From Candidatus Cloacimonadota bacterium (lineage in GTDB: Bacteria > Cloacimonadota > Cloacimonadia > Cloacimonadales > JAIOQZ01), in assembly GCA_021108395.1 (NCBI GenBank), contig JAIOQZ010000032.1, positions 1 through 64,000 on the forward strand: DNA of 64,000 bases. The letters are read 5' to 3'. Under the pieces are notes generated by a model. It searched no databases. It worked only from the letters and a program-made list of their open reading frames with translations, and had not been told where the DNA came from. Positions within the stretch are counted from its first letter, which is position 1. Each line of letters opens with the position of its first letter. The position numbers and the translations under genes were made by a program. Shown piece after piece: positions 1 to 64,000 of this stretch.

Positions 1-2
1 AC

Positions 3-1712
3 ATCAACTGCTCCGCCACTACGGTGACAAACGCGCAAGGCGACCAGCAGGAACTGCTGGACATGGATCATGCCGATTGTGCGATAGACTGGAACGGCTC
101 TCTGCTGGTGTTCAGCGGGGGTGTTTATGCAAGTGACTCGCAGTGCCCCTGTGTCTTTATCACCTGGTATGGCGCTGTGGCATACAGCAACTACCTGAGC
201 TTGCTGCAAGGGTTTACGCCCAGCTATGACCTCAGCGACTGGAGCTGCGACTGGAACGCCAACGGTTACCGCCTGCCAACCGAGGCCGAGTGGGAATATG
301 CCGCTCGTGGCGCGACTGATACTCCTGACTACTTCTACGCTGGCAGTGACAACATCGATGATGTTTCTTGGTATAACTTGAACTCAGGCAATACTACACA
401 TCCTGTAGGCCTGAAGCAGCCTAACGGCATCGGCACCTACGATATGAGTGGCAATGTTTGGGAATGGTGCTGGGACTGGTATGGCTCCAGCTATTACTCA
501 TCCTCACCCCAAGACAACCCAATCGGCCCGGCAAGTGGCTCCGACCGCGTATTACAGTGTGGTGGTTGGGAAGCTGGTGCAATCTATCATCGGGTCGCAG
601 GTCGCCACAATCACCCACCGCTTGGTAGCCTCGGCTTCTTTGGCTTCCGCATCAGCCGCAGGCCCGTCGTCGCGGGCGGCAACGCCGCGCCCAACGCGCC
701 CCACAGCCCGGCCCCGGCGGATAGCGCCTGCTTTGTACCCGCGGACACCACCCTCAGTTGGTCGTGCAGCGACCCCGACAGCGACCCGCTGACTTACGAC
801 GTCTATCTAAGCACAAGCGCAACCTTAGGCGCGGGTGACATCGTCTCGTCATCGCAGAGCGACACCATCTACGCCCCCGCCGTCCTCGAGGTGAACACGG
901 CCTACTACTGGAAGATCATCGCCCGCGACGGCGTCTGGGCCTGCGAAAGCCCCGTGTGGCGCTTCTCGACGGAAACGCCGCCGGAGATGATCTCCGTCCC
1001 CGCCGGCAGCTTCCAGATGGGCAACACGCTCGGCGGAGGCAACCCCGACGAACTGCCCGTGCACACCGTGAACCTCGACGCCTACTGGATTGGGAAATAT
1101 GAGGTTACTCAGGCGGAGTATGAGGTTGTCATGGGCAACAATCCAGCTTGCGATTATGGCGCAGGCGCTGATTATCCAATTTACTATGTAAGCTGGTATG
1201 ATGCGTTGGCGTATTGCAACCAACTGAGCCTCAATGAAGGGTTGACGCCATGTTACGTTATCGATGGTGTTAATTCAACCTGTGACTTCAACGCCAACGG
1301 CTACCGCCTGCCCACCGAAGCGGAATGGGAATACGCCGCGCGTGGTGCCACGAACACGCCGGATTATCTGTATGCTGGGAGTGATACAGTAGGCGATGTA
1401 GCCTGGTATGACGGCAACAACACGCCAGTTGGGACAAAGGTTGTAGGCCAGTTACAGTCTAACGGAATTGGCACCTTTGACATGAGCGGAAATGTGTGGG
1501 AGTATTGCTGGGATTGGTTTGACTCCAACTACTACTCTTCCTCCTCTCAGGACAACCCTACCGGCCCAACAGACGGCACTGGTCGCGTGATACGGGGCGG
1601 CTACTGGTACGTCATTGCCAGCGGTTGTCGAGTTTCTTATCGCAACTGGGGCACTCCATCCAATAATACATACAACGCCTTAGGCTTCCGCTTGTGCAGG
1701 AGGGCGGAGTAG
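3..1712 (+). CDS. Secreted-type protein with two SUMF1/FGE-sulfatase-fold domains joined by an Ig/Fn3-like linker (5' truncated by window edge)
   Basis: Frame is open to the left edge. Two copies of NGYRLPTEAEWEYAARGAT...GTxDMSGNVWExCWDW; linker PxxLSWSCSDPDSDPLTYDVYLST resembles bacterial Fn3/Ig domains. Confidence 0.85.
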   Translation: MNCSATTVTNAQGDQQELLDMDHADCAIDWNGSLLVFSGGVYASDSQCPCVFITWYGAVAYSNYLSLLQGFTPSYDLSDWSCDWNANGYRLPTEAEWEYAARGATDTPDYFYAGSDNIDDVSWYNLNSGNTTHPVGLKQPNGIGTYDMSGNVWEWCWDWYGSSYYSSSPQDNPIGPASGSDRVLQCGGWEAGAIYHRVAGRHNHPPLGSLGFFGFRISRRPVVAGGNAAPNAPHSPAPADSACFVPADTTLSWSCSDPDSDPLTYDVYLSTSATLGAGDIVSSSQSDTIYAPAVLEVNTAYYWKIIARDGVWACESPVWRFSTETPPEMISVPAGSFQMGNTLGGGNPDELPVHTVNLDAYWIGKYEVTQAEYEVVMGNNPACDYGAGADYPIYYVSWYDALAYCNQLSLNEGLTPCYVIDGVNSTCDFNANGYRLPTEAEWEYAARGATNTPDYLYAGSDTVGDVAWYDGNNTPVGTKVVGQLQSNGIGTFDMSGNVWEYCWDWFDSNYYSSSSQDNPTGPTDGTGRVIRGGYWYVIASGCRVSYRNWGTPSNNTYNALGFRLCRRAE

Positions 1713-1765
1713 CGCGCCACCCGGCCGCTTCGCGTCCACCCGAGGACACCTCACCCCGTCGGGGT

Positions 1766-1803
1766 ACCTCTTACCCTCTCCTGCACAGGAGAGGGTAAGA
1801 GGT
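1766..1803. repeat. 18-bp near-perfect palindrome (hairpin)
   Basis: ACCTCTTACCCTCTCCTG (1766-1783), 2-nt centre, CAGGAGAGGGTAAGAGGT (1786-1803); intergenic. Confidence 0.85.
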
Positions 1804-1822
1804 TGCCACTAAAATGCTTAAC

Positions 1823-1846
1823 TCCCTCCCCTATGCAGGGGAGGGA
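1823..1846. repeat. Intergenic hairpin, 10-bp stem
   Basis: TCCCTCCCCT-ATGC-AGGGGAGGGA. Confidence 0.8.
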
Positions 1847-1851
1847 CGTCA

Positions 1852-1872
1852 CACACCATGTGTTATGGTGTG
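1852..1872. repeat. Intergenic hairpin, 8-bp stem
   Basis: CACACCAT-GTGTT-ATGGTGTG. Confidence 0.7.
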
Positions 1873-1930
1873 GGGCTGGGTGGGGTTCTGGAGCGATTGC
1901 CACTGATTGCTGACTTTGTCAACAGTCTGA

Positions 1931-2006
1931 AAGAAGTCCCGGCAGCGCCGGGGCTTCTTTATGTTTGAATGCTCACCTTTTTTCAAAAAGTTTGGCGACT
2001 GTCGCC
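1931..2006. repeat. Dispersed intergenic repeat copy E, including terminator-like hairpin 1931-1959
   Basis: 1944-1979 is the exact reverse complement of 38445-38480 (36 nt). AAGAAGTCCCGGC-AGC-GCCGGGGCTTCTT stem; extends into CAAAAAGTTTGGCG, shared with other copies. Confidence 0.75.
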
Positions 2007-3170
2007 TATCTTGATGGCGCTCTCGCCAAAGCGTTTCTTGATACTGTCAACAGCGCGGGCGGTGAGCACGTCGCGGTTGTCGAAGTCCTCAAACAGGCGA
2101 AGCTGCGATGGTTCCTCGTCAAACACGAGGTTGCTAACGCCCACTCCCAGCAAACGGATGCGCAACGCTCCCGTATCCACCTCACGAAACAACGCGCAGA
2201 TTTCGTCATAGAGATCGGTGTCGAAAAAGATGGTGTGGCGCAAGGTGTGACGGTGCGTATGGGTTACGAAGTCCTCTGTGCGGACGGTGAGCCGCACAGT
2301 GCGAGCGCGAGCGTCGTGCTTGCGCAGGCGAAAAGCCACCTTGTGCACCAGTGACAGCAGCACCTTCAGGAGATGCTCGGGGTTGTTCGTGGCGCTATAG
2401 AACGTCGTCTCGTTGCTGATGGACTTTGGCCGCTCACTTTCCGCCTCGGCCACCACGGGGCTGTCATCCTGTCCCAGGCCCATGCGGTGCAGCTTGCACC
2501 CGCCCACGCCGAACTTGCGGCTAAGTATGTCCGCCGGATAGCGGCCAAGCTGCCCGGCAGTGTGAATGCCCAGCAGTTTCAGTTTTTCGGCTGTCTTCTC
2601 TCCCACGCCAAACAGCGACTCGACCGGCAGGTCTTCCATCAGCGCCGACACATCCTCCGGCTCGATGATATACACGCCGTCCGGCTTGGCGAGTTTGCTG
2701 GCGAGCTTGGCCAGCAGTTTATTGGGCGCTATGCCCACCGACGACGGCAGATCGAGTTCGTCGCGGACGGCGCCGCGAATGCCCTCGCCAATGACGCGCT
2801 TGCTGCCGAACAGACGCAGGCAACCGCTCACATCGAGAAACATCTCGTCAATGCTGAAAGGTTCTACCACTGGTGTGAAGCGCTTGCAGATTTGCAGGAT
2901 GCGCATTGAGGCATAGCTGTATTTGCCCTGGCTGCCGGGGAAGAACAGCCCGTGTGGACACCGCCGCCAGGCTTCGATGACAGGCATCCCGCTGTGGCAA
3001 CCATACTTGCGCGCTTCATACGAGCAGGTGGTCACCACGCCCTTCTTGGTGTGTGAACCGGCGATGAACAGCGGCTTGCCACGCAACGCAGGGTTGTCGC
3101 GCTGCTCAATCGAGGCGAAAAAGGCGTCCATGTCGATGAGGGCGATGACGCGCTCTTTCGGCTGCGGCAT
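1983..3170 (-). CDS. dinB: DNA polymerase IV (Y-family)
   Basis: IALIDMDAFFASIEQRDNPALRGKPLFIAG, SIDEMFLDVSG, SVGIAPNKLLAKLASKLAKPDG. ATG at 3170 preferred to the 5' ORF extension because the PHP gene stop is at 3173. Confidence 0.93.
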   Translation of the reverse strand: MPQPKERVIALIDMDAFFASIEQRDNPALRGKPLFIAGSHTKKGVVTTCSYEARKYGCHSGMPVIEAWRRCPHGLFFPGSQGKYSYASMRILQICKRFTPVVEPFSIDEMFLDVSGCLRLFGSKRVIGEGIRGAVRDELDLPSSVGIAPNKLLAKLASKLAKPDGVYIIEPEDVSALMEDLPVESLFGVGEKTAEKLKLLGIHTAGQLGRYPADILSRKFGVGGCKLHRMGLGQDDSPVVAEAESERPKSISNETTFYSATNNPEHLLKVLLSLVHKVAFRLRKHDARARTVRLTVRTEDFVTHTHRHTLRHTIFFDTDLYDEICALFREVDTGALRIRLLGVGVSNLVFDEEPSQLRLFEDFDNRDVLTARAVDSIKKRFGESAIKIGDSRQTF

Positions 3171-3172
3171 GA

Positions 3173-4057
3173 TTAATCGCTGTAGGTAAAGAGGCTGTTT
3201 GTCCAGGCGCGGCGGCCGTTTTCGTCCTCGATCTCGAGGTAGAGATATTCCCATGTGGTGGGAACCGAGAAGCTTGCCTGGTCAATGGACGTGCTGTCCA
3301 GCCTGCCTTCGCGGCGACCGTGCATGTTCGGTCCCACGAGGCGGATCCAACGGACAGGGCTTGTTTGCACCTCGATGTGGCCATCGACAAGCTCAATGCT
3401 CTTGAAGTCTGGGCCTTGCGAGGAATAGAACCTGCCGCGACGAATGGCATCCATGATAGCTTCGCGGGTGAGTTCCGGTGCGCTCACATGCACCCAGGCT
3501 CCGTTCCACACCTGGTTGTTGGCGCGCAGATGAGCGTCGTCGGCACCGATGCCAAGAGTGTCGGAATTGCGAAGCAGCATCGCGTTCCAGTAGGCCCGCG
3601 AGTCGGATTTGCCGTTGAGCCAGTGACAGATGTGGTTGTACACCTCAACGCCGTGAAACTGCCAGCGCAACGCTTCGTCCATGCTGTTGCCGCACCACGC
3701 CGGATGCGCCAGAATGAGCAGGCCGCCCTGGCGACGAACGCTCTCGATCGCCGCGACGAAGCCCATTTCGGGCGAGATACCCTCGAAATGTCCCAGGCAG
3801 ACAACGTGGTAATATCCGCCGGCATAGTCGTGCCCGTCCAACTCGGCGCCGTCGAGCCAGAGCAATGGATAGCTGGTTGTATCGGCAGCGGCGTCACTGG
3901 CCACCCAGTGATCCATTCTGGTAAGAAAGTCGTAGCCGGCGTCGGCGTAAAGTTTTGCCAGTTCGGGCAATGTGCGCCCGCCATCGCTCAATGTACTGTG
4001 AATGTGCAGGTTCCCTTTGAACCACTGGCCGGTGTCGTTGTAACGGAATTGCTGCAT
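3173..4057 (-). CDS. PHP-domain metal-dependent hydrolase (CehA/McbA-like)
   Basis: GNLHIHSTLSDGG...YDFLTRMDHW; ATG 4057 preceded by AAAGGAATT Shine-Dalgarno. Confidence 0.8.
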   Translation of the reverse strand: MQQFRYNDTGQWFKGNLHIHSTLSDGGRTLPELAKLYADAGYDFLTRMDHWVASDAAADTTSYPLLWLDGAELDGHDYAGGYYHVVCLGHFEGISPEMGFVAAIESVRRQGGLLILAHPAWCGNSMDEALRWQFHGVEVYNHICHWLNGKSDSRAYWNAMLLRNSDTLGIGADDAHLRANNQVWNGAWVHVSAPELTREAIMDAIRRGRFYSSQGPDFKSIELVDGHIEVQTSPVRWIRLVGPNMHGRREGRLDSTSIDQASFSVPTTWEYLYLEIEDENGRRAWTNSLFTYSD

Positions 4058-4285
4058 AGTTAATTCCTTTCTCAGGCGATTTTTGTCATAGTAACATAGT
4101 GAGGACAAAGATGTCAACGGTTTTCATAGCCACAACCAGAAAGGGCCGCCGCAATCGAGGCGGAAATCGGCCATTGCGGTAGCGCTGGGGATTTCGGGGG
4201 AAATAATGGAAGAAAAGCTGGACAAGTATCGCTCTCGTTTCGACTTTGGTCTGAAACGGTTAAGAATGTAATAGGAGAGAGACGT

Positions 4286-5830
4286 ATGCTCGAAGAAATC
4301 AAACAGAATGAAATTGTGAATGAAGAAGAAGTGAAGACGACCGAAGCGGCAGAAACGCAGGCTGAAACGGTAGAGACACTGGCCGATTCGACAGAAACTC
4401 AGGTCGAAACGGCAGAAACTCAGGATGACGCGGCCAAGACCGAGGAAGACTTCGGCCAGATGCTCGATGAGTCCAACTTTGACGCCGCCCAGGTAATGGA
4501 AGGCGATCAGGTAACCGGCAAAATCGTCAACATCTCCGACACATACATCTTCGTCTCGCTGGGAGACAAACTCGACGGTATTGCCGACAAGGCAGACTAC
4601 CTCGACGCCGAAGGCAACTTCACCCTCGAGATCGGCAACGAACTCACCGGCTATGTCGTCCGCCGCGGCGAGAGCGAAACCATCATCGCGCCCAGCTTCA
4701 GCAAAGCCAATGCCACCCAGGCCATGCTCATCGAGGCCTACGAAGGCAAGGTACCCGTGAAGGGCAGAGTCATCAGTGCCATCAAGGGCGGATTCGCCAT
4801 CGACGTGCTCGAAGCTCGCGGCTTCTGTCCGCAATCGCAGATGGACCTGCGTCCGGTGCACGACAGCTCCGAATTCATCGGCAACGAATTCGACTTTCTC
4901 ATCATCGATCTGGACGAGCGCGGCATGAACGTTGTTGTTTCGCGCCGTAAGCTGCTGGATAAAGAGCGCGAGGTATTGCGCAAAGCAACCCTGTCGCAGC
5001 TCGAAGTGGGCGCAACCATGCAGGGCCGTGTCACCCGTCTCACCACCTTCGGCGCCTTCGTCGATCTTGGCGGCCTCGAAGGCCTGCTGCACATCAGCGA
5101 GATGGACTGGTCACGGGTCGATTCACCCTCCGACGTGCTCAACATCGGCGACGAAATCGAGGTGAAGGTCATCAAGCTCCAGGGCGAGCGCATCTCGCTT
5201 TCACGCAGAGCGCTGCTGCCCAACCCCCTCGACGAAGCGCTCAAGGACATCAACGTTGACGACATCGTTTCCTGCCGTATCGTCAAGAACGAAACATTCG
5301 GTTCCTTTGCCGAGATACAGCCCGGCGTACAGGGCCTCATCCCCATCAGCGAGATGAAGCGCGGACGCCGCATCGCCAAGCCATCCGAGGTGGTCAAGGT
5401 GGGCGATCTCGTGAGTGTCAAGGTGTTGCGGGTGGACCTGGAGAACCGCAAGATCAGCCTCTCGCTCAAGGCTCTCGAAGCCGACCCTTGGGACACCATA
5501 GACGACTTCCTCCACAAGGGCCAGGTCGTCGCCGGCGTCATCGACGGCGTCACCGATTTCGGCGTGTTCATCAAGCTCCGCGACGGCCTCACAGGCCTGC
5601 TGCCCAAGGGCAAGATGAAGCTGGGCAAACTCGACATCACCAAAGAGAACATCGGTCAGGAACAGAGCGTTCGCGTGGCGCACATAGACACCGACCGCCA
5701 GCGCATCTCGCTCGAACCAACCGAAATGGAAGGCCAGGCCATTGACCAGAACGACACCTCCGACTGGTGGCGCTATGCCAAGCAGAGCTGGAAGAGCAAC
5801 AAGGACGAGAGCCCCTTCCAGGATCTGTAA
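4286..5830 (+). CDS. S1 RNA-binding domain protein (ribosomal protein S1-like, about five S1 repeats)
   Basis: Repeated S1 signatures: VGATMQGRVTRLTTFGAFVDLGGLEGLLHISEMDW..., KGQVVAGVIDGVTDFGVFIKLRDGLTGLLP. AGGAGAG SD upstream. Confidence 0.88.
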   Translation: MLEEIKQNEIVNEEEVKTTEAAETQAETVETLADSTETQVETAETQDDAAKTEEDFGQMLDESNFDAAQVMEGDQVTGKIVNISDTYIFVSLGDKLDGIADKADYLDAEGNFTLEIGNELTGYVVRRGESETIIAPSFSKANATQAMLIEAYEGKVPVKGRVISAIKGGFAIDVLEARGFCPQSQMDLRPVHDSSEFIGNEFDFLIIDLDERGMNVVVSRRKLLDKEREVLRKATLSQLEVGATMQGRVTRLTTFGAFVDLGGLEGLLHISEMDWSRVDSPSDVLNIGDEIEVKVIKLQGERISLSRRALLPNPLDEALKDINVDDIVSCRIVKNETFGSFAEIQPGVQGLIPISEMKRGRRIAKPSEVVKVGDLVSVKVLRVDLENRKISLSLKALEADPWDTIDDFLHKGQVVAGVIDGVTDFGVFIKLRDGLTGLLPKGKMKLGKLDITKENIGQEQSVRVAHIDTDRQRISLEPTEMEGQAIDQNDTSDWWRYAKQSWKSNKDESPFQDL

Positions 5831-5853
5831 ACCAATCGCAAACAGATATGCAT

Positions 5854-5883
5854 CGCCCCGGCAGCCGCTGGGGCGTTTTTTTT
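5854..5883 (+). terminator. Rho-independent terminator after S1-domain gene
   Basis: CGCCCCGGC-AGCC-GCTGGGGCG followed by T8. Confidence 0.9.
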
Positions 5884-6041
5884 GTTGCGGCGACATGCGG
5901 CGCTCCTGCATGAAAGCGGGAAATAGTATTTCGGAATCCTGCAAATCACGATTTTGACAATTAATCCCGATTACGACCTGCTCACTGTTTGAGAACCAGA
6001 AAAGATTTGACGTAGCCTTGTATCTGGGCATTACTGAGAAC

Positions 6042-7613
6042 ATGAAGAAAAAACTCGATATCACCGTGCTGATCGTTGAAGATGATCGCGAGATTCTCAC
6101 CATCCTGTCCACCGTTCTTGGCGAGATTGTGCGTGAGGTCTGCACTGCGTACGACGGCATTCACGGGCTGGAGCTATACGAGGCGCATCAACCCGATATC
6201 CTCATCACCGATGTCAGGATGCCGCGTCTGGGCGGGCTCGAAATGATTCGCCAGATTCGCTATCTGAACGACAACTGCAAGATTATCGTCATGTCGGCGT
6301 ATCAGGAGACCAGCTTCTTTCTCGAAGCAATCGACATCGGCGTCGATGGTTTTCTTCTCAAGCCCATCCACATCGACAGGTTGACCTCGCTGGTCGAAGA
6401 GCTGGGCAATGTGACACAGCTCGAGCGCAAGCTTGCCCTCGAAGAGGAAGAGCTTCGGCGGGTAGAGGTTGAGTTGAGCCAAAGCGAGGCGCGCTATCAT
6501 TCACTGTTCAGCTCGATGCAGGACGGCGTGATGCTGTTCCGGCTCGAAGGCGATGAACCGACTGTAACCATCACCGACACCAATATTGCCTTTACTCGTC
6601 TCCTGAGCGAAACGTCATGCGAAGAACTTCCCCTGCTCGAGCTGGCCACCGAGTTGAGCAGAACCGGCAAAGCAGTCGTTGTCGAACGTTATTTATCAGA
6701 TATCAACCGTCACTTTCGCATCAACCTGTTCCAGCCACAGGACGGCCTTTTCGCCGCTATCCTCACCGATCTCACCGACCACAAGCGCATCGAGGAGCAA
6801 GTCCATGCGCTCAATCGTGGACTGGAGAAGCGGGTCGAGGAGGAGCTGCAAAAACGCCAGGAGCAACAGCGGCTGCTTATTCAGAAGAGCAAGCTCGAAT
6901 CACTGGGCATTCTGGCGGCAGGCGTTGCGCACGAAGTGAATCAGCCGCTCACACGCATTTCGCTGGGTCTGGGCAACATCGCTTTCAAGAGCCAGCGCGG
7001 CAAGCTCAGCGGCGCCTACATCGAGGAGAAGTGCGAAACGCTGCTGGGCGATGTCGAACGCATCAAGACCATCATCGATCACATTAAGACCTTCTCGCGT
7101 GAACAGAAATCCGACCTGTTCGAGCGGGTGGACATCAACAAGGTGGTGCACGCTTCAATGCTGCTGGTGCAGAACCAGTATCGCAATCACGGCATCGAAC
7201 TGGTGACGGAACTGGCCGAGTCTGTCGAGCCGACCATCGGCAACCCATACCGGCTCGAGCAGGTTGTGCTCAATTTGTTGTCCAATGCCCGGGACGCGGT
7301 CGAAGAACGAACAGAAGTGTCCGATGACAACTTCGTGCCGCGCATCGTATTGCGTACTGTCCAGGAGACAGGTGTGGTGTGCGTCGAGGTGGAGGACAAC
7401 GGTATTGGCATTCCCGCCGACGATCTGGAAATGATTTTCGAGCCGTTTTTCACTCGCAAGGACACCAATCGCGGCACAGGACTGGGGCTGTCCATCAGCT
7501 ATGGTATCGTGGGCGAGATGAAAGGCAGCATCGAAGCGCACAGCAGCCCCGGCGAAGGTACCCGTATGTGCGTGCGTCTGCCGGTGATTGACACAGGAGA
7601 GCAACCGCAATGA
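6042..7613 (+). CDS. Receiver-PAS-histidine kinase
   Basis: N-terminal REC (VLIVEDDRE...DILITDVRMPRLGG...FLLKP), HisKA (GVAHEVNQPLTRI), HATPase (NLLSNARDAV, DNGIGIP, GTGLGLSI). Stop overlaps next start (ATGA). Confidence 0.9.
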   Translation: MKKKLDITVLIVEDDREILTILSTVLGEIVREVCTAYDGIHGLELYEAHQPDILITDVRMPRLGGLEMIRQIRYLNDNCKIIVMSAYQETSFFLEAIDIGVDGFLLKPIHIDRLTSLVEELGNVTQLERKLALEEEELRRVEVELSQSEARYHSLFSSMQDGVMLFRLEGDEPTVTITDTNIAFTRLLSETSCEELPLLELATELSRTGKAVVVERYLSDINRHFRINLFQPQDGLFAAILTDLTDHKRIEEQVHALNRGLEKRVEEELQKRQEQQRLLIQKSKLESLGILAAGVAHEVNQPLTRISLGLGNIAFKSQRGKLSGAYIEEKCETLLGDVERIKTIIDHIKTFSREQKSDLFERVDINKVVHASMLLVQNQYRNHGIELVTELAESVEPTIGNPYRLEQVVLNLLSNARDAVEERTEVSDDNFVPRIVLRTVQETGVVCVEVEDNGIGIPADDLEMIFEPFFTRKDTNRGTGLGLSISYGIVGEMKGSIEAHSSPGEGTRMCVRLPVIDTGEQPQ

Positions 7614-8980
7614 TGCAGATACTCATTGTTGACGACGAAGCCGGCATTCGCGCCGAGCTTACCGAATTCCTCTGCGAGCATGATTTCGAGGTATATGCCG
7701 CCGCTACGCCGTCGGAAGCCTTCGAGCAGCTCGAAAGGCGCGAGATCGACCTGGTTATCCTCGACATACGCCTTCCCCAGATGGACGGCCTCGAAGTGCT
7801 GCGCCGCATCAGAGATGCCTGGCCGGCACTCGAGGTTATCATGATTACCGGTCATGGCGACCAAGAGAACATCCTGCAATCCATGCGTCTGGGCGCATTC
7901 GATTTCTTCATCAAGCCCTTCCGCGTCGCCGACATCCATCACGCCATTCAACGCACCAGTCGTTTCATCGAGTTGCACCAGCGGCTGCACGACGTAGAGC
8001 GCACCTACAGCCTCATCAACCATGAGTTACAGGCAAGGATTGGCGCCGATCTCATTGGCCGCAGCAACGCCATCCACCAGGTTATCGAGCAGATGCACCA
8101 GATTACCGGCGCTGACGATACGCCAGTGCTCATTACGGGTGAGACCGGCACCGGCAAGGAGCTTGTGGCGCGCGGGATTCACTATTTGTCGTCACGCCGC
8201 GAGCGATATTTCTATCCGGTCAATTGCTCGGCCATTCCCGAGAGCCTGTTCGAGAGCGAGTTTTTCGGGCATCGAAAGGGCGCTTTCACCGGCGCTCTCG
8301 AAGACAAGGCCGGCTGGTTCGAGGTGGCTCATCGGGGCACGCTGTTTCTCGACGAGATTGGCGACATGCCGCCGGCGCTGCAATCCAAGCTGCTGCGTGT
8401 GCTCGAAGACCGCATGGTGCGCCGCATCGGCTCTACCCGTGAAGTACCGTTCGACACGCGTGTCATCTCGGCCACCAACCAGAACGTCGAGGCGCTCGTC
8501 GCCGACAAGAAATTCCGTCTCGATCTCTACCACCGCCTCAATACTTTTCACATCCACATTCCGCCCCTGAGAGAGAGGCCCGAAGACATACCGGTTCTGG
8601 TCGAGCACTTTCTCACAGACTTCGCTCGCAAGTTGCGCAAGCCGGTACAGGCCATCGCTGAGGACGTGCTCGACGCGCTCTGCGCCTATCCGTTCGCCGG
8701 CAACGTGCGCGAACTGCGCAACCTCGTCGAGCGGGCAGTCATCATTTGTGAAGGCGATACGCTGAACCGCAGGCACTTCCCTGACATGCCGGGGGGAGCG
8801 CCGTCAGTCGCCGCCACAGCCGAGGCGCCGAACGAAACGCTCGACCTTACGAAGATCGAGCGCCAGACCATTCTCAAAGCTTTGCGCCGCACCGACGGCA
8901 ATAAAGCGCAGGCAGCGGAATTGTTAGGCCTCTCCTGGAACGCTCTCGACCGCCGCATGAAGAAATACGAGCTGAGTTAA
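7610..8980 (+). CDS. NtrC-family sigma54-dependent response regulator (REC-AAA+-HTH)
   Basis: REC; GETGTGKELVARGIH, GHRKGAFTGA, GTLFLDEIGDMP, C-terminal Fis HTH (ILKALRRTDGNKAQAAELLGLSWNALDRRMKKY). Confidence 0.95.
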   Translation: MMQILIVDDEAGIRAELTEFLCEHDFEVYAAATPSEAFEQLERREIDLVILDIRLPQMDGLEVLRRIRDAWPALEVIMITGHGDQENILQSMRLGAFDFFIKPFRVADIHHAIQRTSRFIELHQRLHDVERTYSLINHELQARIGADLIGRSNAIHQVIEQMHQITGADDTPVLITGETGTGKELVARGIHYLSSRRERYFYPVNCSAIPESLFESEFFGHRKGAFTGALEDKAGWFEVAHRGTLFLDEIGDMPPALQSKLLRVLEDRMVRRIGSTREVPFDTRVISATNQNVEALVADKKFRLDLYHRLNTFHIHIPPLRERPEDIPVLVEHFLTDFARKLRKPVQAIAEDVLDALCAYPFAGNVRELRNLVERAVIICEGDTLNRRHFPDMPGGAPSVAATAEAPNETLDLTKIERQTILKALRRTDGNKAQAAELLGLSWNALDRRMKKYELS

Positions 8981-8983
8981 GAG

Positions 8984-9078
8984 CAGGGGTTTCACCCCTG
9001 AAGATGGGGTGCTGCCCCCACCCCCGTCAACTTTTTGTAAAAAGTGGAATCAAAAACTCTTGGCGGATGCTGACGCAT
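8984..9078. repeat. Dispersed intergenic hairpin repeat, copy A
   Basis: CAGGGGT-TTC-ACCCCTG hairpin, then CAACTTTTTGTAAAAAGTGGAATCAAAAACTCTTGGCGGATGC; same layout as copies B and C. Confidence 0.75.
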
Positions 9079-9206
9079 ACAGCACTCCTCCTCCCACATC
9101 ACCGTTTTCGCAGACTCTTCGCCAGCGCGTATTCGCTTTGCGGAAAGCGGCATTTCCGGTAAAGCCGCAATTCGCTGTCTTGCATCTGTTTGCGCCACAT
9201 GCCCCG

Positions 9207-9224
9207 GTTGGCATGGTTCTTGTT
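9207..9224 (+). promoter_or_regulatory. Candidate sigma54 -24/-12 promoter
   Basis: TTGGCAT-GGTTC-TTGT with correct N5 spacing, about 38 nt upstream of ATG 9261; -12 deviates (TTGT for TTGC). Confidence 0.35.
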
Positions 9225-9260
9225 CTTATCAGTGGTAATTGCGTAATTGAGGCGGCCACT

Positions 9261-9610
9261 ATGAACATTCTGATCGTAAGCAACCGCAACGATCTCTACG
9301 ACGAGTGGGAAGACTTCGCAGTGACACTCGATTCCCGCGTTTTCTTTGCTACAGATCGTAAACAGGCCGTCAGTCTGCTCGAATGCGAGCACATTGATGT
9401 GGCGGTGCTTGATGTGCGTGCCATGAGCGACCTGGGGCTGCTCAAATACATTAATGACACCCACACGAAAGTGCGCGTTATGCTTGTCACCCAGGAACGC
9501 ATGAGCGATCTGGTGGCGGTTGCCCGCGACGGACATTACAGCCTTGTAGGCGACAACCTCGACATTGCCTCGCTGCTTCATCTGATTGCCGAAGCCGGTA
9601 TGGAGGGAAA

Positions 9611-9614
<4 letters not shown>
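9261..9614 (+). CDS. Degenerate receiver-like (pseudo-receiver) domain protein, 117 aa
   Basis: MNILIVSNRNDLYDEW...DVAVLDVRAM...VRVMLVTQER: receiver-like layout. Stop overlaps next start (ATGA at 9611). Confidence 0.7.
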
Positions 9615-11945
<2,331 letters not shown>

Positions 11946-11953
<8 letters not shown>

Positions 11954-13133
11954 CAAGCTCGACAAAGCGCGCATTCTGCTGGTGGATGACGTCCCTGCCA
12001 ACATCAAGGTTGCCGGTAATATATTGCGACACGAGGACTACAAGGTGGTGTTCGCCACCAGCGGACGCGAAGCGCTCGAACGCCTCGGCGAAAGCCGGTT
12101 CGACCTCGTGCTGCTCGATATCATGATGCCGGAGGTGGACGGCTTCGAGGTTTGTCGCCAGCTCAAGCTGGATGAAACCACCCGCGACATCCCGGTCATC
12201 TTTCTCACCGCGAAGCTGGATACAGAGAGCATTCTCAAGGCCTACAACATCGGAGGCCAGGACTTTGTCACCAAGCCGTTCAACGAGAGCGAATTGCTGG
12301 CGCGCATCAGGGCGCACCTCGACCTGAAACGCAGCCATGAGCGTCTGCGGACGCTCAACTGCGAGCTCGAGCTGGAGGTGGGCACGCGGAAAAAGGTGGA
12401 AAAGAAGCTCCGCCAGGCACAGGCAAAGGTGCGAAAGACCAACTCGGAACTCGAAAAGCGGGTGAAACAGCGTACGAGCGAGCTGGAAAAGGAGATAGAA
12501 GACCGCAAGAAAGCCCAGGAGGCTCAGCGACAGAGCTATGAGAAACTGAACAGCATTATGGACGACATCATCCTCACCATGGCGCGGCTCGTCGAGATAC
12601 GCGACCCATATACGGCGGGGCATCAGCAGAGGGTGGCCGATCTGGCTGTGGCCATTGCCACCAAGATGAACCTCTCGAAGGATGAAATCGACGGCATACG
12701 CGCTGCCGGAATCGTGCATGACATCGGCAAGATGTACGTTCCAGGCGAGCTTCTCACCCGCCCGGGCAAGCTCGAGGAATTCGAGTTCAAGGTGTTGCAG
12801 GCGCATGCCGCCAAAGGTTCCTATATTCTGCGATCGATCGATTTTCCCTGGCCTGTCGCCGACATGGTGGGCCAGCATCACGAGCGGCTGGACGGCAGCG
12901 GCTATCCGGAAGGGCTGGCCGGTGATGAAATCTTGCAGGGGGCGCGCATTCTGGCAGTAGCCGATGTTGTCGAGGCAATCAGCTCGCATCGTCCCTACCG
13001 CGCGGCGCTGGGCATTGACGTTGCGCTTGCGGAAATCCGAAAAAACGCGGGCAAACATTTCGAGGTGGCCGTGGTTTCTGTTTGTTGCGAATTGTTTGAG
13101 AATAATGAGTTTAGCTTCGATAGGATGAGTTAG
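11946..13133 (+). CDS. Response regulator with HD-GYP c-di-GMP phosphodiesterase domain
   Basis: REC (RILLVDDVPANIKV...LLDIMMPEVDGF) and HD-GYP (HDIGKMYVP, HHERLDGSGYPEGLAGDEI, VADVVEAISSHRPYR). Confidence 0.93.
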
Positions 13134-13227
13134 GCAAGAGTCAGTTCATTGTCGCTAATTACTTGTTTTTGCGAAAATTGCTTGCCTAAAAAACGCCGTT
13201 ATACCGAATTATGTCATAAGGTGAATT

Positions 13228-14118
13228 ATGCAACACACACACAATGGCGCAGACACAGGGCAAAAAATGTCACTGCAAGACCTTATTGAGCAGGTAAACA
13301 AGTCCGACATCGGATCGCTCCGGCAGAATGTCGTGCGCATCCTGTCGCTTGTGCACAATCCCGCCACGTCTGCTCATGAGTTGAGCGACCTTATTCAGAC
13401 AGACCCACCATTGTGCTCGCGCATTCTTCGCGTGGCCAACTCTGCATTTTACGGCTCGCAGCGCCATGTCGGCGCCATCCGGCAAGCGATTATCTGGCTG
13501 GGGTTCAATACAGTCAAAGAGCTTGCGTTGAGCCAGAAGGTGTTCGAGCTGTTTCAGAACGGCAATGGCCTCGCTGATTTCTCGCTGAAGAATCTGTGGA
13601 ACCACAGCATGCTGGTGGCTGTGGGCAGCAAGCTCGTCTATCGCCGCGAGTTTGTCCTGAGTGGCGAAGAAGCCTTCACTGCCGGCCTGTTACATGAACT
13701 GGGGCTCATCATCGAGGCGCAGTTCTGCAAAGAGGTCTTTGCCTATGACCTGATACATCAGCATAAGGGCAACATGCGTCAGCTTGAGGACGCTATCCTG
13801 GGATACAACCACTGCGACATCGGTGGCGCCCTGGCCAAGGCCTGGGAATTTCCTGACTTCATCTCCTCAAGCATCAAGTATCATCACACGCCGGAACTGA
13901 GCCCGGAGAGGGGCCGTCGGCTGGTGCAGACCGTCTTCATCGCTGATACACTCGCTACACGCATCTATAAAGAGTTCAACGACGAGCCGGCGGAAAACAA
14001 GGCCACTTTCGATGCCTGCATGAGAGACCTTTCAATTGAGTCCGAGGCGCTGGATTTGCTGGCGAAAGAACTGGAGAAGGAACGTCAGATACTCGTCGAG
14101 AAGGGACTGATGCTATAG
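13228..14118 (+). CDS. HDOD domain protein
   Basis: DLIQTDPPLCSRILRVANSAFYGS...IRQAIIWLGFNTVKELALSQ...LLHELGLI is HDOD-like. Confidence 0.9.
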   Translation: MQHTHNGADTGQKMSLQDLIEQVNKSDIGSLRQNVVRILSLVHNPATSAHELSDLIQTDPPLCSRILRVANSAFYGSQRHVGAIRQAIIWLGFNTVKELALSQKVFELFQNGNGLADFSLKNLWNHSMLVAVGSKLVYRREFVLSGEEAFTAGLLHELGLIIEAQFCKEVFAYDLIHQHKGNMRQLEDAILGYNHCDIGGALAKAWEFPDFISSSIKYHHTPELSPERGRRLVQTVFIADTLATRIYKEFNDEPAENKATFDACMRDLSIESEALDLLAKELEKERQILVEKGLML

Positions 14119-14186
14119 CTGTTTCACGACATGCCGGACTAATTGACTGTTTGAGCGCTACGCTGCTATTGGGGGACACACGGCAG

Positions 14187-15473
14187 ATGAACACCGATCA
14201 AAACCAGAAGCTTCAACAACGCATCAAAGAACTTGAAATCGAGTTGCGTCATCTGCGCAACGATTATGACCTGACGCGCCGTGAGGTCGATGTCGCCAAG
14301 GGTAATTTTCTCGATATGCTCAAGAGCCTCGAAGACATCAACGTCGAGTTGGCGGACAGAAACGCGAAAATCGAGCAGCAGAAAGCCGAGATCGACAACC
14401 AGTACCGCCTCTTTCGCACTCTGCTTGACGAAATACCCAACCCCGTGTTCTACGAAGACGCTCAGGGGAATTATCTCGGATGCAACAAAGCTTTCTGCCA
14501 GGCTCTGGGCATCACGTCCGACAAGGTCGAGGGCAAGACGGCGTATGAGATTTTCCCGCGGCACGATGCCGAACTGCATCATCGCATGGACGACAAGCTC
14601 ATTCGCCAGGGCGGCATTCTGCATTACGAAACCTGCATTCTCTTTGCAGACGGCCTCGACCATGACATTGTCATTAGCAAGGCCGCTTACCTCGACGCAG
14701 GCGGGCGCATTCTGGGCATCGTGGCCGTGTGCAGCGATGTCACTCAGAGTAAGCGCAACGAACTCGAGCTGCGCCAGTCTAATCGCGCCAAAGACAAGTT
14801 CTTCTCTATCATCAGCCATGACATGAAAAACCCGCTCAACGCGCTCATGCTCACCACCGAGTTCCTACAGGACAACCACCAGGATCTTACGAAATCCAAG
14901 GTGGAAGATATGCTTGGCAATGTCCACAATTCGGCCAAGCGCCTCAATGCGTTACTGAGCAATCTGCTACAGTGGGCGCGGTCACAGTCTGGCCGCATCC
15001 CCCACGAGCCCACCCACCTCGATCTGTATAATCTGGTGGAGCAGATTATCTCACTTGCCGCCAGCACGGCTCGAGAGAAAAGCATCGAATTGGCGAGCGA
15101 CATACCTCGCGGGATGTTCATATATGCCGACCGCCAAATGCTGATGACCGTGCTGCGAAATCTGGTGTCTAACGCTGTGAAATTTACTCAGCCCGAAGGC
15201 AAGGTGCTTGTGAATGCCATTCTGCTGGACGACTGGGTGGAAATCACTGTGGCCGACAACGGCATTGGCCTTTCCAAAGCCGACATCGACAAGCTGTTTC
15301 GCATCGATGTTCACTATAGCACAAAAGGCACGAGCCGCGAGACCGGCACGGGGCTGGGATTGATTTTATGCTTCGAGTTTGTAGAGCGGCAGGGGGGCGA
15401 AATAAAGGTGTTCAGTGAGGTGGGCAAGGGCAGTACGTTCCGAGTTCGTCTGCCCCGTCAAGATGCCGACTGA
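14187..15473 (+). CDS. PAS sensor histidine kinase
   Basis: Coiled coil, PAS, ISHDMKNPLNAL H-box, NLVSNAVKFT, ETGTGLGLIL. Confidence 0.9.
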   Translation: MNTDQNQKLQQRIKELEIELRHLRNDYDLTRREVDVAKGNFLDMLKSLEDINVELADRNAKIEQQKAEIDNQYRLFRTLLDEIPNPVFYEDAQGNYLGCNKAFCQALGITSDKVEGKTAYEIFPRHDAELHHRMDDKLIRQGGILHYETCILFADGLDHDIVISKAAYLDAGGRILGIVAVCSDVTQSKRNELELRQSNRAKDKFFSIISHDMKNPLNALMLTTEFLQDNHQDLTKSKVEDMLGNVHNSAKRLNALLSNLLQWARSQSGRIPHEPTHLDLYNLVEQIISLAASTAREKSIELASDIPRGMFIYADRQMLMTVLRNLVSNAVKFTQPEGKVLVNAILLDDWVEITVADNGIGLSKADIDKLFRIDVHYSTKGTSRETGTGLGLILCFEFVERQGGEIKVFSEVGKGSTFRVRLPRQDAD

Positions 15474-15482
15474 CGATCTGGG

Positions 15483-16187
15483 CTATCCCCTGATCTTTGT
15501 CTTGATTTCCTTCAACATATCCATTCCGAATCGACGAATGATGGCGCGCAGTTCTTCCTCGCTGATTTCATCTCCCACGATGTCACGGAAAATAAGAAAA
15601 AGCCTGTCTTCAATTGTCATTTCCTGTTGTGGCGGCAGAGATACCATCGGCGTACTGAGGCGGCGACGCACCTTCTTGCCCAGACGCAGTTTCAGCTCCT
15701 CGATAGTGAAGCTGTGCGGGTCTGTTACCAGTCGGCCTGTGGCCTGCATGCGGTCGCGGGAATCACATTCGCGTCCCAGCAGCAGCAGCTTGGTAATGCC
15801 GATGCGATCATAGATGTCTTCGACCTCATCCATGCGGGAGCGGCTGCTCAGGATGTTGCTCAGATCGGTGCTGTAGCGCTGTTCGAGGTAGTCTGTAATC
15901 ACATAGAGCGCTTTTTCTATGCGATAGCAGTGATGTATTCCTCGGGGCGAAATGCGCCGCAGATATTCCTTCAATGTCACCTGGCCCTGGGTGGCCTCGA
16001 AGATGCCTTCCTGCTTCCACTTGATGCGAAGCCACATATAGTCAAAGGCAATCGCCAGAGAGTTGTCGCGGTATTGTTTATCTAACCTGGACAACCTGGT
16101 CTCAACGTTCTGAACCGATATCGGACGGCCTGGACCCTCGAAGAAGGCAGGATTGATGTCATCTGCTCGCGGTGTACTTGAATACAT
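15483..16187 (-). CDS. Uncharacterized protein, last gene of dynamin operon
   Basis: Long ORF co-directional with and closely spaced to the upstream genes; no family recognised. Confidence 0.65.
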   Translation of the reverse strand: MYSSTPRADDINPAFFEGPGRPISVQNVETRLSRLDKQYRDNSLAIAFDYMWLRIKWKQEGIFEATQGQVTLKEYLRRISPRGIHHCYRIEKALYVITDYLEQRYSTDLSNILSSRSRMDEVEDIYDRIGITKLLLLGRECDSRDRMQATGRLVTDPHSFTIEELKLRLGKKVRRRLSTPMVSLPPQQEMTIEDRLFLIFRDIVGDEISEEELRAIIRRFGMDMLKEIKTKIRG

Positions 16188-16203
16188 AGTTCCTCCCGTC
16201 TGT

Positions 16204-16647
16204 TTACAGTGCGCTTCGAATGAAAACCATCACTACGAGGAATAAAATCATGGCGACAGTGAGCACCAGCCACAATGTCAGGTCGGCACGGCGCTGAGGC
16301 AGCGTTTGCAGCTCGTCTCCCGATTCTACCAGAGGATGCTTGCGTCGGTGGATGTATCCTGAAACCTCCATCGCGTGATGGAAGCGTTCCGGTGAGAAGT
16401 TATCGATCAGGTCGTCCATAAGCAGGGCGAGGTAATTGTTGTCCCACACCGAGCGATTTTGCAGGAGTTGTTCGCCCTCGTGCCGCTGCACCACCTTCGG
16501 GCAGCGACTGCGAGCGATTTCAAATGCCTCGACCACCGCGTTATTCTCATTCAGCGGGTATTTGTCGATGAACGAGGTTAGGTGCGACTTGACACTAATC
16601 ATGTCGCGCTCGTTCAGAGCTTGCTCGAGGCGTTCTTCCAGGCTCAT
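16204..16647 (-). CDS. Predicted tail-anchored membrane protein
   Basis: Soluble N-terminus and single C-terminal hydrophobic segment LTLWLVLTVAMILFLVVMVFI; start abuts dynamin stop (16653). Confidence 0.65.
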   Translation of the reverse strand: MSLEERLEQALNERDMISVKSHLTSFIDKYPLNENNAVVEAFEIARSRCPKVVQRHEGEQLLQNRSVWDNNYLALLMDDLIDNFSPERFHHAMEVSGYIHRRKHPLVESGDELQTLPQRRADLTLWLVLTVAMILFLVVMVFIRSAL

Positions 16648-16652
16648 CATGG

Positions 16653-18899
16653 TTAAACATCCAGAATATTCTGCAGTCTCTGCTGGATGTTGGCCAGCCA
16701 TTCCTGCTGATCACGGCTTCTGTCGATTTCTTTGGCGAGGCTTTCCTGATCTTTGGTGAAGCGCCGCATTTGAGTGATTTTATCGAGCAGCAGGCTACGG
16801 AATTGCTCCTGCTTGGCCATGAACTCTTCCTTCAGCGCTTCAATAGCGGATTCCAACCGCTTTTCGGTTATCTCGATGTTCTTGTAGAAATTCTGTTTCA
16901 CCGGCGAGGTGAAGTTGTCGATGAGAAGATTCACATCGATGCGCCTTACTTCCTTGTGTCCCACTACCTCTTCCCGATAGGCTCCATCGAGCACGATCTT
17001 GGGGTTGAGCAGCGAACGCCGGATGTATGCGTACTGCGTTTCCTTGAATCGTCGGGTGGAATCGGTGACCAGGTTCGCCGCCTCGGGCAGATTGATGGTG
17101 AAGCTCTTGAGCAGGTCGGCTTGCAAATCCACATCGAGATGCGTGTTGGTGTCGAAGAGCTCGCGTAGATAGGCAGCGTAGCCTCGCAACAGATCCTGGG
17201 CTTCGCCCAGTACGCCATGCACGAAGGCCGTCTCGAGCTCCAGTTTAATCTCGCTCTCAAAGTAGGAGATGCGCCTGCGGGCGTCTTCGATGATGCTGCG
17301 CGCTTCCTCGAACGAAATCTCGTTGTGGCCCAGGAACATATCTATTATCGAGCTGATGAGCTTGGGTATGCGGCGGCGCAGCTCCTTTAGCGTACTGCGG
17401 TCGATCTGCAGCGAATTGATCGCCTCCTCGAATCGCGCCGCGTCTTTGCCGCGCTCCAGAATGCTCTCGATGTCGGTGATGGCTTGGTCGAGTTCCTCGC
17501 GTTCCTTTTGGTTCGCATGCAGCCGAGATTGCAGCTTGCCCTCGATTTCCTTGTCATCGAGGATGCGACGAAACGTTTGCATGGCCGCGTAAAACTTGGC
17601 CGGCACGGCATACTTGTGCAGGTATTCGTTGATGGCCACCTCGATACTGGGCAGTCCCGAGTGGAAAAGCAGCTTGGCGTCGGGGTCGTCACCAGCGCCC
17701 TCGAACAGGATGTCCAGTTCTTCCTGGGCGGTGCGAGACAGCGGAGCATATTGCATGAAGTTCATCTGCGGGTACTTGCCGATGACCTTCTGGAACTTGA
17801 GCATCTCGAACTCCTCCATACCGATGTCCATGCCCTTTTGCTGCATTCTGGCGAGCTTGGCGATGAGCGCCGACAGCGGGAACACGTTGGGGTTTCTGAT
17901 GCCCTTCTCTTCGAGGTACAGGCGTGTTTGCTCGAGAATGTAGGGGATGTCTTCCTTGGCGGGATTGAAGTTGTCGAGGCGGTTGACCGCGAAGAGGATG
18001 CGGTCGGAGAGCTGCTTGTCTTTGCCTTTCATGCTCTGGGCGACTGTGTCCAGCAGCATCGAGTCGTCGTTGATGCCGAACTGCGTGCCGTTGATGATAT
18101 ATAGCACCATCGGCTTCATTTCACTCTTGATGAAACGGATGGTGTCTTCGCGGTGAAGCTTGTTCAAAGCGTTGTTGGGGCCGGGGGTATCCACCAGAAC
18201 CAGCCGCATATACTCGCTGCTGATGTTGTGGATGTCGCCCTCGATTTCGATGGTCGAGACATCCTCGCGGGCGTTGTAGTCGGCGATTTCATCGGGGCCG
18301 ACATGCGCCCAGTCTTCGATCACGTTTTCGTTCGTGTCAAGGGCGCGGGCGCGATATTCGCCCGCCTCGATATCGCAGTCGCGGATGCGGCTGATGGTGG
18401 CGGTGCAGGCCATGTTTTTCACAGGCATCATCTCGAGACCGAGCATGGCGTTGATGAGGGTGGACTTACCAGAACTCATCGTTGCCAGCACGGCAATCTC
18501 GAATTCGGAGTTGAGCGCCTTTTCGAATGCCTCGCGCATCTCGCGTCCCCGAAGCTCCGGGAACGGCCCCTGCTGAAGGTCGGAAAACAGGTTTCGCAGT
18601 TCATTCTCCTGAGTTTCCACTTCCCGCCCTTCGTAGAAAACCAGCTCCACATGGCACTTGTGACGAGCCTTGTACAGCTCCACCTGCTCGGCCAGGTCTT
18701 CCATGTCGAGGCGGCGACCGTGGAATTCGAGACGGAAATCATTGGCGCCAGTCACCTCGGCGAGAGCCGGCAGGAGGTCTGCCACAAACGCTTGCAGGCG
18801 TTGATTGGCGAGGGCTTCGGGCAGCTCGGTCGGAGTTCCGTTGATCTTGACAAACGTCTCGATTGTGAAAGGGTTGTGCTTCATGTACACTGTGTTCAT
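16653..18899 (-). CDS. Dynamin-like GTPase
   Basis: P-loop ATMSSGKSTLINAMLG, G3 VDTPGPNNALNK, G4 NRLD, long helical C-terminus. N-terminal ~110-aa domain (HNPF...RLQ...FHGRRLDMEDL) precedes the G domain. Confidence 0.88.
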   Translation of the reverse strand: MNTVYMKHNPFTIETFVKINGTPTELPEALANQRLQAFVADLLPALAEVTGANDFRLEFHGRRLDMEDLAEQVELYKARHKCHVELVFYEGREVETQENELRNLFSDLQQGPFPELRGREMREAFEKALNSEFEIAVLATMSSGKSTLINAMLGLEMMPVKNMACTATISRIRDCDIEAGEYRARALDTNENVIEDWAHVGPDEIADYNAREDVSTIEIEGDIHNISSEYMRLVLVDTPGPNNALNKLHREDTIRFIKSEMKPMVLYIINGTQFGINDDSMLLDTVAQSMKGKDKQLSDRILFAVNRLDNFNPAKEDIPYILEQTRLYLEEKGIRNPNVFPLSALIAKLARMQQKGMDIGMEEFEMLKFQKVIGKYPQMNFMQYAPLSRTAQEELDILFEGAGDDPDAKLLFHSGLPSIEVAINEYLHKYAVPAKFYAAMQTFRRILDDKEIEGKLQSRLHANQKEREELDQAITDIESILERGKDAARFEEAINSLQIDRSTLKELRRRIPKLISSIIDMFLGHNEISFEEARSIIEDARRRISYFESEIKLELETAFVHGVLGEAQDLLRGYAAYLRELFDTNTHLDVDLQADLLKSFTINLPEAANLVTDSTRRFKETQYAYIRRSLLNPKIVLDGAYREEVVGHKEVRRIDVNLLIDNFTSPVKQNFYKNIEITEKRLESAIEALKEEFMAKQEQFRSLLLDKITQMRRFTKDQESLAKEIDRSRDQQEWLANIQQRLQNILDV

Positions 18900-18929
18900 G
18901 CGTGTCTCCTCCCTCGGCTGACGCCGGGA

Positions 18930-19259
18930 CTAAACTTCAAACGGGCCAAAGTCTCGGGTGAATGGGTATATCGAGACCCGCTTGCCCTGCAGGAAGTCGG
19001 CTTTCTTGAAAAGCTTGCTCTTGAAGATTACCTGATCGTTGCGGTGCAAAACGAAGTAGATGTTGGGGCGCAGGCGTTGCAGCGTCTCCAGGTTCGATAC
19101 AATCGCCACCTGGCCTTCCTCGCCCAGCTCCTCGGTATTGATCAGGCTGCTCTGAAATCCGGTTTTATGGAACACCTCGACCCAGAAGGTCGGGCCAACC
19201 AGAGGCTTCCCGGTGTTCTTGTCCACGAACGTGGCCTGGATGATGATTTCCTGTTCCAT
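18930..19259 (-). CDS. Small predicted beta-sandwich (transthyretin-like) protein, first gene of dynamin operon
   Basis: MEQEIIIQATFVDKNTGKPLVGPTFWVEVF...RPNIYFVLHRNDQVIFKS; GGAGGAACC SD. Confidence 0.6.
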   Translation of the reverse strand: MEQEIIIQATFVDKNTGKPLVGPTFWVEVFHKTGFQSSLINTEELGEEGQVAIVSNLETLQRLRPNIYFVLHRNDQVIFKSKLFKKADFLQGKRVSIYPFTRDFGPFEV

Positions 19260-19292
19260 GGGGTTCCTCCACAGTCGAGTTTACATAAGTAT

Positions 19293-19310
19293 ATACAAGA
19301 GTTGTGCCAA
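19293..19310 (-). promoter_or_regulatory. Candidate sigma54 -24/-12 promoter of dynamin operon
   Basis: Minus-strand TTGGCAC-AACTC-TTGTA; perfect -24, N5 spacing, near-match -12, about 36 nt upstream of ATG 19259. Confidence 0.45.
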
Positions 19311-19486
19311 TCGATGCCTGGCGGCCTAAGCGCTGCTCATACAACAATATGGCTCACAGAGTCCTGGGCGCGGCGATTGAAACTGAACCTTCGTTTGCGA
19401 AGGTGTCTGCGATTCCGAAGATTGTGTCGGCAGACGCTGCACAGAAATGTTGACAGCTTTTCCGGCTCACGCTTGTGTGGCATTGT

Positions 19487-19563
19487 GCCCCCGTAGCTCA
19501 GCTGGATAGAGCGCTACCCTCCGGAGGTAGAAGTCACGTGTTCGAATCGCGTCGGGGGTGCCA
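19487..19563 (+). tRNA. tRNA-Arg(CCG)
   Basis: GCCCCCG acceptor, D-loop AGCTCAGCTGGATAGAGC, anticodon loop CTCCGGA, T-loop GTTCGAATC, encoded CCA. Confidence 0.96.
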
Positions 19564-19624
19564 TTATTCGATGATATGCCGCAAAGCGGCAATATTAACG
19601 ACAGTTAAGAAATAGGCTTCACAG

Positions 19625-19661
19625 AGCCACCCTGACTGCCCGTCGGGGTGGCTATTTTTTT
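19625..19661 (+). terminator. Terminator downstream of tRNA-Arg
   Basis: AGCCACCC...GGGTGGCT stem followed by A-T7. Confidence 0.85.
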
Positions 19662-19687
19662 GCACCCACTGTCATTATGGAGGTGAT

Positions 19688-20581
19688 ATGACTCGAATGC
19701 TGTTGATTCTACTCGCCGCTATCCTCGTACTGTCTGCTTGCTCCAGCAGGGACGACCGACTGGCGCTGGGCATTATCCGGCCATCGTTGAACCACCTGCC
19801 GGTGCAGGTGGCGCTACGGCAGAGTTTTCTGAGCGCGGATGACGTCGATATTCGTCCGCTGGCCACCGGCTGGGAGACAGGCGAAGCGCTGGCCGCCGGG
19901 CGGCTCGACATGGCGGTGATGCCGTTCACATACGCCTGGCGCAGCGCGGCAGCGGGCATGGACGTGCGCATCGTGTCGTTCCTCGAACGCGAGAGCAACG
20001 GCCTGCTGGCGCGCCCCGGCCTCGACAGCCTGCCTGCGCTGGACGGCGCCCGCGTGGGTGTGCTGCGAGCTTCCACCCTCGAACTGCTGGCCGCCATGGC
20101 CGCCACCGACCTCGGCCTGCGCCTTGAACCAGTGCCTCTGCGCTCTCCTGGCGAGATGTTAGTGGCCCTGCGTAGTGGCGAGGTGGATGCAGTCAGCTAT
20201 TATGTACCGCCCATTCTGGTTGAAGGCCGCGAACCGCTGCTGTGGTACGGCAGCCTTTACCCGATGCATCCCTGCTGCGACATCGCCGCGCATACCGTTG
20301 CGCTCGATGAGAAACGGGCGCAGGTCGAGCGGGTGCTGGACGCCATCGAGCAGGCGGTGGACTGGATGAGCGAGCATCCCGCCGAGACAGCCGCCATCGC
20401 TGCCGAGGTGTATGGCCTTGAACCGCAAATGGCCGCCGAAGCCCTGCGTCACGTTCACTACCGCACGGGGTTGGATGCCGCCGGCATGACATTCGAGCGG
20501 CGGGCGGTGGAGATGCTGCTGGCGCAGGATGAAATCGAACGTATCGACGGCTTCGAGATATATCATGCGCCTGGGCGGTAG
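19688..20581 (+). CDS. ABC transporter substrate-binding lipoprotein (NMT1/SsuA-like)
   Basis: Lipobox LSAC; LGIIRPSLNHLPVQVALRQSFL, GEALAAGRLDMAVMPFTYA, ARVGVLRASTLELLA. Confidence 0.82.
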   Translation: MTRMLLILLAAILVLSACSSRDDRLALGIIRPSLNHLPVQVALRQSFLSADDVDIRPLATGWETGEALAAGRLDMAVMPFTYAWRSAAAGMDVRIVSFLERESNGLLARPGLDSLPALDGARVGVLRASTLELLAAMAATDLGLRLEPVPLRSPGEMLVALRSGEVDAVSYYVPPILVEGREPLLWYGSLYPMHPCCDIAAHTVALDEKRAQVERVLDAIEQAVDWMSEHPAETAAIAAEVYGLEPQMAAEALRHVHYRTGLDAAGMTFERRAVEMLLAQDEIERIDGFEIYHAPGR

Positions 20582-21281
20582 CCTCGCGGGTTTCATCGCG
20601 TTGCCGCCGCTGGCGCTGCTGCTGGCGGTCAGCCTCGATGTGCCGCTGGTCAATGTATGGTCGGCGCTGCTGAGGCTGCCGGCGCTACTGCCGGACTTTT
20701 TCGCCACCCTTGCCCGAGTGACGCTTGTGGCGCTGGGGGCGTGGCTGGCGGCGATGGCGTTTGCTCGCCTGCTGTCGCTGGCGCCGGTCGCCTGGTCATT
20801 GACGCAGCCGCTGGTGCAGTTCGCGCGGCATGTGTCGCCCTTCGCCTGGTTTCCGTTCGCCATAATCTGGTTCGGACTGGGTGAAGCGCCGGCGGTGTTC
20901 GTGCTGTTCGTCGCTCTGTTCTTTCCGGCATTGGTGGCGGCGCGTACCACGCTCGAGGGGCTGCCGGTCGTGTACATCGAGGAGGCGCGGGTGTCTGGAG
21001 CCACCGAGTGGCAGATTGCGTTGCGCGTGGAGCTGCCGCTGCTGGCCGGGCCGCTGTTGGGATTGCTGCGAGTATTGTGGGGTCTTGGCTGGACGGCCGG
21101 CATTGCCGTGGAGATGCTGGGTGTGCGCAACGGGATGGGCTTTCGCCTGCTCGACTTCCGCTACCTGCAACAGCATGACAACATGATTGCCACCCTGCTG
21201 GTGATGGGCTTCGCCGGACTTCTCGTTGACCTGCTGTTGCGAATGTTAGAAGAACGCTTCGCCGCTACGGCTACTCAGTAG
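20565..21281 (+). CDS. ABC transporter permease (SsuC/TauC-like)
   Basis: Multiple TM segments and EAA-like motif YIEEARVSGATEWQIALRVELPLLAGPLLG; overlaps preceding gene. Confidence 0.85.
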   Translation: MRLGGSLAGFIALPPLALLLAVSLDVPLVNVWSALLRLPALLPDFFATLARVTLVALGAWLAAMAFARLLSLAPVAWSLTQPLVQFARHVSPFAWFPFAIIWFGLGEAPAVFVLFVALFFPALVAARTTLEGLPVVYIEEARVSGATEWQIALRVELPLLAGPLLGLLRVLWGLGWTAGIAVEMLGVRNGMGFRLLDFRYLQQHDNMIATLLVMGFAGLLVDLLLRMLEERFAATATQ

Positions 21282-22893
21282 CGTTTAGCTGCGGCAGCCA
21301 GACACGCAAGCGGGTGCCCTTGCCCGGTTCGCTGTCAATATCGAAGCATCCTCCGTGCCGCTCGATGATGCCATACACCGTTGACAGACCAAGGCCTGTG
21401 CCTTTGCCTTCTTCTTTGGTGGTGAAGAACGGCTCGAACACTCTCTTACGTGTTTCTTCATTCATGCCTTCGCCATCATCCTCCACCTCGATCCAGAAAT
21501 GGCAACCCCCATCCAGCGATTTTCCTAACGGACACTTGCCCTGTACGAGCACGGCGCTGCCAGTGCGTACATAGATGTTACCCTTTCCATGAATGGCGTC
21601 ACAGGCATTGATGATCAGGTTCATCAGAATCTGGCGCATCTGGCCGGGATCGGCGCTCACCATGATGGGTTCTGGCCACAGCTCGATGTGCGGCGTTATC
21701 TGCTTGTCCAGCAGACTTCGCAGCATCGCCTCAATGTCGGAGACCACATCATTGAGGTCGATAATGTCGTGTTCCAACTTCTGCTTGCGGCTGAAGAGCA
21801 GGAGCTGGTGAGTCAAACTGACAGCGTGGTCCACAGCCTTTTCGATCGCGGAAAGAAGGTGAGCCTGGTTCTCGCAGTCGGATGATAGTTGCATCAGGCC
21901 TACCGACCCGCTGATGATTGTCAGGATGTTGTTGAAATCATGGGCGACCCCGCTGGCCAGGCTGCCCAGCGCTTCCATCTTCTGCGATTGGATGAACTGC
22001 TCCTGTAGTTTGAGTTGCTCGGTGATGTCGGTCATTACGCCGAAGGCGCCGATGTAGATGTCATCATCATCGAGGCGGGGATAGGCAGATACGCTCAGGT
22101 ATTTCGTGTTTCCCGCCGGGGTGGTTATGCGTAGCTGGTATGTCGAAGTTTCGTTCTTGCAGCGAATGAGCGTTTCTTGCTGCACCCTGCAAAATTCTTT
22201 CTCATCGAGAAACTGTGACAAGTTACATCCCGTCAGCTTGTCTTTCTCAGTCTCAAAGATACGGCTCATGGCCGGATTGACATATATCAATGTTTCATTT
22301 GTATCAACTATGCCGATGCCCTCGTGAATGCGATTAAAAACATAATCGAGCAATTCGCGCTGCTCTGAAATCGCGGATACCAGATCCGTCTGCATAGTGC
22401 GGTTTTCCTGCTCTGCCAGCCACTTCGTGCTCAACGCCAGGGCAAATTGGCGAATCTCCTGAGGATGAAACGGCTTGAGAACGAACAGCAGCCGGTCGCT
22501 GGGCGGAATGCGCCGGACCATGTCGTTTGTGTCCGTGTCGGAATGGGCGGTACCGATGATGATATGCAAGTACGGATCGATGACCCTGATCTGTTCTGCC
22601 GCCCAGATACCGTCGGGCCCAGGCGGCATCCTCACATCGATGATGGCCAGGGTGAACGGCCGCCCTTCGAGCGCGGCCTGCTCCACTTGCGTTATCCCGC
22701 TGGAGGCGTCGTGCGCCTCAACTACCTCGTACACGAACTCAGGCTCGGTTTGGGCGTCTGAGTCGCTGAACAAACGGCTCTTTGTGTCTTGCGCGTTATG
22801 CTTACGGATTGTTGTCGTCAACGCTCGGCTGACCACTGTGCATACTATGGGATCGTCATCGATGACGAGGATTCGGATGGTTTTGTCACCCAT
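21271..22893 (-). CDS. Receiver-PAS-histidine kinase
   Basis: REC (IRILVIDDDPIVCTVV, AIIDVRMPPGPDG, FVLKPF), PAS, GVAHDFNNILTIISG, GTGLGLSTVYGII. Confidence 0.9.
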   Translation of the reverse strand: MGDKTIRILVIDDDPIVCTVVSRALTTTIRKHNAQDTKSRLFSDSDAQTEPEFVYEVVEAHDASSGITQVEQAALEGRPFTLAIIDVRMPPGPDGIWAAEQIRVIDPYLHIIIGTAHSDTDTNDMVRRIPPSDRLLFVLKPFHPQEIRQFALALSTKWLAEQENRTMQTDLVSAISEQRELLDYVFNRIHEGIGIVDTNETLIYVNPAMSRIFETEKDKLTGCNLSQFLDEKEFCRVQQETLIRCKNETSTYQLRITTPAGNTKYLSVSAYPRLDDDDIYIGAFGVMTDITEQLKLQEQFIQSQKMEALGSLASGVAHDFNNILTIISGSVGLMQLSSDCENQAHLLSAIEKAVDHAVSLTHQLLLFSRKQKLEHDIIDLNDVVSDIEAMLRSLLDKQITPHIELWPEPIMVSADPGQMRQILMNLIINACDAIHGKGNIYVRTGSAVLVQGKCPLGKSLDGGCHFWIEVEDDGEGMNEETRKRVFEPFFTTKEEGKGTGLGLSTVYGIIERHGGCFDIDSEPGKGTRLRVWLPQLNATE

Positions 22894-23164
22894 TATACCG
22901 TCCTACTTCAGTTTGAATCAGAATCAATATTAGAGCCATCGAACTGTGCTCGCGCTCCATCTTCCGATAGTATTTCTATTCTTCAGAAGATTGGTGACAA
23001 AAAGATAATCCGAAAAACCAGATAGGCAATCCCGGAAATTGCGGCTCACGGCGAGACGCGATGAAGGTGATATCGGACTGAAGTGAGTGGTGGCTGGCAG
23101 AATTCGCTTGTGCATCATACGCCTGACAACATGATTGACGCCATCAGCTTTCGCAGGAGAGACA

Positions 23165-23416
23165 ATGCGACCCATCGAGCGCAAGATATTCAACAAGATA
23201 GGCGAGAAAGGGATTACGTTAGACGGTGTCGAGGAGATTCTCGACCGTATCGACCGCACCGAGAAGAAAAAGAGCTTTCCCGACGAGAGCCACTTCCAGA
23301 GCGACCGCTACTTTGCGAAAATCATCATCGACAGCCTGCTACGGCGCAAACTTATTCGCCGCGAGGGCAGCCGCTTCATCCGCCCCGACAAAGAGAAGAA
23401 AGACACTGATGAATGA
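23165..23416 (+). CDS. Small uncharacterized protein (possibly winged-helix-like)
   Basis: MRPIERKIFNKIGEKGITLDGVEEILDRI...YFAKIIIDSLLRRKLIRREGSRFIRPDKE; helical segments then a basic beta-hairpin-like tail. Confidence 0.55.
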   Translation: MRPIERKIFNKIGEKGITLDGVEEILDRIDRTEKKKSFPDESHFQSDRYFAKIIIDSLLRRKLIRREGSRFIRPDKEKKDTDE

Positions 23417-23599
23417 CAGGGGTTCCACCCCTGAACCCCGCCAAACTTTTTTAAAAAGTTTGGATCAAAAACTCTTGCGGAAACTTCGTTTCCTATGTAC
23501 AAAAAATATTTTAATGACACAAGGATGCGTAGCATCCGTAAACGTTTTCGGTTTCGCCTTTTACAAAAGGCGAACGGGGTGTCAGGGGCAGCGCCCCTG
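23417..23599. repeat. Dispersed intergenic repeat copy B: five consecutive hairpins
   Basis: Stems at 23417-23433, 23441-23463, 23523-23537, 23553-23574 and 23583-23599, between convergent genes. Confidence 0.85.
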
Positions 23600-23617
23600 C
23601 TCTTAGCGCCCCTGTTC

Positions 23618-26600
23618 TTATTTAAGCAGCGCCATTCGCCGCGTGAGACTACGCCCGTCTGTCTGGAGTCTCAGCAGGTAGATTCCGCTGGCCATGCCGG
23701 TGGCGTCCCATGTCAACGTGTGCTCGCCGACATCGAAGCGTTCATCGGCGAGAACGGTCACACGGCGACCACGCACGTCAAACACTTCCAGCCGCGCCGT
23801 GCCTGCCTGCGCCAGACTGAACTGCACAGTCGTGCTGGGATTGAACGGGTTGGGCGTGTTGGGCAGCAGCGCCGTGACGGGCGCAGGCGGCGTCTCGTCG
23901 GCGGACAGCGGGTCGAGCACGTTCGAGATGGCCGCCTCGGAGCTTTCGCCCCACCAGTAGTCGGCGGTGACGGCAAACTGCGTCTGTTCGCTGAGTGTGA
24001 TGTCGAGTATGGCGTAAGCGGCCGTTACTGCGGTAAACAATTCCGTCCACAGTTCCGGGTCGCCGACATCGTCAGGGGCGAACATCCAGCCGGTGAATCC
24101 CTCCGGATCGATCTGTGCGTCTCCGGGCATCGTCCACTGTAGAATCACGTCGTCGCTGGTGGTGTAAGCGGCTGTGAGGGTGGTGGGAGCATAGGCGAAC
24201 ACGCCCAGAGTGAAATCGACAGTCGTCATCTCGCCGGCGGTTACTGATACTGCTCCGACAGTCTCTTCCAGCCAGCCATTCTTGTTGGCGCGCATGGTGT
24301 AGGTTCCCTGGGGCACGGCGCTGAACAGGTAGTCGCCGTCGGGGTCACTGGTGGCGGTGGCGCCCAGTTCGAGAATCTCGATGAGCGCGCCGCTGTCGTC
24401 GGTCGTCTCGGCCAGATCAACCACGCCGGATATCTGCCCGGCGTCGGCCCAGCTGACGAGGTGAAGCTGGTCGGGGCTGGGGGTGCAGGCGAGAGCCTTG
24501 GGACCCTCGTCGCGCCACACGAACCAGGCCGCGCCCGGCGTCTCGACCTCGTCGGCGCCGTAGTGCAGGGAGTTTGCGCCCAGCACAATGGGATTGCCGG
24601 CGGCATCGTAGCGCAGCATATAGAGATAGCTCTCGTTGGCCGAGTAATCGTAAACGACGCTCTGCGCCCCGCTGGGAAGCGCGTACTCGATTACCTTTGC
24701 GTCGTTGCACACCACCACGCCGATGTCGCCGGTGACGGGGTTGGTGGCGCAGCGGAAAGGCTTGTCGCCGGGATTGATCGTGCCGATTACCTGCGAGGCG
24801 GCGCCGTCGATCTCGCAAATGGTCGCCGTGTTGCCGAAGCAGTTTGTCACCAGGGCGTACTGGCCGTCTGGAGTGAACGCGGCCTTGAGCGGGAAGTCGC
24901 CGGTGGGCAGACTGGCCACCACCTGCATCGCGTTCGTGTCGATGACCTTGACCTGGTCGTCGAAGCTGGCGCACACCAGCAGGCAACTGCCATCTGGCGA
25001 AAGCTCGATGCCGCTGAACGTGCCGTAGCAGGTGTAGACGACGCCGATGACGCCGCAGGGGATTTGCGCCAACTCGCTGCTGGCCGCGCCGTTCATGTCG
25101 ATCACCGAGATCGTGTTGCCCTGGATGTTGGCCACATAGGCGCGGCTGCCGTCTGCCGACATCGTCAAATTGAACGGTCGCTGGCCCACGTCGATGGTGG
25201 CGGCGACGGAGTAGTCGGACAGGTCGATGATATAGACCAGGCCGTCGGAATATTCGGTCATATAGCTGAAGGCGGTGACGACTGCCCAGTCGCCGTCGGG
25301 GGTGACTGCCACGTCACGCGGCTCGACATCGAGCTGGACGACTTCTTCAACGTCGCCGGTGTTCATGTTCACCACGCTCATGCTCGTGCCAATGGGACCG
25401 ACCGCCAGGGCGTGGTTGCCGTCGGGCAGCAGAGCGAGGCGCAACGGCGTGTCGCCTTCGGGGACTTCACCGGCCAGGCTGCGGCCACAATAGGTAATGT
25501 CGCCGGTGTCGGTGAAGTCGAAGAAGGTGATGCCCTCGTAAACGCTGTGGTGGGCGACGATGCGGTTGTTCACCGGCGAGACCGCGCCGAAATCCTGCTG
25601 GATACCCCAACACTGTCCAATCACCGACTCGGTTTCCATGTCGATGAGAGAGAGGCGGTACTGGCCGCTGATGGCGATGGTGCGGTCGGCGTTCATGCCC
25701 AGCCAGAAGGCGGTGTATGTCTGGGAGAAGGTAGCGTAGTCCTGGGTGTCGAAGCGGGCGATGGCGCTCTGGTTGCCGCTGATGCCCACATAGGCTTTTG
25801 CCCCGTCCATAGTCACCCCGGCTTCGTAGTGACCGCTGATGGTTGCCCCGTCGAAGCTGACCGTGCCGGTGGCTGTCTGGCTCGCCAGGTCGATGCGATG
25901 GATGTGGGTGTTGCTCACAGCCACAAGCTGCGCGCCGTCGCCCGACAGATGCACCTTGCGGATGTCATCCAGCGCGACGGCGCCGGTCATCGTGCCGGTG
26001 GTGGTGTCCCAGAACTGCACCTGCGTGTCCCAATCGCCCACGGCCAGCGTGGTGTTGTCGGCCAGCGCCTCGAAGTTGGTGAACGAGTAGCCCGTGCGAC
26101 CGGTGCCGAGGCTGCCCCAGAAGCCGTACAGCGCAATGTAGAAACCGTTGATGCTGGAGGTGTGAGTGAGCGTGGCGAGGTCGATGACTTCGAGCACGTC
26201 GTCGATGTCGCAGGCGACGTAGGCCCAGTTACCGTCGGGGCTCACCCGCACGACGACGGGTTGCTCGGCGGTAGCGAACGTGGCGGCCACCGAATAGTCG
26301 TCCAGGTCGATGACATAGACCTCGTCGGAGAAGGTGCAGGGCACGACGGCGTAGTCGTCGGTCACGGCGATGTCGCGGGGGAACTCGCCTACGGGGATGT
26401 TGGCCAGCGGTTGCATGGTTGACCAGTCGTACACCGTGACCATGTCGGAAAGCCTGCTGGTGAGCAGTACGCGGTCGCCGTCGGAGGTGAAGGCGACTCC
26501 GCCGGTGTAGTCGCCCTCCGGCGCTATGCCCGGGTCAATGAGTGCCAGCTCGTAGCGCAGTTGGGGCAGTTGGTCGAGAGTTGTACCGCGAGGTACATCC

Positions 26601-26719
26601 TCGAAAACGACGGTCGGGTCGAAGTTGGCGTCGGTGGTAGCGGCGGCGGTGTCGAACAACGGGACGGCGGCGAGAATGCCGGCAACGGCAAGCAGTGCAA
26701 CGGTGGCGAATCGCTTCAT
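23618..26719 (-). CDS. Secreted YVTN/beta-propeller repeat protein with C-terminal FlgD-like/T9SS sorting domain
   Basis: Many VxVTPDGxxAxVxN / VYVIDLDDYSVAATI repeats; signal peptide; NPFNPSTTVQFSLAQAGTARLEVFDVRGRRV...GIYLLRLQTDGRSLTRRMALLK. Confidence 0.87.
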   Translation of the reverse strand: MKRFATVALLAVAGILAAVPLFDTAAATTDANFDPTVVFEDVPRGTTLDQLPQLRYELALIDPGIAPEGDYTGGVAFTSDGDRVLLTSRLSDMVTVYDWSTMQPLANIPVGEFPRDIAVTDDYAVVPCTFSDEVYVIDLDDYSVAATFATAEQPVVVRVSPDGNWAYVACDIDDVLEVIDLATLTHTSSINGFYIALYGFWGSLGTGRTGYSFTNFEALADNTTLAVGDWDTQVQFWDTTTGTMTGAVALDDIRKVHLSGDGAQLVAVSNTHIHRIDLASQTATGTVSFDGATISGHYEAGVTMDGAKAYVGISGNQSAIARFDTQDYATFSQTYTAFWLGMNADRTIAISGQYRLSLIDMETESVIGQCWGIQQDFGAVSPVNNRIVAHHSVYEGITFFDFTDTGDITYCGRSLAGEVPEGDTPLRLALLPDGNHALAVGPIGTSMSVVNMNTGDVEEVVQLDVEPRDVAVTPDGDWAVVTAFSYMTEYSDGLVYIIDLSDYSVAATIDVGQRPFNLTMSADGSRAYVANIQGNTISVIDMNGAASSELAQIPCGVIGVVYTCYGTFSGIELSPDGSCLLVCASFDDQVKVIDTNAMQVVASLPTGDFPLKAAFTPDGQYALVTNCFGNTATICEIDGAASQVIGTINPGDKPFRCATNPVTGDIGVVVCNDAKVIEYALPSGAQSVVYDYSANESYLYMLRYDAAGNPIVLGANSLHYGADEVETPGAAWFVWRDEGPKALACTPSPDQLHLVSWADAGQISGVVDLAETTDDSGALIEILELGATATSDPDGDYLFSAVPQGTYTMRANKNGWLEETVGAVSVTAGEMTTVDFTLGVFAYAPTTLTAAYTTSDDVILQWTMPGDAQIDPEGFTGWMFAPDDVGDPELWTELFTAVTAAYAILDITLSEQTQFAVTADYWWGESSEAAISNVLDPLSADETPPAPVTALLPNTPNPFNPSTTVQFSLAQAGTARLEVFDVRGRRVTVLADERFDVGEHTLTWDATGMASGIYLLRLQTDGRSLTRRMALLK

Positions 26720-26822
26720 TTTTATCTCCCCCGGAAGGATTTCTTACATTATGCATTCTGGGAGAAGTTCTGTCAAGCTTACCTTTTGCGAGAGAAAGGT
26801 GAGGCTTCAAGACAGTGGCGCC

Positions 26823-26888
26823 GCCCCTGAACCCCGCAAACTTTTTGCAAAAAGTTTGATCAAAAACTCTTGCGGATGCTGCGCATCC
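26823..26888. repeat. Dispersed intergenic hairpin repeat, copy C
   Basis: Perfect 22-nt palindrome CAAACTTTTTGCAAAAAGTTTG (26837-26858) and GGATGC-TGC-GCATCC (26874-26888); flanks match copy B. Confidence 0.85.
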
Positions 26889-26908
26889 TTGAGACACGCC
26901 CCTGTCTT

Positions 26909-28234
26909 TTACTTGAGCAACACCATGCGCCGAGTGATGCTGTGGCCACCTGCCTGCAAGCGATAGAGATACACGCCGGAGCCGACACTGTACCCGCTGT
27001 TGTCGACGCCATTCCACACCACCTCGTGGCTGCCGCCTGCGAATGCCGGGTAGCTCCTCACGAGTTGCCCGCGCAGGTTGAATATTTCCAACATGGCGCT
27101 CTGCCGCTCCGGCACGCTGAACCTGATGGTGGTCGTTGGATTGAACGGATTGGGGAAGTTGGGGTGCAACGTAATTGCGGAGGCAGGCGGAGGCACAGCC
27201 TCGTCGTCCGCGATGCCGACTGGAAGGTCAGTCAGGAACGGGTAGCCGCTGTTGGTGGTTCCATCAATATTCCAGTAGTCCTCGACGCCGGTGTCGTCGA
27301 ACGGGTTGCCGACGAAGTCCCAAGGCTCGTCCAGCCCTGTTGTTGCCAGGCTGGTGAATGTGGCCACATCCTGCATCTCGGCGGTTGTCTTGCCTGTACC
27401 GCTTCCGCTGGTGCTTTGACCGGAAGTTTCGGTGTCCCAGAAGGAGTTGAGGGCATCAGTGTTATAACTACGCCCGACAAGACCGCCGATGTAATTTCCT
27501 GTTCCGCTCACACTACCGGTGCTGTAGCAGTCGCTGATGGTGGCATTATAATAATTAGATCCCACCAAGCCGCCAACAGTGTCATTCCCGCTCACATTGC
27601 CAGTGCTATAACTGGAGCTGACCGTGCGATTCCCCCCATTGCCCCCGACCAAGCCGCCTATACAGTGATAACCGCTTACACTGCATGTGCTGTAGCAACA
27701 ATTGACAGTGGAACAACTATTCAGTCCCACCAAGCCACCGGTATAGTGGTAGGCGTATCCGTTCACACTTCCCGTGCTGTAGCAGTTGCTGATGAGGGAT
27801 TCATTATTCATTCCCACCAGGCCACCGACATAGCTGCCGCCGTCCACTTCGACATTGGTAACACCAAGATTCTCTATCGTTGCACAGTCTGTTCGGCCAA
27901 ACATCCCTATATACAAATCTAAATGATTTATGTGCAATCCATCAATTGTGTGTTCCTGTCCGTCGTAACAACCATAAAAACTAAATGCATAGTTTGTTCC
28001 TATCGGGCTGAAGCCTTCCCCGTCGTTCCAGTTCTGGGTGTCGCCGGCGTCTATGTCTGCTGTCTGGATGAAGTGGCTTGCCCAGGAGGTGTCGTTGGTG
28101 CTCACCCACAGTAGGTTGTCGAGTGTGGCCATCTGGTAGGGGTCGGCCTCGGTGCCGGAGCCGTCGGGCTGCACGCCGTCGGCCAACAGGCCAGTAACGA
28201 CCATCAGTAATGCAAAAAGTAGTAGCTTTTTCAT
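26909..28234 (-). CDS. Secreted GLUG-repeat protein with T9SS-type sorting domain
   Basis: Repeats of VGGLVGxN...ISxCYSTGSVSG; NPFNPTTTIRFSVPERQSAMLEIFNLRGQLV...GVYLYRLQAGGHSITRRMVLLK. Confidence 0.85.
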   Translation of the reverse strand: MKKLLLFALLMVVTGLLADGVQPDGSGTEADPYQMATLDNLLWVSTNDTSWASHFIQTADIDAGDTQNWNDGEGFSPIGTNYAFSFYGCYDGQEHTIDGLHINHLDLYIGMFGRTDCATIENLGVTNVEVDGGSYVGGLVGMNNESLISNCYSTGSVNGYAYHYTGGLVGLNSCSTVNCCYSTCSVSGYHCIGGLVGGNGGNRTVSSSYSTGNVSGNDTVGGLVGSNYYNATISDCYSTGSVSGTGNYIGGLVGRSYNTDALNSFWDTETSGQSTSGSGTGKTTAEMQDVATFTSLATTGLDEPWDFVGNPFDDTGVEDYWNIDGTTNSGYPFLTDLPVGIADDEAVPPPASAITLHPNFPNPFNPTTTIRFSVPERQSAMLEIFNLRGQLVRSYPAFAGGSHEVVWNGVDNSGYSVGSGVYLYRLQAGGHSITRRMVLLK

Positions 28235-28266
28235 GTTCATCTCCTCTGAGATCGTGGTTATCAATA

Positions 28267-28394
28267 CACTCCACTTTCGCCATGCAGCACTAACTTCATA
28301 TCGAAGTTAGTGCTACAAAGCTTTCTCACTCCACTTTCGGGTATTCGCTACGCTATATACCCTTTCGTTCGATGAGTAGCGCGGGAGCGCTACT
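28267..28394. repeat. Structured intergenic region: duplicated 13-mer and hairpins
   Basis: Direct repeat CACTCCACTTTCG at 28267-28279 and 28327-28339; hairpins AGCACTAACTTC/GAAGTTAGTGCT (28286-28314) and AGTAGCGC/GCGCTACT (28375-28394). Confidence 0.75.
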
Positions 28395-30702
28395 TCAACA
28401 TCACGGCTCGGTGCACCTGGTCTGTGCCTTCCGTACGCAGGCGCAGGAGATACACCCCGGAGGACACAGGGCGGCTTTCGTGGTCGAGACCGTGCCAGAT
28501 GACTCTGTGCCAGCCGGCTTCGTGGTGGCCGTCTGCGAGTGTAATTACTCGCTGCCCCAACAGGTTATACACTTCCAGCAGCGCCGGACCAGGGCTTGAC
28601 AGCCCAAAGCGCACCTCGGTGTCGGGATTGAACGGATTGGGGTAGTTGCCCTCGATGGTGGTGACCGCCGGGACGAGAGCGCCGTCGTCGAGCGCGGTGA
28701 TGTTCACCTCGACGGTGTTCGACGGCCCGCTTTCCCATTCGTCGCTGTAGATGGTGGTCACATAGTACTCGTGCACACCGGCAGGCACATCCATGTCAGT
28801 GTATTCGTTGGCGTAGCCGTTGACCAGTTGTTCATTGTCGCGATATACCCAGTAGCCTGTCACCGAGCGCACGGGGACGTCCCAGGTGAGGTGCACGTCG
28901 TTGCCATCGACCGAGGCTTCGAGGTTCATCGGCGCCTGGAAAACAACCTCGGCCACGACCGCGTCGCTGTGAGAGCTTTCGACGACTTCGTCGTAAACGG
29001 CTGTCATGGTGTAGCTGTGAGAGCCTTCGGGAAGGTCGGCCTCGATATAGGAGTCGATGGCCGCGTCGAGCTCGGCGATGAGCAGCGCGTTGCGATAGAT
29101 GTTATAGCCGGTCACGTTCAGGTCGTTGGCAGGCGGGTCCCACTCGAGCGTAACGTCGTTCTCGATGACCGACGTGACGAGATTGATTGGCGGGGTGTAG
29201 TCGGGCACCGTCACTGCGGCGATGTTGCCAGGATCGGACTGGCCGCCGGTGTACAGCGCCATTACCCAGTATAAATACTGGCCGCTATTCAGGCCGGTGT
29301 CGGTGTACTCGGTAAGGTCGGGGTCGTCTATCTGCACATGCGAAATGCCATTGCGGTAGAGCAGATAGCCCAGCAGCGAGCGGCTATTCTGGGGAGAATC
29401 CCAGTCGAGGGTGACGTCCCGTCCCAGCAGCGTTGCGGTGAGGTTGGCGGGCGGGTTCAGCGGTTCGATGATCTCAACCGTGACCTGGTTGGAAGGGAAT
29501 GACTCGCCTTCGTCCCACACGGCGGTGACATGATAAACATATGTGCCCCAGCTCAGATTGGCGTCGAGATAGTCGAGCACATCGGGCGACAGATTGGCGA
29601 TGACCGCGTCGTCGCGGTAGAGATTGTAGTTCAGCAGCACGAGGCGAGTGGTGTCTGGCGCTTCCCATGTCAGGGCGACGGTGTCGTTCTGGATCGTGGA
29701 GACGAGATTCTGCGGTGCGGGCAGCAAATTGATTGGCTGCACGAACGAGATGAACCGAGCGCTCACGCCGGTTATCTTGATGTCGAGAAGCGCACCGGTG
29801 CGGTCAGTTTCGTAAACCCCGCCGCTGTTGGAGCAAAGGATGTTGCCGCCGGGAAGCTCGTAAACACCGCGAAAACTGCCCCCGGCGGGCGGGCCGTAGT
29901 AACCGAGGTGAGCGCCGTCGGCGGCAAACTCATGTACCCCAGCTTCGTAGGCGCCCGTAGCGCTGAAGTTGGAACCGAGAATGGTGCCGCTCGGACAGAT
30001 AAACATTTGCTCGAACATGCCCGGCAGGGAGCAGAGGTCGGCAATCCAGGCGCCACTGGCGTCGTAGCGGTGCAGTTGGTCGCAGTCGCTGCCGTTGACG
30101 AGGAAATCGCCGACATCCTCGCGGTAGTTCACATCCCAGGGGCTGTCCAGCCCGCCGCCGCCCACAGGGACGAAGTTGCCCAGATAGTTGCCTTCGCCGT
30201 CGAACTCGGCGATGGCGTTGGCGTTTGCGCCCGATGCGACAGTGACGAAGATATGGGCGTCGTCCATGCGCACATACATGCCGCGAACGTTGTTGAGAAT
30301 ATCGGGATTGACGCCGCCCGCGGGCGCGAACAGACCGATGTAGTTGCCATCGAGGTCGTACTGATGCACGCAGTCCGCTGTCTGGTCGGACACCAGCAGG
30401 CGCGTACCATCAGGGTGCATCACGATTTCGATGGGTGTACCGCTGTTATTCGGGTCAAGCGTAATGAAGGCGGCATCGAGAAGGTCGCCGGTGTCGGGGT
30501 CGAACGACATGATGCAGTCGGTGGTGCTGTCGGGGATGAGAATCAGGCCTTCGGGCGGTATCTCGCGGGTTTCTCTGGTAGGTGAAGTGGCGACCCCGTT
30601 TCCGGCATCGCCGAGGCCAAGCTCTTCGATCTGCTCGGGAGTGAAGGCGATAAGCCCCGCCGCAGCGACGAGCGAGACGAGAATAAAGAAAAAGCGTTGC
30701 AT
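28390..30702 (-). CDS. Secreted protein: N-terminal propeller-like region, Fn3-like repeats, T9SS-type sorting domain
   Basis: Repeated PxNLxxxVxxNDVTLxWDPP...YNIYR units; NPFNPDTEVRFGLSS...GVYLLRLRTEGTDQVHRAVMLK. Confidence 0.83.
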   Translation of the reverse strand: MQRFFFILVSLVAAAGLIAFTPEQIEELGLGDAGNGVATSPTRETREIPPEGLILIPDSTTDCIMSFDPDTGDLLDAAFITLDPNNSGTPIEIVMHPDGTRLLVSDQTADCVHQYDLDGNYIGLFAPAGGVNPDILNNVRGMYVRMDDAHIFVTVASGANANAIAEFDGEGNYLGNFVPVGGGGLDSPWDVNYREDVGDFLVNGSDCDQLHRYDASGAWIADLCSLPGMFEQMFICPSGTILGSNFSATGAYEAGVHEFAADGAHLGYYGPPAGGSFRGVYELPGGNILCSNSGGVYETDRTGALLDIKITGVSARFISFVQPINLLPAPQNLVSTIQNDTVALTWEAPDTTRLVLLNYNLYRDDAVIANLSPDVLDYLDANLSWGTYVYHVTAVWDEGESFPSNQVTVEIIEPLNPPANLTATLLGRDVTLDWDSPQNSRSLLGYLLYRNGISHVQIDDPDLTEYTDTGLNSGQYLYWVMALYTGGQSDPGNIAAVTVPDYTPPINLVTSVIENDVTLEWDPPANDLNVTGYNIYRNALLIAELDAAIDSYIEADLPEGSHSYTMTAVYDEVVESSHSDAVVAEVVFQAPMNLEASVDGNDVHLTWDVPVRSVTGYWVYRDNEQLVNGYANEYTDMDVPAGVHEYYVTTIYSDEWESGPSNTVEVNITALDDGALVPAVTTIEGNYPNPFNPDTEVRFGLSSPGPALLEVYNLLGQRVITLADGHHEAGWHRVIWHGLDHESRPVSSGVYLLRLRTEGTDQVHRAVMLK

Positions 30703-30791
30703 GATAATTCCCCCAGTTTTCACTTTTCAACATGTCACAGTCGTAATCCTTCGACAAGTGATGGTGGGAGAGATATTTGGTTAACTCTTCA

Positions 30792-31994
30792 TCATTCCTC
30801 TTCAGTTGTTTCTGAACGTGAAGAGCATTCCTGCAATACACCTCTTCGTAAGCGCGCGTAGCGCATCCAACCCATCACTGCCATTGCAGATGCAAGAAGT
30901 GTTCCTAATACGAGCCAGCGAATACTCACGAGCAGTTGTCTGGCGGATTTTTGCGTCGTTTTCAGTTCCTTCGCTGTTTCGCGGGCGGCCTGCACTTCGT
31001 GGTCAAACTCGTCGGCGGAGCGATGCAGGTCGGCCACGAGTTGCTCGAGGCTTTCGATACGCAATTCGCGCTGGTGAAGAATGCTGTCGCGGGTGGCAAG
31101 CTGAAGAATGAAGCTCTGCTGCAAGGCGGTGCGTTCGAGCTCGGCGGCGAGCCGGTGATGTTTGAGCGCGTTTTCCGGCTGGCCGGCCTGCTCCTCCAGT
31201 TGCGCCAGCAAAGTATAGGCCTCGTGCATACTGGTGAGGTCGCCATGATTGTTGGCATAGGAAACAGCTTGCAAAGCGGTGGCGAGTGCGGTGGTTTGCA
31301 TTCCGCCGAGCCATTGCAGCCTGGCCAGTTCGAGGTCGAGGTCGGTGGCGCGAGGTTTGTTGCCGGCGGCGTGGGCGGCGGAGCGCACGTCTGGCAACAG
31401 CGCCAGCGCCTCCGTAAACATCCGCTGCGCCAGCAGCAGCTCGATGAGTGGAGCGCCGGCGAGCATCATGCCTCGGCTGTCATTGAGACGGCGGCTGTCC
31501 TCGAGCGCCTGGCCGAGATGCGTGGTGGCGCGGGCTGTGTCGGCCAGGGCAAGGTGTAGCTCGCCCAGTACCCGCCGAGTTGCAGATGCGCCACCGAGAT
31601 CGTCGAGGGTGACATAGCGCTGTAGGGCATCGTCCAGATGCTGCACGGCGCGCAGAGTGTCGCCGGTGAGCAGCATGGCGCGCCCCAGCGCCAGAAGTGT
31701 GGCTGGAAGCTGGTAACTGGCGCCGTGCTCTGTGGCCGCTTTCCAGGCGGCGCGTGCTTCGTAGAGCGAGGTACCGGCATCGTGCGGGTAGGCGTTCTCG
31801 AAGGCGGCGAGATGCCTGTCGATGGCGAGGAGGACGCTTTGCCGCTGCTGGGACGAAAGTGTGTCAACGGCGGTGTCTGCTGCGCTTGTATCCACAGAGT
31901 CGGACGGTGCAGCGGCAGGCGTACTGTGCGGCGGTGTTTGCGCGGCCAGTGACAACGCGGCAATGGTGAAAAAAAGCAGGCAGTAAACGCGCAT
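30792..31994 (-). CDS. Signal-peptide TPR protein with C-terminal coiled coil and TM segment
   Basis: TPR-like helical repeats (AVQHLDDALQRY, ATTHLGQALEDSRRL), coiled coil, then LLVSIRWLVLGTLLASAMAVMGW. Confidence 0.7.
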   Translation of the reverse strand: MRVYCLLFFTIAALSLAAQTPPHSTPAAAPSDSVDTSAADTAVDTLSSQQRQSVLLAIDRHLAAFENAYPHDAGTSLYEARAAWKAATEHGASYQLPATLLALGRAMLLTGDTLRAVQHLDDALQRYVTLDDLGGASATRRVLGELHLALADTARATTHLGQALEDSRRLNDSRGMMLAGAPLIELLLAQRMFTEALALLPDVRSAAHAAGNKPRATDLDLELARLQWLGGMQTTALATALQAVSYANNHGDLTSMHEAYTLLAQLEEQAGQPENALKHHRLAAELERTALQQSFILQLATRDSILHQRELRIESLEQLVADLHRSADEFDHEVQAARETAKELKTTQKSARQLLVSIRWLVLGTLLASAMAVMGWMRYARLRRGVLQECSSRSETTEEE

Positions 31995-31995
31995 A

Positions 31996-32256
31996 TCAGC
32001 CCTTGGTGGTGATTTTATCTCCAGAGGGGGAGATGTCTTCTGAGGGGAAGCGCCCGAACCTGCTTTTCTCGCGCAAGCGAGCACACTGTTGTTGCTTGGC
32101 GCCCTTGCAATAGACCCTCTCCATACTCATGCAATATATCTCCATCAATTCACGATACTTGACCATAAATGCGCAAGTGTTCAGGTACGGGCATTCGCCT
32201 TTTTCTTTTTGTTGCAGCTTTGCTGTACCAATGCTGCGACGAGTTGGTTTTGCCAT
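31996..32256 (-). CDS. Small cysteine-motif protein
   Basis: CPYLNTCAFMVKYRELMEIYCMSMERVYCKGAKQQQCARL; ends at the start of the TPR gene. Confidence 0.6.
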   Translation of the reverse strand: MAKPTRRSIGTAKLQQKEKGECPYLNTCAFMVKYRELMEIYCMSMERVYCKGAKQQQCARLREKSRFGRFPSEDISPSGDKITTKG

Positions 32257-32373
32257 CTTCGGCCTCCTTTGACATACCGAAGGATGTAAGCAGGACACAG
32301 CATGGTGTCAATGATTTTAATAAATCGACTTGCCAAAATTTTGCGTAGGGCATTCCTTCGCTATGGAGGCGAT

Positions 32374-33576
32374 ATGCGCTCAGGCATCACTTGCACCTGT
32401 GTCGATTGTGGCCATACGTTTGCGCCGGACGACCCACAGTATCTCTGTCCGCGTTGCGGCGACCGAGCGGCGCCACTGCGGGGATTGCTCTATCTGAACT
32501 ACCCCGCGCTTGCCGCCGGAACCACACTCGACGGCCTCTCCTGTGCCGATTGGCTGCCACTGTTGCCGCTGTGTTCCGCCGGCTCACTGCCGCCATTGCG
32601 CGTGGGGCGCACACCGCTCTACCAGCGCACGGTGGACGGACGCGAGGTGTGGCTGAAGGATGATTCGCAGAACCCGACATGGTCATACAAAGACCGCGCG
32701 TCGGCGGTGGTGTCTGCCTATGCGCATGAGCACGGTCTCAAAACGATTGTCGTGGCCAGCACGGGCAACGCCGGTTCCTCGCTGGCGGGCATCTGTGCGG
32801 CGCAGGGGCAGCGGGCAGTGGTCATCGTGCCGGCGGCCGCCCCAGAGGCCAAGCTGATGCAGGCGCTCTGTTACGGGGCTACAGTAGTGCGCGTGGACGG
32901 CAACTACGACGATGCCTTCGAGCTGAGTCTGCGAGCTTCCGAAGCTTATGGCTGGTACAATCGCAACACTGCCTTCAACCCGCTCACCATCGAGGGCAAG
33001 AAGACCGCCGCCTTCGAGATTGCCTGCCAGATGGGCGCTCCCGACCGCGTGTTTGTGCCGGTTGGCGATGGTGTCATTGCCGCTGGTGTGTGGAAAGGCT
33101 TCATCGAGCTGCACAAAGCCGGGCTAATCGACAAAATTCCGTGCATGGCGCTGGTGCAGGCAACGGGCAGCGCCAACCTCGTACGCAACCTTGCTTCGCA
33201 GAACGGTGAGTTCCCACCGGCGCACACGCTGGCCGACTCGATCTGCGTAACCGTGCCGCGCAACCTCGGCATGATGCGCTATCTCGCCGCGCGCTATCCC
33301 TTTGAGACAATCACGGTGAGCGACGGCGCCATCATGGACGCGGCGCTGCACCTGGCGCAAACGCAGGGCTTGTTCGTCGAGCCGGCGGCCGGCGCCGCCT
33401 GGGCCGGTTGGCTCGCCGGCGGCGGGTCGTCAAGCGGGCGCGATGTGGTGTTGCTCACCGGCAGCGGACTCAAAGACATCGCCCCGCTACGTCGGCGTAT
33501 GACGATGCCTGCGCCCATCCGACCCGACCTGGACGCGCTTTCCTGCGCTCTGGGCAACCCCGATGGGGATATATGA
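32374..33576 (+). CDS. Threonine synthase-like PLP-dependent enzyme with N-terminal zinc ribbon
   Basis: CVDCGHTFAPDDPQYLCPRCG; NPTWSYKDRASA; VASTGNAGSSLAG; VPVGDGVIAAGVWKGF; GGAGG SD. Confidence 0.8.
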   Translation: MRSGITCTCVDCGHTFAPDDPQYLCPRCGDRAAPLRGLLYLNYPALAAGTTLDGLSCADWLPLLPLCSAGSLPPLRVGRTPLYQRTVDGREVWLKDDSQNPTWSYKDRASAVVSAYAHEHGLKTIVVASTGNAGSSLAGICAAQGQRAVVIVPAAAPEAKLMQALCYGATVVRVDGNYDDAFELSLRASEAYGWYNRNTAFNPLTIEGKKTAAFEIACQMGAPDRVFVPVGDGVIAAGVWKGFIELHKAGLIDKIPCMALVQATGSANLVRNLASQNGEFPPAHTLADSICVTVPRNLGMMRYLAARYPFETITVSDGAIMDAALHLAQTQGLFVEPAAGAAWAGWLAGGGSSSGRDVVLLTGSGLKDIAPLRRRMTMPAPIRPDLDALSCALGNPDGDI

Positions 33577-33615
33577 AACGCTTTGCGCCCGCGATAATCA
33601 ATCAAGCGCCGAAGG

Positions 33616-35778
33616 ATGAACCCGATGCCTGAACTACACCGCGTAGATGCCCGCGACAAGCTTCTGGGACGCACCCGCTACATCGACGACGTTAATCCGC
33701 CGGGTGTGCTGCACGCTGCATTCGTGGTCAGTCCGGCGCACCGAGGCCGCATTCGCCGCGTCGTTCTGCCGCCCGGTTTTGACCAGGCAGCCTTCACCAT
33801 CGTTGGCTCGGGCGACATTCCCGGCGTCAACCTCGTGCCGGAGCCGGTGAGCGATGAGCCGTTCCTGGCCGTGGACGAGGCGCTTTGGCGCGGTCAGCCC
33901 ATCCTGGCGGTGGCGCACCCCGACCGCGACACTGCCCGCGCCTTCGCCCGTGCCGTGCAGGTGGTGGTGGACGAGGAAGAAGCCGTCACCGACCCGGCAA
34001 TCGCACTGGACGACGAGAGCCGCGTGTTTGGACGCGAGCTGCTCATCGATCACGGGACGCACGAGCCGCCAGAGGAGCGCTGGCTGCACCTGAGCCGCAC
34101 CTACACCACGCCACACCAGGAGCAGGCCTACCTCGAGCCGCAGGGAATGCTGGCCGAGTGGGACGTAGATGCCCGGCACATGCGCGTCACCGGCTCGATG
34201 CAGTGCCCGTTTTTCGTCAAAGAGGCGGTGGAAGTCATCCTGGGCGACGAGGTGGCCGAGGTGAGCGTTTGCCAGGCCGAGGGCGTGGGCGGAGCGTTTG
34301 GCGGCAAAGAGGACTTTCCCAATGTGATGGCCGGCACGGTCGCCCTGCTGGCCTGGCGTAGCGGGCAGCCGGTGAAGCTGGTGCTTGAACGCGATGACGA
34401 CCTGCTGATAACCCCCAAGCGTCACCCCAGCCGCATCACCATCGAAAGCTGGACAGACCGCACCAGTGGCCGCTTGCGGCGGCTGGACATCGACTATCGG
34501 CTGGACGCAGGCGCCTGCCAGACGCTGTCGCCGGTGGTGCTGGCGCGTGGCGTGCTGCATGTGGCGGGGGGGTACTCGTGCCCGGCAGTGCGCGTTCGCG
34601 GGCGGCTGTTTCACAGCGACACCCCGCCAAACGGCGCCTTTCGCGGTTTTGGCGCGCCTCAGGGGCTGTTCGCGCTCGAAGCGCACATCGACGATATCGC
34701 CGCCGAGCTTTCTCTGGATCCGGCAACCTTCCGTCAGCGGAACGTCATGCATGCCGCCGACAGCTTTCCCACCACGCAGCCGGTCGCCGAGGACAACCTC
34801 GCCGACTGCCTGAACGAATTGTTGAGCCAATGCAGCTACGACAGCCTTCGCGCCGACATCGACACCTGGAACATGGCTCACCGCCACAAGCTGGGCATTG
34901 GCCTCAGCCTGGGGTTTCACGGGGGTGGTTACACGGGTGGCGGCGAGACCCGCCTGGCCTCCCGCGTTTGCATCACGCTACACCCAGACGGCGCCGCCGA
35001 GGTGCTGGCGGCCAACGTCGAGATGGGACAGGGGGCGTCCACCACACTGGCTGTCTGTGCCGCACAGGGCCTCGGCCTGCCGCTTTCCCGCGTTCGCACA
35101 GCGGTGCCAGATACCGCCCGCGTTCCCAACAGCGGCCCCACCGTCGCTTCACGCACCATCTACATCGTGGGCAACATGCTACGGCGGTTGGGGGCGAACA
35201 TCCGCGAGGAGCTGGGTGACATCGACGAGTGGTGCGAGAAAGCCGGTGACGAACTGCCGCGCACCTTCGAGGCAACCTATCAGCCAGACCCCGCCGCGAC
35301 CTTTGACGAAGACACATATCGCGGCGCCGCCTACCGCCACTATTCATGGGCCGCCTGCGCCGCGATGGTGCAGGTGGACGCCGACACCAGCGAGGTGCGC
35401 ATCGAGAAGATGTGGTCGGTGGTCGATGCCGGTGCGCTGGTGCATCCGGGCATCGCCATGGGGCAGGTGTATGGCGGCATGACACAAGCCTGCGGGTGGT
35501 CGCTGGGCGAGTGGTGGCACAAGCCAGGGCATGGCCGCCTGGGGAGCCTCACCGACTACGCATTGCCCACAGCAGTGGACGCCCCGCCGTTCGATGTGCG
35601 TTTTCTGCACACTGACAGCGACATCAGCAAGGGGCTGGGCGAACTGCCAATGGACTACCCCGCGCCTGCCGTGCGCAACGCCGTACTGCACGCCACCGGC
35701 ATAGCCATAGACGACCTGCCGCTGTTACCGGAGCGACTGGCCGCACGGCTGAGAAAGGACAACACATCAGTTTGCTGA
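33616..35778 (+). CDS. Xanthine dehydrogenase-family molybdopterin-binding subunit
   Basis: GVGGAFGGKED, RHPSRI, AFRGFGAPQG, C-terminal KGLGELPMDYPAPAVRNAVLHATG with the conserved Glu. Confidence 0.93.
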   Translation: MNPMPELHRVDARDKLLGRTRYIDDVNPPGVLHAAFVVSPAHRGRIRRVVLPPGFDQAAFTIVGSGDIPGVNLVPEPVSDEPFLAVDEALWRGQPILAVAHPDRDTARAFARAVQVVVDEEEAVTDPAIALDDESRVFGRELLIDHGTHEPPEERWLHLSRTYTTPHQEQAYLEPQGMLAEWDVDARHMRVTGSMQCPFFVKEAVEVILGDEVAEVSVCQAEGVGGAFGGKEDFPNVMAGTVALLAWRSGQPVKLVLERDDDLLITPKRHPSRITIESWTDRTSGRLRRLDIDYRLDAGACQTLSPVVLARGVLHVAGGYSCPAVRVRGRLFHSDTPPNGAFRGFGAPQGLFALEAHIDDIAAELSLDPATFRQRNVMHAADSFPTTQPVAEDNLADCLNELLSQCSYDSLRADIDTWNMAHRHKLGIGLSLGFHGGGYTGGGETRLASRVCITLHPDGAAEVLAANVEMGQGASTTLAVCAAQGLGLPLSRVRTAVPDTARVPNSGPTVASRTIYIVGNMLRRLGANIREELGDIDEWCEKAGDELPRTFEATYQPDPAATFDEDTYRGAAYRHYSWAACAAMVQVDADTSEVRIEKMWSVVDAGALVHPGIAMGQVYGGMTQACGWSLGEWWHKPGHGRLGSLTDYALPTAVDAPPFDVRFLHTDSDISKGLGELPMDYPAPAVRNAVLHATGIAIDDLPLLPERLAARLRKDNTSVC

Positions 35779-35905
35779 CGAAGTCAGCAAACTGCGTTTT
35801 GTGTTTGCTTTATGAAAAGCAAATCAGAGATAGCTTGAGTTAAACTGAGGGTGAATGCGTATTGTAATACGCTGAATCCCTGAAGTTTAGCTCAAGATGC
35901 TCTGA
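35768..35905. repeat. Three consecutive hairpins including an 82-nt imperfect palindrome
   Basis: CAGTTTGCTGAC-GAA-GTCAGCAAACTG (35768-35794); TTTGCTTT-ATGA-AAAGCAAA (35804-35823); TCAGAG..CTTGAG.TAAACT..AGGG..GCGTATT / AATACGC..CCCT..AGTTTA.CTCAAG..CTCTGA (35824-35905). Confidence 0.9.
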
Positions 35906-35946
35906 CCTGTATCCTGAAGATAACAAAATGGCAAAGAGAGATTGCA

Positions 35947-36459
35947 ATGAGTAATTACATACTGAAACAGTTTAGTCAACAGCCTGCCATGATAGACATC
36001 AGCTTCACGCTCAACGGCGAGACAACGACCATCACCACCGACCCGCTGCGCCGCCTGCTCGACATCCTGCGCGACGACCTGGGCTTAACCGGCACAAAGG
36101 AAGGCTGCGGCGAGGGTGAATGCGGCGCCTGCACCGTGCTGCTGGACGGCAAGCCCGTCACCTCGTGCATCGTGAACGCAGTGGCGGTGCATGGCCACGA
36201 TGTCACCACCATCGAAGGCGTCAGCGCCTCGCCCGACGGCCGCCTGTTGATTGACTGCCTGTACGAGGCCGAAGCGGTGCAGTGCGGGTTCTGCTTTCCG
36301 GGCATCGTCATGAGCGCACTGGCCTACATGCGCGCCGGGGGCATCGCCGACAACGAGCGCATCCGTGCCGCGCTGGCCGGAAATCTGTGCCGCTGCACTG
36401 GCTACGAGTTCATCGTGAAGGGGGTGGCAGAGGCCTGCCGCCGCTGGAGAGACCTATGA
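35947..36459 (+). CDS. Xanthine dehydrogenase-family [2Fe-2S] subunit
   Basis: GCGEGECGACTVLLDGKPVTSC; CGFCFPGIVMSA; GNLCRCTGY. Start may be 35989. Confidence 0.95.
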   Translation: MSNYILKQFSQQPAMIDISFTLNGETTTITTDPLRRLLDILRDDLGLTGTKEGCGEGECGACTVLLDGKPVTSCIVNAVAVHGHDVTTIEGVSASPDGRLLIDCLYEAEAVQCGFCFPGIVMSALAYMRAGGIADNERIRAALAGNLCRCTGYEFIVKGVAEACRRWRDL

Positions 36460-37307
36460 ACACGCTCATCCCAGACTCACTCGGCCAGTTGCTCGAACTA
36501 CTGGCGGAGAATATCCCTGGTACCGAACTACTGGCTGGTGGCACCGACTTCAACGTCCAATGCCGCAAGGGCGTATTGAACCCGAATCGCGTGCTCTGCA
36601 TCGGGCATCTCGATGAACTGAAAGGCATTCGGCTGGACGGCGAACACCTGCGCCTGGGTGCGCTCACGACCTTTGCCGAAGTGGTTGCGAACGAGCTATT
36701 GCAAGGCCACGTACCGGATTTCTGTCGTGCTCTGGCTCACTTCGCCTCGCCGCCGGTGCGCAACCTGGCTACGTTAGGCGGCAATATCGCCAACGCCTCG
36801 CCCACCGCCGACAGCGTCCCGCCGTTGCTGGTGCGCCTGGCCAGTCTGGAGCTGCGCAGCGTTCGCGGTGTGCGCCAGTTGCCGCTGAACGAGTTCTTCA
36901 CTGGCTACAAGCGCACCGCAATGGCCCAAGATGAACTCATCACCGCCGTGCTGCTGCCCGTGAACGCCGAGGACGGCCTGCATTCATACTGGCGCAAGGT
37001 GGGCACACGGCGGGCGCTCACCATCGCCAAGCTCTCGCTGGCCGGCATGGGCCGCATCGAGAACGGCCAACTGTCCGAGTGCCGCCTGGCCGCCGGCGCC
37101 CTGAACGAGTACCCCCGCCGACTGACCGCCGTGGAGCAACACGCGCTTACCACGCCGCTGGCCGCCATCACCCGCGAAAGCCTGAACGAGGCTCTGCGCC
37201 GCGACATCACGCCCATCGACGACCTGCGCTCGGACGCCGACTATCGCTTCGAGACCTGCCTTAACCTGCTGCAAACCTGCCTGCGCGACTGGAGTGACCA
37301 TGCCTGA
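36456..37307 (+). CDS. Xanthine dehydrogenase-family FAD-binding subunit
   Basis: LLAGGTDFNVQCRKG; ASPPVRNLATLGGNIANASPTADSVPPLLV; ATGA overlap with previous gene. Confidence 0.93.
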   Translation: MNTLIPDSLGQLLELLAENIPGTELLAGGTDFNVQCRKGVLNPNRVLCIGHLDELKGIRLDGEHLRLGALTTFAEVVANELLQGHVPDFCRALAHFASPPVRNLATLGGNIANASPTADSVPPLLVRLASLELRSVRGVRQLPLNEFFTGYKRTAMAQDELITAVLLPVNAEDGLHSYWRKVGTRRALTIAKLSLAGMGRIENGQLSECRLAAGALNEYPRRLTAVEQHALTTPLAAITRESLNEALRRDITPIDDLRSDADYRFETCLNLLQTCLRDWSDHA

Positions 37308-38397
37308 CCTCTCCGTCAAATTATTCGGCCATACGTTGTCCAATCCCATCATGCCCGCTGCCGGGCCCAACTGCCGCGACGCCGCCATGCTGAAACGCGC
37401 TGCTGCGGGCGGCGCCGGCGCTCTGGTGATGAAAACCGTGTCGGTAAACCCGGCGCAGGTGCCCTTTCCCAACATCATCGCTGCGGGCAGGCACAGTCTC
37501 TTGAACGCGGAGCTGTGGAGCGAGATTCCCGTCGAGCGTTACCTCGAACACGAATACGCAGCCGCCAAAGAGACCGGCCTGATGCTCATCGCCAGTCTGG
37601 GCTACACCGCCACCGAGCTGGCCGCGCTGGGACCGCGCATCGAGGCCACCGGCTGCGTGGACGCGCTTGAATGCAGCGTTCACTACCTCGGCCAGAATCT
37701 TGCGCCGGTGGTGGAGGCCATGAGCGCATTGCGAGCAGTGGTGAGCTTGCCAATCATGGTCAAGGTGAGCCCGGCCATCGCCGACATCGCCGCGCTGGTG
37801 GAGGCGCTGGACGAGCACGTGGACGGCTACGCCGCCATCAACAGCCTCGGTCCCTGCCTCGACTTCGACCCCGTCACCGTGCACCCGAAGTTAGGCAGCG
37901 AGCACGGCTATGGCTGGCTTTCGGGCGATGCCGTGCTGCCGCTGGCGTTGCGCGTGGTGCATCAGCTTGCGCTGCATACCCGCAAGCCCATTCTGGGAGT
38001 GGGAGGCGTGAGCGCCGGGGTGGACGCCGTGAAGATGCTCATGGCCGGAGCCACCGCCGTGCAGGTTTGCTCTGCCGCCATCCGCGAGGGGCAGGGCGTC
38101 TATGGGCGCATCGCCGGCGAGATGGACACCTGGTTGGCCGACAACAGCTATGCCGCCGTGCGCGACATCATCGGCCTCTATGCCAGGGGCAATCAGCCCC
38201 TCACCCGCGAGCTGCGCCGTCCCGAGCTGGATCGCAAGCTCTGCTCGCGCTGCGGAATTTGCGTGAAGGCCTGCATCCACAACGCCGTCGAGACCGACGC
38301 CGACAACTGGCCGGTGCACACCACGCGGTGCCTGGGTTGCGGCTACTGCGTTTCGGTATGCCCGAAGGGAGCGCTGAGACAGGAGCGCTGCCCCTGA
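37300..38397 (+). CDS. Dihydroorotate/dihydropyrimidine dehydrogenase-like protein (PreA-like) with C-terminal 2x[4Fe-4S] ferredoxin domain
   Basis: FMN-barrel features NPIMPAAGPNCRD, PIMVKVSPAIADI, PILGVGGVSAGVDAVKMLMAGATAVQV; CSRCGICVKAC and CLGCGYCVSVCP. Confidence 0.88.
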   Translation: MPDLSVKLFGHTLSNPIMPAAGPNCRDAAMLKRAAAGGAGALVMKTVSVNPAQVPFPNIIAAGRHSLLNAELWSEIPVERYLEHEYAAAKETGLMLIASLGYTATELAALGPRIEATGCVDALECSVHYLGQNLAPVVEAMSALRAVVSLPIMVKVSPAIADIAALVEALDEHVDGYAAINSLGPCLDFDPVTVHPKLGSEHGYGWLSGDAVLPLALRVVHQLALHTRKPILGVGGVSAGVDAVKMLMAGATAVQVCSAAIREGQGVYGRIAGEMDTWLADNSYAAVRDIIGLYARGNQPLTRELRRPELDRKLCSRCGICVKACIHNAVETDADNWPVHTTRCLGCGYCVSVCPKGALRQERCP

Positions 38398-38493
38398 CAC
38401 CCTTAGAAGCCGATTTTCGCAAGCGAGACCAAAAACTTTGCAAGAAGGTGAGCATTCAAACATAAAGAAGCCCCGGCGCTACCGGGGCTTCTT
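38385..38493. repeat. Dispersed intergenic repeat copy D with bidirectional terminator-like hairpin
   Basis: 38385-38402 is the reverse complement of 23577-23594; 38445-38480 matches copy E; AAGAAGCCCCGG-CGCTA-CCGGGGCTTCTT (38465-38493). Confidence 0.8.
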
Positions 38494-38509
38494 CTTGCAT
38501 AGCAGTTGT

Positions 38510-41500
38510 CTATTTCAGCAGCACCATGCGGCGGACAAGCGTCTCGCCACCGGTGCGCAGGCGATACAGATACACACCCGATCCCACCTCGCGTCCAGCG
38601 TCGTCACGGCCCTGCCACACGATCTCGTGGCGGCCTGCCTCGAAGGCCTCGTCAGCGAGAGTGGCTATGCGCTGTCCCCGCAGGTTGTATACACACAGTG
38701 TGCTATGAGCGGGTTCAGCAAGGCTGAAGGCGATGGTCGTCGTGGGGTTGAACGGATTGGGCCAGTTCTGTTCGAGCGCGAAGGCGGCGGCCGGCGTTTC
38801 GTTGTCGCCGTTGCCCACATAGGGGTCGGGCGGGTCGGTGGTGAAGCGCATGGCGAGCCCTGGCGCGAGCGGCGTGGCCGAAGCCGGGTAATGATTGGCG
38901 TAGGTGTAGAGCAGTCCGTCCTGATGACCGGCTCCCTGGATGCCGACTGTGCAGAAGTTGCGGCCAGTGTCGGGGTTATCTACGGTATGATACTGGAAGA
39001 CGATGTCGCCGTCTTCTCCAGCGCGAGGTTCGAGGATTGCCTCGAAGCGCTCTATCGAGGTGTTGTTGCACTGGTTATAGGCGTCGTTCCACTGAATGAC
39101 GAAGTTCCCCTCTGCGGTGTCGTGCCAGGTGACGAGCCGGATGTCATCGACGACAGAGTCGTGCACCAGACCCTTGAGATCGTCCCAGTAGGGGGCGATG
39201 AGGGCATCGGGGCCCAGCGCAGCGGGGATGTTCCAGTTACGGAAGTTAATCTGCCAGGTTTCGCCCATGGCGATCCAGCCGTTCGAGCAGACGGTAATCT
39301 GGTCGTAGTCCTGTCCGTAATAGCGGAAGGTGAACGGCAGGTCGAGCGTTTGGGACACGTCGTCGCCCATGAGTATGACACTGCCGGGGCCGCCCTCGTC
39401 GGGGTCGATGACGTGCCAGTCGTAGGTGGGAGCTTCATCCCAGTCGTTGTCGTTGTTGTCGTAGCAGTAATAGCCGTAGTTGTCGGGACCGGTGGGCGCT
39501 GTGTTGTCCACTTCGCCGATTACGAGATAGGCGTAGGCGAAGTCGCTGCGGTCGGCGTCGTCGGTGACGGTGGCCTGAAGGCGGCCGTTGCGGCCGGGAT
39601 AGGCATCGGCGGCAGCTTCGACACTGAATGTAACCTGCGCTGTCTCACCCGGCGCGATTGTGCCGGCGGCGACTTCGGCGGTGTGTACCGTGAGCGCTGT
39701 GGTGGAGGGCAGCAGGGTCACGGTCGCATCGGTGGCGGTCATCGTGCCGATGTTGGCCACTTCAAGGACGATGTCGGCTGTTTCGCCGGGGTCGAGAACG
39801 CCGTTGCCGCCGTCGTTCACTGTCGTGCTGACGACCTCGAACAGCAGGCTGGTGACCGGGATGTCGAGCTTGGCCACCTCGCCGGTCGAGAAATCGAGCT
39901 GCATGATGATGGTCTCGCCATCGGGACAGTCGGCGTCGATACCGAATGTCTGGGCGGCATCGGCGGAGGCGTCGGCGGCCACAGCGCCGAACTCGAAGCT
40001 GCCGCCCGCGCCGGTGAACCAGGGCGAACCGCTGCTGAGGGTGGCGGTGAGGTTGGCGATGTCGTCTCCGTAGTTGGTGGCGGTGAGCGTGAGCTCCGGT
40101 GCGCCGCCTGCGACCATGCCGTCCACGCTCCAGCCGGTAATGCCCACGGCGTCCGACTCGACCACGGTGATGGTTCGCATGCGCGGGATGTAATACTTGT
40201 TCCACACGGTCACTTCGATGTCGCCGGGTTCTTGCGTGTCCAGCGGCAGAATCACGGTTCCGCCATAGCTCTGAACGCGGGTGAACTCGATCATGTCGCG
40301 GGTGGCGGTGACGACCGTGCCGGACGGCAGGTTGTCGAACTGCAGATAGTTAGTTCCCTGCGGTACGCTGCCGGGGATGCTGGCGTAAATCTGCGGAGGG
40401 GTGCGCACCCACATGTTCAGCGACGGGTCGGTGAGGATGTTATAGACCCAGAAGTAGAACTCTACCTGGCCGCTTGATTCGAGGTCGTTGGGATAGTTGT
40501 TGTAGAGCTCGGCCTTGCCGCGCAGCACGGCGGCGCCGAACGAGCGCACTCCCTCGTGGAAGATGCTGTGGTACAGCCCGGAGCTGATGGCGTTGTTCTT
40601 CTCGGTGCTGGTGTGCAGGTCGGAGGGGCCGACAAAGGCCACGCATCCGTTAGGCTCGCTGGGCGAACCCATGCGCATCCACACCTCGCCGAAGCAGGCG
40701 TTCGAGTTGGCCGTGTTGGCGAAGTCACCCGTGTTGCACACAATCGAGGTGACGATGGGCATCTTGTCGCCGCTGGTTGTCGCCTGGGCGTTGGCGCTGT
40801 GAAAGATGGGGTAGTGCCAGCCGTCTGCGGCGCCCCAGCCGCGATAGCTGGCGAACTGCACGCCGTTGTTGATGGCAGTGGCAATCTGCGTGGTGCCGGG
40901 GAACGTGGGCGGGTAGAACACCGTGTCCACCTGCGCATAGCCATAATCGACCATCTGGTCGTGCAGCCAGCGGGACATCAGCACAGGGGTGACGGGGATG
41001 GGCGGGCTGTCGCTGTGATTGCCGGCCACCACGAGCGTTCGCTCCATCCAGTCGCCCACTTCGGGTTCCATCTCATAGCTCATTATCTTGCGGGTGATGA
41101 CCAGAAAGTGGTAGAGCGAGCTGATGCTGATGCGGCCGGCGATCATCTCGGGCAGATAGTCGTCACCCTTGATGAGCGTGTAGCTCAGATCGGCCACGTT
41201 GCTCTCGGAGGTTGTATAAAACGAAGGTATGGTGAACGTGCCGATTACGTCGCCGATGAGCAGAAGATAGTCGGGCTTGTTCTCGGCGTTGTTATAGAAA
41301 TCGACAATCCAGTCCTTGATTTCTGAAGAATTGGTCGAGATGTCCTCGATGTTGGCCGTCGAGATTTGCATCCCGCGGGAACGCTTCCACGCCATGAAGG
41401 GCTGCATCATAGTGTCGAGCTGCTGATGCCCGATGATGAGCATGTGGGGAACGCTGATTGGCAGGTTGGGCAGGTAGCTGGTCTCGTAGTTGGCCGCCAT

Positions 41501-41944
41501 GTTGCGATAGACCGGTATGAATGCCTCCGAGACGGTTGTGGGCATCTCGAAGCCGCCGAGCGGTTGCAGCTCGAAGTCAACCTCGAGGATGCGGCTGACG
41601 CCTGCGGGCGTGTCGCGCTCCATCTCGAGGCGGACGGTGAAGCCCTGCATCTCGCGCATCACGAAGCTATTCGAGATGACTACGCGGCTGGGATCGACCT
41701 CGAAGCTGGTCGAGAGCTGGTTGCCGTTGCTGTCGTAGGTGGCGGCGCTCATCGAATGAATGACCACCTCGGCGTCGGCGGCGGGGATGGCCACGGTTTT
41801 CTGAATCACGGGCGCTGTGGCCTGCGTTTGCGTTCGCACAATCATATGCACTGCGTCGCCCTCGTTGGCGCATTCAAAGGCCGGCAGCGCTGCCAACCCC
41901 CAAGCTGCCGCGAGCACGGCCAGGATTATCATCAGTCGTTTCAT
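38510..41944 (-). CDS. C25 (gingipain-like) peptidase-family secreted protein with T9SS-type sorting domain
   Basis: LIIGHQQLDTMMQPFMAWKRSRGM, PDYLLLIGDV, LPEMIAGRIS, PIVTSIVCNTGDF; sorting domain NPFNPTTTIAFSLAE...TLVRRMVLLK. Confidence 0.87.
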   Translation of the reverse strand: MKRLMIILAVLAAAWGLAALPAFECANEGDAVHMIVRTQTQATAPVIQKTVAIPAADAEVVIHSMSAATYDSNGNQLSTSFEVDPSRVVISNSFVMREMQGFTVRLEMERDTPAGVSRILEVDFELQPLGGFEMPTTVSEAFIPVYRNMAANYETSYLPNLPISVPHMLIIGHQQLDTMMQPFMAWKRSRGMQISTANIEDISTNSSEIKDWIVDFYNNAENKPDYLLLIGDVIGTFTIPSFYTTSESNVADLSYTLIKGDDYLPEMIAGRISISSLYHFLVITRKIMSYEMEPEVGDWMERTLVVAGNHSDSPPIPVTPVLMSRWLHDQMVDYGYAQVDTVFYPPTFPGTTQIATAINNGVQFASYRGWGAADGWHYPIFHSANAQATTSGDKMPIVTSIVCNTGDFANTANSNACFGEVWMRMGSPSEPNGCVAFVGPSDLHTSTEKNNAISSGLYHSIFHEGVRSFGAAVLRGKAELYNNYPNDLESSGQVEFYFWVYNILTDPSLNMWVRTPPQIYASIPGSVPQGTNYLQFDNLPSGTVVTATRDMIEFTRVQSYGGTVILPLDTQEPGDIEVTVWNKYYIPRMRTITVVESDAVGITGWSVDGMVAGGAPELTLTATNYGDDIANLTATLSSGSPWFTGAGGSFEFGAVAADASADAAQTFGIDADCPDGETIIMQLDFSTGEVAKLDIPVTSLLFEVVSTTVNDGGNGVLDPGETADIVLEVANIGTMTATDATVTLLPSTTALTVHTAEVAAGTIAPGETAQVTFSVEAAADAYPGRNGRLQATVTDDADRSDFAYAYLVIGEVDNTAPTGPDNYGYYCYDNNDNDWDEAPTYDWHVIDPDEGGPGSVILMGDDVSQTLDLPFTFRYYGQDYDQITVCSNGWIAMGETWQINFRNWNIPAALGPDALIAPYWDDLKGLVHDSVVDDIRLVTWHDTAEGNFVIQWNDAYNQCNNTSIERFEAILEPRAGEDGDIVFQYHTVDNPDTGRNFCTVGIQGAGHQDGLLYTYANHYPASATPLAPGLAMRFTTDPPDPYVGNGDNETPAAAFALEQNWPNPFNPTTTIAFSLAEPAHSTLCVYNLRGQRIATLADEAFEAGRHEIVWQGRDDAGREVGSGVYLYRLRTGGETLVRRMVLLK

Positions 41945-41972
41945 CATTCCTCCAATAGAGTATATCACTTGA

Positions 41973-44285
41973 TTATTTCAACAGGCAGGCCTTGCGAGCC
42001 GGATAATCGACACCGTTCACGCGCAGGCGATAAAGATATACGCCGCTGGCCTGGCCGGCTGCGTTCCAGCGCACTTCGCCGGAGCGTCTTTCCGTCTCGC
42101 CCAGGGGCAGCACGTCAACCAGAGCGCCACGAACGTTGTACACCCGCAACTCGGCTTCGTGTGCTTCGGCGCCGAGGCTGAAGCGAAAGGTCGTCTCTGG
42201 ATTGAATGGATTGGGGTAGTTGCCATTCAATCTGGTGTAGGCTGGCTGCCCTGGGTCGTCAGGTGCGGCGGATAGGACTGCGTCTCCGCCCGAAACGAGC
42301 AGGTTGTCGATGGTCCAGCCCGGATCGACCAGACGTTCATCGGGGCTGTCGTCGGTGAGCCGGAAGCGCAGATACAGGCTCTGGCCGATGTAATCGTCGA
42401 GCGAGACCAGCCGCCTGTTCCAGGTGTCGTGCTTGCCGGACACCTCGTAGATGGTTGTCCAATTCTGGCCGTCTGTGGACACGCAGAGCGTGCACATATC
42501 CCAGTCAGGCTCGGTATAGACGTGCTCCCACCACTCGATGGAGGCGTGAGCCAGCCCTGCGGGGATGTTCACGAGCTCGGTGGTGGTGATGTTCACGTCG
42601 CAGTACTGTGCATAGAAGCCATAGCCGCCCCAACTGTCGGTGATGGCTGTTCCTTCCATCGCCAGTTCATCTATGAACTGCCAGGGGCCGTCGAGAGTGA
42701 AACCGCAGACGTAGGCGTCGTCGAAGTTCTCGCCGAAGATGACGGTGGCGGGGTCGAGGGAGATGTCCAGCTCATGATTGCCGGGCGTTACCGCCAGCGG
42801 CTGTTGCAGGCGCGTGTAGCCGTCACACCATGCCTCGATTGTGTAATCGCCCTCCCAGAGGGTGAAGTCGATTTGCCCGGCGGTCACCTCGAAGCTTTCG
42901 CTGCCGTGTTCTCCACTCAACACCAGAGTGCCGTTTATGGACGTACCAGCGCTATCGGTGAGACTGCCGGTGTAGTGCGCCGCGCTCAGCGGCTGCAGTT
43001 CGATCAGGTAGTCCTGCGACCAGCCGGAGGGGTTCACCACCACGCTTTGGGTGTGGGTGACGTAGCCGGGCTTTCTTATCGTGAGTGTGTAGGTACCTTG
43101 CGGCACCGGACGCCAGAAACGGCCGTGCGGTTCGTCGGTGAGGCGCGGCTCGAAGTAGGGCGAGACGCGCTCTTCGAGAATCACTTCGGCTACGAGTGGC
43201 TCGCCGTTGGTGGCGTCCACCACGCGACCGCGCAGCATGGGGCTTATGTCGAGTACGCCGTTGAGCGTACGCTTCAACAGCCAGTTCATGCCCTGGTGAT
43301 TGTTCAACACGATTTCGAACATCAACGTCGAGTCGGGCTGATTGCTCGACACCTCGATGGTGAGCTGGAACGTTCCCAGCGCAGCGTAGAACCACGGGGT
43401 TGACTTGCCGATGCGACCGGACGAAGGGCTGTATTCATAGTTGCCGGCGCTGCCCACTTTAGGGATACAACCCGCTACGTTCATGCCGATATGCTGCGAG
43501 ATGTCGAAGTCGGGGCAGCGGCGGCTGGGTAGCTGATAGAACTCCCACGGGAAGAAGACCTTCTCGCTGAAGTTCCCCGTGCGCGAGCTGTGGAAGTTGA
43601 TCGAATAGACGAAATGCTCGCGGCGACCCAGCGCGGCGATAGCGGTAGTGCCGCCTTCGCTGAACGGCGCGGGCCCGCGATAGTAGTCGAATTCCTCTTC
43701 GCCGTTGGTGCTGTAGAGCGTATCACCATGCACCCAGCCGAAGTCGTAGTTCCGGTTCGGATCAACGCCGTCGATGTCGTTGCCGATGCTCGGGTCGAAG
43801 TCGAACACGCCGTTTTCATTGTTGTCGCGCTTGGTCTTGCGGAACGACACGTCGCCTTCGTACATCACCACGTGTATGCCTTCGGGATTGATGGTGGGCA
43901 CGAACCATATCTCGAGGTCGCTGATGAACTGGCTGTAGGGCCACTGCGCCTGGCATTCGAGCAGGCGCTGCATATAGTAGTACACCGCCTCGTTGCCGAT
44001 TACCTCTTCGGCGTGGCACGAGCCTACGAAGAGGAGAGGCGGTTCGTCCTCGTCCACCTCGACGTTGTCCGAGACCTTCATTCCCCAGATGGTGATAGGC
44101 TCCTGGTAGGCTGCGCCATTGGTCACGCCGATCGAATCGACCTTGCAGATGTCGGGATACTGCTGTTCCCAGGCGAACATGGCGTCCACCAGCTCCTCGT
44201 AGGTGTGCCAGAAAGCGGGCATGCACGTCTGCGCGGCCAGGCCGGCTGCCAGCGTCAGTATAGCGATGAGTAAGCGTAATCGCAA
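41973..44285 (-). CDS. M14 zinc carboxypeptidase with regulatory-like domain and T9SS-type sorting domain
   Basis: GSCHAEEVIGNEAVYY, VPTINPEGIHV, DPNRNYDFGW, INFHSS; sorting domain NPFNPETTFRFSLG. Confidence 0.92.
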   Translation of the reverse strand: MRLRLLIAILTLAAGLAAQTCMPAFWHTYEELVDAMFAWEQQYPDICKVDSIGVTNGAAYQEPITIWGMKVSDNVEVDEDEPPLLFVGSCHAEEVIGNEAVYYYMQRLLECQAQWPYSQFISDLEIWFVPTINPEGIHVVMYEGDVSFRKTKRDNNENGVFDFDPSIGNDIDGVDPNRNYDFGWVHGDTLYSTNGEEEFDYYRGPAPFSEGGTTAIAALGRREHFVYSINFHSSRTGNFSEKVFFPWEFYQLPSRRCPDFDISQHIGMNVAGCIPKVGSAGNYEYSPSSGRIGKSTPWFYAALGTFQLTIEVSSNQPDSTLMFEIVLNNHQGMNWLLKRTLNGVLDISPMLRGRVVDATNGEPLVAEVILEERVSPYFEPRLTDEPHGRFWRPVPQGTYTLTIRKPGYVTHTQSVVVNPSGWSQDYLIELQPLSAAHYTGSLTDSAGTSINGTLVLSGEHGSESFEVTAGQIDFTLWEGDYTIEAWCDGYTRLQQPLAVTPGNHELDISLDPATVIFGENFDDAYVCGFTLDGPWQFIDELAMEGTAITDSWGGYGFYAQYCDVNITTTELVNIPAGLAHASIEWWEHVYTEPDWDMCTLCVSTDGQNWTTIYEVSGKHDTWNRRLVSLDDYIGQSLYLRFRLTDDSPDERLVDPGWTIDNLLVSGGDAVLSAAPDDPGQPAYTRLNGNYPNPFNPETTFRFSLGAEAHEAELRVYNVRGALVDVLPLGETERRSGEVRWNAAGQASGVYLYRLRVNGVDYPARKACLLK

Positions 44286-44298
44286 GTTGCCTCCCTGG

Positions 44299-47283
44299 CT
44301 ACTTCAGAAGTATCATACGGCGGGTTTGGGTCTGCTCGCCGCTGGTGAGACGGTATAGATAGACACCGCTGCCCACTGGTTTGTCGTTGTCGTTGCGGCC
44401 CTGCCAGGTGAAGGCATGGCGACCGGCAATGAGCTGTTCGCGCACGAGAGTTTTCACTTTTTGACCGCGAATATTATAGATGTCGAGGCGCACATCGCCG
44501 GGGCGCTCGATGCTGAAAGCGATGGTGGTCTCGGGATTGAACGGGTTTGGCCAGTTCTGTTCGAGCCGTATGACCGGAACCGGCGCGTCATCATCGTTTG
44601 CGGGATACCAGTCGGCTCGGATCTTCTGGGCATACATCCCGCTGATTTCCGTTTTGCCGCTGGAACGGGCGTCTCGCCAGATGGACAGCGCATAGCCATC
44701 GTCGATGGCTACCACATGCGGCTCATACTGGTTCATAATGGCGTCGCAGAGGGGTTCGCCGGCGGTGTCGCCATAGAGGTTTCCATCACTGCCCACCTGC
44801 TGGACGTAGATGTCAGAGGCGGGGCCGAGGAAATCTGACCACAGCACGAGGGTTTGCTCTTCCACGGAGGCCAGAGACGAGTTGAACTGCACCGAGTCCT
44901 TCTGGACGACGAAGAGGCCGTTGGCATCCCACAGCAACTCGCCGGAGGCGTTGACCTTCTGCATGGCCACATCTTCGGCGTTACCGTTACGGAAGTCGCT
45001 CCAGGAAACATAGAAGTTGGCGCCGTCGAAGCAGAAGGCCGGGTCATACTGGTCGTTTGCGTAGCTGGCGATGGCGATGCCGTTTTCTGCCCATTCGATG
45101 CCGCCGTTGGCGGTTACGATTTGGCCATAGATGGCCTTGACCTCGTCGCGTCTGTCTTCCCAGATAACGAACAGGTCGTCATCAACCAGCATTCCTTGCG
45201 GGTTCAGTTGGTTCAGCGCCGCGTCGCAGAGAACCAGCGGGGTCTCGAAACCGGCAGCCGGTGTGCCATCGGGATCGAGCTTGGTTACGAAGACGTCCGA
45301 GCTCGAACGGTAAAGGAAATAGGGGCCAACAATATTTTCCATGAAGAGGTCGCAGTCTTCGCTGGCCACCACGATTCCGGTTTCGCCCCACTGTTTGACG
45401 CCGCCGGAGATTTTCTGGGCATAAAGGCGGAAATAATAGTCCCAGCCATCCTGTTCCATGTTGGACCAGGCAAAGTAGTAGTCGCCGTCCACTTCGGACA
45501 CGGTGGAGAATTGCTGGCCGAGGTTGGCGGTGGAAAGGGTCATGCCCGTGTTGCCCCAAAGCGCGTTGCCATCGGCGTCAAGCGCCTGGCAGTAAACGCG
45601 CTCGGTGCCCTCCATGATTTGCGTCCATGTAGCCACCACGCCGCCCTGGTGACGTAGCGCCGCTTCGGGGTATTCCTGGCTGGTATTCACGTTGTCGGTG
45701 AACGGTACGCCATTGGGGGTGAAGGCCACTTCGCCCTGGCTGCCTGTGCTGCCGCCCAGGATTTTTTGCGCGAAAACACGGCTGCCGTTGACGCCGAAAC
45801 GCGTGTCGATCCAGACGGCGTAGGCATCATTACCAGTGGGCAGCAGGATGGCGTCGGTGGCGTCGCCCGAAAGCCCCCAGTAAAATTCTTCGCCATCGGC
45901 GTCCAGCAAAAGGTTGCCGCTCAGGTCGAGTACCTGAATGTAGAGGCCGATGGAGCCGGTGCGGAAGTCGCCCCAGCTGACGAAGAGACGATTGCCCGAA
46001 CGTTTGATGAGTACGCTGAACTGCTCCCAGTCGGCGCTGCAAAGCTCGCGGCCATCCTCTTCCCAGGCGATGTTACCATCGGAAAGGACGTGCTGGATGT
46101 AGATGTTCTCGAGGGGGTGATCGCCGTCACGGCCGTCATCCCAGACAACATAGACGTCGCCGCTGTCGCCTGTCACGAGACGCTGGTTTCTCTGGTGGAA
46201 TGGCTCGTCACAGAGAACGACGCCGGCGGCGTTCCACTGGAGGATGCCGGCGCTGTTCAGCTTCTGCACATAGCAGTCGGTGAATTCGCCATTACTACGA
46301 GTGTCCTGCCAGGCCACAAACATGGCGCCGTCGCCACTGGAGGTGACGCGTGGGTTTTCTTGCTTGAGAGGGCCTGCATACACGACAACACCGGAAGCCC
46401 ACAGCAGATTGCCGTCGATGTCGCAGGCCTGTGCGTAGATGTCGCCGTCCGGGTCGTCACGTTTGTCGCGCCAGGAAAAGCCGAAGGTGTCTGCGCCGGT
46501 CTTGCACATTTTCACGCCTTCCTGATCTTGATCGGCGTCACAGAGGGTTGTCGTCCAGTCGATGACGCCATCGGTGAGGATGCGACTGACATAGATGTCT
46601 ATCTCGCTGAGATAGGAGTTTACATAGGCGAGGATGGCGCCGCCCTGGCCGTCTTGCCAGAAGGTGTGGCTGGACTGCTCGCCATTGCCGCCGGCAACGG
46701 CTATGCCGTCGTCTGTCCAGAGGTTGTCGCCATTTGCGTCCACATGGACGCCGTAGATGTCGCTGCCGCCGGGATTGCGGTTATCAATCCAGATGATGAA
46801 CGCGCCACCGTCGAGGTCGGGCACGATGTTGAGGCTGATCTGCACATCTGCCGCTGTGCACAGCGGCACGCCGCCCTCGCTCCAGAGCAAATTGCCATCG
46901 GAGTCGAGCTTCTGAGCATAGATGTCGCCGGCGAATTCGTTGGTGAAGTCAACCCAGGCGACGATGCAGCCGCCGTCTGTGGTGGCGATGACCACCGGGT
47001 CTTCCTGGCGATCGATTTTGTTGTCCACGAGTATCGGGGTTTCGCCCCAGAGCTTGTCGCCCTGCGCGTTGAGCTTTTGCGCCCAGACGTCACGGTCGCC
47101 AAGTTTGGTGTCTGACCACACATAAACGACGTTACCGTCGGTGAGCACGTCGGCTGCGCGGGTCCATTCGATGTTTTCGCCCTGGCGTATGGGGATGCCG
47201 TTCTCTTGCCATTCGGCAGGCGTATTCTGGGCGACGAGAAACGATGTGAGCAGCAAGGCTGCCAGCAGAAGTTGGAATTTCAT
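44299..47283 (-). CDS. Secreted repeat protein with T9SS-type sorting domain (tandem paralog 1)
   Basis: Repeated DIYAQKLDxDGNLLWxxxG units; signal peptide; NPFNPETTIAFSIERPGDVRLDIYNIRGQKV...TRRMILLK. Confidence 0.85.
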   Translation of the reverse strand: MKFQLLLAALLLTSFLVAQNTPAEWQENGIPIRQGENIEWTRAADVLTDGNVVYVWSDTKLGDRDVWAQKLNAQGDKLWGETPILVDNKIDRQEDPVVIATTDGGCIVAWVDFTNEFAGDIYAQKLDSDGNLLWSEGGVPLCTAADVQISLNIVPDLDGGAFIIWIDNRNPGGSDIYGVHVDANGDNLWTDDGIAVAGGNGEQSSHTFWQDGQGGAILAYVNSYLSEIDIYVSRILTDGVIDWTTTLCDADQDQEGVKMCKTGADTFGFSWRDKRDDPDGDIYAQACDIDGNLLWASGVVVYAGPLKQENPRVTSSGDGAMFVAWQDTRSNGEFTDCYVQKLNSAGILQWNAAGVVLCDEPFHQRNQRLVTGDSGDVYVVWDDGRDGDHPLENIYIQHVLSDGNIAWEEDGRELCSADWEQFSVLIKRSGNRLFVSWGDFRTGSIGLYIQVLDLSGNLLLDADGEEFYWGLSGDATDAILLPTGNDAYAVWIDTRFGVNGSRVFAQKILGGSTGSQGEVAFTPNGVPFTDNVNTSQEYPEAALRHQGGVVATWTQIMEGTERVYCQALDADGNALWGNTGMTLSTANLGQQFSTVSEVDGDYYFAWSNMEQDGWDYYFRLYAQKISGGVKQWGETGIVVASEDCDLFMENIVGPYFLYRSSSDVFVTKLDPDGTPAAGFETPLVLCDAALNQLNPQGMLVDDDLFVIWEDRRDEVKAIYGQIVTANGGIEWAENGIAIASYANDQYDPAFCFDGANFYVSWSDFRNGNAEDVAMQKVNASGELLWDANGLFVVQKDSVQFNSSLASVEEQTLVLWSDFLGPASDIYVQQVGSDGNLYGDTAGEPLCDAIMNQYEPHVVAIDDGYALSIWRDARSSGKTEISGMYAQKIRADWYPANDDDAPVPVIRLEQNWPNPFNPETTIAFSIERPGDVRLDIYNIRGQKVKTLVREQLIAGRHAFTWQGRNDNDKPVGSGVYLYRLTSGEQTQTRRMILLK

Positions 47284-47568
47284 CCAAAACCTCCAGTCTT
47301 ATTTTAGTTATGTTTTCATTATCATTGCGCACACTTATTCGAGCAAGATTCTTACCAGTCAACACCTTTCACTCGGATTTTCTATTCCTGTAAGAAACAT
47401 TGCACTGCGAGCAGGACAGCGCCAGCCTGTCACAATCGGTAAACCCGCAGACTGCCGCGAAAGATTCCCGTCCTGGTTTTTCTCTTTCTATTCACTACCA
47501 AGTGCAATAAATGTGCCACTGAACAATGGGTTCTGCAAAGTTAATAGCTCATAGTTTACGATTAACAG

Positions 47569-47718
47569 ACAATCGTTTACACCTCGACAATGAAAAGTGG
47601 GAAGCAAGAAGGCCGCCTCGAAGTGAGACGGCCAGAATCGCGGAGAGAAACGAAGCTACTTGAGCAACAGCATGCGCCGTGTGGCGGTGTGGCTGCCTGA
47701 GCGCAACTGGTAGAGATA
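47569..47718. repeat. 150-nt direct repeat, copy 1
   Basis: Base-identical by eye to 50837-50986; covers 3' flank, terminator and C-terminal codons. Confidence 0.9.
47611..47633 (-). terminator. Terminator-like hairpin after tandem paralog 2
   Basis: Minus-strand RNA GGCCGUCUC-ACUUC-GAGGCGGCC (9 bp with one G-U), followed by UUCUUGCUUCC. Confidence 0.65.
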
Positions 47719-50673
47719 TATCCCGCTGCCTGCGGCCACACCGTGACTGTCGCGGCCATCCCAGACAACGCTGTGCGCTCCGGCGGGCAGACGGTCGTTC
47801 ACGATGGTGTTCACGAGCTGGCCGCGGATGTTATATACACACAGGGTGATGTGAGTGGGCGCGGCCAGGCTGAACGCTATCGCGGTCTCGGGGTTGAACG
47901 GGTTGGGCGTGTTCTGCGCCAAGTGTAGCGCGGGTGGCGCTGGGACGGGGTCGTTGACGCCGGTGACGCTGATGTTCACGCGCTGGGCGTAGATGGCGGG
48001 GGCTTCGGACGTGCGGCTGGCGCGGTAGTCGCTCCAGGCGATGACGACATGGTCGTCGCCGGAAGGCGCCAGTTGCGGCCAAAGCTGGTGATTAGGGGCA
48101 TCGCAGAGGATGACGCCGCCTCCCCACAGTGGTTCGCCTTCCACGTTGACAAGCTGCAGCCGCAGGTCGGAGGCGCTACCCGAATAGTCACTCGAATAGT
48201 CTCTCCAGGCGATGAGGGCGCCGTCGTCGTTGACGCTCATGGCCGATAATATATGGTGAGAGTCACCCAGTGAGACGAGAAGCCCCGACGGGTCCCATTG
48301 CGGGGTGGCGTTCATGTCGAAGTTTTGCAGACGAACCTGTTCGCAGGTTCCCGAGGAGAAGTCTGACCATGAGACGTAGAACCCGTCGTCGTGCACGCCG
48401 AGAAGGGGCGAATATTGGTCGTATTGTGCCACGACCAGCGGGGCGCCGTTCTCTATCCATGCTACGGAGCCGTCGGAATGCACGAACTGGCCATAGATGT
48501 CGTAGTCGCCGATGTCGTTGCGACGGTCTCCCCAGACAACGAGCAGATCATCGCCCACCATTTCGCCGTGCGAATGGTCCTGCCTGCCATCGGCGGCGCA
48601 AACCGCCAGGGGTGTCTCGAAACCGGGCGACAGCGTGCCGTCGCTTTCGAGCCTCGACACGAAGACGTCCACAGACGACTCGAACAGGAAGTACGGCCCG
48701 ATGATGTCGCGTATGAAGCAATCATGGTCTTCCTGGTCGGAGACCAGGATGCCGTCCGTTCCCCACTGGATGGCGCCGTTCACCACCTTCTGGGCGTAAA
48801 TGCGATAATAGTAGTACCAGCCGCCCGCACACTCCAAGTTTGACCAGCCGAAGACATACTCCTCGCCCTGTCGTTCGATTTGCACGTATTCCTGATAAAG
48901 CGGAAGCTCGCTCAAAGTCACGCCTTGTTCGCCCCACAGCAGGTTGCCGTCGGGGTCGCAAGCATTGGCAAAGACGCGGTTTGTTCCACTCACGAGTTCA
49001 ACCCACGCGAAGGTTACTCCACCTGAGTGATGAGGAATAGCGGTGAATTCATAGATACTTGATTCGTCAGACCCCACCAAGATTTTGCCCAGTTCCCCCC
49101 AGGCCAGGCTGCCGTCGGGAAGAATCTTTTGCACGCGCAGTTGGTCGGCGTTTCTCATTTCCATGTCCCACAGCAGGTAAGTCGCCTCCCCACAGGGGAC
49201 AAGCTGAGGTTTTATGTTCATGCCGGTGGTAATGGGGCCTTCTGCAAAGACCTGACCGTCGGGAACGAGAAGCTCGGCGCCGTCGAGAGTGAATACCTGC
49301 GACCGCAGGCACATAGCGTTAGCGTCATAGTACGGGCCGCATCGAGATTCGCCCGACGGCCACATATCGGCCCATGCCAGCATCAGGTGTTCGCCCGAAC
49401 GTGTTATGGAGGGTAGGTGTTGCCTCCCCGGCAGTGTGCATACGGCTCTGCCGTCCTCCTCCCAGAGAATGGTTCCCTCGGCGGAGACACGCTGGATGTA
49501 GATGTCATCACTGGGGTGCTGGTTGCGCTCGTCCTCCCAGATAACATAGACATCGCCGCTGTCGCCGGGTACAAGGCGGATTTTCCACTGGTAGTAGTCT
49601 TCATCGACAAGAGCGACGCCGTCGGCGTCCCACAGCAGGTTGCCGTCGCTGTCGAGTTTCTGCACATAGCAGTCGCAGTAGTAGCCGTCGTTTCTGGCAT
49701 CCTGCCAGGCGATGAACATGCAGCCGTCGCCGCTGGAGGTGACGCGCGGGTTTTCTTGTCTACAGGCACCGGCGTACACGACAACCTCGGAAGCCCACAG
49801 CAGGTTGCCGTCGATGTCGCAGGCCTGGGCGTAGATGTCGCCTTGGTTGTCGTCGCGGCGGTCGCGCCAGGCAAAGCCGAAGGTGTTCTCGCCTGTCGGA
49901 TACATCTTCACGGCGCCCTCGCACACATCGGCGTCACAGATGACTGTTATCCAGTCGGTGACGCCATCGGGGAGGATGCGCTTGATGTAGATATCGCTAT
50001 CGCTGAGATAGTCACTCACATAGGCGAGAATGGCCCCGCCCTGGCCATCCTGCCAGAAAGTGTGGCCGGATTGCTCGCCGGCGCCGCTGGCAACGGCGAT
50101 GCCGTTGTCGCTCCAGAGGTTGTCGCCACTCGCGTCTATGCGAACGCCGTAGATATCGCTGCCGCCGGCGTTACGGTCATCGTCCCAGATAATGAATGCG
50201 CCGCCGTTAAGGTCGGGCACGATGTTGAGGTCGTGCTGCGAGTAGGGTGTTGTGCACAGGGCCACGCCGCCCTCGCCCCAGAGCTGGTTGCCCTGCGCGT
50301 CGAGTTTTTGTGCGTAGCTCTCGGTGTGGTTGTCATCGATGTAATCAATCCAGGCGATGACGCAGCCACCGTCGGAACTGCCGATGATGACGGGGTTCTG
50401 CTGCAGGCCGGCGCTGAGGCACACATACACCGGCTCTTCGCCCCAGGGTGCGCTGCCGTCCGGCATGAGTTTCTTGGCCACCACCTGGCGAGCGCTCGTG
50501 CGGGTGTCTGTCCATACAAAGACAACGCCGCCGTCTGGCATGAGAGCCCCCCGGCCGCCCCATTCTAAGTTGGCGCCCTGCACCACAGGGATGCCGTTAT
50601 CGTCCCAGTCGAACTCCTGGGCAACGAGTGAACTCAGCATGCACAGCATGAGAAAAAGGCTTGCGTATTTCAT
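47656..50673 (-). CDS. Secreted repeat protein with T9SS-type sorting domain (tandem paralog 2)
   Basis: Same repeat architecture; MKYASLFLMLCMLSSLVAQEFDWDDNGIPVVQGAN identical to paralog 3; C-terminus ...SHTATRRMLLLK. Confidence 0.88.
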   Translation of the reverse strand: MKYASLFLMLCMLSSLVAQEFDWDDNGIPVVQGANLEWGGRGALMPDGGVVFVWTDTRTSARQVVAKKLMPDGSAPWGEEPVYVCLSAGLQQNPVIIGSSDGGCVIAWIDYIDDNHTESYAQKLDAQGNQLWGEGGVALCTTPYSQHDLNIVPDLNGGAFIIWDDDRNAGGSDIYGVRIDASGDNLWSDNGIAVASGAGEQSGHTFWQDGQGGAILAYVSDYLSDSDIYIKRILPDGVTDWITVICDADVCEGAVKMYPTGENTFGFAWRDRRDDNQGDIYAQACDIDGNLLWASEVVVYAGACRQENPRVTSSGDGCMFIAWQDARNDGYYCDCYVQKLDSDGNLLWDADGVALVDEDYYQWKIRLVPGDSGDVYVIWEDERNQHPSDDIYIQRVSAEGTILWEEDGRAVCTLPGRQHLPSITRSGEHLMLAWADMWPSGESRCGPYYDANAMCLRSQVFTLDGAELLVPDGQVFAEGPITTGMNIKPQLVPCGEATYLLWDMEMRNADQLRVQKILPDGSLAWGELGKILVGSDESSIYEFTAIPHHSGGVTFAWVELVSGTNRVFANACDPDGNLLWGEQGVTLSELPLYQEYVQIERQGEEYVFGWSNLECAGGWYYYYRIYAQKVVNGAIQWGTDGILVSDQEDHDCFIRDIIGPYFLFESSVDVFVSRLESDGTLSPGFETPLAVCAADGRQDHSHGEMVGDDLLVVWGDRRNDIGDYDIYGQFVHSDGSVAWIENGAPLVVAQYDQYSPLLGVHDDGFYVSWSDFSSGTCEQVRLQNFDMNATPQWDPSGLLVSLGDSHHILSAMSVNDDGALIAWRDYSSDYSGSASDLRLQLVNVEGEPLWGGGVILCDAPNHQLWPQLAPSGDDHVVIAWSDYRASRTSEAPAIYAQRVNISVTGVNDPVPAPPALHLAQNTPNPFNPETAIAFSLAAPTHITLCVYNIRGQLVNTIVNDRLPAGAHSVVWDGRDSHGVAAGSGIYLYQLRSGSHTATRRMLLLK

Positions 50674-50701
50674 AATGCCCTCCAGACGAGTGTTGCAAGT
50701 A
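50588..50701. repeat. 114-nt direct repeat, copy 1 (5' end and leader of paralog 2)
   Basis: Base-identical by eye to 53841-53954. Confidence 0.9.
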
Positions 50702-50836
50702 TGTGTGTTTCCATTGACATATGCAATTGTTGTTCCGTTTTTTGATTTTCTTTTGCAAATTAATACTCACACAATAAATGTGTCACTGAGTAAAGGGTTT
50801 TAGCATAGAGAATCTCTTTCGGTTTTCGGCTCAGAA

Positions 50837-50986
50837 ACAATCGTTTACACCTCGACAATGAAAAGTGGGAAGCAAGAAGGCCGCCTCGAAGTGAGACGGC
50901 CAGAATCGCGGAGAGAAACGAAGCTACTTGAGCAACAGCATGCGCCGTGTGGCGGTGTGGCTGCCTGAGCGCAACTGGTAGAGATA
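50837..50986. repeat. 150-nt direct repeat, copy 2
   Basis: Matches 47569-47718. Confidence 0.9.
50879..50901 (-). terminator. Terminator-like hairpin after tandem paralog 3
   Basis: Same hairpin as 47611-47633. Confidence 0.65.
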
Positions 50987-53926
50987 GATTCCGCTGCCTG
51001 CGGCCACGCCGTGACTGTCGCGGCCATCCCAGACAACGCTGTGCGTTCCGGCGGGCAGGCGGTCGTTCACGAGGGTGTTCACGAGCTGCCCGCGGATGTT
51101 ATAGACACACAGTGTGATGTGAGAGGGCGCAGCCAGGCTGAAATCTATCGCGGTCTCGGGGTTGAACGGGTTGGGCGTGTTTTGCGCCAGGCGTAGCGCG
51201 GGCGGGGCGGGAACGGGGTCGTTGACGCCGGTGACGCTGGTGTTTACACGCTGGGCATAGATAGCGCAGACATGGTCGTTGTACTGGCGGGCGGCGCGCT
51301 GGTCGTTCCAGACGAGGACGACATGGTCGTCGCCGGCAGGCGCCATTAGCGGATCATGCTGGTAATAAGGGGCGTCGCAGAGGATGACGCCGCCCTCTTC
51401 GTACAGCAGTTCGCCTTCCATGTTGACGAGCTGTAGCCGCAGGTCGCTGGGATTACCCAGATAATCTCTCCAGGCGATGAGAACGCCGTCATCGTTGACG
51501 CCCATAGCCGATAGACATTGCCGGCCTTCATCCGTTGAGATGAGAAGCCCCATAGGGTCCCATTGCACAGCGCCGTTCATATCGAAGTTCTGTAGCCGGA
51601 CCATCTGTAATTCGTCAGGATAGGCTTGGCAAGAGACGACCCCCCCGTCCTCGTGTACAGCGAGAAGAGGTCTTAACTGGCTCCATGGCCCAACGATAAG
51701 TGGTGCGCCGTCCTCTCCCCACGCCACCGAGCCGTCGGGATGCACGAGCTGACCGTAGATGTCGCGGTTGTAGTTGTGACAGTTCTCATAGACGACGAGC
51801 AGGTCGTTGCCCACCATTTCGCCGCTTGGGTAGTTTTGCCTATCATCGGTGGCGCCGATCGCCAGAAGTGTCTCGAAGCCGGGGGAAATCGTGCCGTCAC
51901 TTTCGAGCCGTACAACATAGGTTTTATACCCGATTTCGATCAAGAAATACGGCCCGACGATGTCGCGCAGATGAGTATAATAGTCATTCTCGGTAAAGAC
52001 CTGGATGCCATCCGATCCCCATTGGATTGTGCCGTCCACAATCTTTTGAGCATAGACATTCCTATAAGAGCCCCACAGGCTGTCAGGTTCTGTCTGTATC
52101 CAACCAACCACATATTCCTCATCCCACCGTTCTATGTTTGGTTCGTACTGGCCACGAGGTAGTTCACTCACCGCCACCCCTTCTTCGCCCCAAAGTCGGT
52201 TTCCGTCGTTGTCACAAGCATTTGCAAACACGCGGTGCTGTGTGCCAACCTTATGACTCCAGGTATAAGCCAGCCCACCGTCATGATGGAGGGTAGCCGT
52301 GTAATCGTAGGGGATACCACTGCCGAAGTCTGCTAAAACGACACCGGTTTCTCCCCAGGCGGTACTCCCATCCGGCAGCAGCTTTTGTGCATGCAGTTGC
52401 ATGGTGTATCTCGTGCTCATCATCCACAGCACGTAGGTTGACTCCCCGCAGGGGACAATCTGCAAATCCAATTCTAATGGATCAAAATCATAGAGAATGG
52501 GGCCCTCGGCGAAAACCTGGCCGTCGGGGGCGAGAAGCTCGGCGCCGTCGAGAGTGAGTACCTGCGTCCGCAGGCACGCAGCATTGGGCTCCGTTGGATA
52601 TGGATCGCGTGACTCTTCCGGCAGCCAGTCGTCGGCCCAGGCCAGCAGCAGGAAGTTCCCCGAACGTGCCATGAACGGCAGTCGCTGTCTTCCGGGCAGT
52701 GTGCATACAGCTCTGCCGTTTTCCTCCCAGGCGATGCTGCCATCGGAAAGGACGTGCTGCATGAATACATCTATTTGGCTCTCATAGTAGCCCTGCCAGG
52801 ATCCCCAGACGGCATAGACGTCGCCATTATCACCCGCCGCGAGGCCATGGTTCCCATAGTGGATTGACTCGTCGCAAAGAATGACGCCTTCTGTGTCCCA
52901 CAGCAGGTTGCCGTCGCTATCAATCTTCTGCACATAGAAGTAAGTCGATGAATAGGGATTAGTTTGCCTCATCAGCCAGGCGATAAACATGCCGCCGTCG
53001 CCATCATTGATAATGTGCGGGTTTTTATGTTCGAAATCGCCGGCATTCACGATCACATCGGCGGCCCACAGCAGGTTGCCGTCGATGTCGCAGGCCTGGG
53101 CGTAGATGTCGCCGTCGTTATTTTCGCGTTCATCGCGCCAGACAAAGCCGAACACGCCGTTGGATATGCGGCAGACCCTGCTCTCCATCTGTTCACCGGG
53201 CGCAACGCATAAAGGGACAATCCAATTGGTTGATCCCACGCGAATGGCCAGCAGGTCATCCTCGTCGTCGTTATCCAGTCGGCAGGTGAGGATGGCGCCG
53301 CTGAAGCCGTCGGAGCAGGCGCTCAGGTGTGAGTCTTCATCAATGCTGCCGGCCACAATCGCGCCGGTATGTCCACAGTAGCAAAAGCCGTTGTTAGTAA
53401 TCCGATTGCGGAAGACGCCGTGCAGGTCGCCGTCCACCCAGAACACGTGCACCTGGCTGTCGTTAGCGGGCACGAGCGCAATGTTGCCGGGTTTGGTGTC
53501 CATATCGCAGACGACAATACCTTCTTCGTCCCAAAGACGTTCGCCTGACTGACTGAGCCTCTGCGCGTGGATGTCGCCGAGTGGGTCGCTGGTGTAGTCG
53601 GTCCAGACGATGACGACGCAGCCATCGACGACGGCGGTGACGACAGGGCGCTCCTGTGTTCCCTCGCTGTCGCACACATACACCGGCTCTTCGCCCCAGG
53701 GTTCGCTGCCGTCCGGCATGAGCTTTTTGGCCACCACCCTGCGGTTGCCGGCGCTGGTGTTTGTCCACACGCAGACGATACCTCCGTCGGTGGTGCGCAC
53801 GGCCTGGGCACCCCATCTGATGTTGGCGCCTTGCACTACGGGGATGCCGTTATCGTCCCAGTCGAACTCCTGGGCAACGAGTGAACTCAGCATGCACAGC
53901 ATGAGAAAAAGGCTTGCGTATTTCAT
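50924..53926 (-). CDS. Secreted repeat protein with T9SS-type sorting domain (tandem paralog 3)
   Basis: ATG 53926 preceded by GGAGGG; architecture as paralogs 1 and 2. Confidence 0.88.
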   Translation of the reverse strand: MKYASLFLMLCMLSSLVAQEFDWDDNGIPVVQGANIRWGAQAVRTTDGGIVCVWTNTSAGNRRVVAKKLMPDGSEPWGEEPVYVCDSEGTQERPVVTAVVDGCVVIVWTDYTSDPLGDIHAQRLSQSGERLWDEEGIVVCDMDTKPGNIALVPANDSQVHVFWVDGDLHGVFRNRITNNGFCYCGHTGAIVAGSIDEDSHLSACSDGFSGAILTCRLDNDDEDDLLAIRVGSTNWIVPLCVAPGEQMESRVCRISNGVFGFVWRDERENNDGDIYAQACDIDGNLLWAADVIVNAGDFEHKNPHIINDGDGGMFIAWLMRQTNPYSSTYFYVQKIDSDGNLLWDTEGVILCDESIHYGNHGLAAGDNGDVYAVWGSWQGYYESQIDVFMQHVLSDGSIAWEENGRAVCTLPGRQRLPFMARSGNFLLLAWADDWLPEESRDPYPTEPNAACLRTQVLTLDGAELLAPDGQVFAEGPILYDFDPLELDLQIVPCGESTYVLWMMSTRYTMQLHAQKLLPDGSTAWGETGVVLADFGSGIPYDYTATLHHDGGLAYTWSHKVGTQHRVFANACDNDGNRLWGEEGVAVSELPRGQYEPNIERWDEEYVVGWIQTEPDSLWGSYRNVYAQKIVDGTIQWGSDGIQVFTENDYYTHLRDIVGPYFLIEIGYKTYVVRLESDGTISPGFETLLAIGATDDRQNYPSGEMVGNDLLVVYENCHNYNRDIYGQLVHPDGSVAWGEDGAPLIVGPWSQLRPLLAVHEDGGVVSCQAYPDELQMVRLQNFDMNGAVQWDPMGLLISTDEGRQCLSAMGVNDDGVLIAWRDYLGNPSDLRLQLVNMEGELLYEEGGVILCDAPYYQHDPLMAPAGDDHVVLVWNDQRAARQYNDHVCAIYAQRVNTSVTGVNDPVPAPPALRLAQNTPNPFNPETAIDFSLAAPSHITLCVYNIRGQLVNTLVNDRLPAGTHSVVWDGRDSHGVAAGSGIYLYQLRSGSHTATRRMLLLK

Positions 53927-53954
53927 AATGCCCTCCAGACGAGTGTTGCAAGTA
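53841..53954. repeat. 114-nt direct repeat, copy 2
   Basis: Matches 50588-50701. Confidence 0.9.
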
Positions 53955-54026
53955 CATATTTTCAATCTACGACATGCAAATTTCCTTCCACTTTCATGGT
54001 TTTTCAGATTGGCGCTCATATATTTG

Positions 54027-54056
54027 TTGACATCGATAGCTTCACACAAGTATGTT
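54027..54056 (+). promoter_or_regulatory. Candidate sigma70-type promoter for AI-2E family gene
   Basis: TTGACA - 18 nt - TATGTT. Confidence 0.4.
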
Positions 54057-54111
54057 CTTTTGCAGTGAGTCAAGGTAGCATGGGCTGCCTGAACTGAAAA
54101 GAGGAAACACC

Positions 54112-55146
54112 ATGGACAACCTGCGTTGGATACGATTTGCGGTCATCGTCATCGCCCTGGCGATTGTCGTTGTCATTCTCAAGGAGCTCAAGGCCGTATT
54201 TGTCCCGCTCACTTTCGCTTTATTGCTCACGTTCATTTTCATGCCATTGCAGCGTTTTCTGAGGCGACGCGGTGTTCCCGGAGCGGTTGTCGTCATCATC
54301 ATGGTCGTCATTATCTTTTTCACGTTCACGATTGCCGGAACGCTCGTATATACCGGCGTTGCATCGTTCATCGACGCTATGCCGCGTTTTATGAACAACG
54401 TCGTTCAGCTCGCCGAGGATATTGCCCTGCGCTTCGAGATTCCAATCGAAGATGTGCAGAAGACCATCCGGGAGATCGACTGGACAGACATGTTCGACCG
54501 GTTCCGTCTGCAAGACCGTGTTCAGGGGACGCTGGGCACCTTTGCCGACTTCCTGCTCAAGCTGGGGACGACCATCGTCTTCATGGTTTTCATCGTCGCC
54601 GGCCGTGAGCGTTTGCTCGTCAGAATTTATAAAACGATGACCAACAAGGAGCAGGAGCACTCCCAGAACATCTTCATCCAGATAGAGGAGCAGATCATCA
54701 AATACCTGTTCACCAAGAGTCTCGTCAGTCTGGCGACGGCGTTGGTGGGCATGTTTTTTGTCTGGCTGTTCGGTGTCGAGTTCGTCATTGTCAGCGGGTT
54801 GCTGTTGTTCATCCTCAACTTCATACCCAACATCGGCTCAATCATAGCTTCGGCGTTTCCCATCATCGTCTGCTTCTTTCAATACGGCCTTAGCTGGCGT
54901 CTCGTGGGCCTGGCGGTTACACTTATTCTCACACAGGCGGCTTTTGGCACCCTGATCGAGCCACGGCTCGTTGGTTCCAAGCTCAATCTCGCCCCGATTG
55001 TCATCCTCATCTCGCTCATCTTCTGGGCGTGGGTATGGGGCCCTGTGGGGATGGTGCTGGCAGTTCCCTTTGCCGCTGTACTGGCTATCTTTGCCAGGGA
55101 GTTTGAAAGCCTCAAGCTGCTGTCGGCTCTCTTGAGCGACGACTGA
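54112..55146 (+). CDS. AI-2E family transporter
   Basis: Multiple TM segments; GVEFVIVSGLLLFILNFIPNIGSIIASAFPI; LIEPRLVGSKLNLAPIVILISLIFWAWVWGPVGMVLAVP. Confidence 0.9.
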   Translation: MDNLRWIRFAVIVIALAIVVVILKELKAVFVPLTFALLLTFIFMPLQRFLRRRGVPGAVVVIIMVVIIFFTFTIAGTLVYTGVASFIDAMPRFMNNVVQLAEDIALRFEIPIEDVQKTIREIDWTDMFDRFRLQDRVQGTLGTFADFLLKLGTTIVFMVFIVAGRERLLVRIYKTMTNKEQEHSQNIFIQIEEQIIKYLFTKSLVSLATALVGMFFVWLFGVEFVIVSGLLLFILNFIPNIGSIIASAFPIIVCFFQYGLSWRLVGLAVTLILTQAAFGTLIEPRLVGSKLNLAPIVILISLIFWAWVWGPVGMVLAVPFAAVLAIFAREFESLKLLSALLSDD

Positions 55147-55148
55147 GC

Positions 55149-56510
55149 ATGCCGCTCACCATTGTTTCCGTTGACAAGGGCAGCCCTGCCGACCGAGCGG
55201 ACGTGCGCTCGGGTGACAGCCTGTTTCGCATCAACGGCCAACCCGTTGACGACTTCCTCGATTTGCAGTTTCACGGCGCCAGCGAGCATCTCGTGTTCGA
55301 TGTGCTGCGGCCTGACGGTGAACGCTGCGAGCTTCGAGCGCAGCACAACTGGAGTCGGCCCCTGGGCATCGAGCCGGAGCTGCATCGCTGCCGCGTTTGC
55401 GTGAACGACTGCGTCTTCTGCTTCGTTGACCAGATGCGCCCCGGTTCTCGCCCCAGTCTGAATCTCAAGGATGACGACCCCGCCTTCTCGTTTAGTTTCG
55501 GCAATTTCATCACGCTAACCAACTTGGGTCGAGGTGACTGGCGACGCATTGTCTCGCAGCGTCGCTCACCGCTCTATGTCTCCGTACACACCACCGACCC
55601 TGCGTTGCATCGACGGATGCTGCGCTATCCTCACGCTTTCAACATCATTGAGGCGTTGCGCCGACTGGATGGTGAAGGCATCGAACTGCACACGCAAATC
55701 GTCATCGTGCCAGGCATGAACGACGGCCTCGCACTCGACCGCACATTGTCAGACCTGCTGTCGTTGCGTAGCGTGCTCACTGTCGGTATCGTGCCTGTGG
55801 GGCTAACACGGTACCGCCAGGGCCTTACCCCAATGCAACAGGTGGATTCCGCCGATGCCCGCGAGCTACTGCGCCAGGCCGAGGCTGCCAATGTCGGTCA
55901 GCCGACCGTGCGCGTGCTTTGCTCTGACGAGATATATCTGCTGGCTGGGGCAAGCTTCCCGTCGGCCGAGCACTACGACGACTATGCGCAGATCGAGAAC
56001 GGCATCGGCATGGTGCGCATGATGAGAGAGAACTGGCTGGATCGCGGTGAGGAACTCATCGGTGAGCTGGGAAAGCAGAGCAGCCGCCTGGTGCGGAAGA
56101 TAATGAAGAAACACATGGAGAAGTACGGCGGGGAAAATGACATTGTCGTGGAGATGAAGGAGATTGGCAGATTCGTCATCGTCACCGGCACACTGGCCGC
56201 TCCTGAGATGCAGAAAATAGCTGCTGCCATCAATGACTCCATGGGCCAGTACCAAGTTCGTGTGCAGGCCGTGTTTAACAACTATTTCGGCTCAACGGTT
56301 ACCGTTGCCGGGCTTCTCACCGCCAGTGACATCCGGCGGCAAGTTAAGCTTGACTTCGGCGAGACCGCCATCCTGCCCAGCTCGGTGTTCAATCATGACG
56401 GCTATACTCTCGACGACGTGCATCGTGATGACCTGTATCGCAAAATGCCGTTCATCGTGGTTGACGAGTTGCTGCACGGATGGGAGAGCATTGATACGGC
56501 TTTAAGATAG
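55149..56510 (+). CDS. DUF512 family protein (PDZ-like N-terminus, radical-SAM-like Cys motif)
   Basis: LHRCRVCVNDCVFCFVDQMRPGSRPSLNLKDDDPAFSFSFGNFITLTNL; GSPADRADVRSGDSLFRING PDZ. Confidence 0.88.
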   Translation: MPLTIVSVDKGSPADRADVRSGDSLFRINGQPVDDFLDLQFHGASEHLVFDVLRPDGERCELRAQHNWSRPLGIEPELHRCRVCVNDCVFCFVDQMRPGSRPSLNLKDDDPAFSFSFGNFITLTNLGRGDWRRIVSQRRSPLYVSVHTTDPALHRRMLRYPHAFNIIEALRRLDGEGIELHTQIVIVPGMNDGLALDRTLSDLLSLRSVLTVGIVPVGLTRYRQGLTPMQQVDSADARELLRQAEAANVGQPTVRVLCSDEIYLLAGASFPSAEHYDDYAQIENGIGMVRMMRENWLDRGEELIGELGKQSSRLVRKIMKKHMEKYGGENDIVVEMKEIGRFVIVTGTLAAPEMQKIAAAINDSMGQYQVRVQAVFNNYFGSTVTVAGLLTASDIRRQVKLDFGETAILPSSVFNHDGYTLDDVHRDDLYRKMPFIVVDELLHGWESIDTALR

Positions 56511-56523
56511 GGGTGCCGCCCCT
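56509..56523. terminator. Small hairpin between convergent genes
   Basis: AGGGG-TGCCG-CCCCT in a 16-nt convergent gap. Confidence 0.4.
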
Positions 56524-56526
56524 GTC

Positions 56527-59004
56527 TTACTTCACGACGATGCTCACCAGCTTGCGTGGTATGACGATAACTTTGCGCACAGTTTTATCTTCGAGGAATC
56601 GCTGCACGTTTTCCTGCGTCAGGGCAGTCTCGCGCACCTGCTCCTCGGTTGCGTCGGCGGGCACTTCGATTTTGCCGCGCAGCTTGCCGTTTATCTGCAC
56701 CGGATAGGTGATTTCGTCTTTTACCAGGCAGGCCGCGTCGTATTCGGGCACGCCTGCTTCGTGGACCAGCCCGCCGTCGGCGACCTGCTGCCAAAGCTCT
56801 TCGCAGATATGCGGCGCGAATGGGTACAGCAGCCGCGGAATGACCGCACACGCCTCTGCGAACACAATCTGCTCCGCTTCGGGCAGGCTGCCTGGTTGCT
56901 TGATGGCCGTCACGTTGTTGAGATGCTCCATCACTGCGGCGATGGCGGTGTTATATTGCATCCGCTGCTCGATGTCCTCGCGCACTCGCTTGATAGTATT
57001 GTGCGTGCTATAGCGCAGTTGCTTCATCGTTGGACTGAGCGCTGCGTCGCCGATTGCTTCGCGGTGTTTGCGGATGATGTCGCCGTGCGCCTCGAACACG
57101 CGCCAGACGCGGTTGAGGAACCGGAACGCGCCCACCACGCCTTCGTCGTTCCACTCGACGTCTTTTTCCGGCGGCGAGGCGAACAGCACAAACAAGCGTA
57201 TGGTATCGGAGCCGAAACGCTGGATGAAGTCGAGCGGATCGACCACGTTGCCCTTCGATTTGCTCATTTTTGCCCCGTCTTTGACCACCATGCCCTGCGT
57301 GAGCAGCCGTGCAAACGGCTCGTTGCCGCTCACCATGCCGATGTCGCGCATGAACTTATGGAAGAACCGCGCATAGAGCAGATGCCCGGTGGCGTGCTCG
57401 ATGCCGCCGATATATTGATCGACAGGCAACCAGTAGTCGGCGCGCTCGCGGGCAAAGGGCGTTTTGTCGTTGTGGGCGTCGGCGTAGCGCGCGAAGTACC
57501 ATGAGCTATCGACGAAGGTGTCCATCGTGTCGGTTTCGCGCCGGGCCGGGCCGCCGCACTGCGGACAGGACGTGTTCACCCATTCCTCGACCGATAACAG
57601 CGGGTTCTGGGTGGTTTTGCCCACCTGAACGTTATCGGGAAGCAGCACCGGCAGGTCTTCATCGGGCACGAGCACAGCGCCGCACTTGTCGCAATAGATG
57701 ACCGGGATGGGATTGCCCCAGTAACGCTGGCGGCTGACGTTCCAGTCGCGCAGACGGTAAGTTGTTGTGCGCCCGCCCATTTCGTTCTGCTCGATGTGCT
57801 TCGAGATGGCGTCTATGGCGTCGATGCTGCTCATGCCGTCGAACGGGGCGCTGTCGTTCATCACGCCCGGCTCGGTGTAGGCTGCTTCCATCTCGTTCAG
57901 CGACAGGCTGCTCTCATCGTTCTGGATGACGATGCGCATGGGGATGTCATACTTGCGGGCGAACTCGAAGTCGCGCTGGTCGTGCGCGGGCACGGCCATA
58001 ACAGCGCCGGTGCCGTAGTTCATCAGCACATAGTTTGTCACCCATATCTGCACCGGCTTGCCGTTGAGTGGATTGACGCACACATGGCCGGTGTCGAAGC
58101 CTTCCTTTTCGGTGTCGTCGGCGGCGCGAGAAAATTTGTCCTCGGCCATCACCTTGTCGCAGAACCTGGCCAGGGGGCTGTCGGCGGGTTCCATGGCCAG
58201 CCAGCGGCGCACCAGTGGGTGCTCTGGCGGCAGTGCCATGTAGGTAACGCCATAGATGGTGTCTGGGCGGGTGGTGAACACCGGGATCTCGCCGTCCTCG
58301 CCTTGCAGGGGGAAGACAATCTGCGTGCCGACGCTCTTGCCGATCCAGTTGGTTTGCATCGTGATGACGCGCTCCGGCCACTTGATGACACCCGAGAAAT
58401 CGAGCAGTTCGTCGGCGTAGCGTGTGATGCGAAAAAACCACTGGTCGAGTTCTTTCTGCTCGACGGTGGTGTCGCAGCGCCAGCAGCGTCCGTCGCTCAC
58501 CTGCTCGTTGGCCAGCACGGTTTTGCAGCCCTCGCACCAGTTAACGAACGATTTCTTGCGATAAACCAGATCGTTTTCGTACAGCCGCTTGAAGAACCAC
58601 TGCCCCCAGCGGTAGTAGTCGGGACGGCAGGTGCTCAGCTCGCGGTCCCAGTCGAGGCCGAAGCCCATCAGGTTGAACTGGTGGCGCATTATGGAGATAT
58701 TGTCCTCGGTGGTGATGCGTGGGTGCGAGTTATGCTGTATCGCAAAATTTTCGGCGGGCAGGCCAAAGGCGTCGTAGCCCATGGGCTGTAACACGTTGTA
58801 GCCCTGCATCAGTTTGTAGCGGGTCACAGCGTCACCGATCGAGTAGTTGGACACATGGCCCATGTGCAGCGCCCCAGAGGGATAGGGGAACATCGACAGC
58901 ACATAGTATTTGGGTCGGTCGAGGTTGTCTTTGCCATTGAAGACTCGGCGTTCTGCCCAGATTTTCTGCCATTTTTTCTCTATTGTCTCAAACGGATATT
59001 CCAT
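56527..59004 (-). CDS. leuS: Leucyl-tRNA synthetase
   Basis: YVLSMFPYPSGALHMGHVSNYSIGDAVTRY (HIGH region), KMSKSKGNVV (KMSKS), editing domain TTRPDTIYGVTYMALPPEHPL. Confidence 0.97.
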   Translation of the reverse strand: MEYPFETIEKKWQKIWAERRVFNGKDNLDRPKYYVLSMFPYPSGALHMGHVSNYSIGDAVTRYKLMQGYNVLQPMGYDAFGLPAENFAIQHNSHPRITTEDNISIMRHQFNLMGFGLDWDRELSTCRPDYYRWGQWFFKRLYENDLVYRKKSFVNWCEGCKTVLANEQVSDGRCWRCDTTVEQKELDQWFFRITRYADELLDFSGVIKWPERVITMQTNWIGKSVGTQIVFPLQGEDGEIPVFTTRPDTIYGVTYMALPPEHPLVRRWLAMEPADSPLARFCDKVMAEDKFSRAADDTEKEGFDTGHVCVNPLNGKPVQIWVTNYVLMNYGTGAVMAVPAHDQRDFEFARKYDIPMRIVIQNDESSLSLNEMEAAYTEPGVMNDSAPFDGMSSIDAIDAISKHIEQNEMGGRTTTYRLRDWNVSRQRYWGNPIPVIYCDKCGAVLVPDEDLPVLLPDNVQVGKTTQNPLLSVEEWVNTSCPQCGGPARRETDTMDTFVDSSWYFARYADAHNDKTPFARERADYWLPVDQYIGGIEHATGHLLYARFFHKFMRDIGMVSGNEPFARLLTQGMVVKDGAKMSKSKGNVVDPLDFIQRFGSDTIRLFVLFASPPEKDVEWNDEGVVGAFRFLNRVWRVFEAHGDIIRKHREAIGDAALSPTMKQLRYSTHNTIKRVREDIEQRMQYNTAIAAVMEHLNNVTAIKQPGSLPEAEQIVFAEACAVIPRLLYPFAPHICEELWQQVADGGLVHEAGVPEYDAACLVKDEITYPVQINGKLRGKIEVPADATEEQVRETALTQENVQRFLEDKTVRKVIVIPRKLVSIVVK

Positions 59005-59234
59005 TGTTCCTCCGTTGCGTATGTGTCGAGTATTCAGGATATTAGAGGGAAGCGGGCGTGGCGGTGGTTGAGTTGTTGGTTCCCCCTCAGGGGAGCAGCG
59101 GCGACGAAAAGAAGCGGGCGTGAAAGTGGCGATATCCACCTGGCGCGTGGGGCGCGAAGTTCATCATAGCCGCCTCCTTATACAGTCATTTGTGTCACGA
59201 TGGGAGGGCTGGCTGTGTGGGTCAACTCATTTTT

Positions 59235-60167
59235 TTAGACCGAGAGGCTCTGTAGGAAACGGTTGTACAGCGATGGCATGTGATAGCCACGGTCGGTTTC
59301 TTCGCGCAGAATCTGCAGCGCTTTGCCGGGTGGCGCGGCGCGGCGATAGGGACGGTCTTCGTTGGTCAGCGCCTCGTAGGCGTCGATGATGCCGACAATC
59401 TGGCCGACAAGGCTGATGTCTGTTTTGCCGAAGGGGTAGCCGGTACCGTTGATTCTCTCGTGATGTTCGATAGCGGCGGCCCGCACCTTTGGCAGCGTCA
59501 TTTTTGCCCTGTCAAGAACGTCCAGCGCCATAATCGGATGTTGCCTCATAATGCGGAATTCATCGTCGGTGAGTGGCTTGGGAGATTTGAGCAGAGATTC
59601 GGGGATTTGTATCTTGCCGATGTCATGCAGCAGCGCCGCCAGCCCGAACTCGAGTGTGCGCCGCCAACCGTAGCCCACCTTGTGGGCGAATCCGAGCGTC
59701 AGCGTCATCACGTTGACCGAATGCAGCGCCGTTGTATAGTCGAGATGGTAGAGATTGGTTATCTGTTTGAGAATGGCCGGATCGCGGGTGGAAGCGCGAG
59801 TGAGCAGGGCAACGGAACGGCGCGCCTGGCGCATGGTGCCGCTGCGGGGCTCGTTCAGGGTCTCGACCGCTATGCCGACCAGGCAGTTGTGCACTGTTTT
59901 CACATCACCGGCGCCCAGGCTTTCATCGAGTATCCGGTTGAAGCTGGTTTGAATTTCTACCGCGGCCGATTCGCGGTCTTCTGTGAGGATGAAGAGGCGG
60001 GGTATTCGCTCTGTATCCAGCCGATGCTGGCTGATGATCTCGCCGGGTTTTTTGTAGAGCACCCATTCGCCTTCGTCGCTTCTGTAATAAAGCGCAGTTT
60101 CCTTATATAAAGGAATCTGAGTAGTGCGCACAGCGACATGGGTTACATGGGTTTTCAATTCAACCAT
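59235..60167 (-). CDS. HD-GYP domain protein
   Basis: LLHDIGKIQIPESLL, HHERINGTGYPFG, IIDAYEALTNEDRPYR. Confidence 0.87.
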   Translation of the reverse strand: MVELKTHVTHVAVRTTQIPLYKETALYYRSDEGEWVLYKKPGEIISQHRLDTERIPRLFILTEDRESAAVEIQTSFNRILDESLGAGDVKTVHNCLVGIAVETLNEPRSGTMRQARRSVALLTRASTRDPAILKQITNLYHLDYTTALHSVNVMTLTLGFAHKVGYGWRRTLEFGLAALLHDIGKIQIPESLLKSPKPLTDDEFRIMRQHPIMALDVLDRAKMTLPKVRAAAIEHHERINGTGYPFGKTDISLVGQIVGIIDAYEALTNEDRPYRRAAPPGKALQILREETDRGYHMPSLYNRFLQSLSV

Positions 60168-60493
60168 CTCTACTCTCTTTGGGGCTTGGGGTTGCGTCAG
60201 CTATCTGTAGCCAGTCACAGACAGCAGTTAGTTTACATTTACCAAGTATGCAACTGAAATATCTCAAGGCAAGAAAAAAACACCGAAGCATCCTGTGGCG
60301 CTTTGCCTTGCTGGTGCGAACCTGAATATTCGCTTGCGGTTACACCGCAGGAAGATTTGCCGCTCGGCGCTGCCTCCTTCCTGCATGTGTTTCTCATTGC
60401 GGCTGCTTCTGTCTTTTGGCCATCAGTGACCGATGCGCCGAAAACCGTTGACAGGGGCAAGGCTCTACACATCCTTGCTCGCGGGAGAATGCT

Positions 60494-63400
60494 ATGCTCA
60501 ATAAACTGGTTCAGAAGCTGTTCGGTGACCAGCACGGTCGCCAGCTGAAAAAGCTGGAACCGTTCGTCGATGAAATCAAGCAGTGTGAAAAAACCATCGC
60601 TACGCTGTCCGACGACGACTTGCGTGACCGCGTGAAGGCTATTCGCGCCGAGATACACGACAGCCTCGATTCGCTATATACCGAGCTCGAGGTCATCGAG
60701 CGGGAGTATCACGCCGAAGCTGACGAAAACCGCAAAGAGCGCATCGGCGACCGCATAGACACCCACAAAGAGGAGGTCAAGACGCACACGCAGGCCACCC
60801 TCGACGAACATCTCCCCGAAGTCTTCGCAATTGTGCGCGAGACTTGCCGCCGTCTGGTGGGCGCCAGCTTCGAGGTGCGCGGCACTGCCGAGACCTGGCA
60901 CATGGTGCCGTTCGACGTGCAGCTCATCGGTGGCGTCGCCCTGCATCAGGGCGCCATCGCCGAGATGGCCACCGGCGAAGGCAAAACGCTGGCCGCCACC
61001 CTGCCGCTGTTTCTCAACGCCCTGCTGGGGCGTGGCTGTCACCTCATCACGGTCAACGACTATCTCGCCAGCCGTGACAGCGAATGGATGAGCCCCATCT
61101 TCGCCTTTCACGGCATGACGGTTGGCTGCATCACCACCGGCATGCCCCCCGAAGAACGCCACGCCGCCTATCGTTGCGACGTCACCTATGGCATCAACAG
61201 CGAGTTCGGGTTTGACTACCTGCGCGACAACATGGCGGTCTCGGCGCAGCAGATTGTGCAGCATGATCACTGTTTCGCCATCGTTGACGAGGTGGACAGC
61301 GTGCTTATCGACGAGGCGCGCACGCCGCTCATCATCAGCGGCCCCGTGCCCGAGAGCAAGAACTTCTACCGCGAGATAAAACCGCAGGTGAAAAAACTGG
61401 TGAACGCGCAGAGCGTCATGCTCAACCGCGTCGTTTCCGAAGCGCGCAGGCTCTACGAATCCGACGAGGCCGACGCTGACGAACTGGGACGCAAGCTGCT
61501 CACCATCAAGCGCGGCGCACCCCACAACAAGCAGTTCATGAAGCTGATGAAGGAAGCCGAGCTCAAGAAGCTGGTGAGCGACTATGAAGGCGCTCTCATC
61601 CGCGACAAGAAGCTCCACCTGCTCGACGAAGAGCTGTTCTACTCGATTGACGAGCACGCCCGCAGCGCCGACCTGAACGAGAAAGGCTGCGACATGCTCT
61701 CGAAGTACGACACCGATCTGTTCATCGTGGATACCCTGGATGAACTGTTGCAGCGTGTGGACGACGCGGGGCATACTCACGAGGAAGCCACGAAACTGAA
61801 AGAGCGCGAGACACAGCGCTTCATGGACAAGAGTGAGCGGCTGCACAACATCAGCCAGTTGCTCAAGAGCTACGCCCTGTTCGAGTCCGAGGTGGATTAC
61901 ATCGTGCAGGACAACAAGGTCATCATCGTCGATGGGTTCACGGGCAGGCCAATGCCCGGGCGGCGCTTCAGCGACGGGCTGCACCAAGCTCTCGAAGCCA
62001 AAGAGGGCGTGACCATCGAGCAGGCCAACCAGACGCTGGCCACCATCACCTTGCAGAACTTTTTTCGCATGTACGACAAGCTGGCCGGCATGACCGGCAC
62101 CGCCGTGACCGAAGAGGGCGAGTTCGCCGAAATATACAAGTTGCCGGTGATGGTTATTCCCACCAACGCACCCATCACTCGCATCGACTATGACGACATG
62201 ATCTATCTCACCAAGCTCGAGAAATACCGCGCCATCATCGACGAGATTGCCTGGTGGCATGAGCTTGGCAAGCCGGTGCTGGTGGGCACGGTGTCGGTCG
62301 AGGTGTCGGAGACGCTGGCGCGTCTGTTGCGGCGTCGCGGCATTCCGCACAATGTGTTGAACGCCAAATACCACGAGCAGGAAGCCGAGATAATCAAGAA
62401 CGCCGGCGCACCGGGGGCGGTCACCATCGCCACCAACATGGCCGGCCGCGGCACCGACATCAAGCTGGGCAGGGGCGTTGTCGCCGCCGAACAGGAGACA
62501 TACCGCGCCATGAGCAAATCGATAAACGAGGAGACCCCGCACGGCATCCCGCTGGACGGGCTTCACGTCATTGGCACCGAGCGCCACGAAAGTCGCCGCA
62601 TCGACCGTCAGTTGCGCGGGCGCAGCGGACGCCAGGGCGACCCCGGCACCAGCCGCTTCTACCTCAGCCTCGAAGACAACCTCATGCGGCTGTTCGGCTC
62701 CGACCGCATTGCCGGCATGATGAAGAAGCTGGGCGTAAAAGAGAACGACGCCATCACCCATCCCTGGATGACCGGCGCTGTGGAAAAGGCGCAGAAGCGC
62801 GTTGAAGGCCACAACTTCGAGATTCGCAAGCGCCTGCTGCAATATGACGAAGTAATGAACCAGCAGCGTGAGGTGATATACAAGTTCCGTCGCAACGTGC
62901 TCAAGGGATACGACCTGCGCATCGAGATCCTCGACATGGTGAAGGACACGATTGCCAACGTCGTCGCGGACAACATCGGCGACAGCGACTTCGAGGAAGA
63001 ATTCCAGGTAGAGCGCGTGTTGCAGTGGTTCCGGCACAACCTCAGCGTCAATATCCCCGAAAGCGCGATTCAGGGCGAGGGCCTTAACGTCGCCGACATC
63101 ACCGACCAGATCGAGGCGCTGCTGCTGAAGGCTTACGAGCGCAAGGAAGAGGCTGTGGGCGAGGAGACCATGCGCGAGATCGAGCGGCGGGCGTTGCTTA
63201 CCGTGGTCGATGAAAACTGGCGCGACCACCTGCACGAACTCGACCTGCTCAAAGAGGCCATCGGACTGCGCGCCTATGCGAACAAAGACCCGCTCATCGA
63301 GTTCAAGCGCGAGAGCTTCGAGCTGTTCCAGCGGCTCATCGCCGCCATCTACGAGCAGGTGACGAAAAAGGTTTACACCACCTATATCATCAGTCGCGAC

Positions 63401-63646
63401 ATGACCCGCGAGCAGGTGGAGCAGATGCTGCGCAACTCCAGCCTGCGCCACGAGGACATCTCCGCCTTCACCGGCGACGCCCCGCAACCGGCTTCGGGCG
63501 AGGCCATGCAGCAACCCCGGCATCCGGCGCCGGCGCCAAAGAAGCTGCGTCCGCGTCACGTCGATGAGAAGGTGGGGCGCAACGACCCCTGTCCCTGTGG
63601 AAGTGGCAGGAAGTATAAAAGATGTTGCGGAAAAATCAGCGATTGA
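60494..63646 (+). CDS. secA: Preprotein translocase subunit SecA
   Basis: MATGEGKTLAATLPLFLNAL; DEVDSVLIDEARTPLIISG; NMAGRGTDIKLG; C-terminal zinc motif NDPCPCGSGRKYKRCCG. Confidence 0.98.
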   Translation: MLNKLVQKLFGDQHGRQLKKLEPFVDEIKQCEKTIATLSDDDLRDRVKAIRAEIHDSLDSLYTELEVIEREYHAEADENRKERIGDRIDTHKEEVKTHTQATLDEHLPEVFAIVRETCRRLVGASFEVRGTAETWHMVPFDVQLIGGVALHQGAIAEMATGEGKTLAATLPLFLNALLGRGCHLITVNDYLASRDSEWMSPIFAFHGMTVGCITTGMPPEERHAAYRCDVTYGINSEFGFDYLRDNMAVSAQQIVQHDHCFAIVDEVDSVLIDEARTPLIISGPVPESKNFYREIKPQVKKLVNAQSVMLNRVVSEARRLYESDEADADELGRKLLTIKRGAPHNKQFMKLMKEAELKKLVSDYEGALIRDKKLHLLDEELFYSIDEHARSADLNEKGCDMLSKYDTDLFIVDTLDELLQRVDDAGHTHEEATKLKERETQRFMDKSERLHNISQLLKSYALFESEVDYIVQDNKVIIVDGFTGRPMPGRRFSDGLHQALEAKEGVTIEQANQTLATITLQNFFRMYDKLAGMTGTAVTEEGEFAEIYKLPVMVIPTNAPITRIDYDDMIYLTKLEKYRAIIDEIAWWHELGKPVLVGTVSVEVSETLARLLRRRGIPHNVLNAKYHEQEAEIIKNAGAPGAVTIATNMAGRGTDIKLGRGVVAAEQETYRAMSKSINEETPHGIPLDGLHVIGTERHESRRIDRQLRGRSGRQGDPGTSRFYLSLEDNLMRLFGSDRIAGMMKKLGVKENDAITHPWMTGAVEKAQKRVEGHNFEIRKRLLQYDEVMNQQREVIYKFRRNVLKGYDLRIEILDMVKDTIANVVADNIGDSDFEEEFQVERVLQWFRHNLSVNIPESAIQGEGLNVADITDQIEALLLKAYERKEEAVGEETMREIERRALLTVVDENWRDHLHELDLLKEAIGLRAYANKDPLIEFKRESFELFQRLIAAIYEQVTKKVYTTYIISRDMTREQVEQMLRNSSLRHEDISAFTGDAPQPASGEAMQQPRHPAPAPKKLRPRHVDEKVGRNDPCPCGSGRKYKRCCGKISD

Positions 63647-63698
63647 TAATTTGTCAAGACGGGCTGTCTGGAATTATCCGTGAGCGCCCGGGAGAATC

Positions 63699-64000
63699 AT
63701 GAAACACGCAAAAGAATGGCAGGAACTGTTCCGCACTATGCTGGCCGAAAAGCTGGCGAATGCCGAGACGAGCGACAGCGAGGAAGACCTCGAAGAGCTC
63801 GTCGAGCAGATGCTGTCGGAAACAAACGTCGAGGCATACTACAGCCGCCTGCTGGGCGCCGAAGAGCGACGAGCCATATCCAACGACGCCTTTGGCTATC
63901 TGCTGCAACTCTATGCCCTGGACACTATCGACAGTATTGCCTTTGAAAAGATAATGACCCTGTGCATGCACCTGGTGGTTTTTATGCAGCAGCGCATCGA
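63699..64000 (+). CDS. Partial CDS, DUF494/Smg-like (runs off window)
   Basis: Open frame from ATG 63699 to window end, absent from the ORF track; MKHAKEWQELFRTMLAEKLAN...LLGAEERRAISNDAFGYLLQLYALDTIDSIAFEKIMTLCMHLVVFMQQRI; GGGAG SD. Confidence 0.5.
   Translation, partial: MKHAKEWQELFRTMLAEKLANAETSDSEEDLEELVEQMLSETNVEAYYSRLLGAEERRAISNDAFGYLLQLYALDTIDSIAFEKIMTLCMHLVVFMQQRI

Follow-up and report, generated by a model that had tools for sequence, protein, structure and literature searches.

A dynamin-like GTPase and its tail-anchored partner in a Cloacimonadota bacterium: a candidate toxin-free derivative of a widespread operon family

The window analysed here, a 64,000-nucleotide stretch of contig JAIOQZ010000032.1 from a Candidatus Cloacimonadota bacterium, contains an operon built around a dynamin-like GTPase (g2) and a tail-anchored protein (g3). 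We give about an even chance to the reading that this operon derives from a widespread family of dynamin operons but carries no toxin, and that it serves to remodel or repair the membrane under envelope or phage stress, with g3 holding the dynamin at the inner membrane. Four minus-strand open reading frames were confirmed at 15483-19259:

18930-19259, minus strand: g1, 109 aa, a transthyretin-like/Ig-type beta-sandwich by sequence pattern; a separable domain
16653-18899, minus strand: g2, 748 aa, dynamin-like GTPase (Pfam, AF2, Foldseek)
16204-16650, minus strand: g3, 148 aa, NFSxxR-domain protein with a C-terminal transmembrane (TM) segment; the constant neighbour of g2
15483-16187, minus strand: g4, 234 aa, predicted helical; occupies the HerA position of the family's canonical operon

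The close packing reported in the initial annotation was confirmed, with the g2 stop at 16653 nearly abutting the g3 start at 16650; the intergenic gaps are 30 nt (g1/g2), 2 nt (g2/g3) and 16 nt (g3/g4). A longer g3 start at 16701 is possible, and the family alignment supports 16650/16647. Shine-Dalgarno sequences of GGAGG type lie ahead of g1, g2 and g4. The reading frames are taken to be more than chance because all four have homologues in another genome. The operon ends at g4, which is met by a convergent histidine kinase gene (14151-15473). A tRNA-Arg(CCG) gene lies upstream of g1 on the plus strand (19487-19563); tRNA-linked integration was considered and rejected, the operon having no flanking direct repeat. 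A promoter-like element was found ahead of g1:

19294-19309, minus strand: putative sigma54 element TGGCACAACTCTTGTA, 35 nt upstream of the g1 start; exact match to TGGCAYNNNNNTTGYW

The element is -24/-12-like and at the right distance, with GT rather than GC at -12. The pattern TGGCAYNNNNNTTGYW has 24 matches in the genome against 5 for a reversed control, the element having been picked after the fact and being without significance within the window alone. RpoN is encoded in the same genome (E 4.8e-49), and the module may be switched on via sigma54.

By its Pfam match, intact G motifs and predicted fold, g2 is a genuine dynamin-like protein. It matches Dynamin_N (PF00350) at 1.3e-10 and 42 bits (cut-off 27), and the P-loop, DTPG and NRLD motifs and the extra N-terminal domain noted previously were all located:

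18630-18899, minus strand: N-terminal alpha/beta domain (aa 1-90), carrying the family motifs NPY/RLQxW/FxG
18462-18485, minus strand: G1/P-loop ATMSSGKS (aa 139-146), invariant in 53 relatives except S143
18180-18191, minus strand: G3 motif DTPG (aa 237-240), invariant across 53 relatives (alignment)
17973-17984, minus strand: G4 motif NRLD, of NKxD type (aa 306-309), N306 and D309 invariant

The AF2 model of g2 is confident (pLDDT 81, pTM 0.78). The N-terminal domain is predicted with a pLDDT of ~90 and is conserved throughout the g2 family, and long helices at 416-581 and 656-746 form a predicted stalk (neck/trunk) after the GTPase domain. The best PDB match found by Foldseek was BDLP (2j69, E 7.4e-12), with SynDLP, IniA, Cj-DLP and mitofusins also matched; TM-scores are moderate (0.33-0.58). 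A phage origin of g2 was rejected, as no relatives were found in phage or IMG/VR sequences.

To our knowledge, most bacterial dynamins have no known role. The membrane-remodelling GTPases BDLP1 (Nostoc), SynDLP, IniA, Cj-DLP1/2 and DynA resemble g2, and BDLP, SynDLP, IniA and Cj-DLP are among its top structural matches; however, identity to this group is only 12-17%, and g2 has the additional N-terminal domain. No g3-type tail-anchored partner was seen for these proteins in the literature consulted. In B. subtilis, DynA gathers in membrane clusters and delays the lysis of phage-infected cells (PMC8844932), and the dynamin-like GTPases of LeoABC promote vesicle release, with a link to secretion (PMC4159319). 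LeoABC/Eleos (ETEC, Helicobacter), which is PADLOC-listed, is also a case of dynamin-like GTPases in operons, but g2 matches neither LeoA nor LeoBC, the window has no LeoBC split pair, and the other partners differ. Bacterial dynamins usually work in pairs (PMC6104087), as is mostly so for the BDLP1/DynA group, and in the Cj-DLP, LeoABC and DynAB type a second dynamin gene lies alongside the first. In contrast, the window operon has no second dynamin gene, and g2 is the sole dynamin found in its 98%-complete genome; the remaining PF00350 matches there resemble housekeeping GTPases, two being Der and Era by their sequences and a third having the size of EngB. A solo dynamin may be non-functional or act differently, which counts against the favoured reading.

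The second member of the core is g3, in which two features stand out:

16384-16401, minus strand: NFSPER motif (aa 84-89), N84 and S86 invariant in 33 relatives
16219-16275, minus strand: C-terminal hydrophobic (TM) segment (aa 126-144), Kyte-Doolittle (19 aa) maximum of 3.08 at aa 126

W69, Y73, F85 and R89 are at least 90% conserved in the same alignment. The C-terminal segment is the only strongly hydrophobic one in g3, in agreement with the single C-terminal TM helix proposed initially. A g3 homologue lies immediately downstream of the g2 homologue in 72/72 testable loci, and the earlier suggestion that g3 is a membrane receptor or partner of the dynamin is therefore a good one. Window operon proteins had no significant match to PADLOC-listed defence systems, all matches being weak (mad8, 0.0034; PDC-M15A to g3, 0.0014); PDC-M15A was rejected as the identity of g3, since it matched just 1 of 33 g3 relatives.

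The closest relatives of g2 are members of operons rather than free-standing dynamins. An alignment-based scan of genome contigs located this canonical operon at 76 genome loci in many phyla, in the order (WYL regulator)-small dynamin-g2-g3-HerA/DUF87 ATPase-nuclease-immunity protein. The small dynamin, which matches PADLOC LeoA, is directly upstream of the g2 homologue in 68/72 loci, and HerA follows in 68/68 testable loci. As a polymorphic toxin, the nuclease keeps one N-terminal leader while its C-terminal domains and the immunity genes are swapped, and such swapping is the rule. The operon also occurs on plasmids of Lactococcus, E. coli and Treponema (pB26B, pTW10590_133 and pTS2); in a search for polymorphism within E. 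coli, megablast found it in only 1 of 5,426 genomes. Plasmid operons in Exiguobacterium and Ruminococcus have HerA beside a related stalk protein with no GTPase call by Pfam, and the Exiguobacterium pseudo-dynamin starts with the same NPY/RLQxW/FxG motifs as g2.

Neighbourhood conservation, proposed as a check, thus gave a divided answer: the g2-g3 pair is kept, but it is normally embedded in a longer operon that also encodes a second dynamin, HerA and a nuclease/immunity pair. A testable rule follows: a large dynamin with the N-terminal domain almost always has, next in line, a small tail-anchored NFSxxR protein and then, except in the window's Cloacimonadota family, a HerA ATPase with an exchangeable nuclease/immunity pair. 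This fixed operon ties dynamins to polymorphic toxins. Neither that link nor a description or name for the operon was found in the open literature searched. One analogy, for the logic of the canonical operon and not for the window, may be type VIIb secretion, which combines an FtsK/HerA-type ATPase (EssC), LXG toxins with a common N-terminal leader and swapped C-terminal nuclease, and SUKH immunity (PMC3482391); however, WXG, LXG or Ess proteins were not recognised in the canonical operon, which has dynamins instead. It is possible, as a tentative proposal, that the parent family is a so far undescribed machine for toxin delivery or membrane-triggered defence: two dynamins and the tail-anchored protein would open or fuse membranes to serve a HerA-type pump, which would handle polymorphic nuclease toxins bearing the leader. 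The window operon would then be a toxin-free, domesticated branch in which the solo dynamin and g3 have acquired another use, with g4 as their new partner.

In common with the canonical family, the window operon has a full-length dynamin that carries the N-terminal domain and, after it, the g3 gene. It lacks the WYL regulator, small dynamin, HerA/DUF87 ATPase, nuclease toxin and immunity protein, and has g1 and g4 instead. Neither the partner dynamin nor the family HerA/DUF87 ATPase was found anywhere in its genome assembly; genome G003 served as positive control (E 3.9e-194 for HerA). The same g2-g3 core plus g4 occurs in G001, a genome from another genus of the window's family, where it lies on a contig of 3.2 kb and the dynamin gene is interrupted by an in-frame stop; the window-type operon has been found in these two genomes. 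The g2 protein is 50% identical to the G001 dynamin and 28-37% identical to canonical dynamins. Both window-type dynamins nest among the canonical ones in FastTree and IQ-TREE trees, in which the deep branches are weak (0.89-0.90 and labels of 19-75, respectively) and would allow either loss or a separate origin. We infer that the partner dynamin and the half with HerA, toxin and immunity protein were lost rather than primitively absent, and the window operon appears to be related to a toxin or defence machine but to have been disarmed. That so many genes are missing, together with the G001 stop codon, would also fit a decaying remnant without function. This is very unlikely, as the four window frames are open, the GTPase motifs, invariant family residues and NFSxxR are intact, the core has been maintained across two genera at only 50% identity, and plausible ribosome sites and the promoter-like element are still present.

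An unlikely alternative is a housekeeping operon for envelope physiology, such as vesicle release or division, that is unrelated to conflict and resembles the toxin operons merely by ancestry. The absence of toxin and immunity genes is consistent with this, as are the surrounding signalling and transport genes and the GC and GC3 of the operon, which are close to those of adjoining genes and give no clear sign of recent transfer. Across the order, however, large-dynamin relatives with the window architecture were found in only 2/33 sampled genera and are missing from most relatives, unlike a housekeeping gene.

As the HerA-toxin-immunity half and partner dynamin are gone, the module most likely acts in membrane remodelling or repair and not by toxin action. 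In the mechanism that we favour, the cytoplasmic NFSxxR domain of g3 would be held at the inner membrane by its one C-terminal helix and would anchor or recruit g2 there. On GTP binding, the stalk and GTPase parts of g2 would assemble, building a scaffold for the remodelling or patching of the membrane, and hydrolysis would reset it. The core, together with a second dynamin, would in canonical operons be coupled to the HerA-type pumping ATPase, polymorphic nuclease toxin and immunity protein; in the window, g4 would stand in place of these missing parts and, depending on its role, could alter this picture. Recruitment by g3, remodelling and the stress role are what we infer from this arrangement, and the toxin-less version is a natural experiment in which membrane half and killing half are separated.

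A further possibility is that g4 is itself a new effector replacing HerA and the toxin, released or activated when the dynamin and g3 sense membrane damage, such that the operon still serves conflict or defence. Its position directly after g3, exactly where HerA would be, is kept in both genera, and canonical operons routinely exchange their effectors. This reading is nevertheless improbable: g4 matched no toxin or nuclease family, with only one weak PADLOC match, and no immunity gene follows it. A visual resemblance to the canonical toxin leader (PxF...SV.N.E) was rejected by the negative toxin-leader HMM, and neither g4 nor g1 showed similarity to the HerA, small-dynamin or g3 profiles (hhalign probabilities < 1%), against an origin of either as a diverged fragment of these. 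The single-sequence AF2 model of g4 had no usable fold and was left out of the fold search because of its pLDDT of 38. The only homologue found for g4 is that in G001; sequence searches of viral contigs and plasmids returned none outside the phylum.

The membrane-remodelling or envelope-stress module proposed in the initial annotation survives as a real dynamin with a co-inherited tail-anchored partner, but not as a conserved set of four genes: related genomes carry the dynamin without g1 and g4, never without g3 in the testable loci. No family match was found for g1. Its homologue in G001, the sole family relative, is unlinked to the dynamin (contig C255) and adjoins a DUF3880/Maf-type glycosyltransferase gene, and a g1-like domain opens a 530-aa HExxH protein in another genome (G102).

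An initial annotation had placed four minus-strand ORFs here; all four were present where it put them, separated by gaps of 30 (g1/g2), 2 (g2/g3) and 16 nt (g3/g4):

19259-18930, minus strand: g1, transthyretin-like, 109 aa ORF
18899-16653, minus strand: g2, dynamin-like GTPase, 748 aa ORF
16650-16204, minus strand: g3, protein with a C-terminal TM segment, 148 aa ORF
16187-15483, minus strand: g4, predicted helical protein, 234 aa ORF
14151-15473, convergent with the operon, downstream of g4: histidine kinase
upstream of the operon: tRNA-Arg(CCG)

Among the genomes in the collection, the nearest named relatives of this genome (2.89 Mb, 62 contigs, 98% complete) are Candidatus Cloacimonadota MAGs.

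Only g2 among the four had a family match (Dynamin_N, 1.3e-10). Its P-loop, DTPG and NRLD motifs were intact, with key residues invariant across 53 relatives. An AF2 model built from a 53-sequence alignment (mean pLDDT 81, pTM 0.78) comprised an N-terminal alpha/beta domain (residues 1-90, pLDDT ~90), the GTPase domain and a long helical stalk. Foldseek comparison of this model with the PDB retrieved BDLP (E 7.4e-12), SynDLP, IniA, mitofusins and the Cj-DLP pair, and a profile search of PDB sequences agreed; g2 is a dynamin-like protein. No other dynamin was found in the window genome, where the remaining PF00350 matches resemble housekeeping GTPases (Der and Era could be recognised; the third match is EngB-sized). 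Bacterial dynamins are mostly encoded as pairs (PMC6104087), and a solo g2 is therefore itself unusual.

Searching plasmids by tblastn returned full-length g2 relatives (28-33% identity) from Lactococcus, E. coli and Treponema, in three neighbourhoods with a common plan: a small dynamin, a large one homologous to g2, one or two short hypothetical genes, a HerA/DUF87 ATPase of ~1,075-1,100 aa, an HNH-type nuclease and, at the end, a small gene that in two cases encoded an SMI1/KNR4 (SUKH) protein. Two of the three operons were preceded by a WYL regulator. Scanning GTDB genomes with the g2 alignment found 305 relatives; 80 of these were retained. The 76 non-duplicate loci came from Bacillota, Spirochaetota, Bacteroidota, Proteobacteria, Campylobacterota, Planctomycetota, Fusobacteriota and Cloacimonadota. 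Among testable loci, a small dynamin was immediately upstream of the g2 homologue in 68/72, and HerA lay within 2.5 kb in 68/68. The g2 homologue was directly followed by a g3 homologue in 72/72, a count that indicates consistency and is not an independent test, as the g3 profile contains sequences from the counted positions. Examples of this canonical operon are:

L015, 5748-14531
L016, 7012-15411
L017, 5371-15289
also L020-L098

The canonical operon is widespread and places dynamins alongside a HerA ATPase and a polymorphic nuclease toxin. No description or name for it was found in the literature searched, although such absence is not proof. This parent system merits more attention than the window operon.

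Proteins encoded after HerA (n=59) included matches to WHH nuclease (29), LHH (9), Endonuclea_NS_2 (5) and papain-fold glutamine deamidase (2) models; the next proteins in line (n=43) included matches to SUKH (20), DUF6985 (9) and YezG-like (1) models. Toxins had no detectable similarity in 26 of 84 locus pairs whose HerA proteins were at least 60% identical. In two Brachyspira species (L059 and L067) HerA is 91% identical and the toxin and immunity genes are unrelated, a natural toxin swap. An N-terminal leader (~50 aa, DKPL/DKPM-like motif) was common to 49 locus pairs with unrelated C-termini. Polymorphic toxins have this architecture of conserved leader, swapped toxin and swapped immunity (PMC3482391). 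By sequence comparison, the toxin of the canonical operon is thus polymorphic, exchanged while the machinery stays constant.

On two plasmids, the neighbour of HerA matches the g2 profile but has no Pfam GTPase match:

L119, 4073-6049, Exiguobacterium plasmid: g2-related protein with the N-terminal motifs of the g2 family, adjoining HerA; then come a WHH nuclease and SUKH
L120, 4333-5964, Ruminococcus plasmid: g2-related protein beside a related HerA

The two operon halves can therefore vary separately.

The window operon is a toxin-free variant of this system. Its gene content, homology and linkage are direct observations. So is the lack of a toxin half in the assembly: canonical-family HerA and the small dynamin were not found in the window genome in a search with a positive control (genome G003), and a previous HerA search that had no control agreed. 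The g2-g3-g4 arrangement recurs in G001, from another genus of the same family, on a 3.2-kb contig whose dynamin is 50% identical to g2 and has one in-frame stop; G001 has only distant HerA-like matches, on other contigs. Both dynamins fall among canonical dynamins in trees, but the deep branches are weak (FastTree 0.89-0.90; IQ-TREE labels on the path 19-75, which may shift on re-rooting). The simplest, though unproven, reading is therefore secondary loss.

Neither g1, g3 nor g4 matched Pfam, NCBIfam or PHROG, and PADLOC matches were weak at most. g4 was found in the window genome and G001 only; its single-sequence AF2 model was unusable. The G001 homologue of g1 lies on a different contig from the dynamin, adjoining a DUF3880/Maf-type glycosyltransferase gene. 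In genome G102 (L105, 7327-8919) a g1-related domain begins a 530-aa protein that seems to contain g1-like beta-sandwich copies in tandem, with a metalloprotease-like HExxH region at its C-terminus; a 1495-aa membrane/NTPase-like protein follows. g1 is not tied to the dynamin. The four-gene module initially proposed is a real operon with a conserved g2-g3 core, and is not conserved as a set.

The best-supported part of that proposal was a membrane-anchored dynamin partner: the g3 family is conserved, directly follows g2 and carries a hydrophobic segment at its C-terminus (one helix in the window protein; in other members frequently a Gly-rich hairpin). Its short domain has common residues W69, Y73, N84-F85-S86 and R89 (window numbering). 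With window g3 alone, phmmer gave 78 ORF matches at E up to 1; the best listed, besides the window and G001 gene copies, sit directly after a large dynamin. We infer all functions of the window operon, including dynamin recruitment by g3. Most likely, g3 would tether g2 to the inner membrane, and assembly of g2 there, driven by GTP, would remodel or stabilise this membrane during envelope or phage stress. There are two precedents: DynA forms clusters at the membrane and, once phage has infected the cell, delays lysis (PMC8844932), and LeoABC promotes the release of vesicles (PMC4159319).

A sigma54-like -24/-12 element, TGGCACAACTCTTGTA (19309-19294, minus strand), with GT replacing GC, lies 35 nt upstream of g1. 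The pattern had 24 genome matches, against 5 for a reversed control, and RpoN is encoded in the genome. As its count within the window alone was not above chance, a sigma54 promoter for the operon is suggestive only. The 23 other matches could mark out a Cloacimonadota RpoN regulon.

Signalling genes (hybrid kinases, an NtrC-type regulator, HD-GYP, HDOD and a histidine kinase) cluster beside the operon at 6018-15473. Farther off, 23618-54073 encodes a series of large secreted-looking proteins with a common FlgD-like C-terminal region (...SGVYLYRLxxGxxxxxRRMxLLK) that is reminiscent of a C-terminal sorting signal; within this run, 44299-47283, 47656-50673 and 50924-54073 are apparent tandem paralogues.
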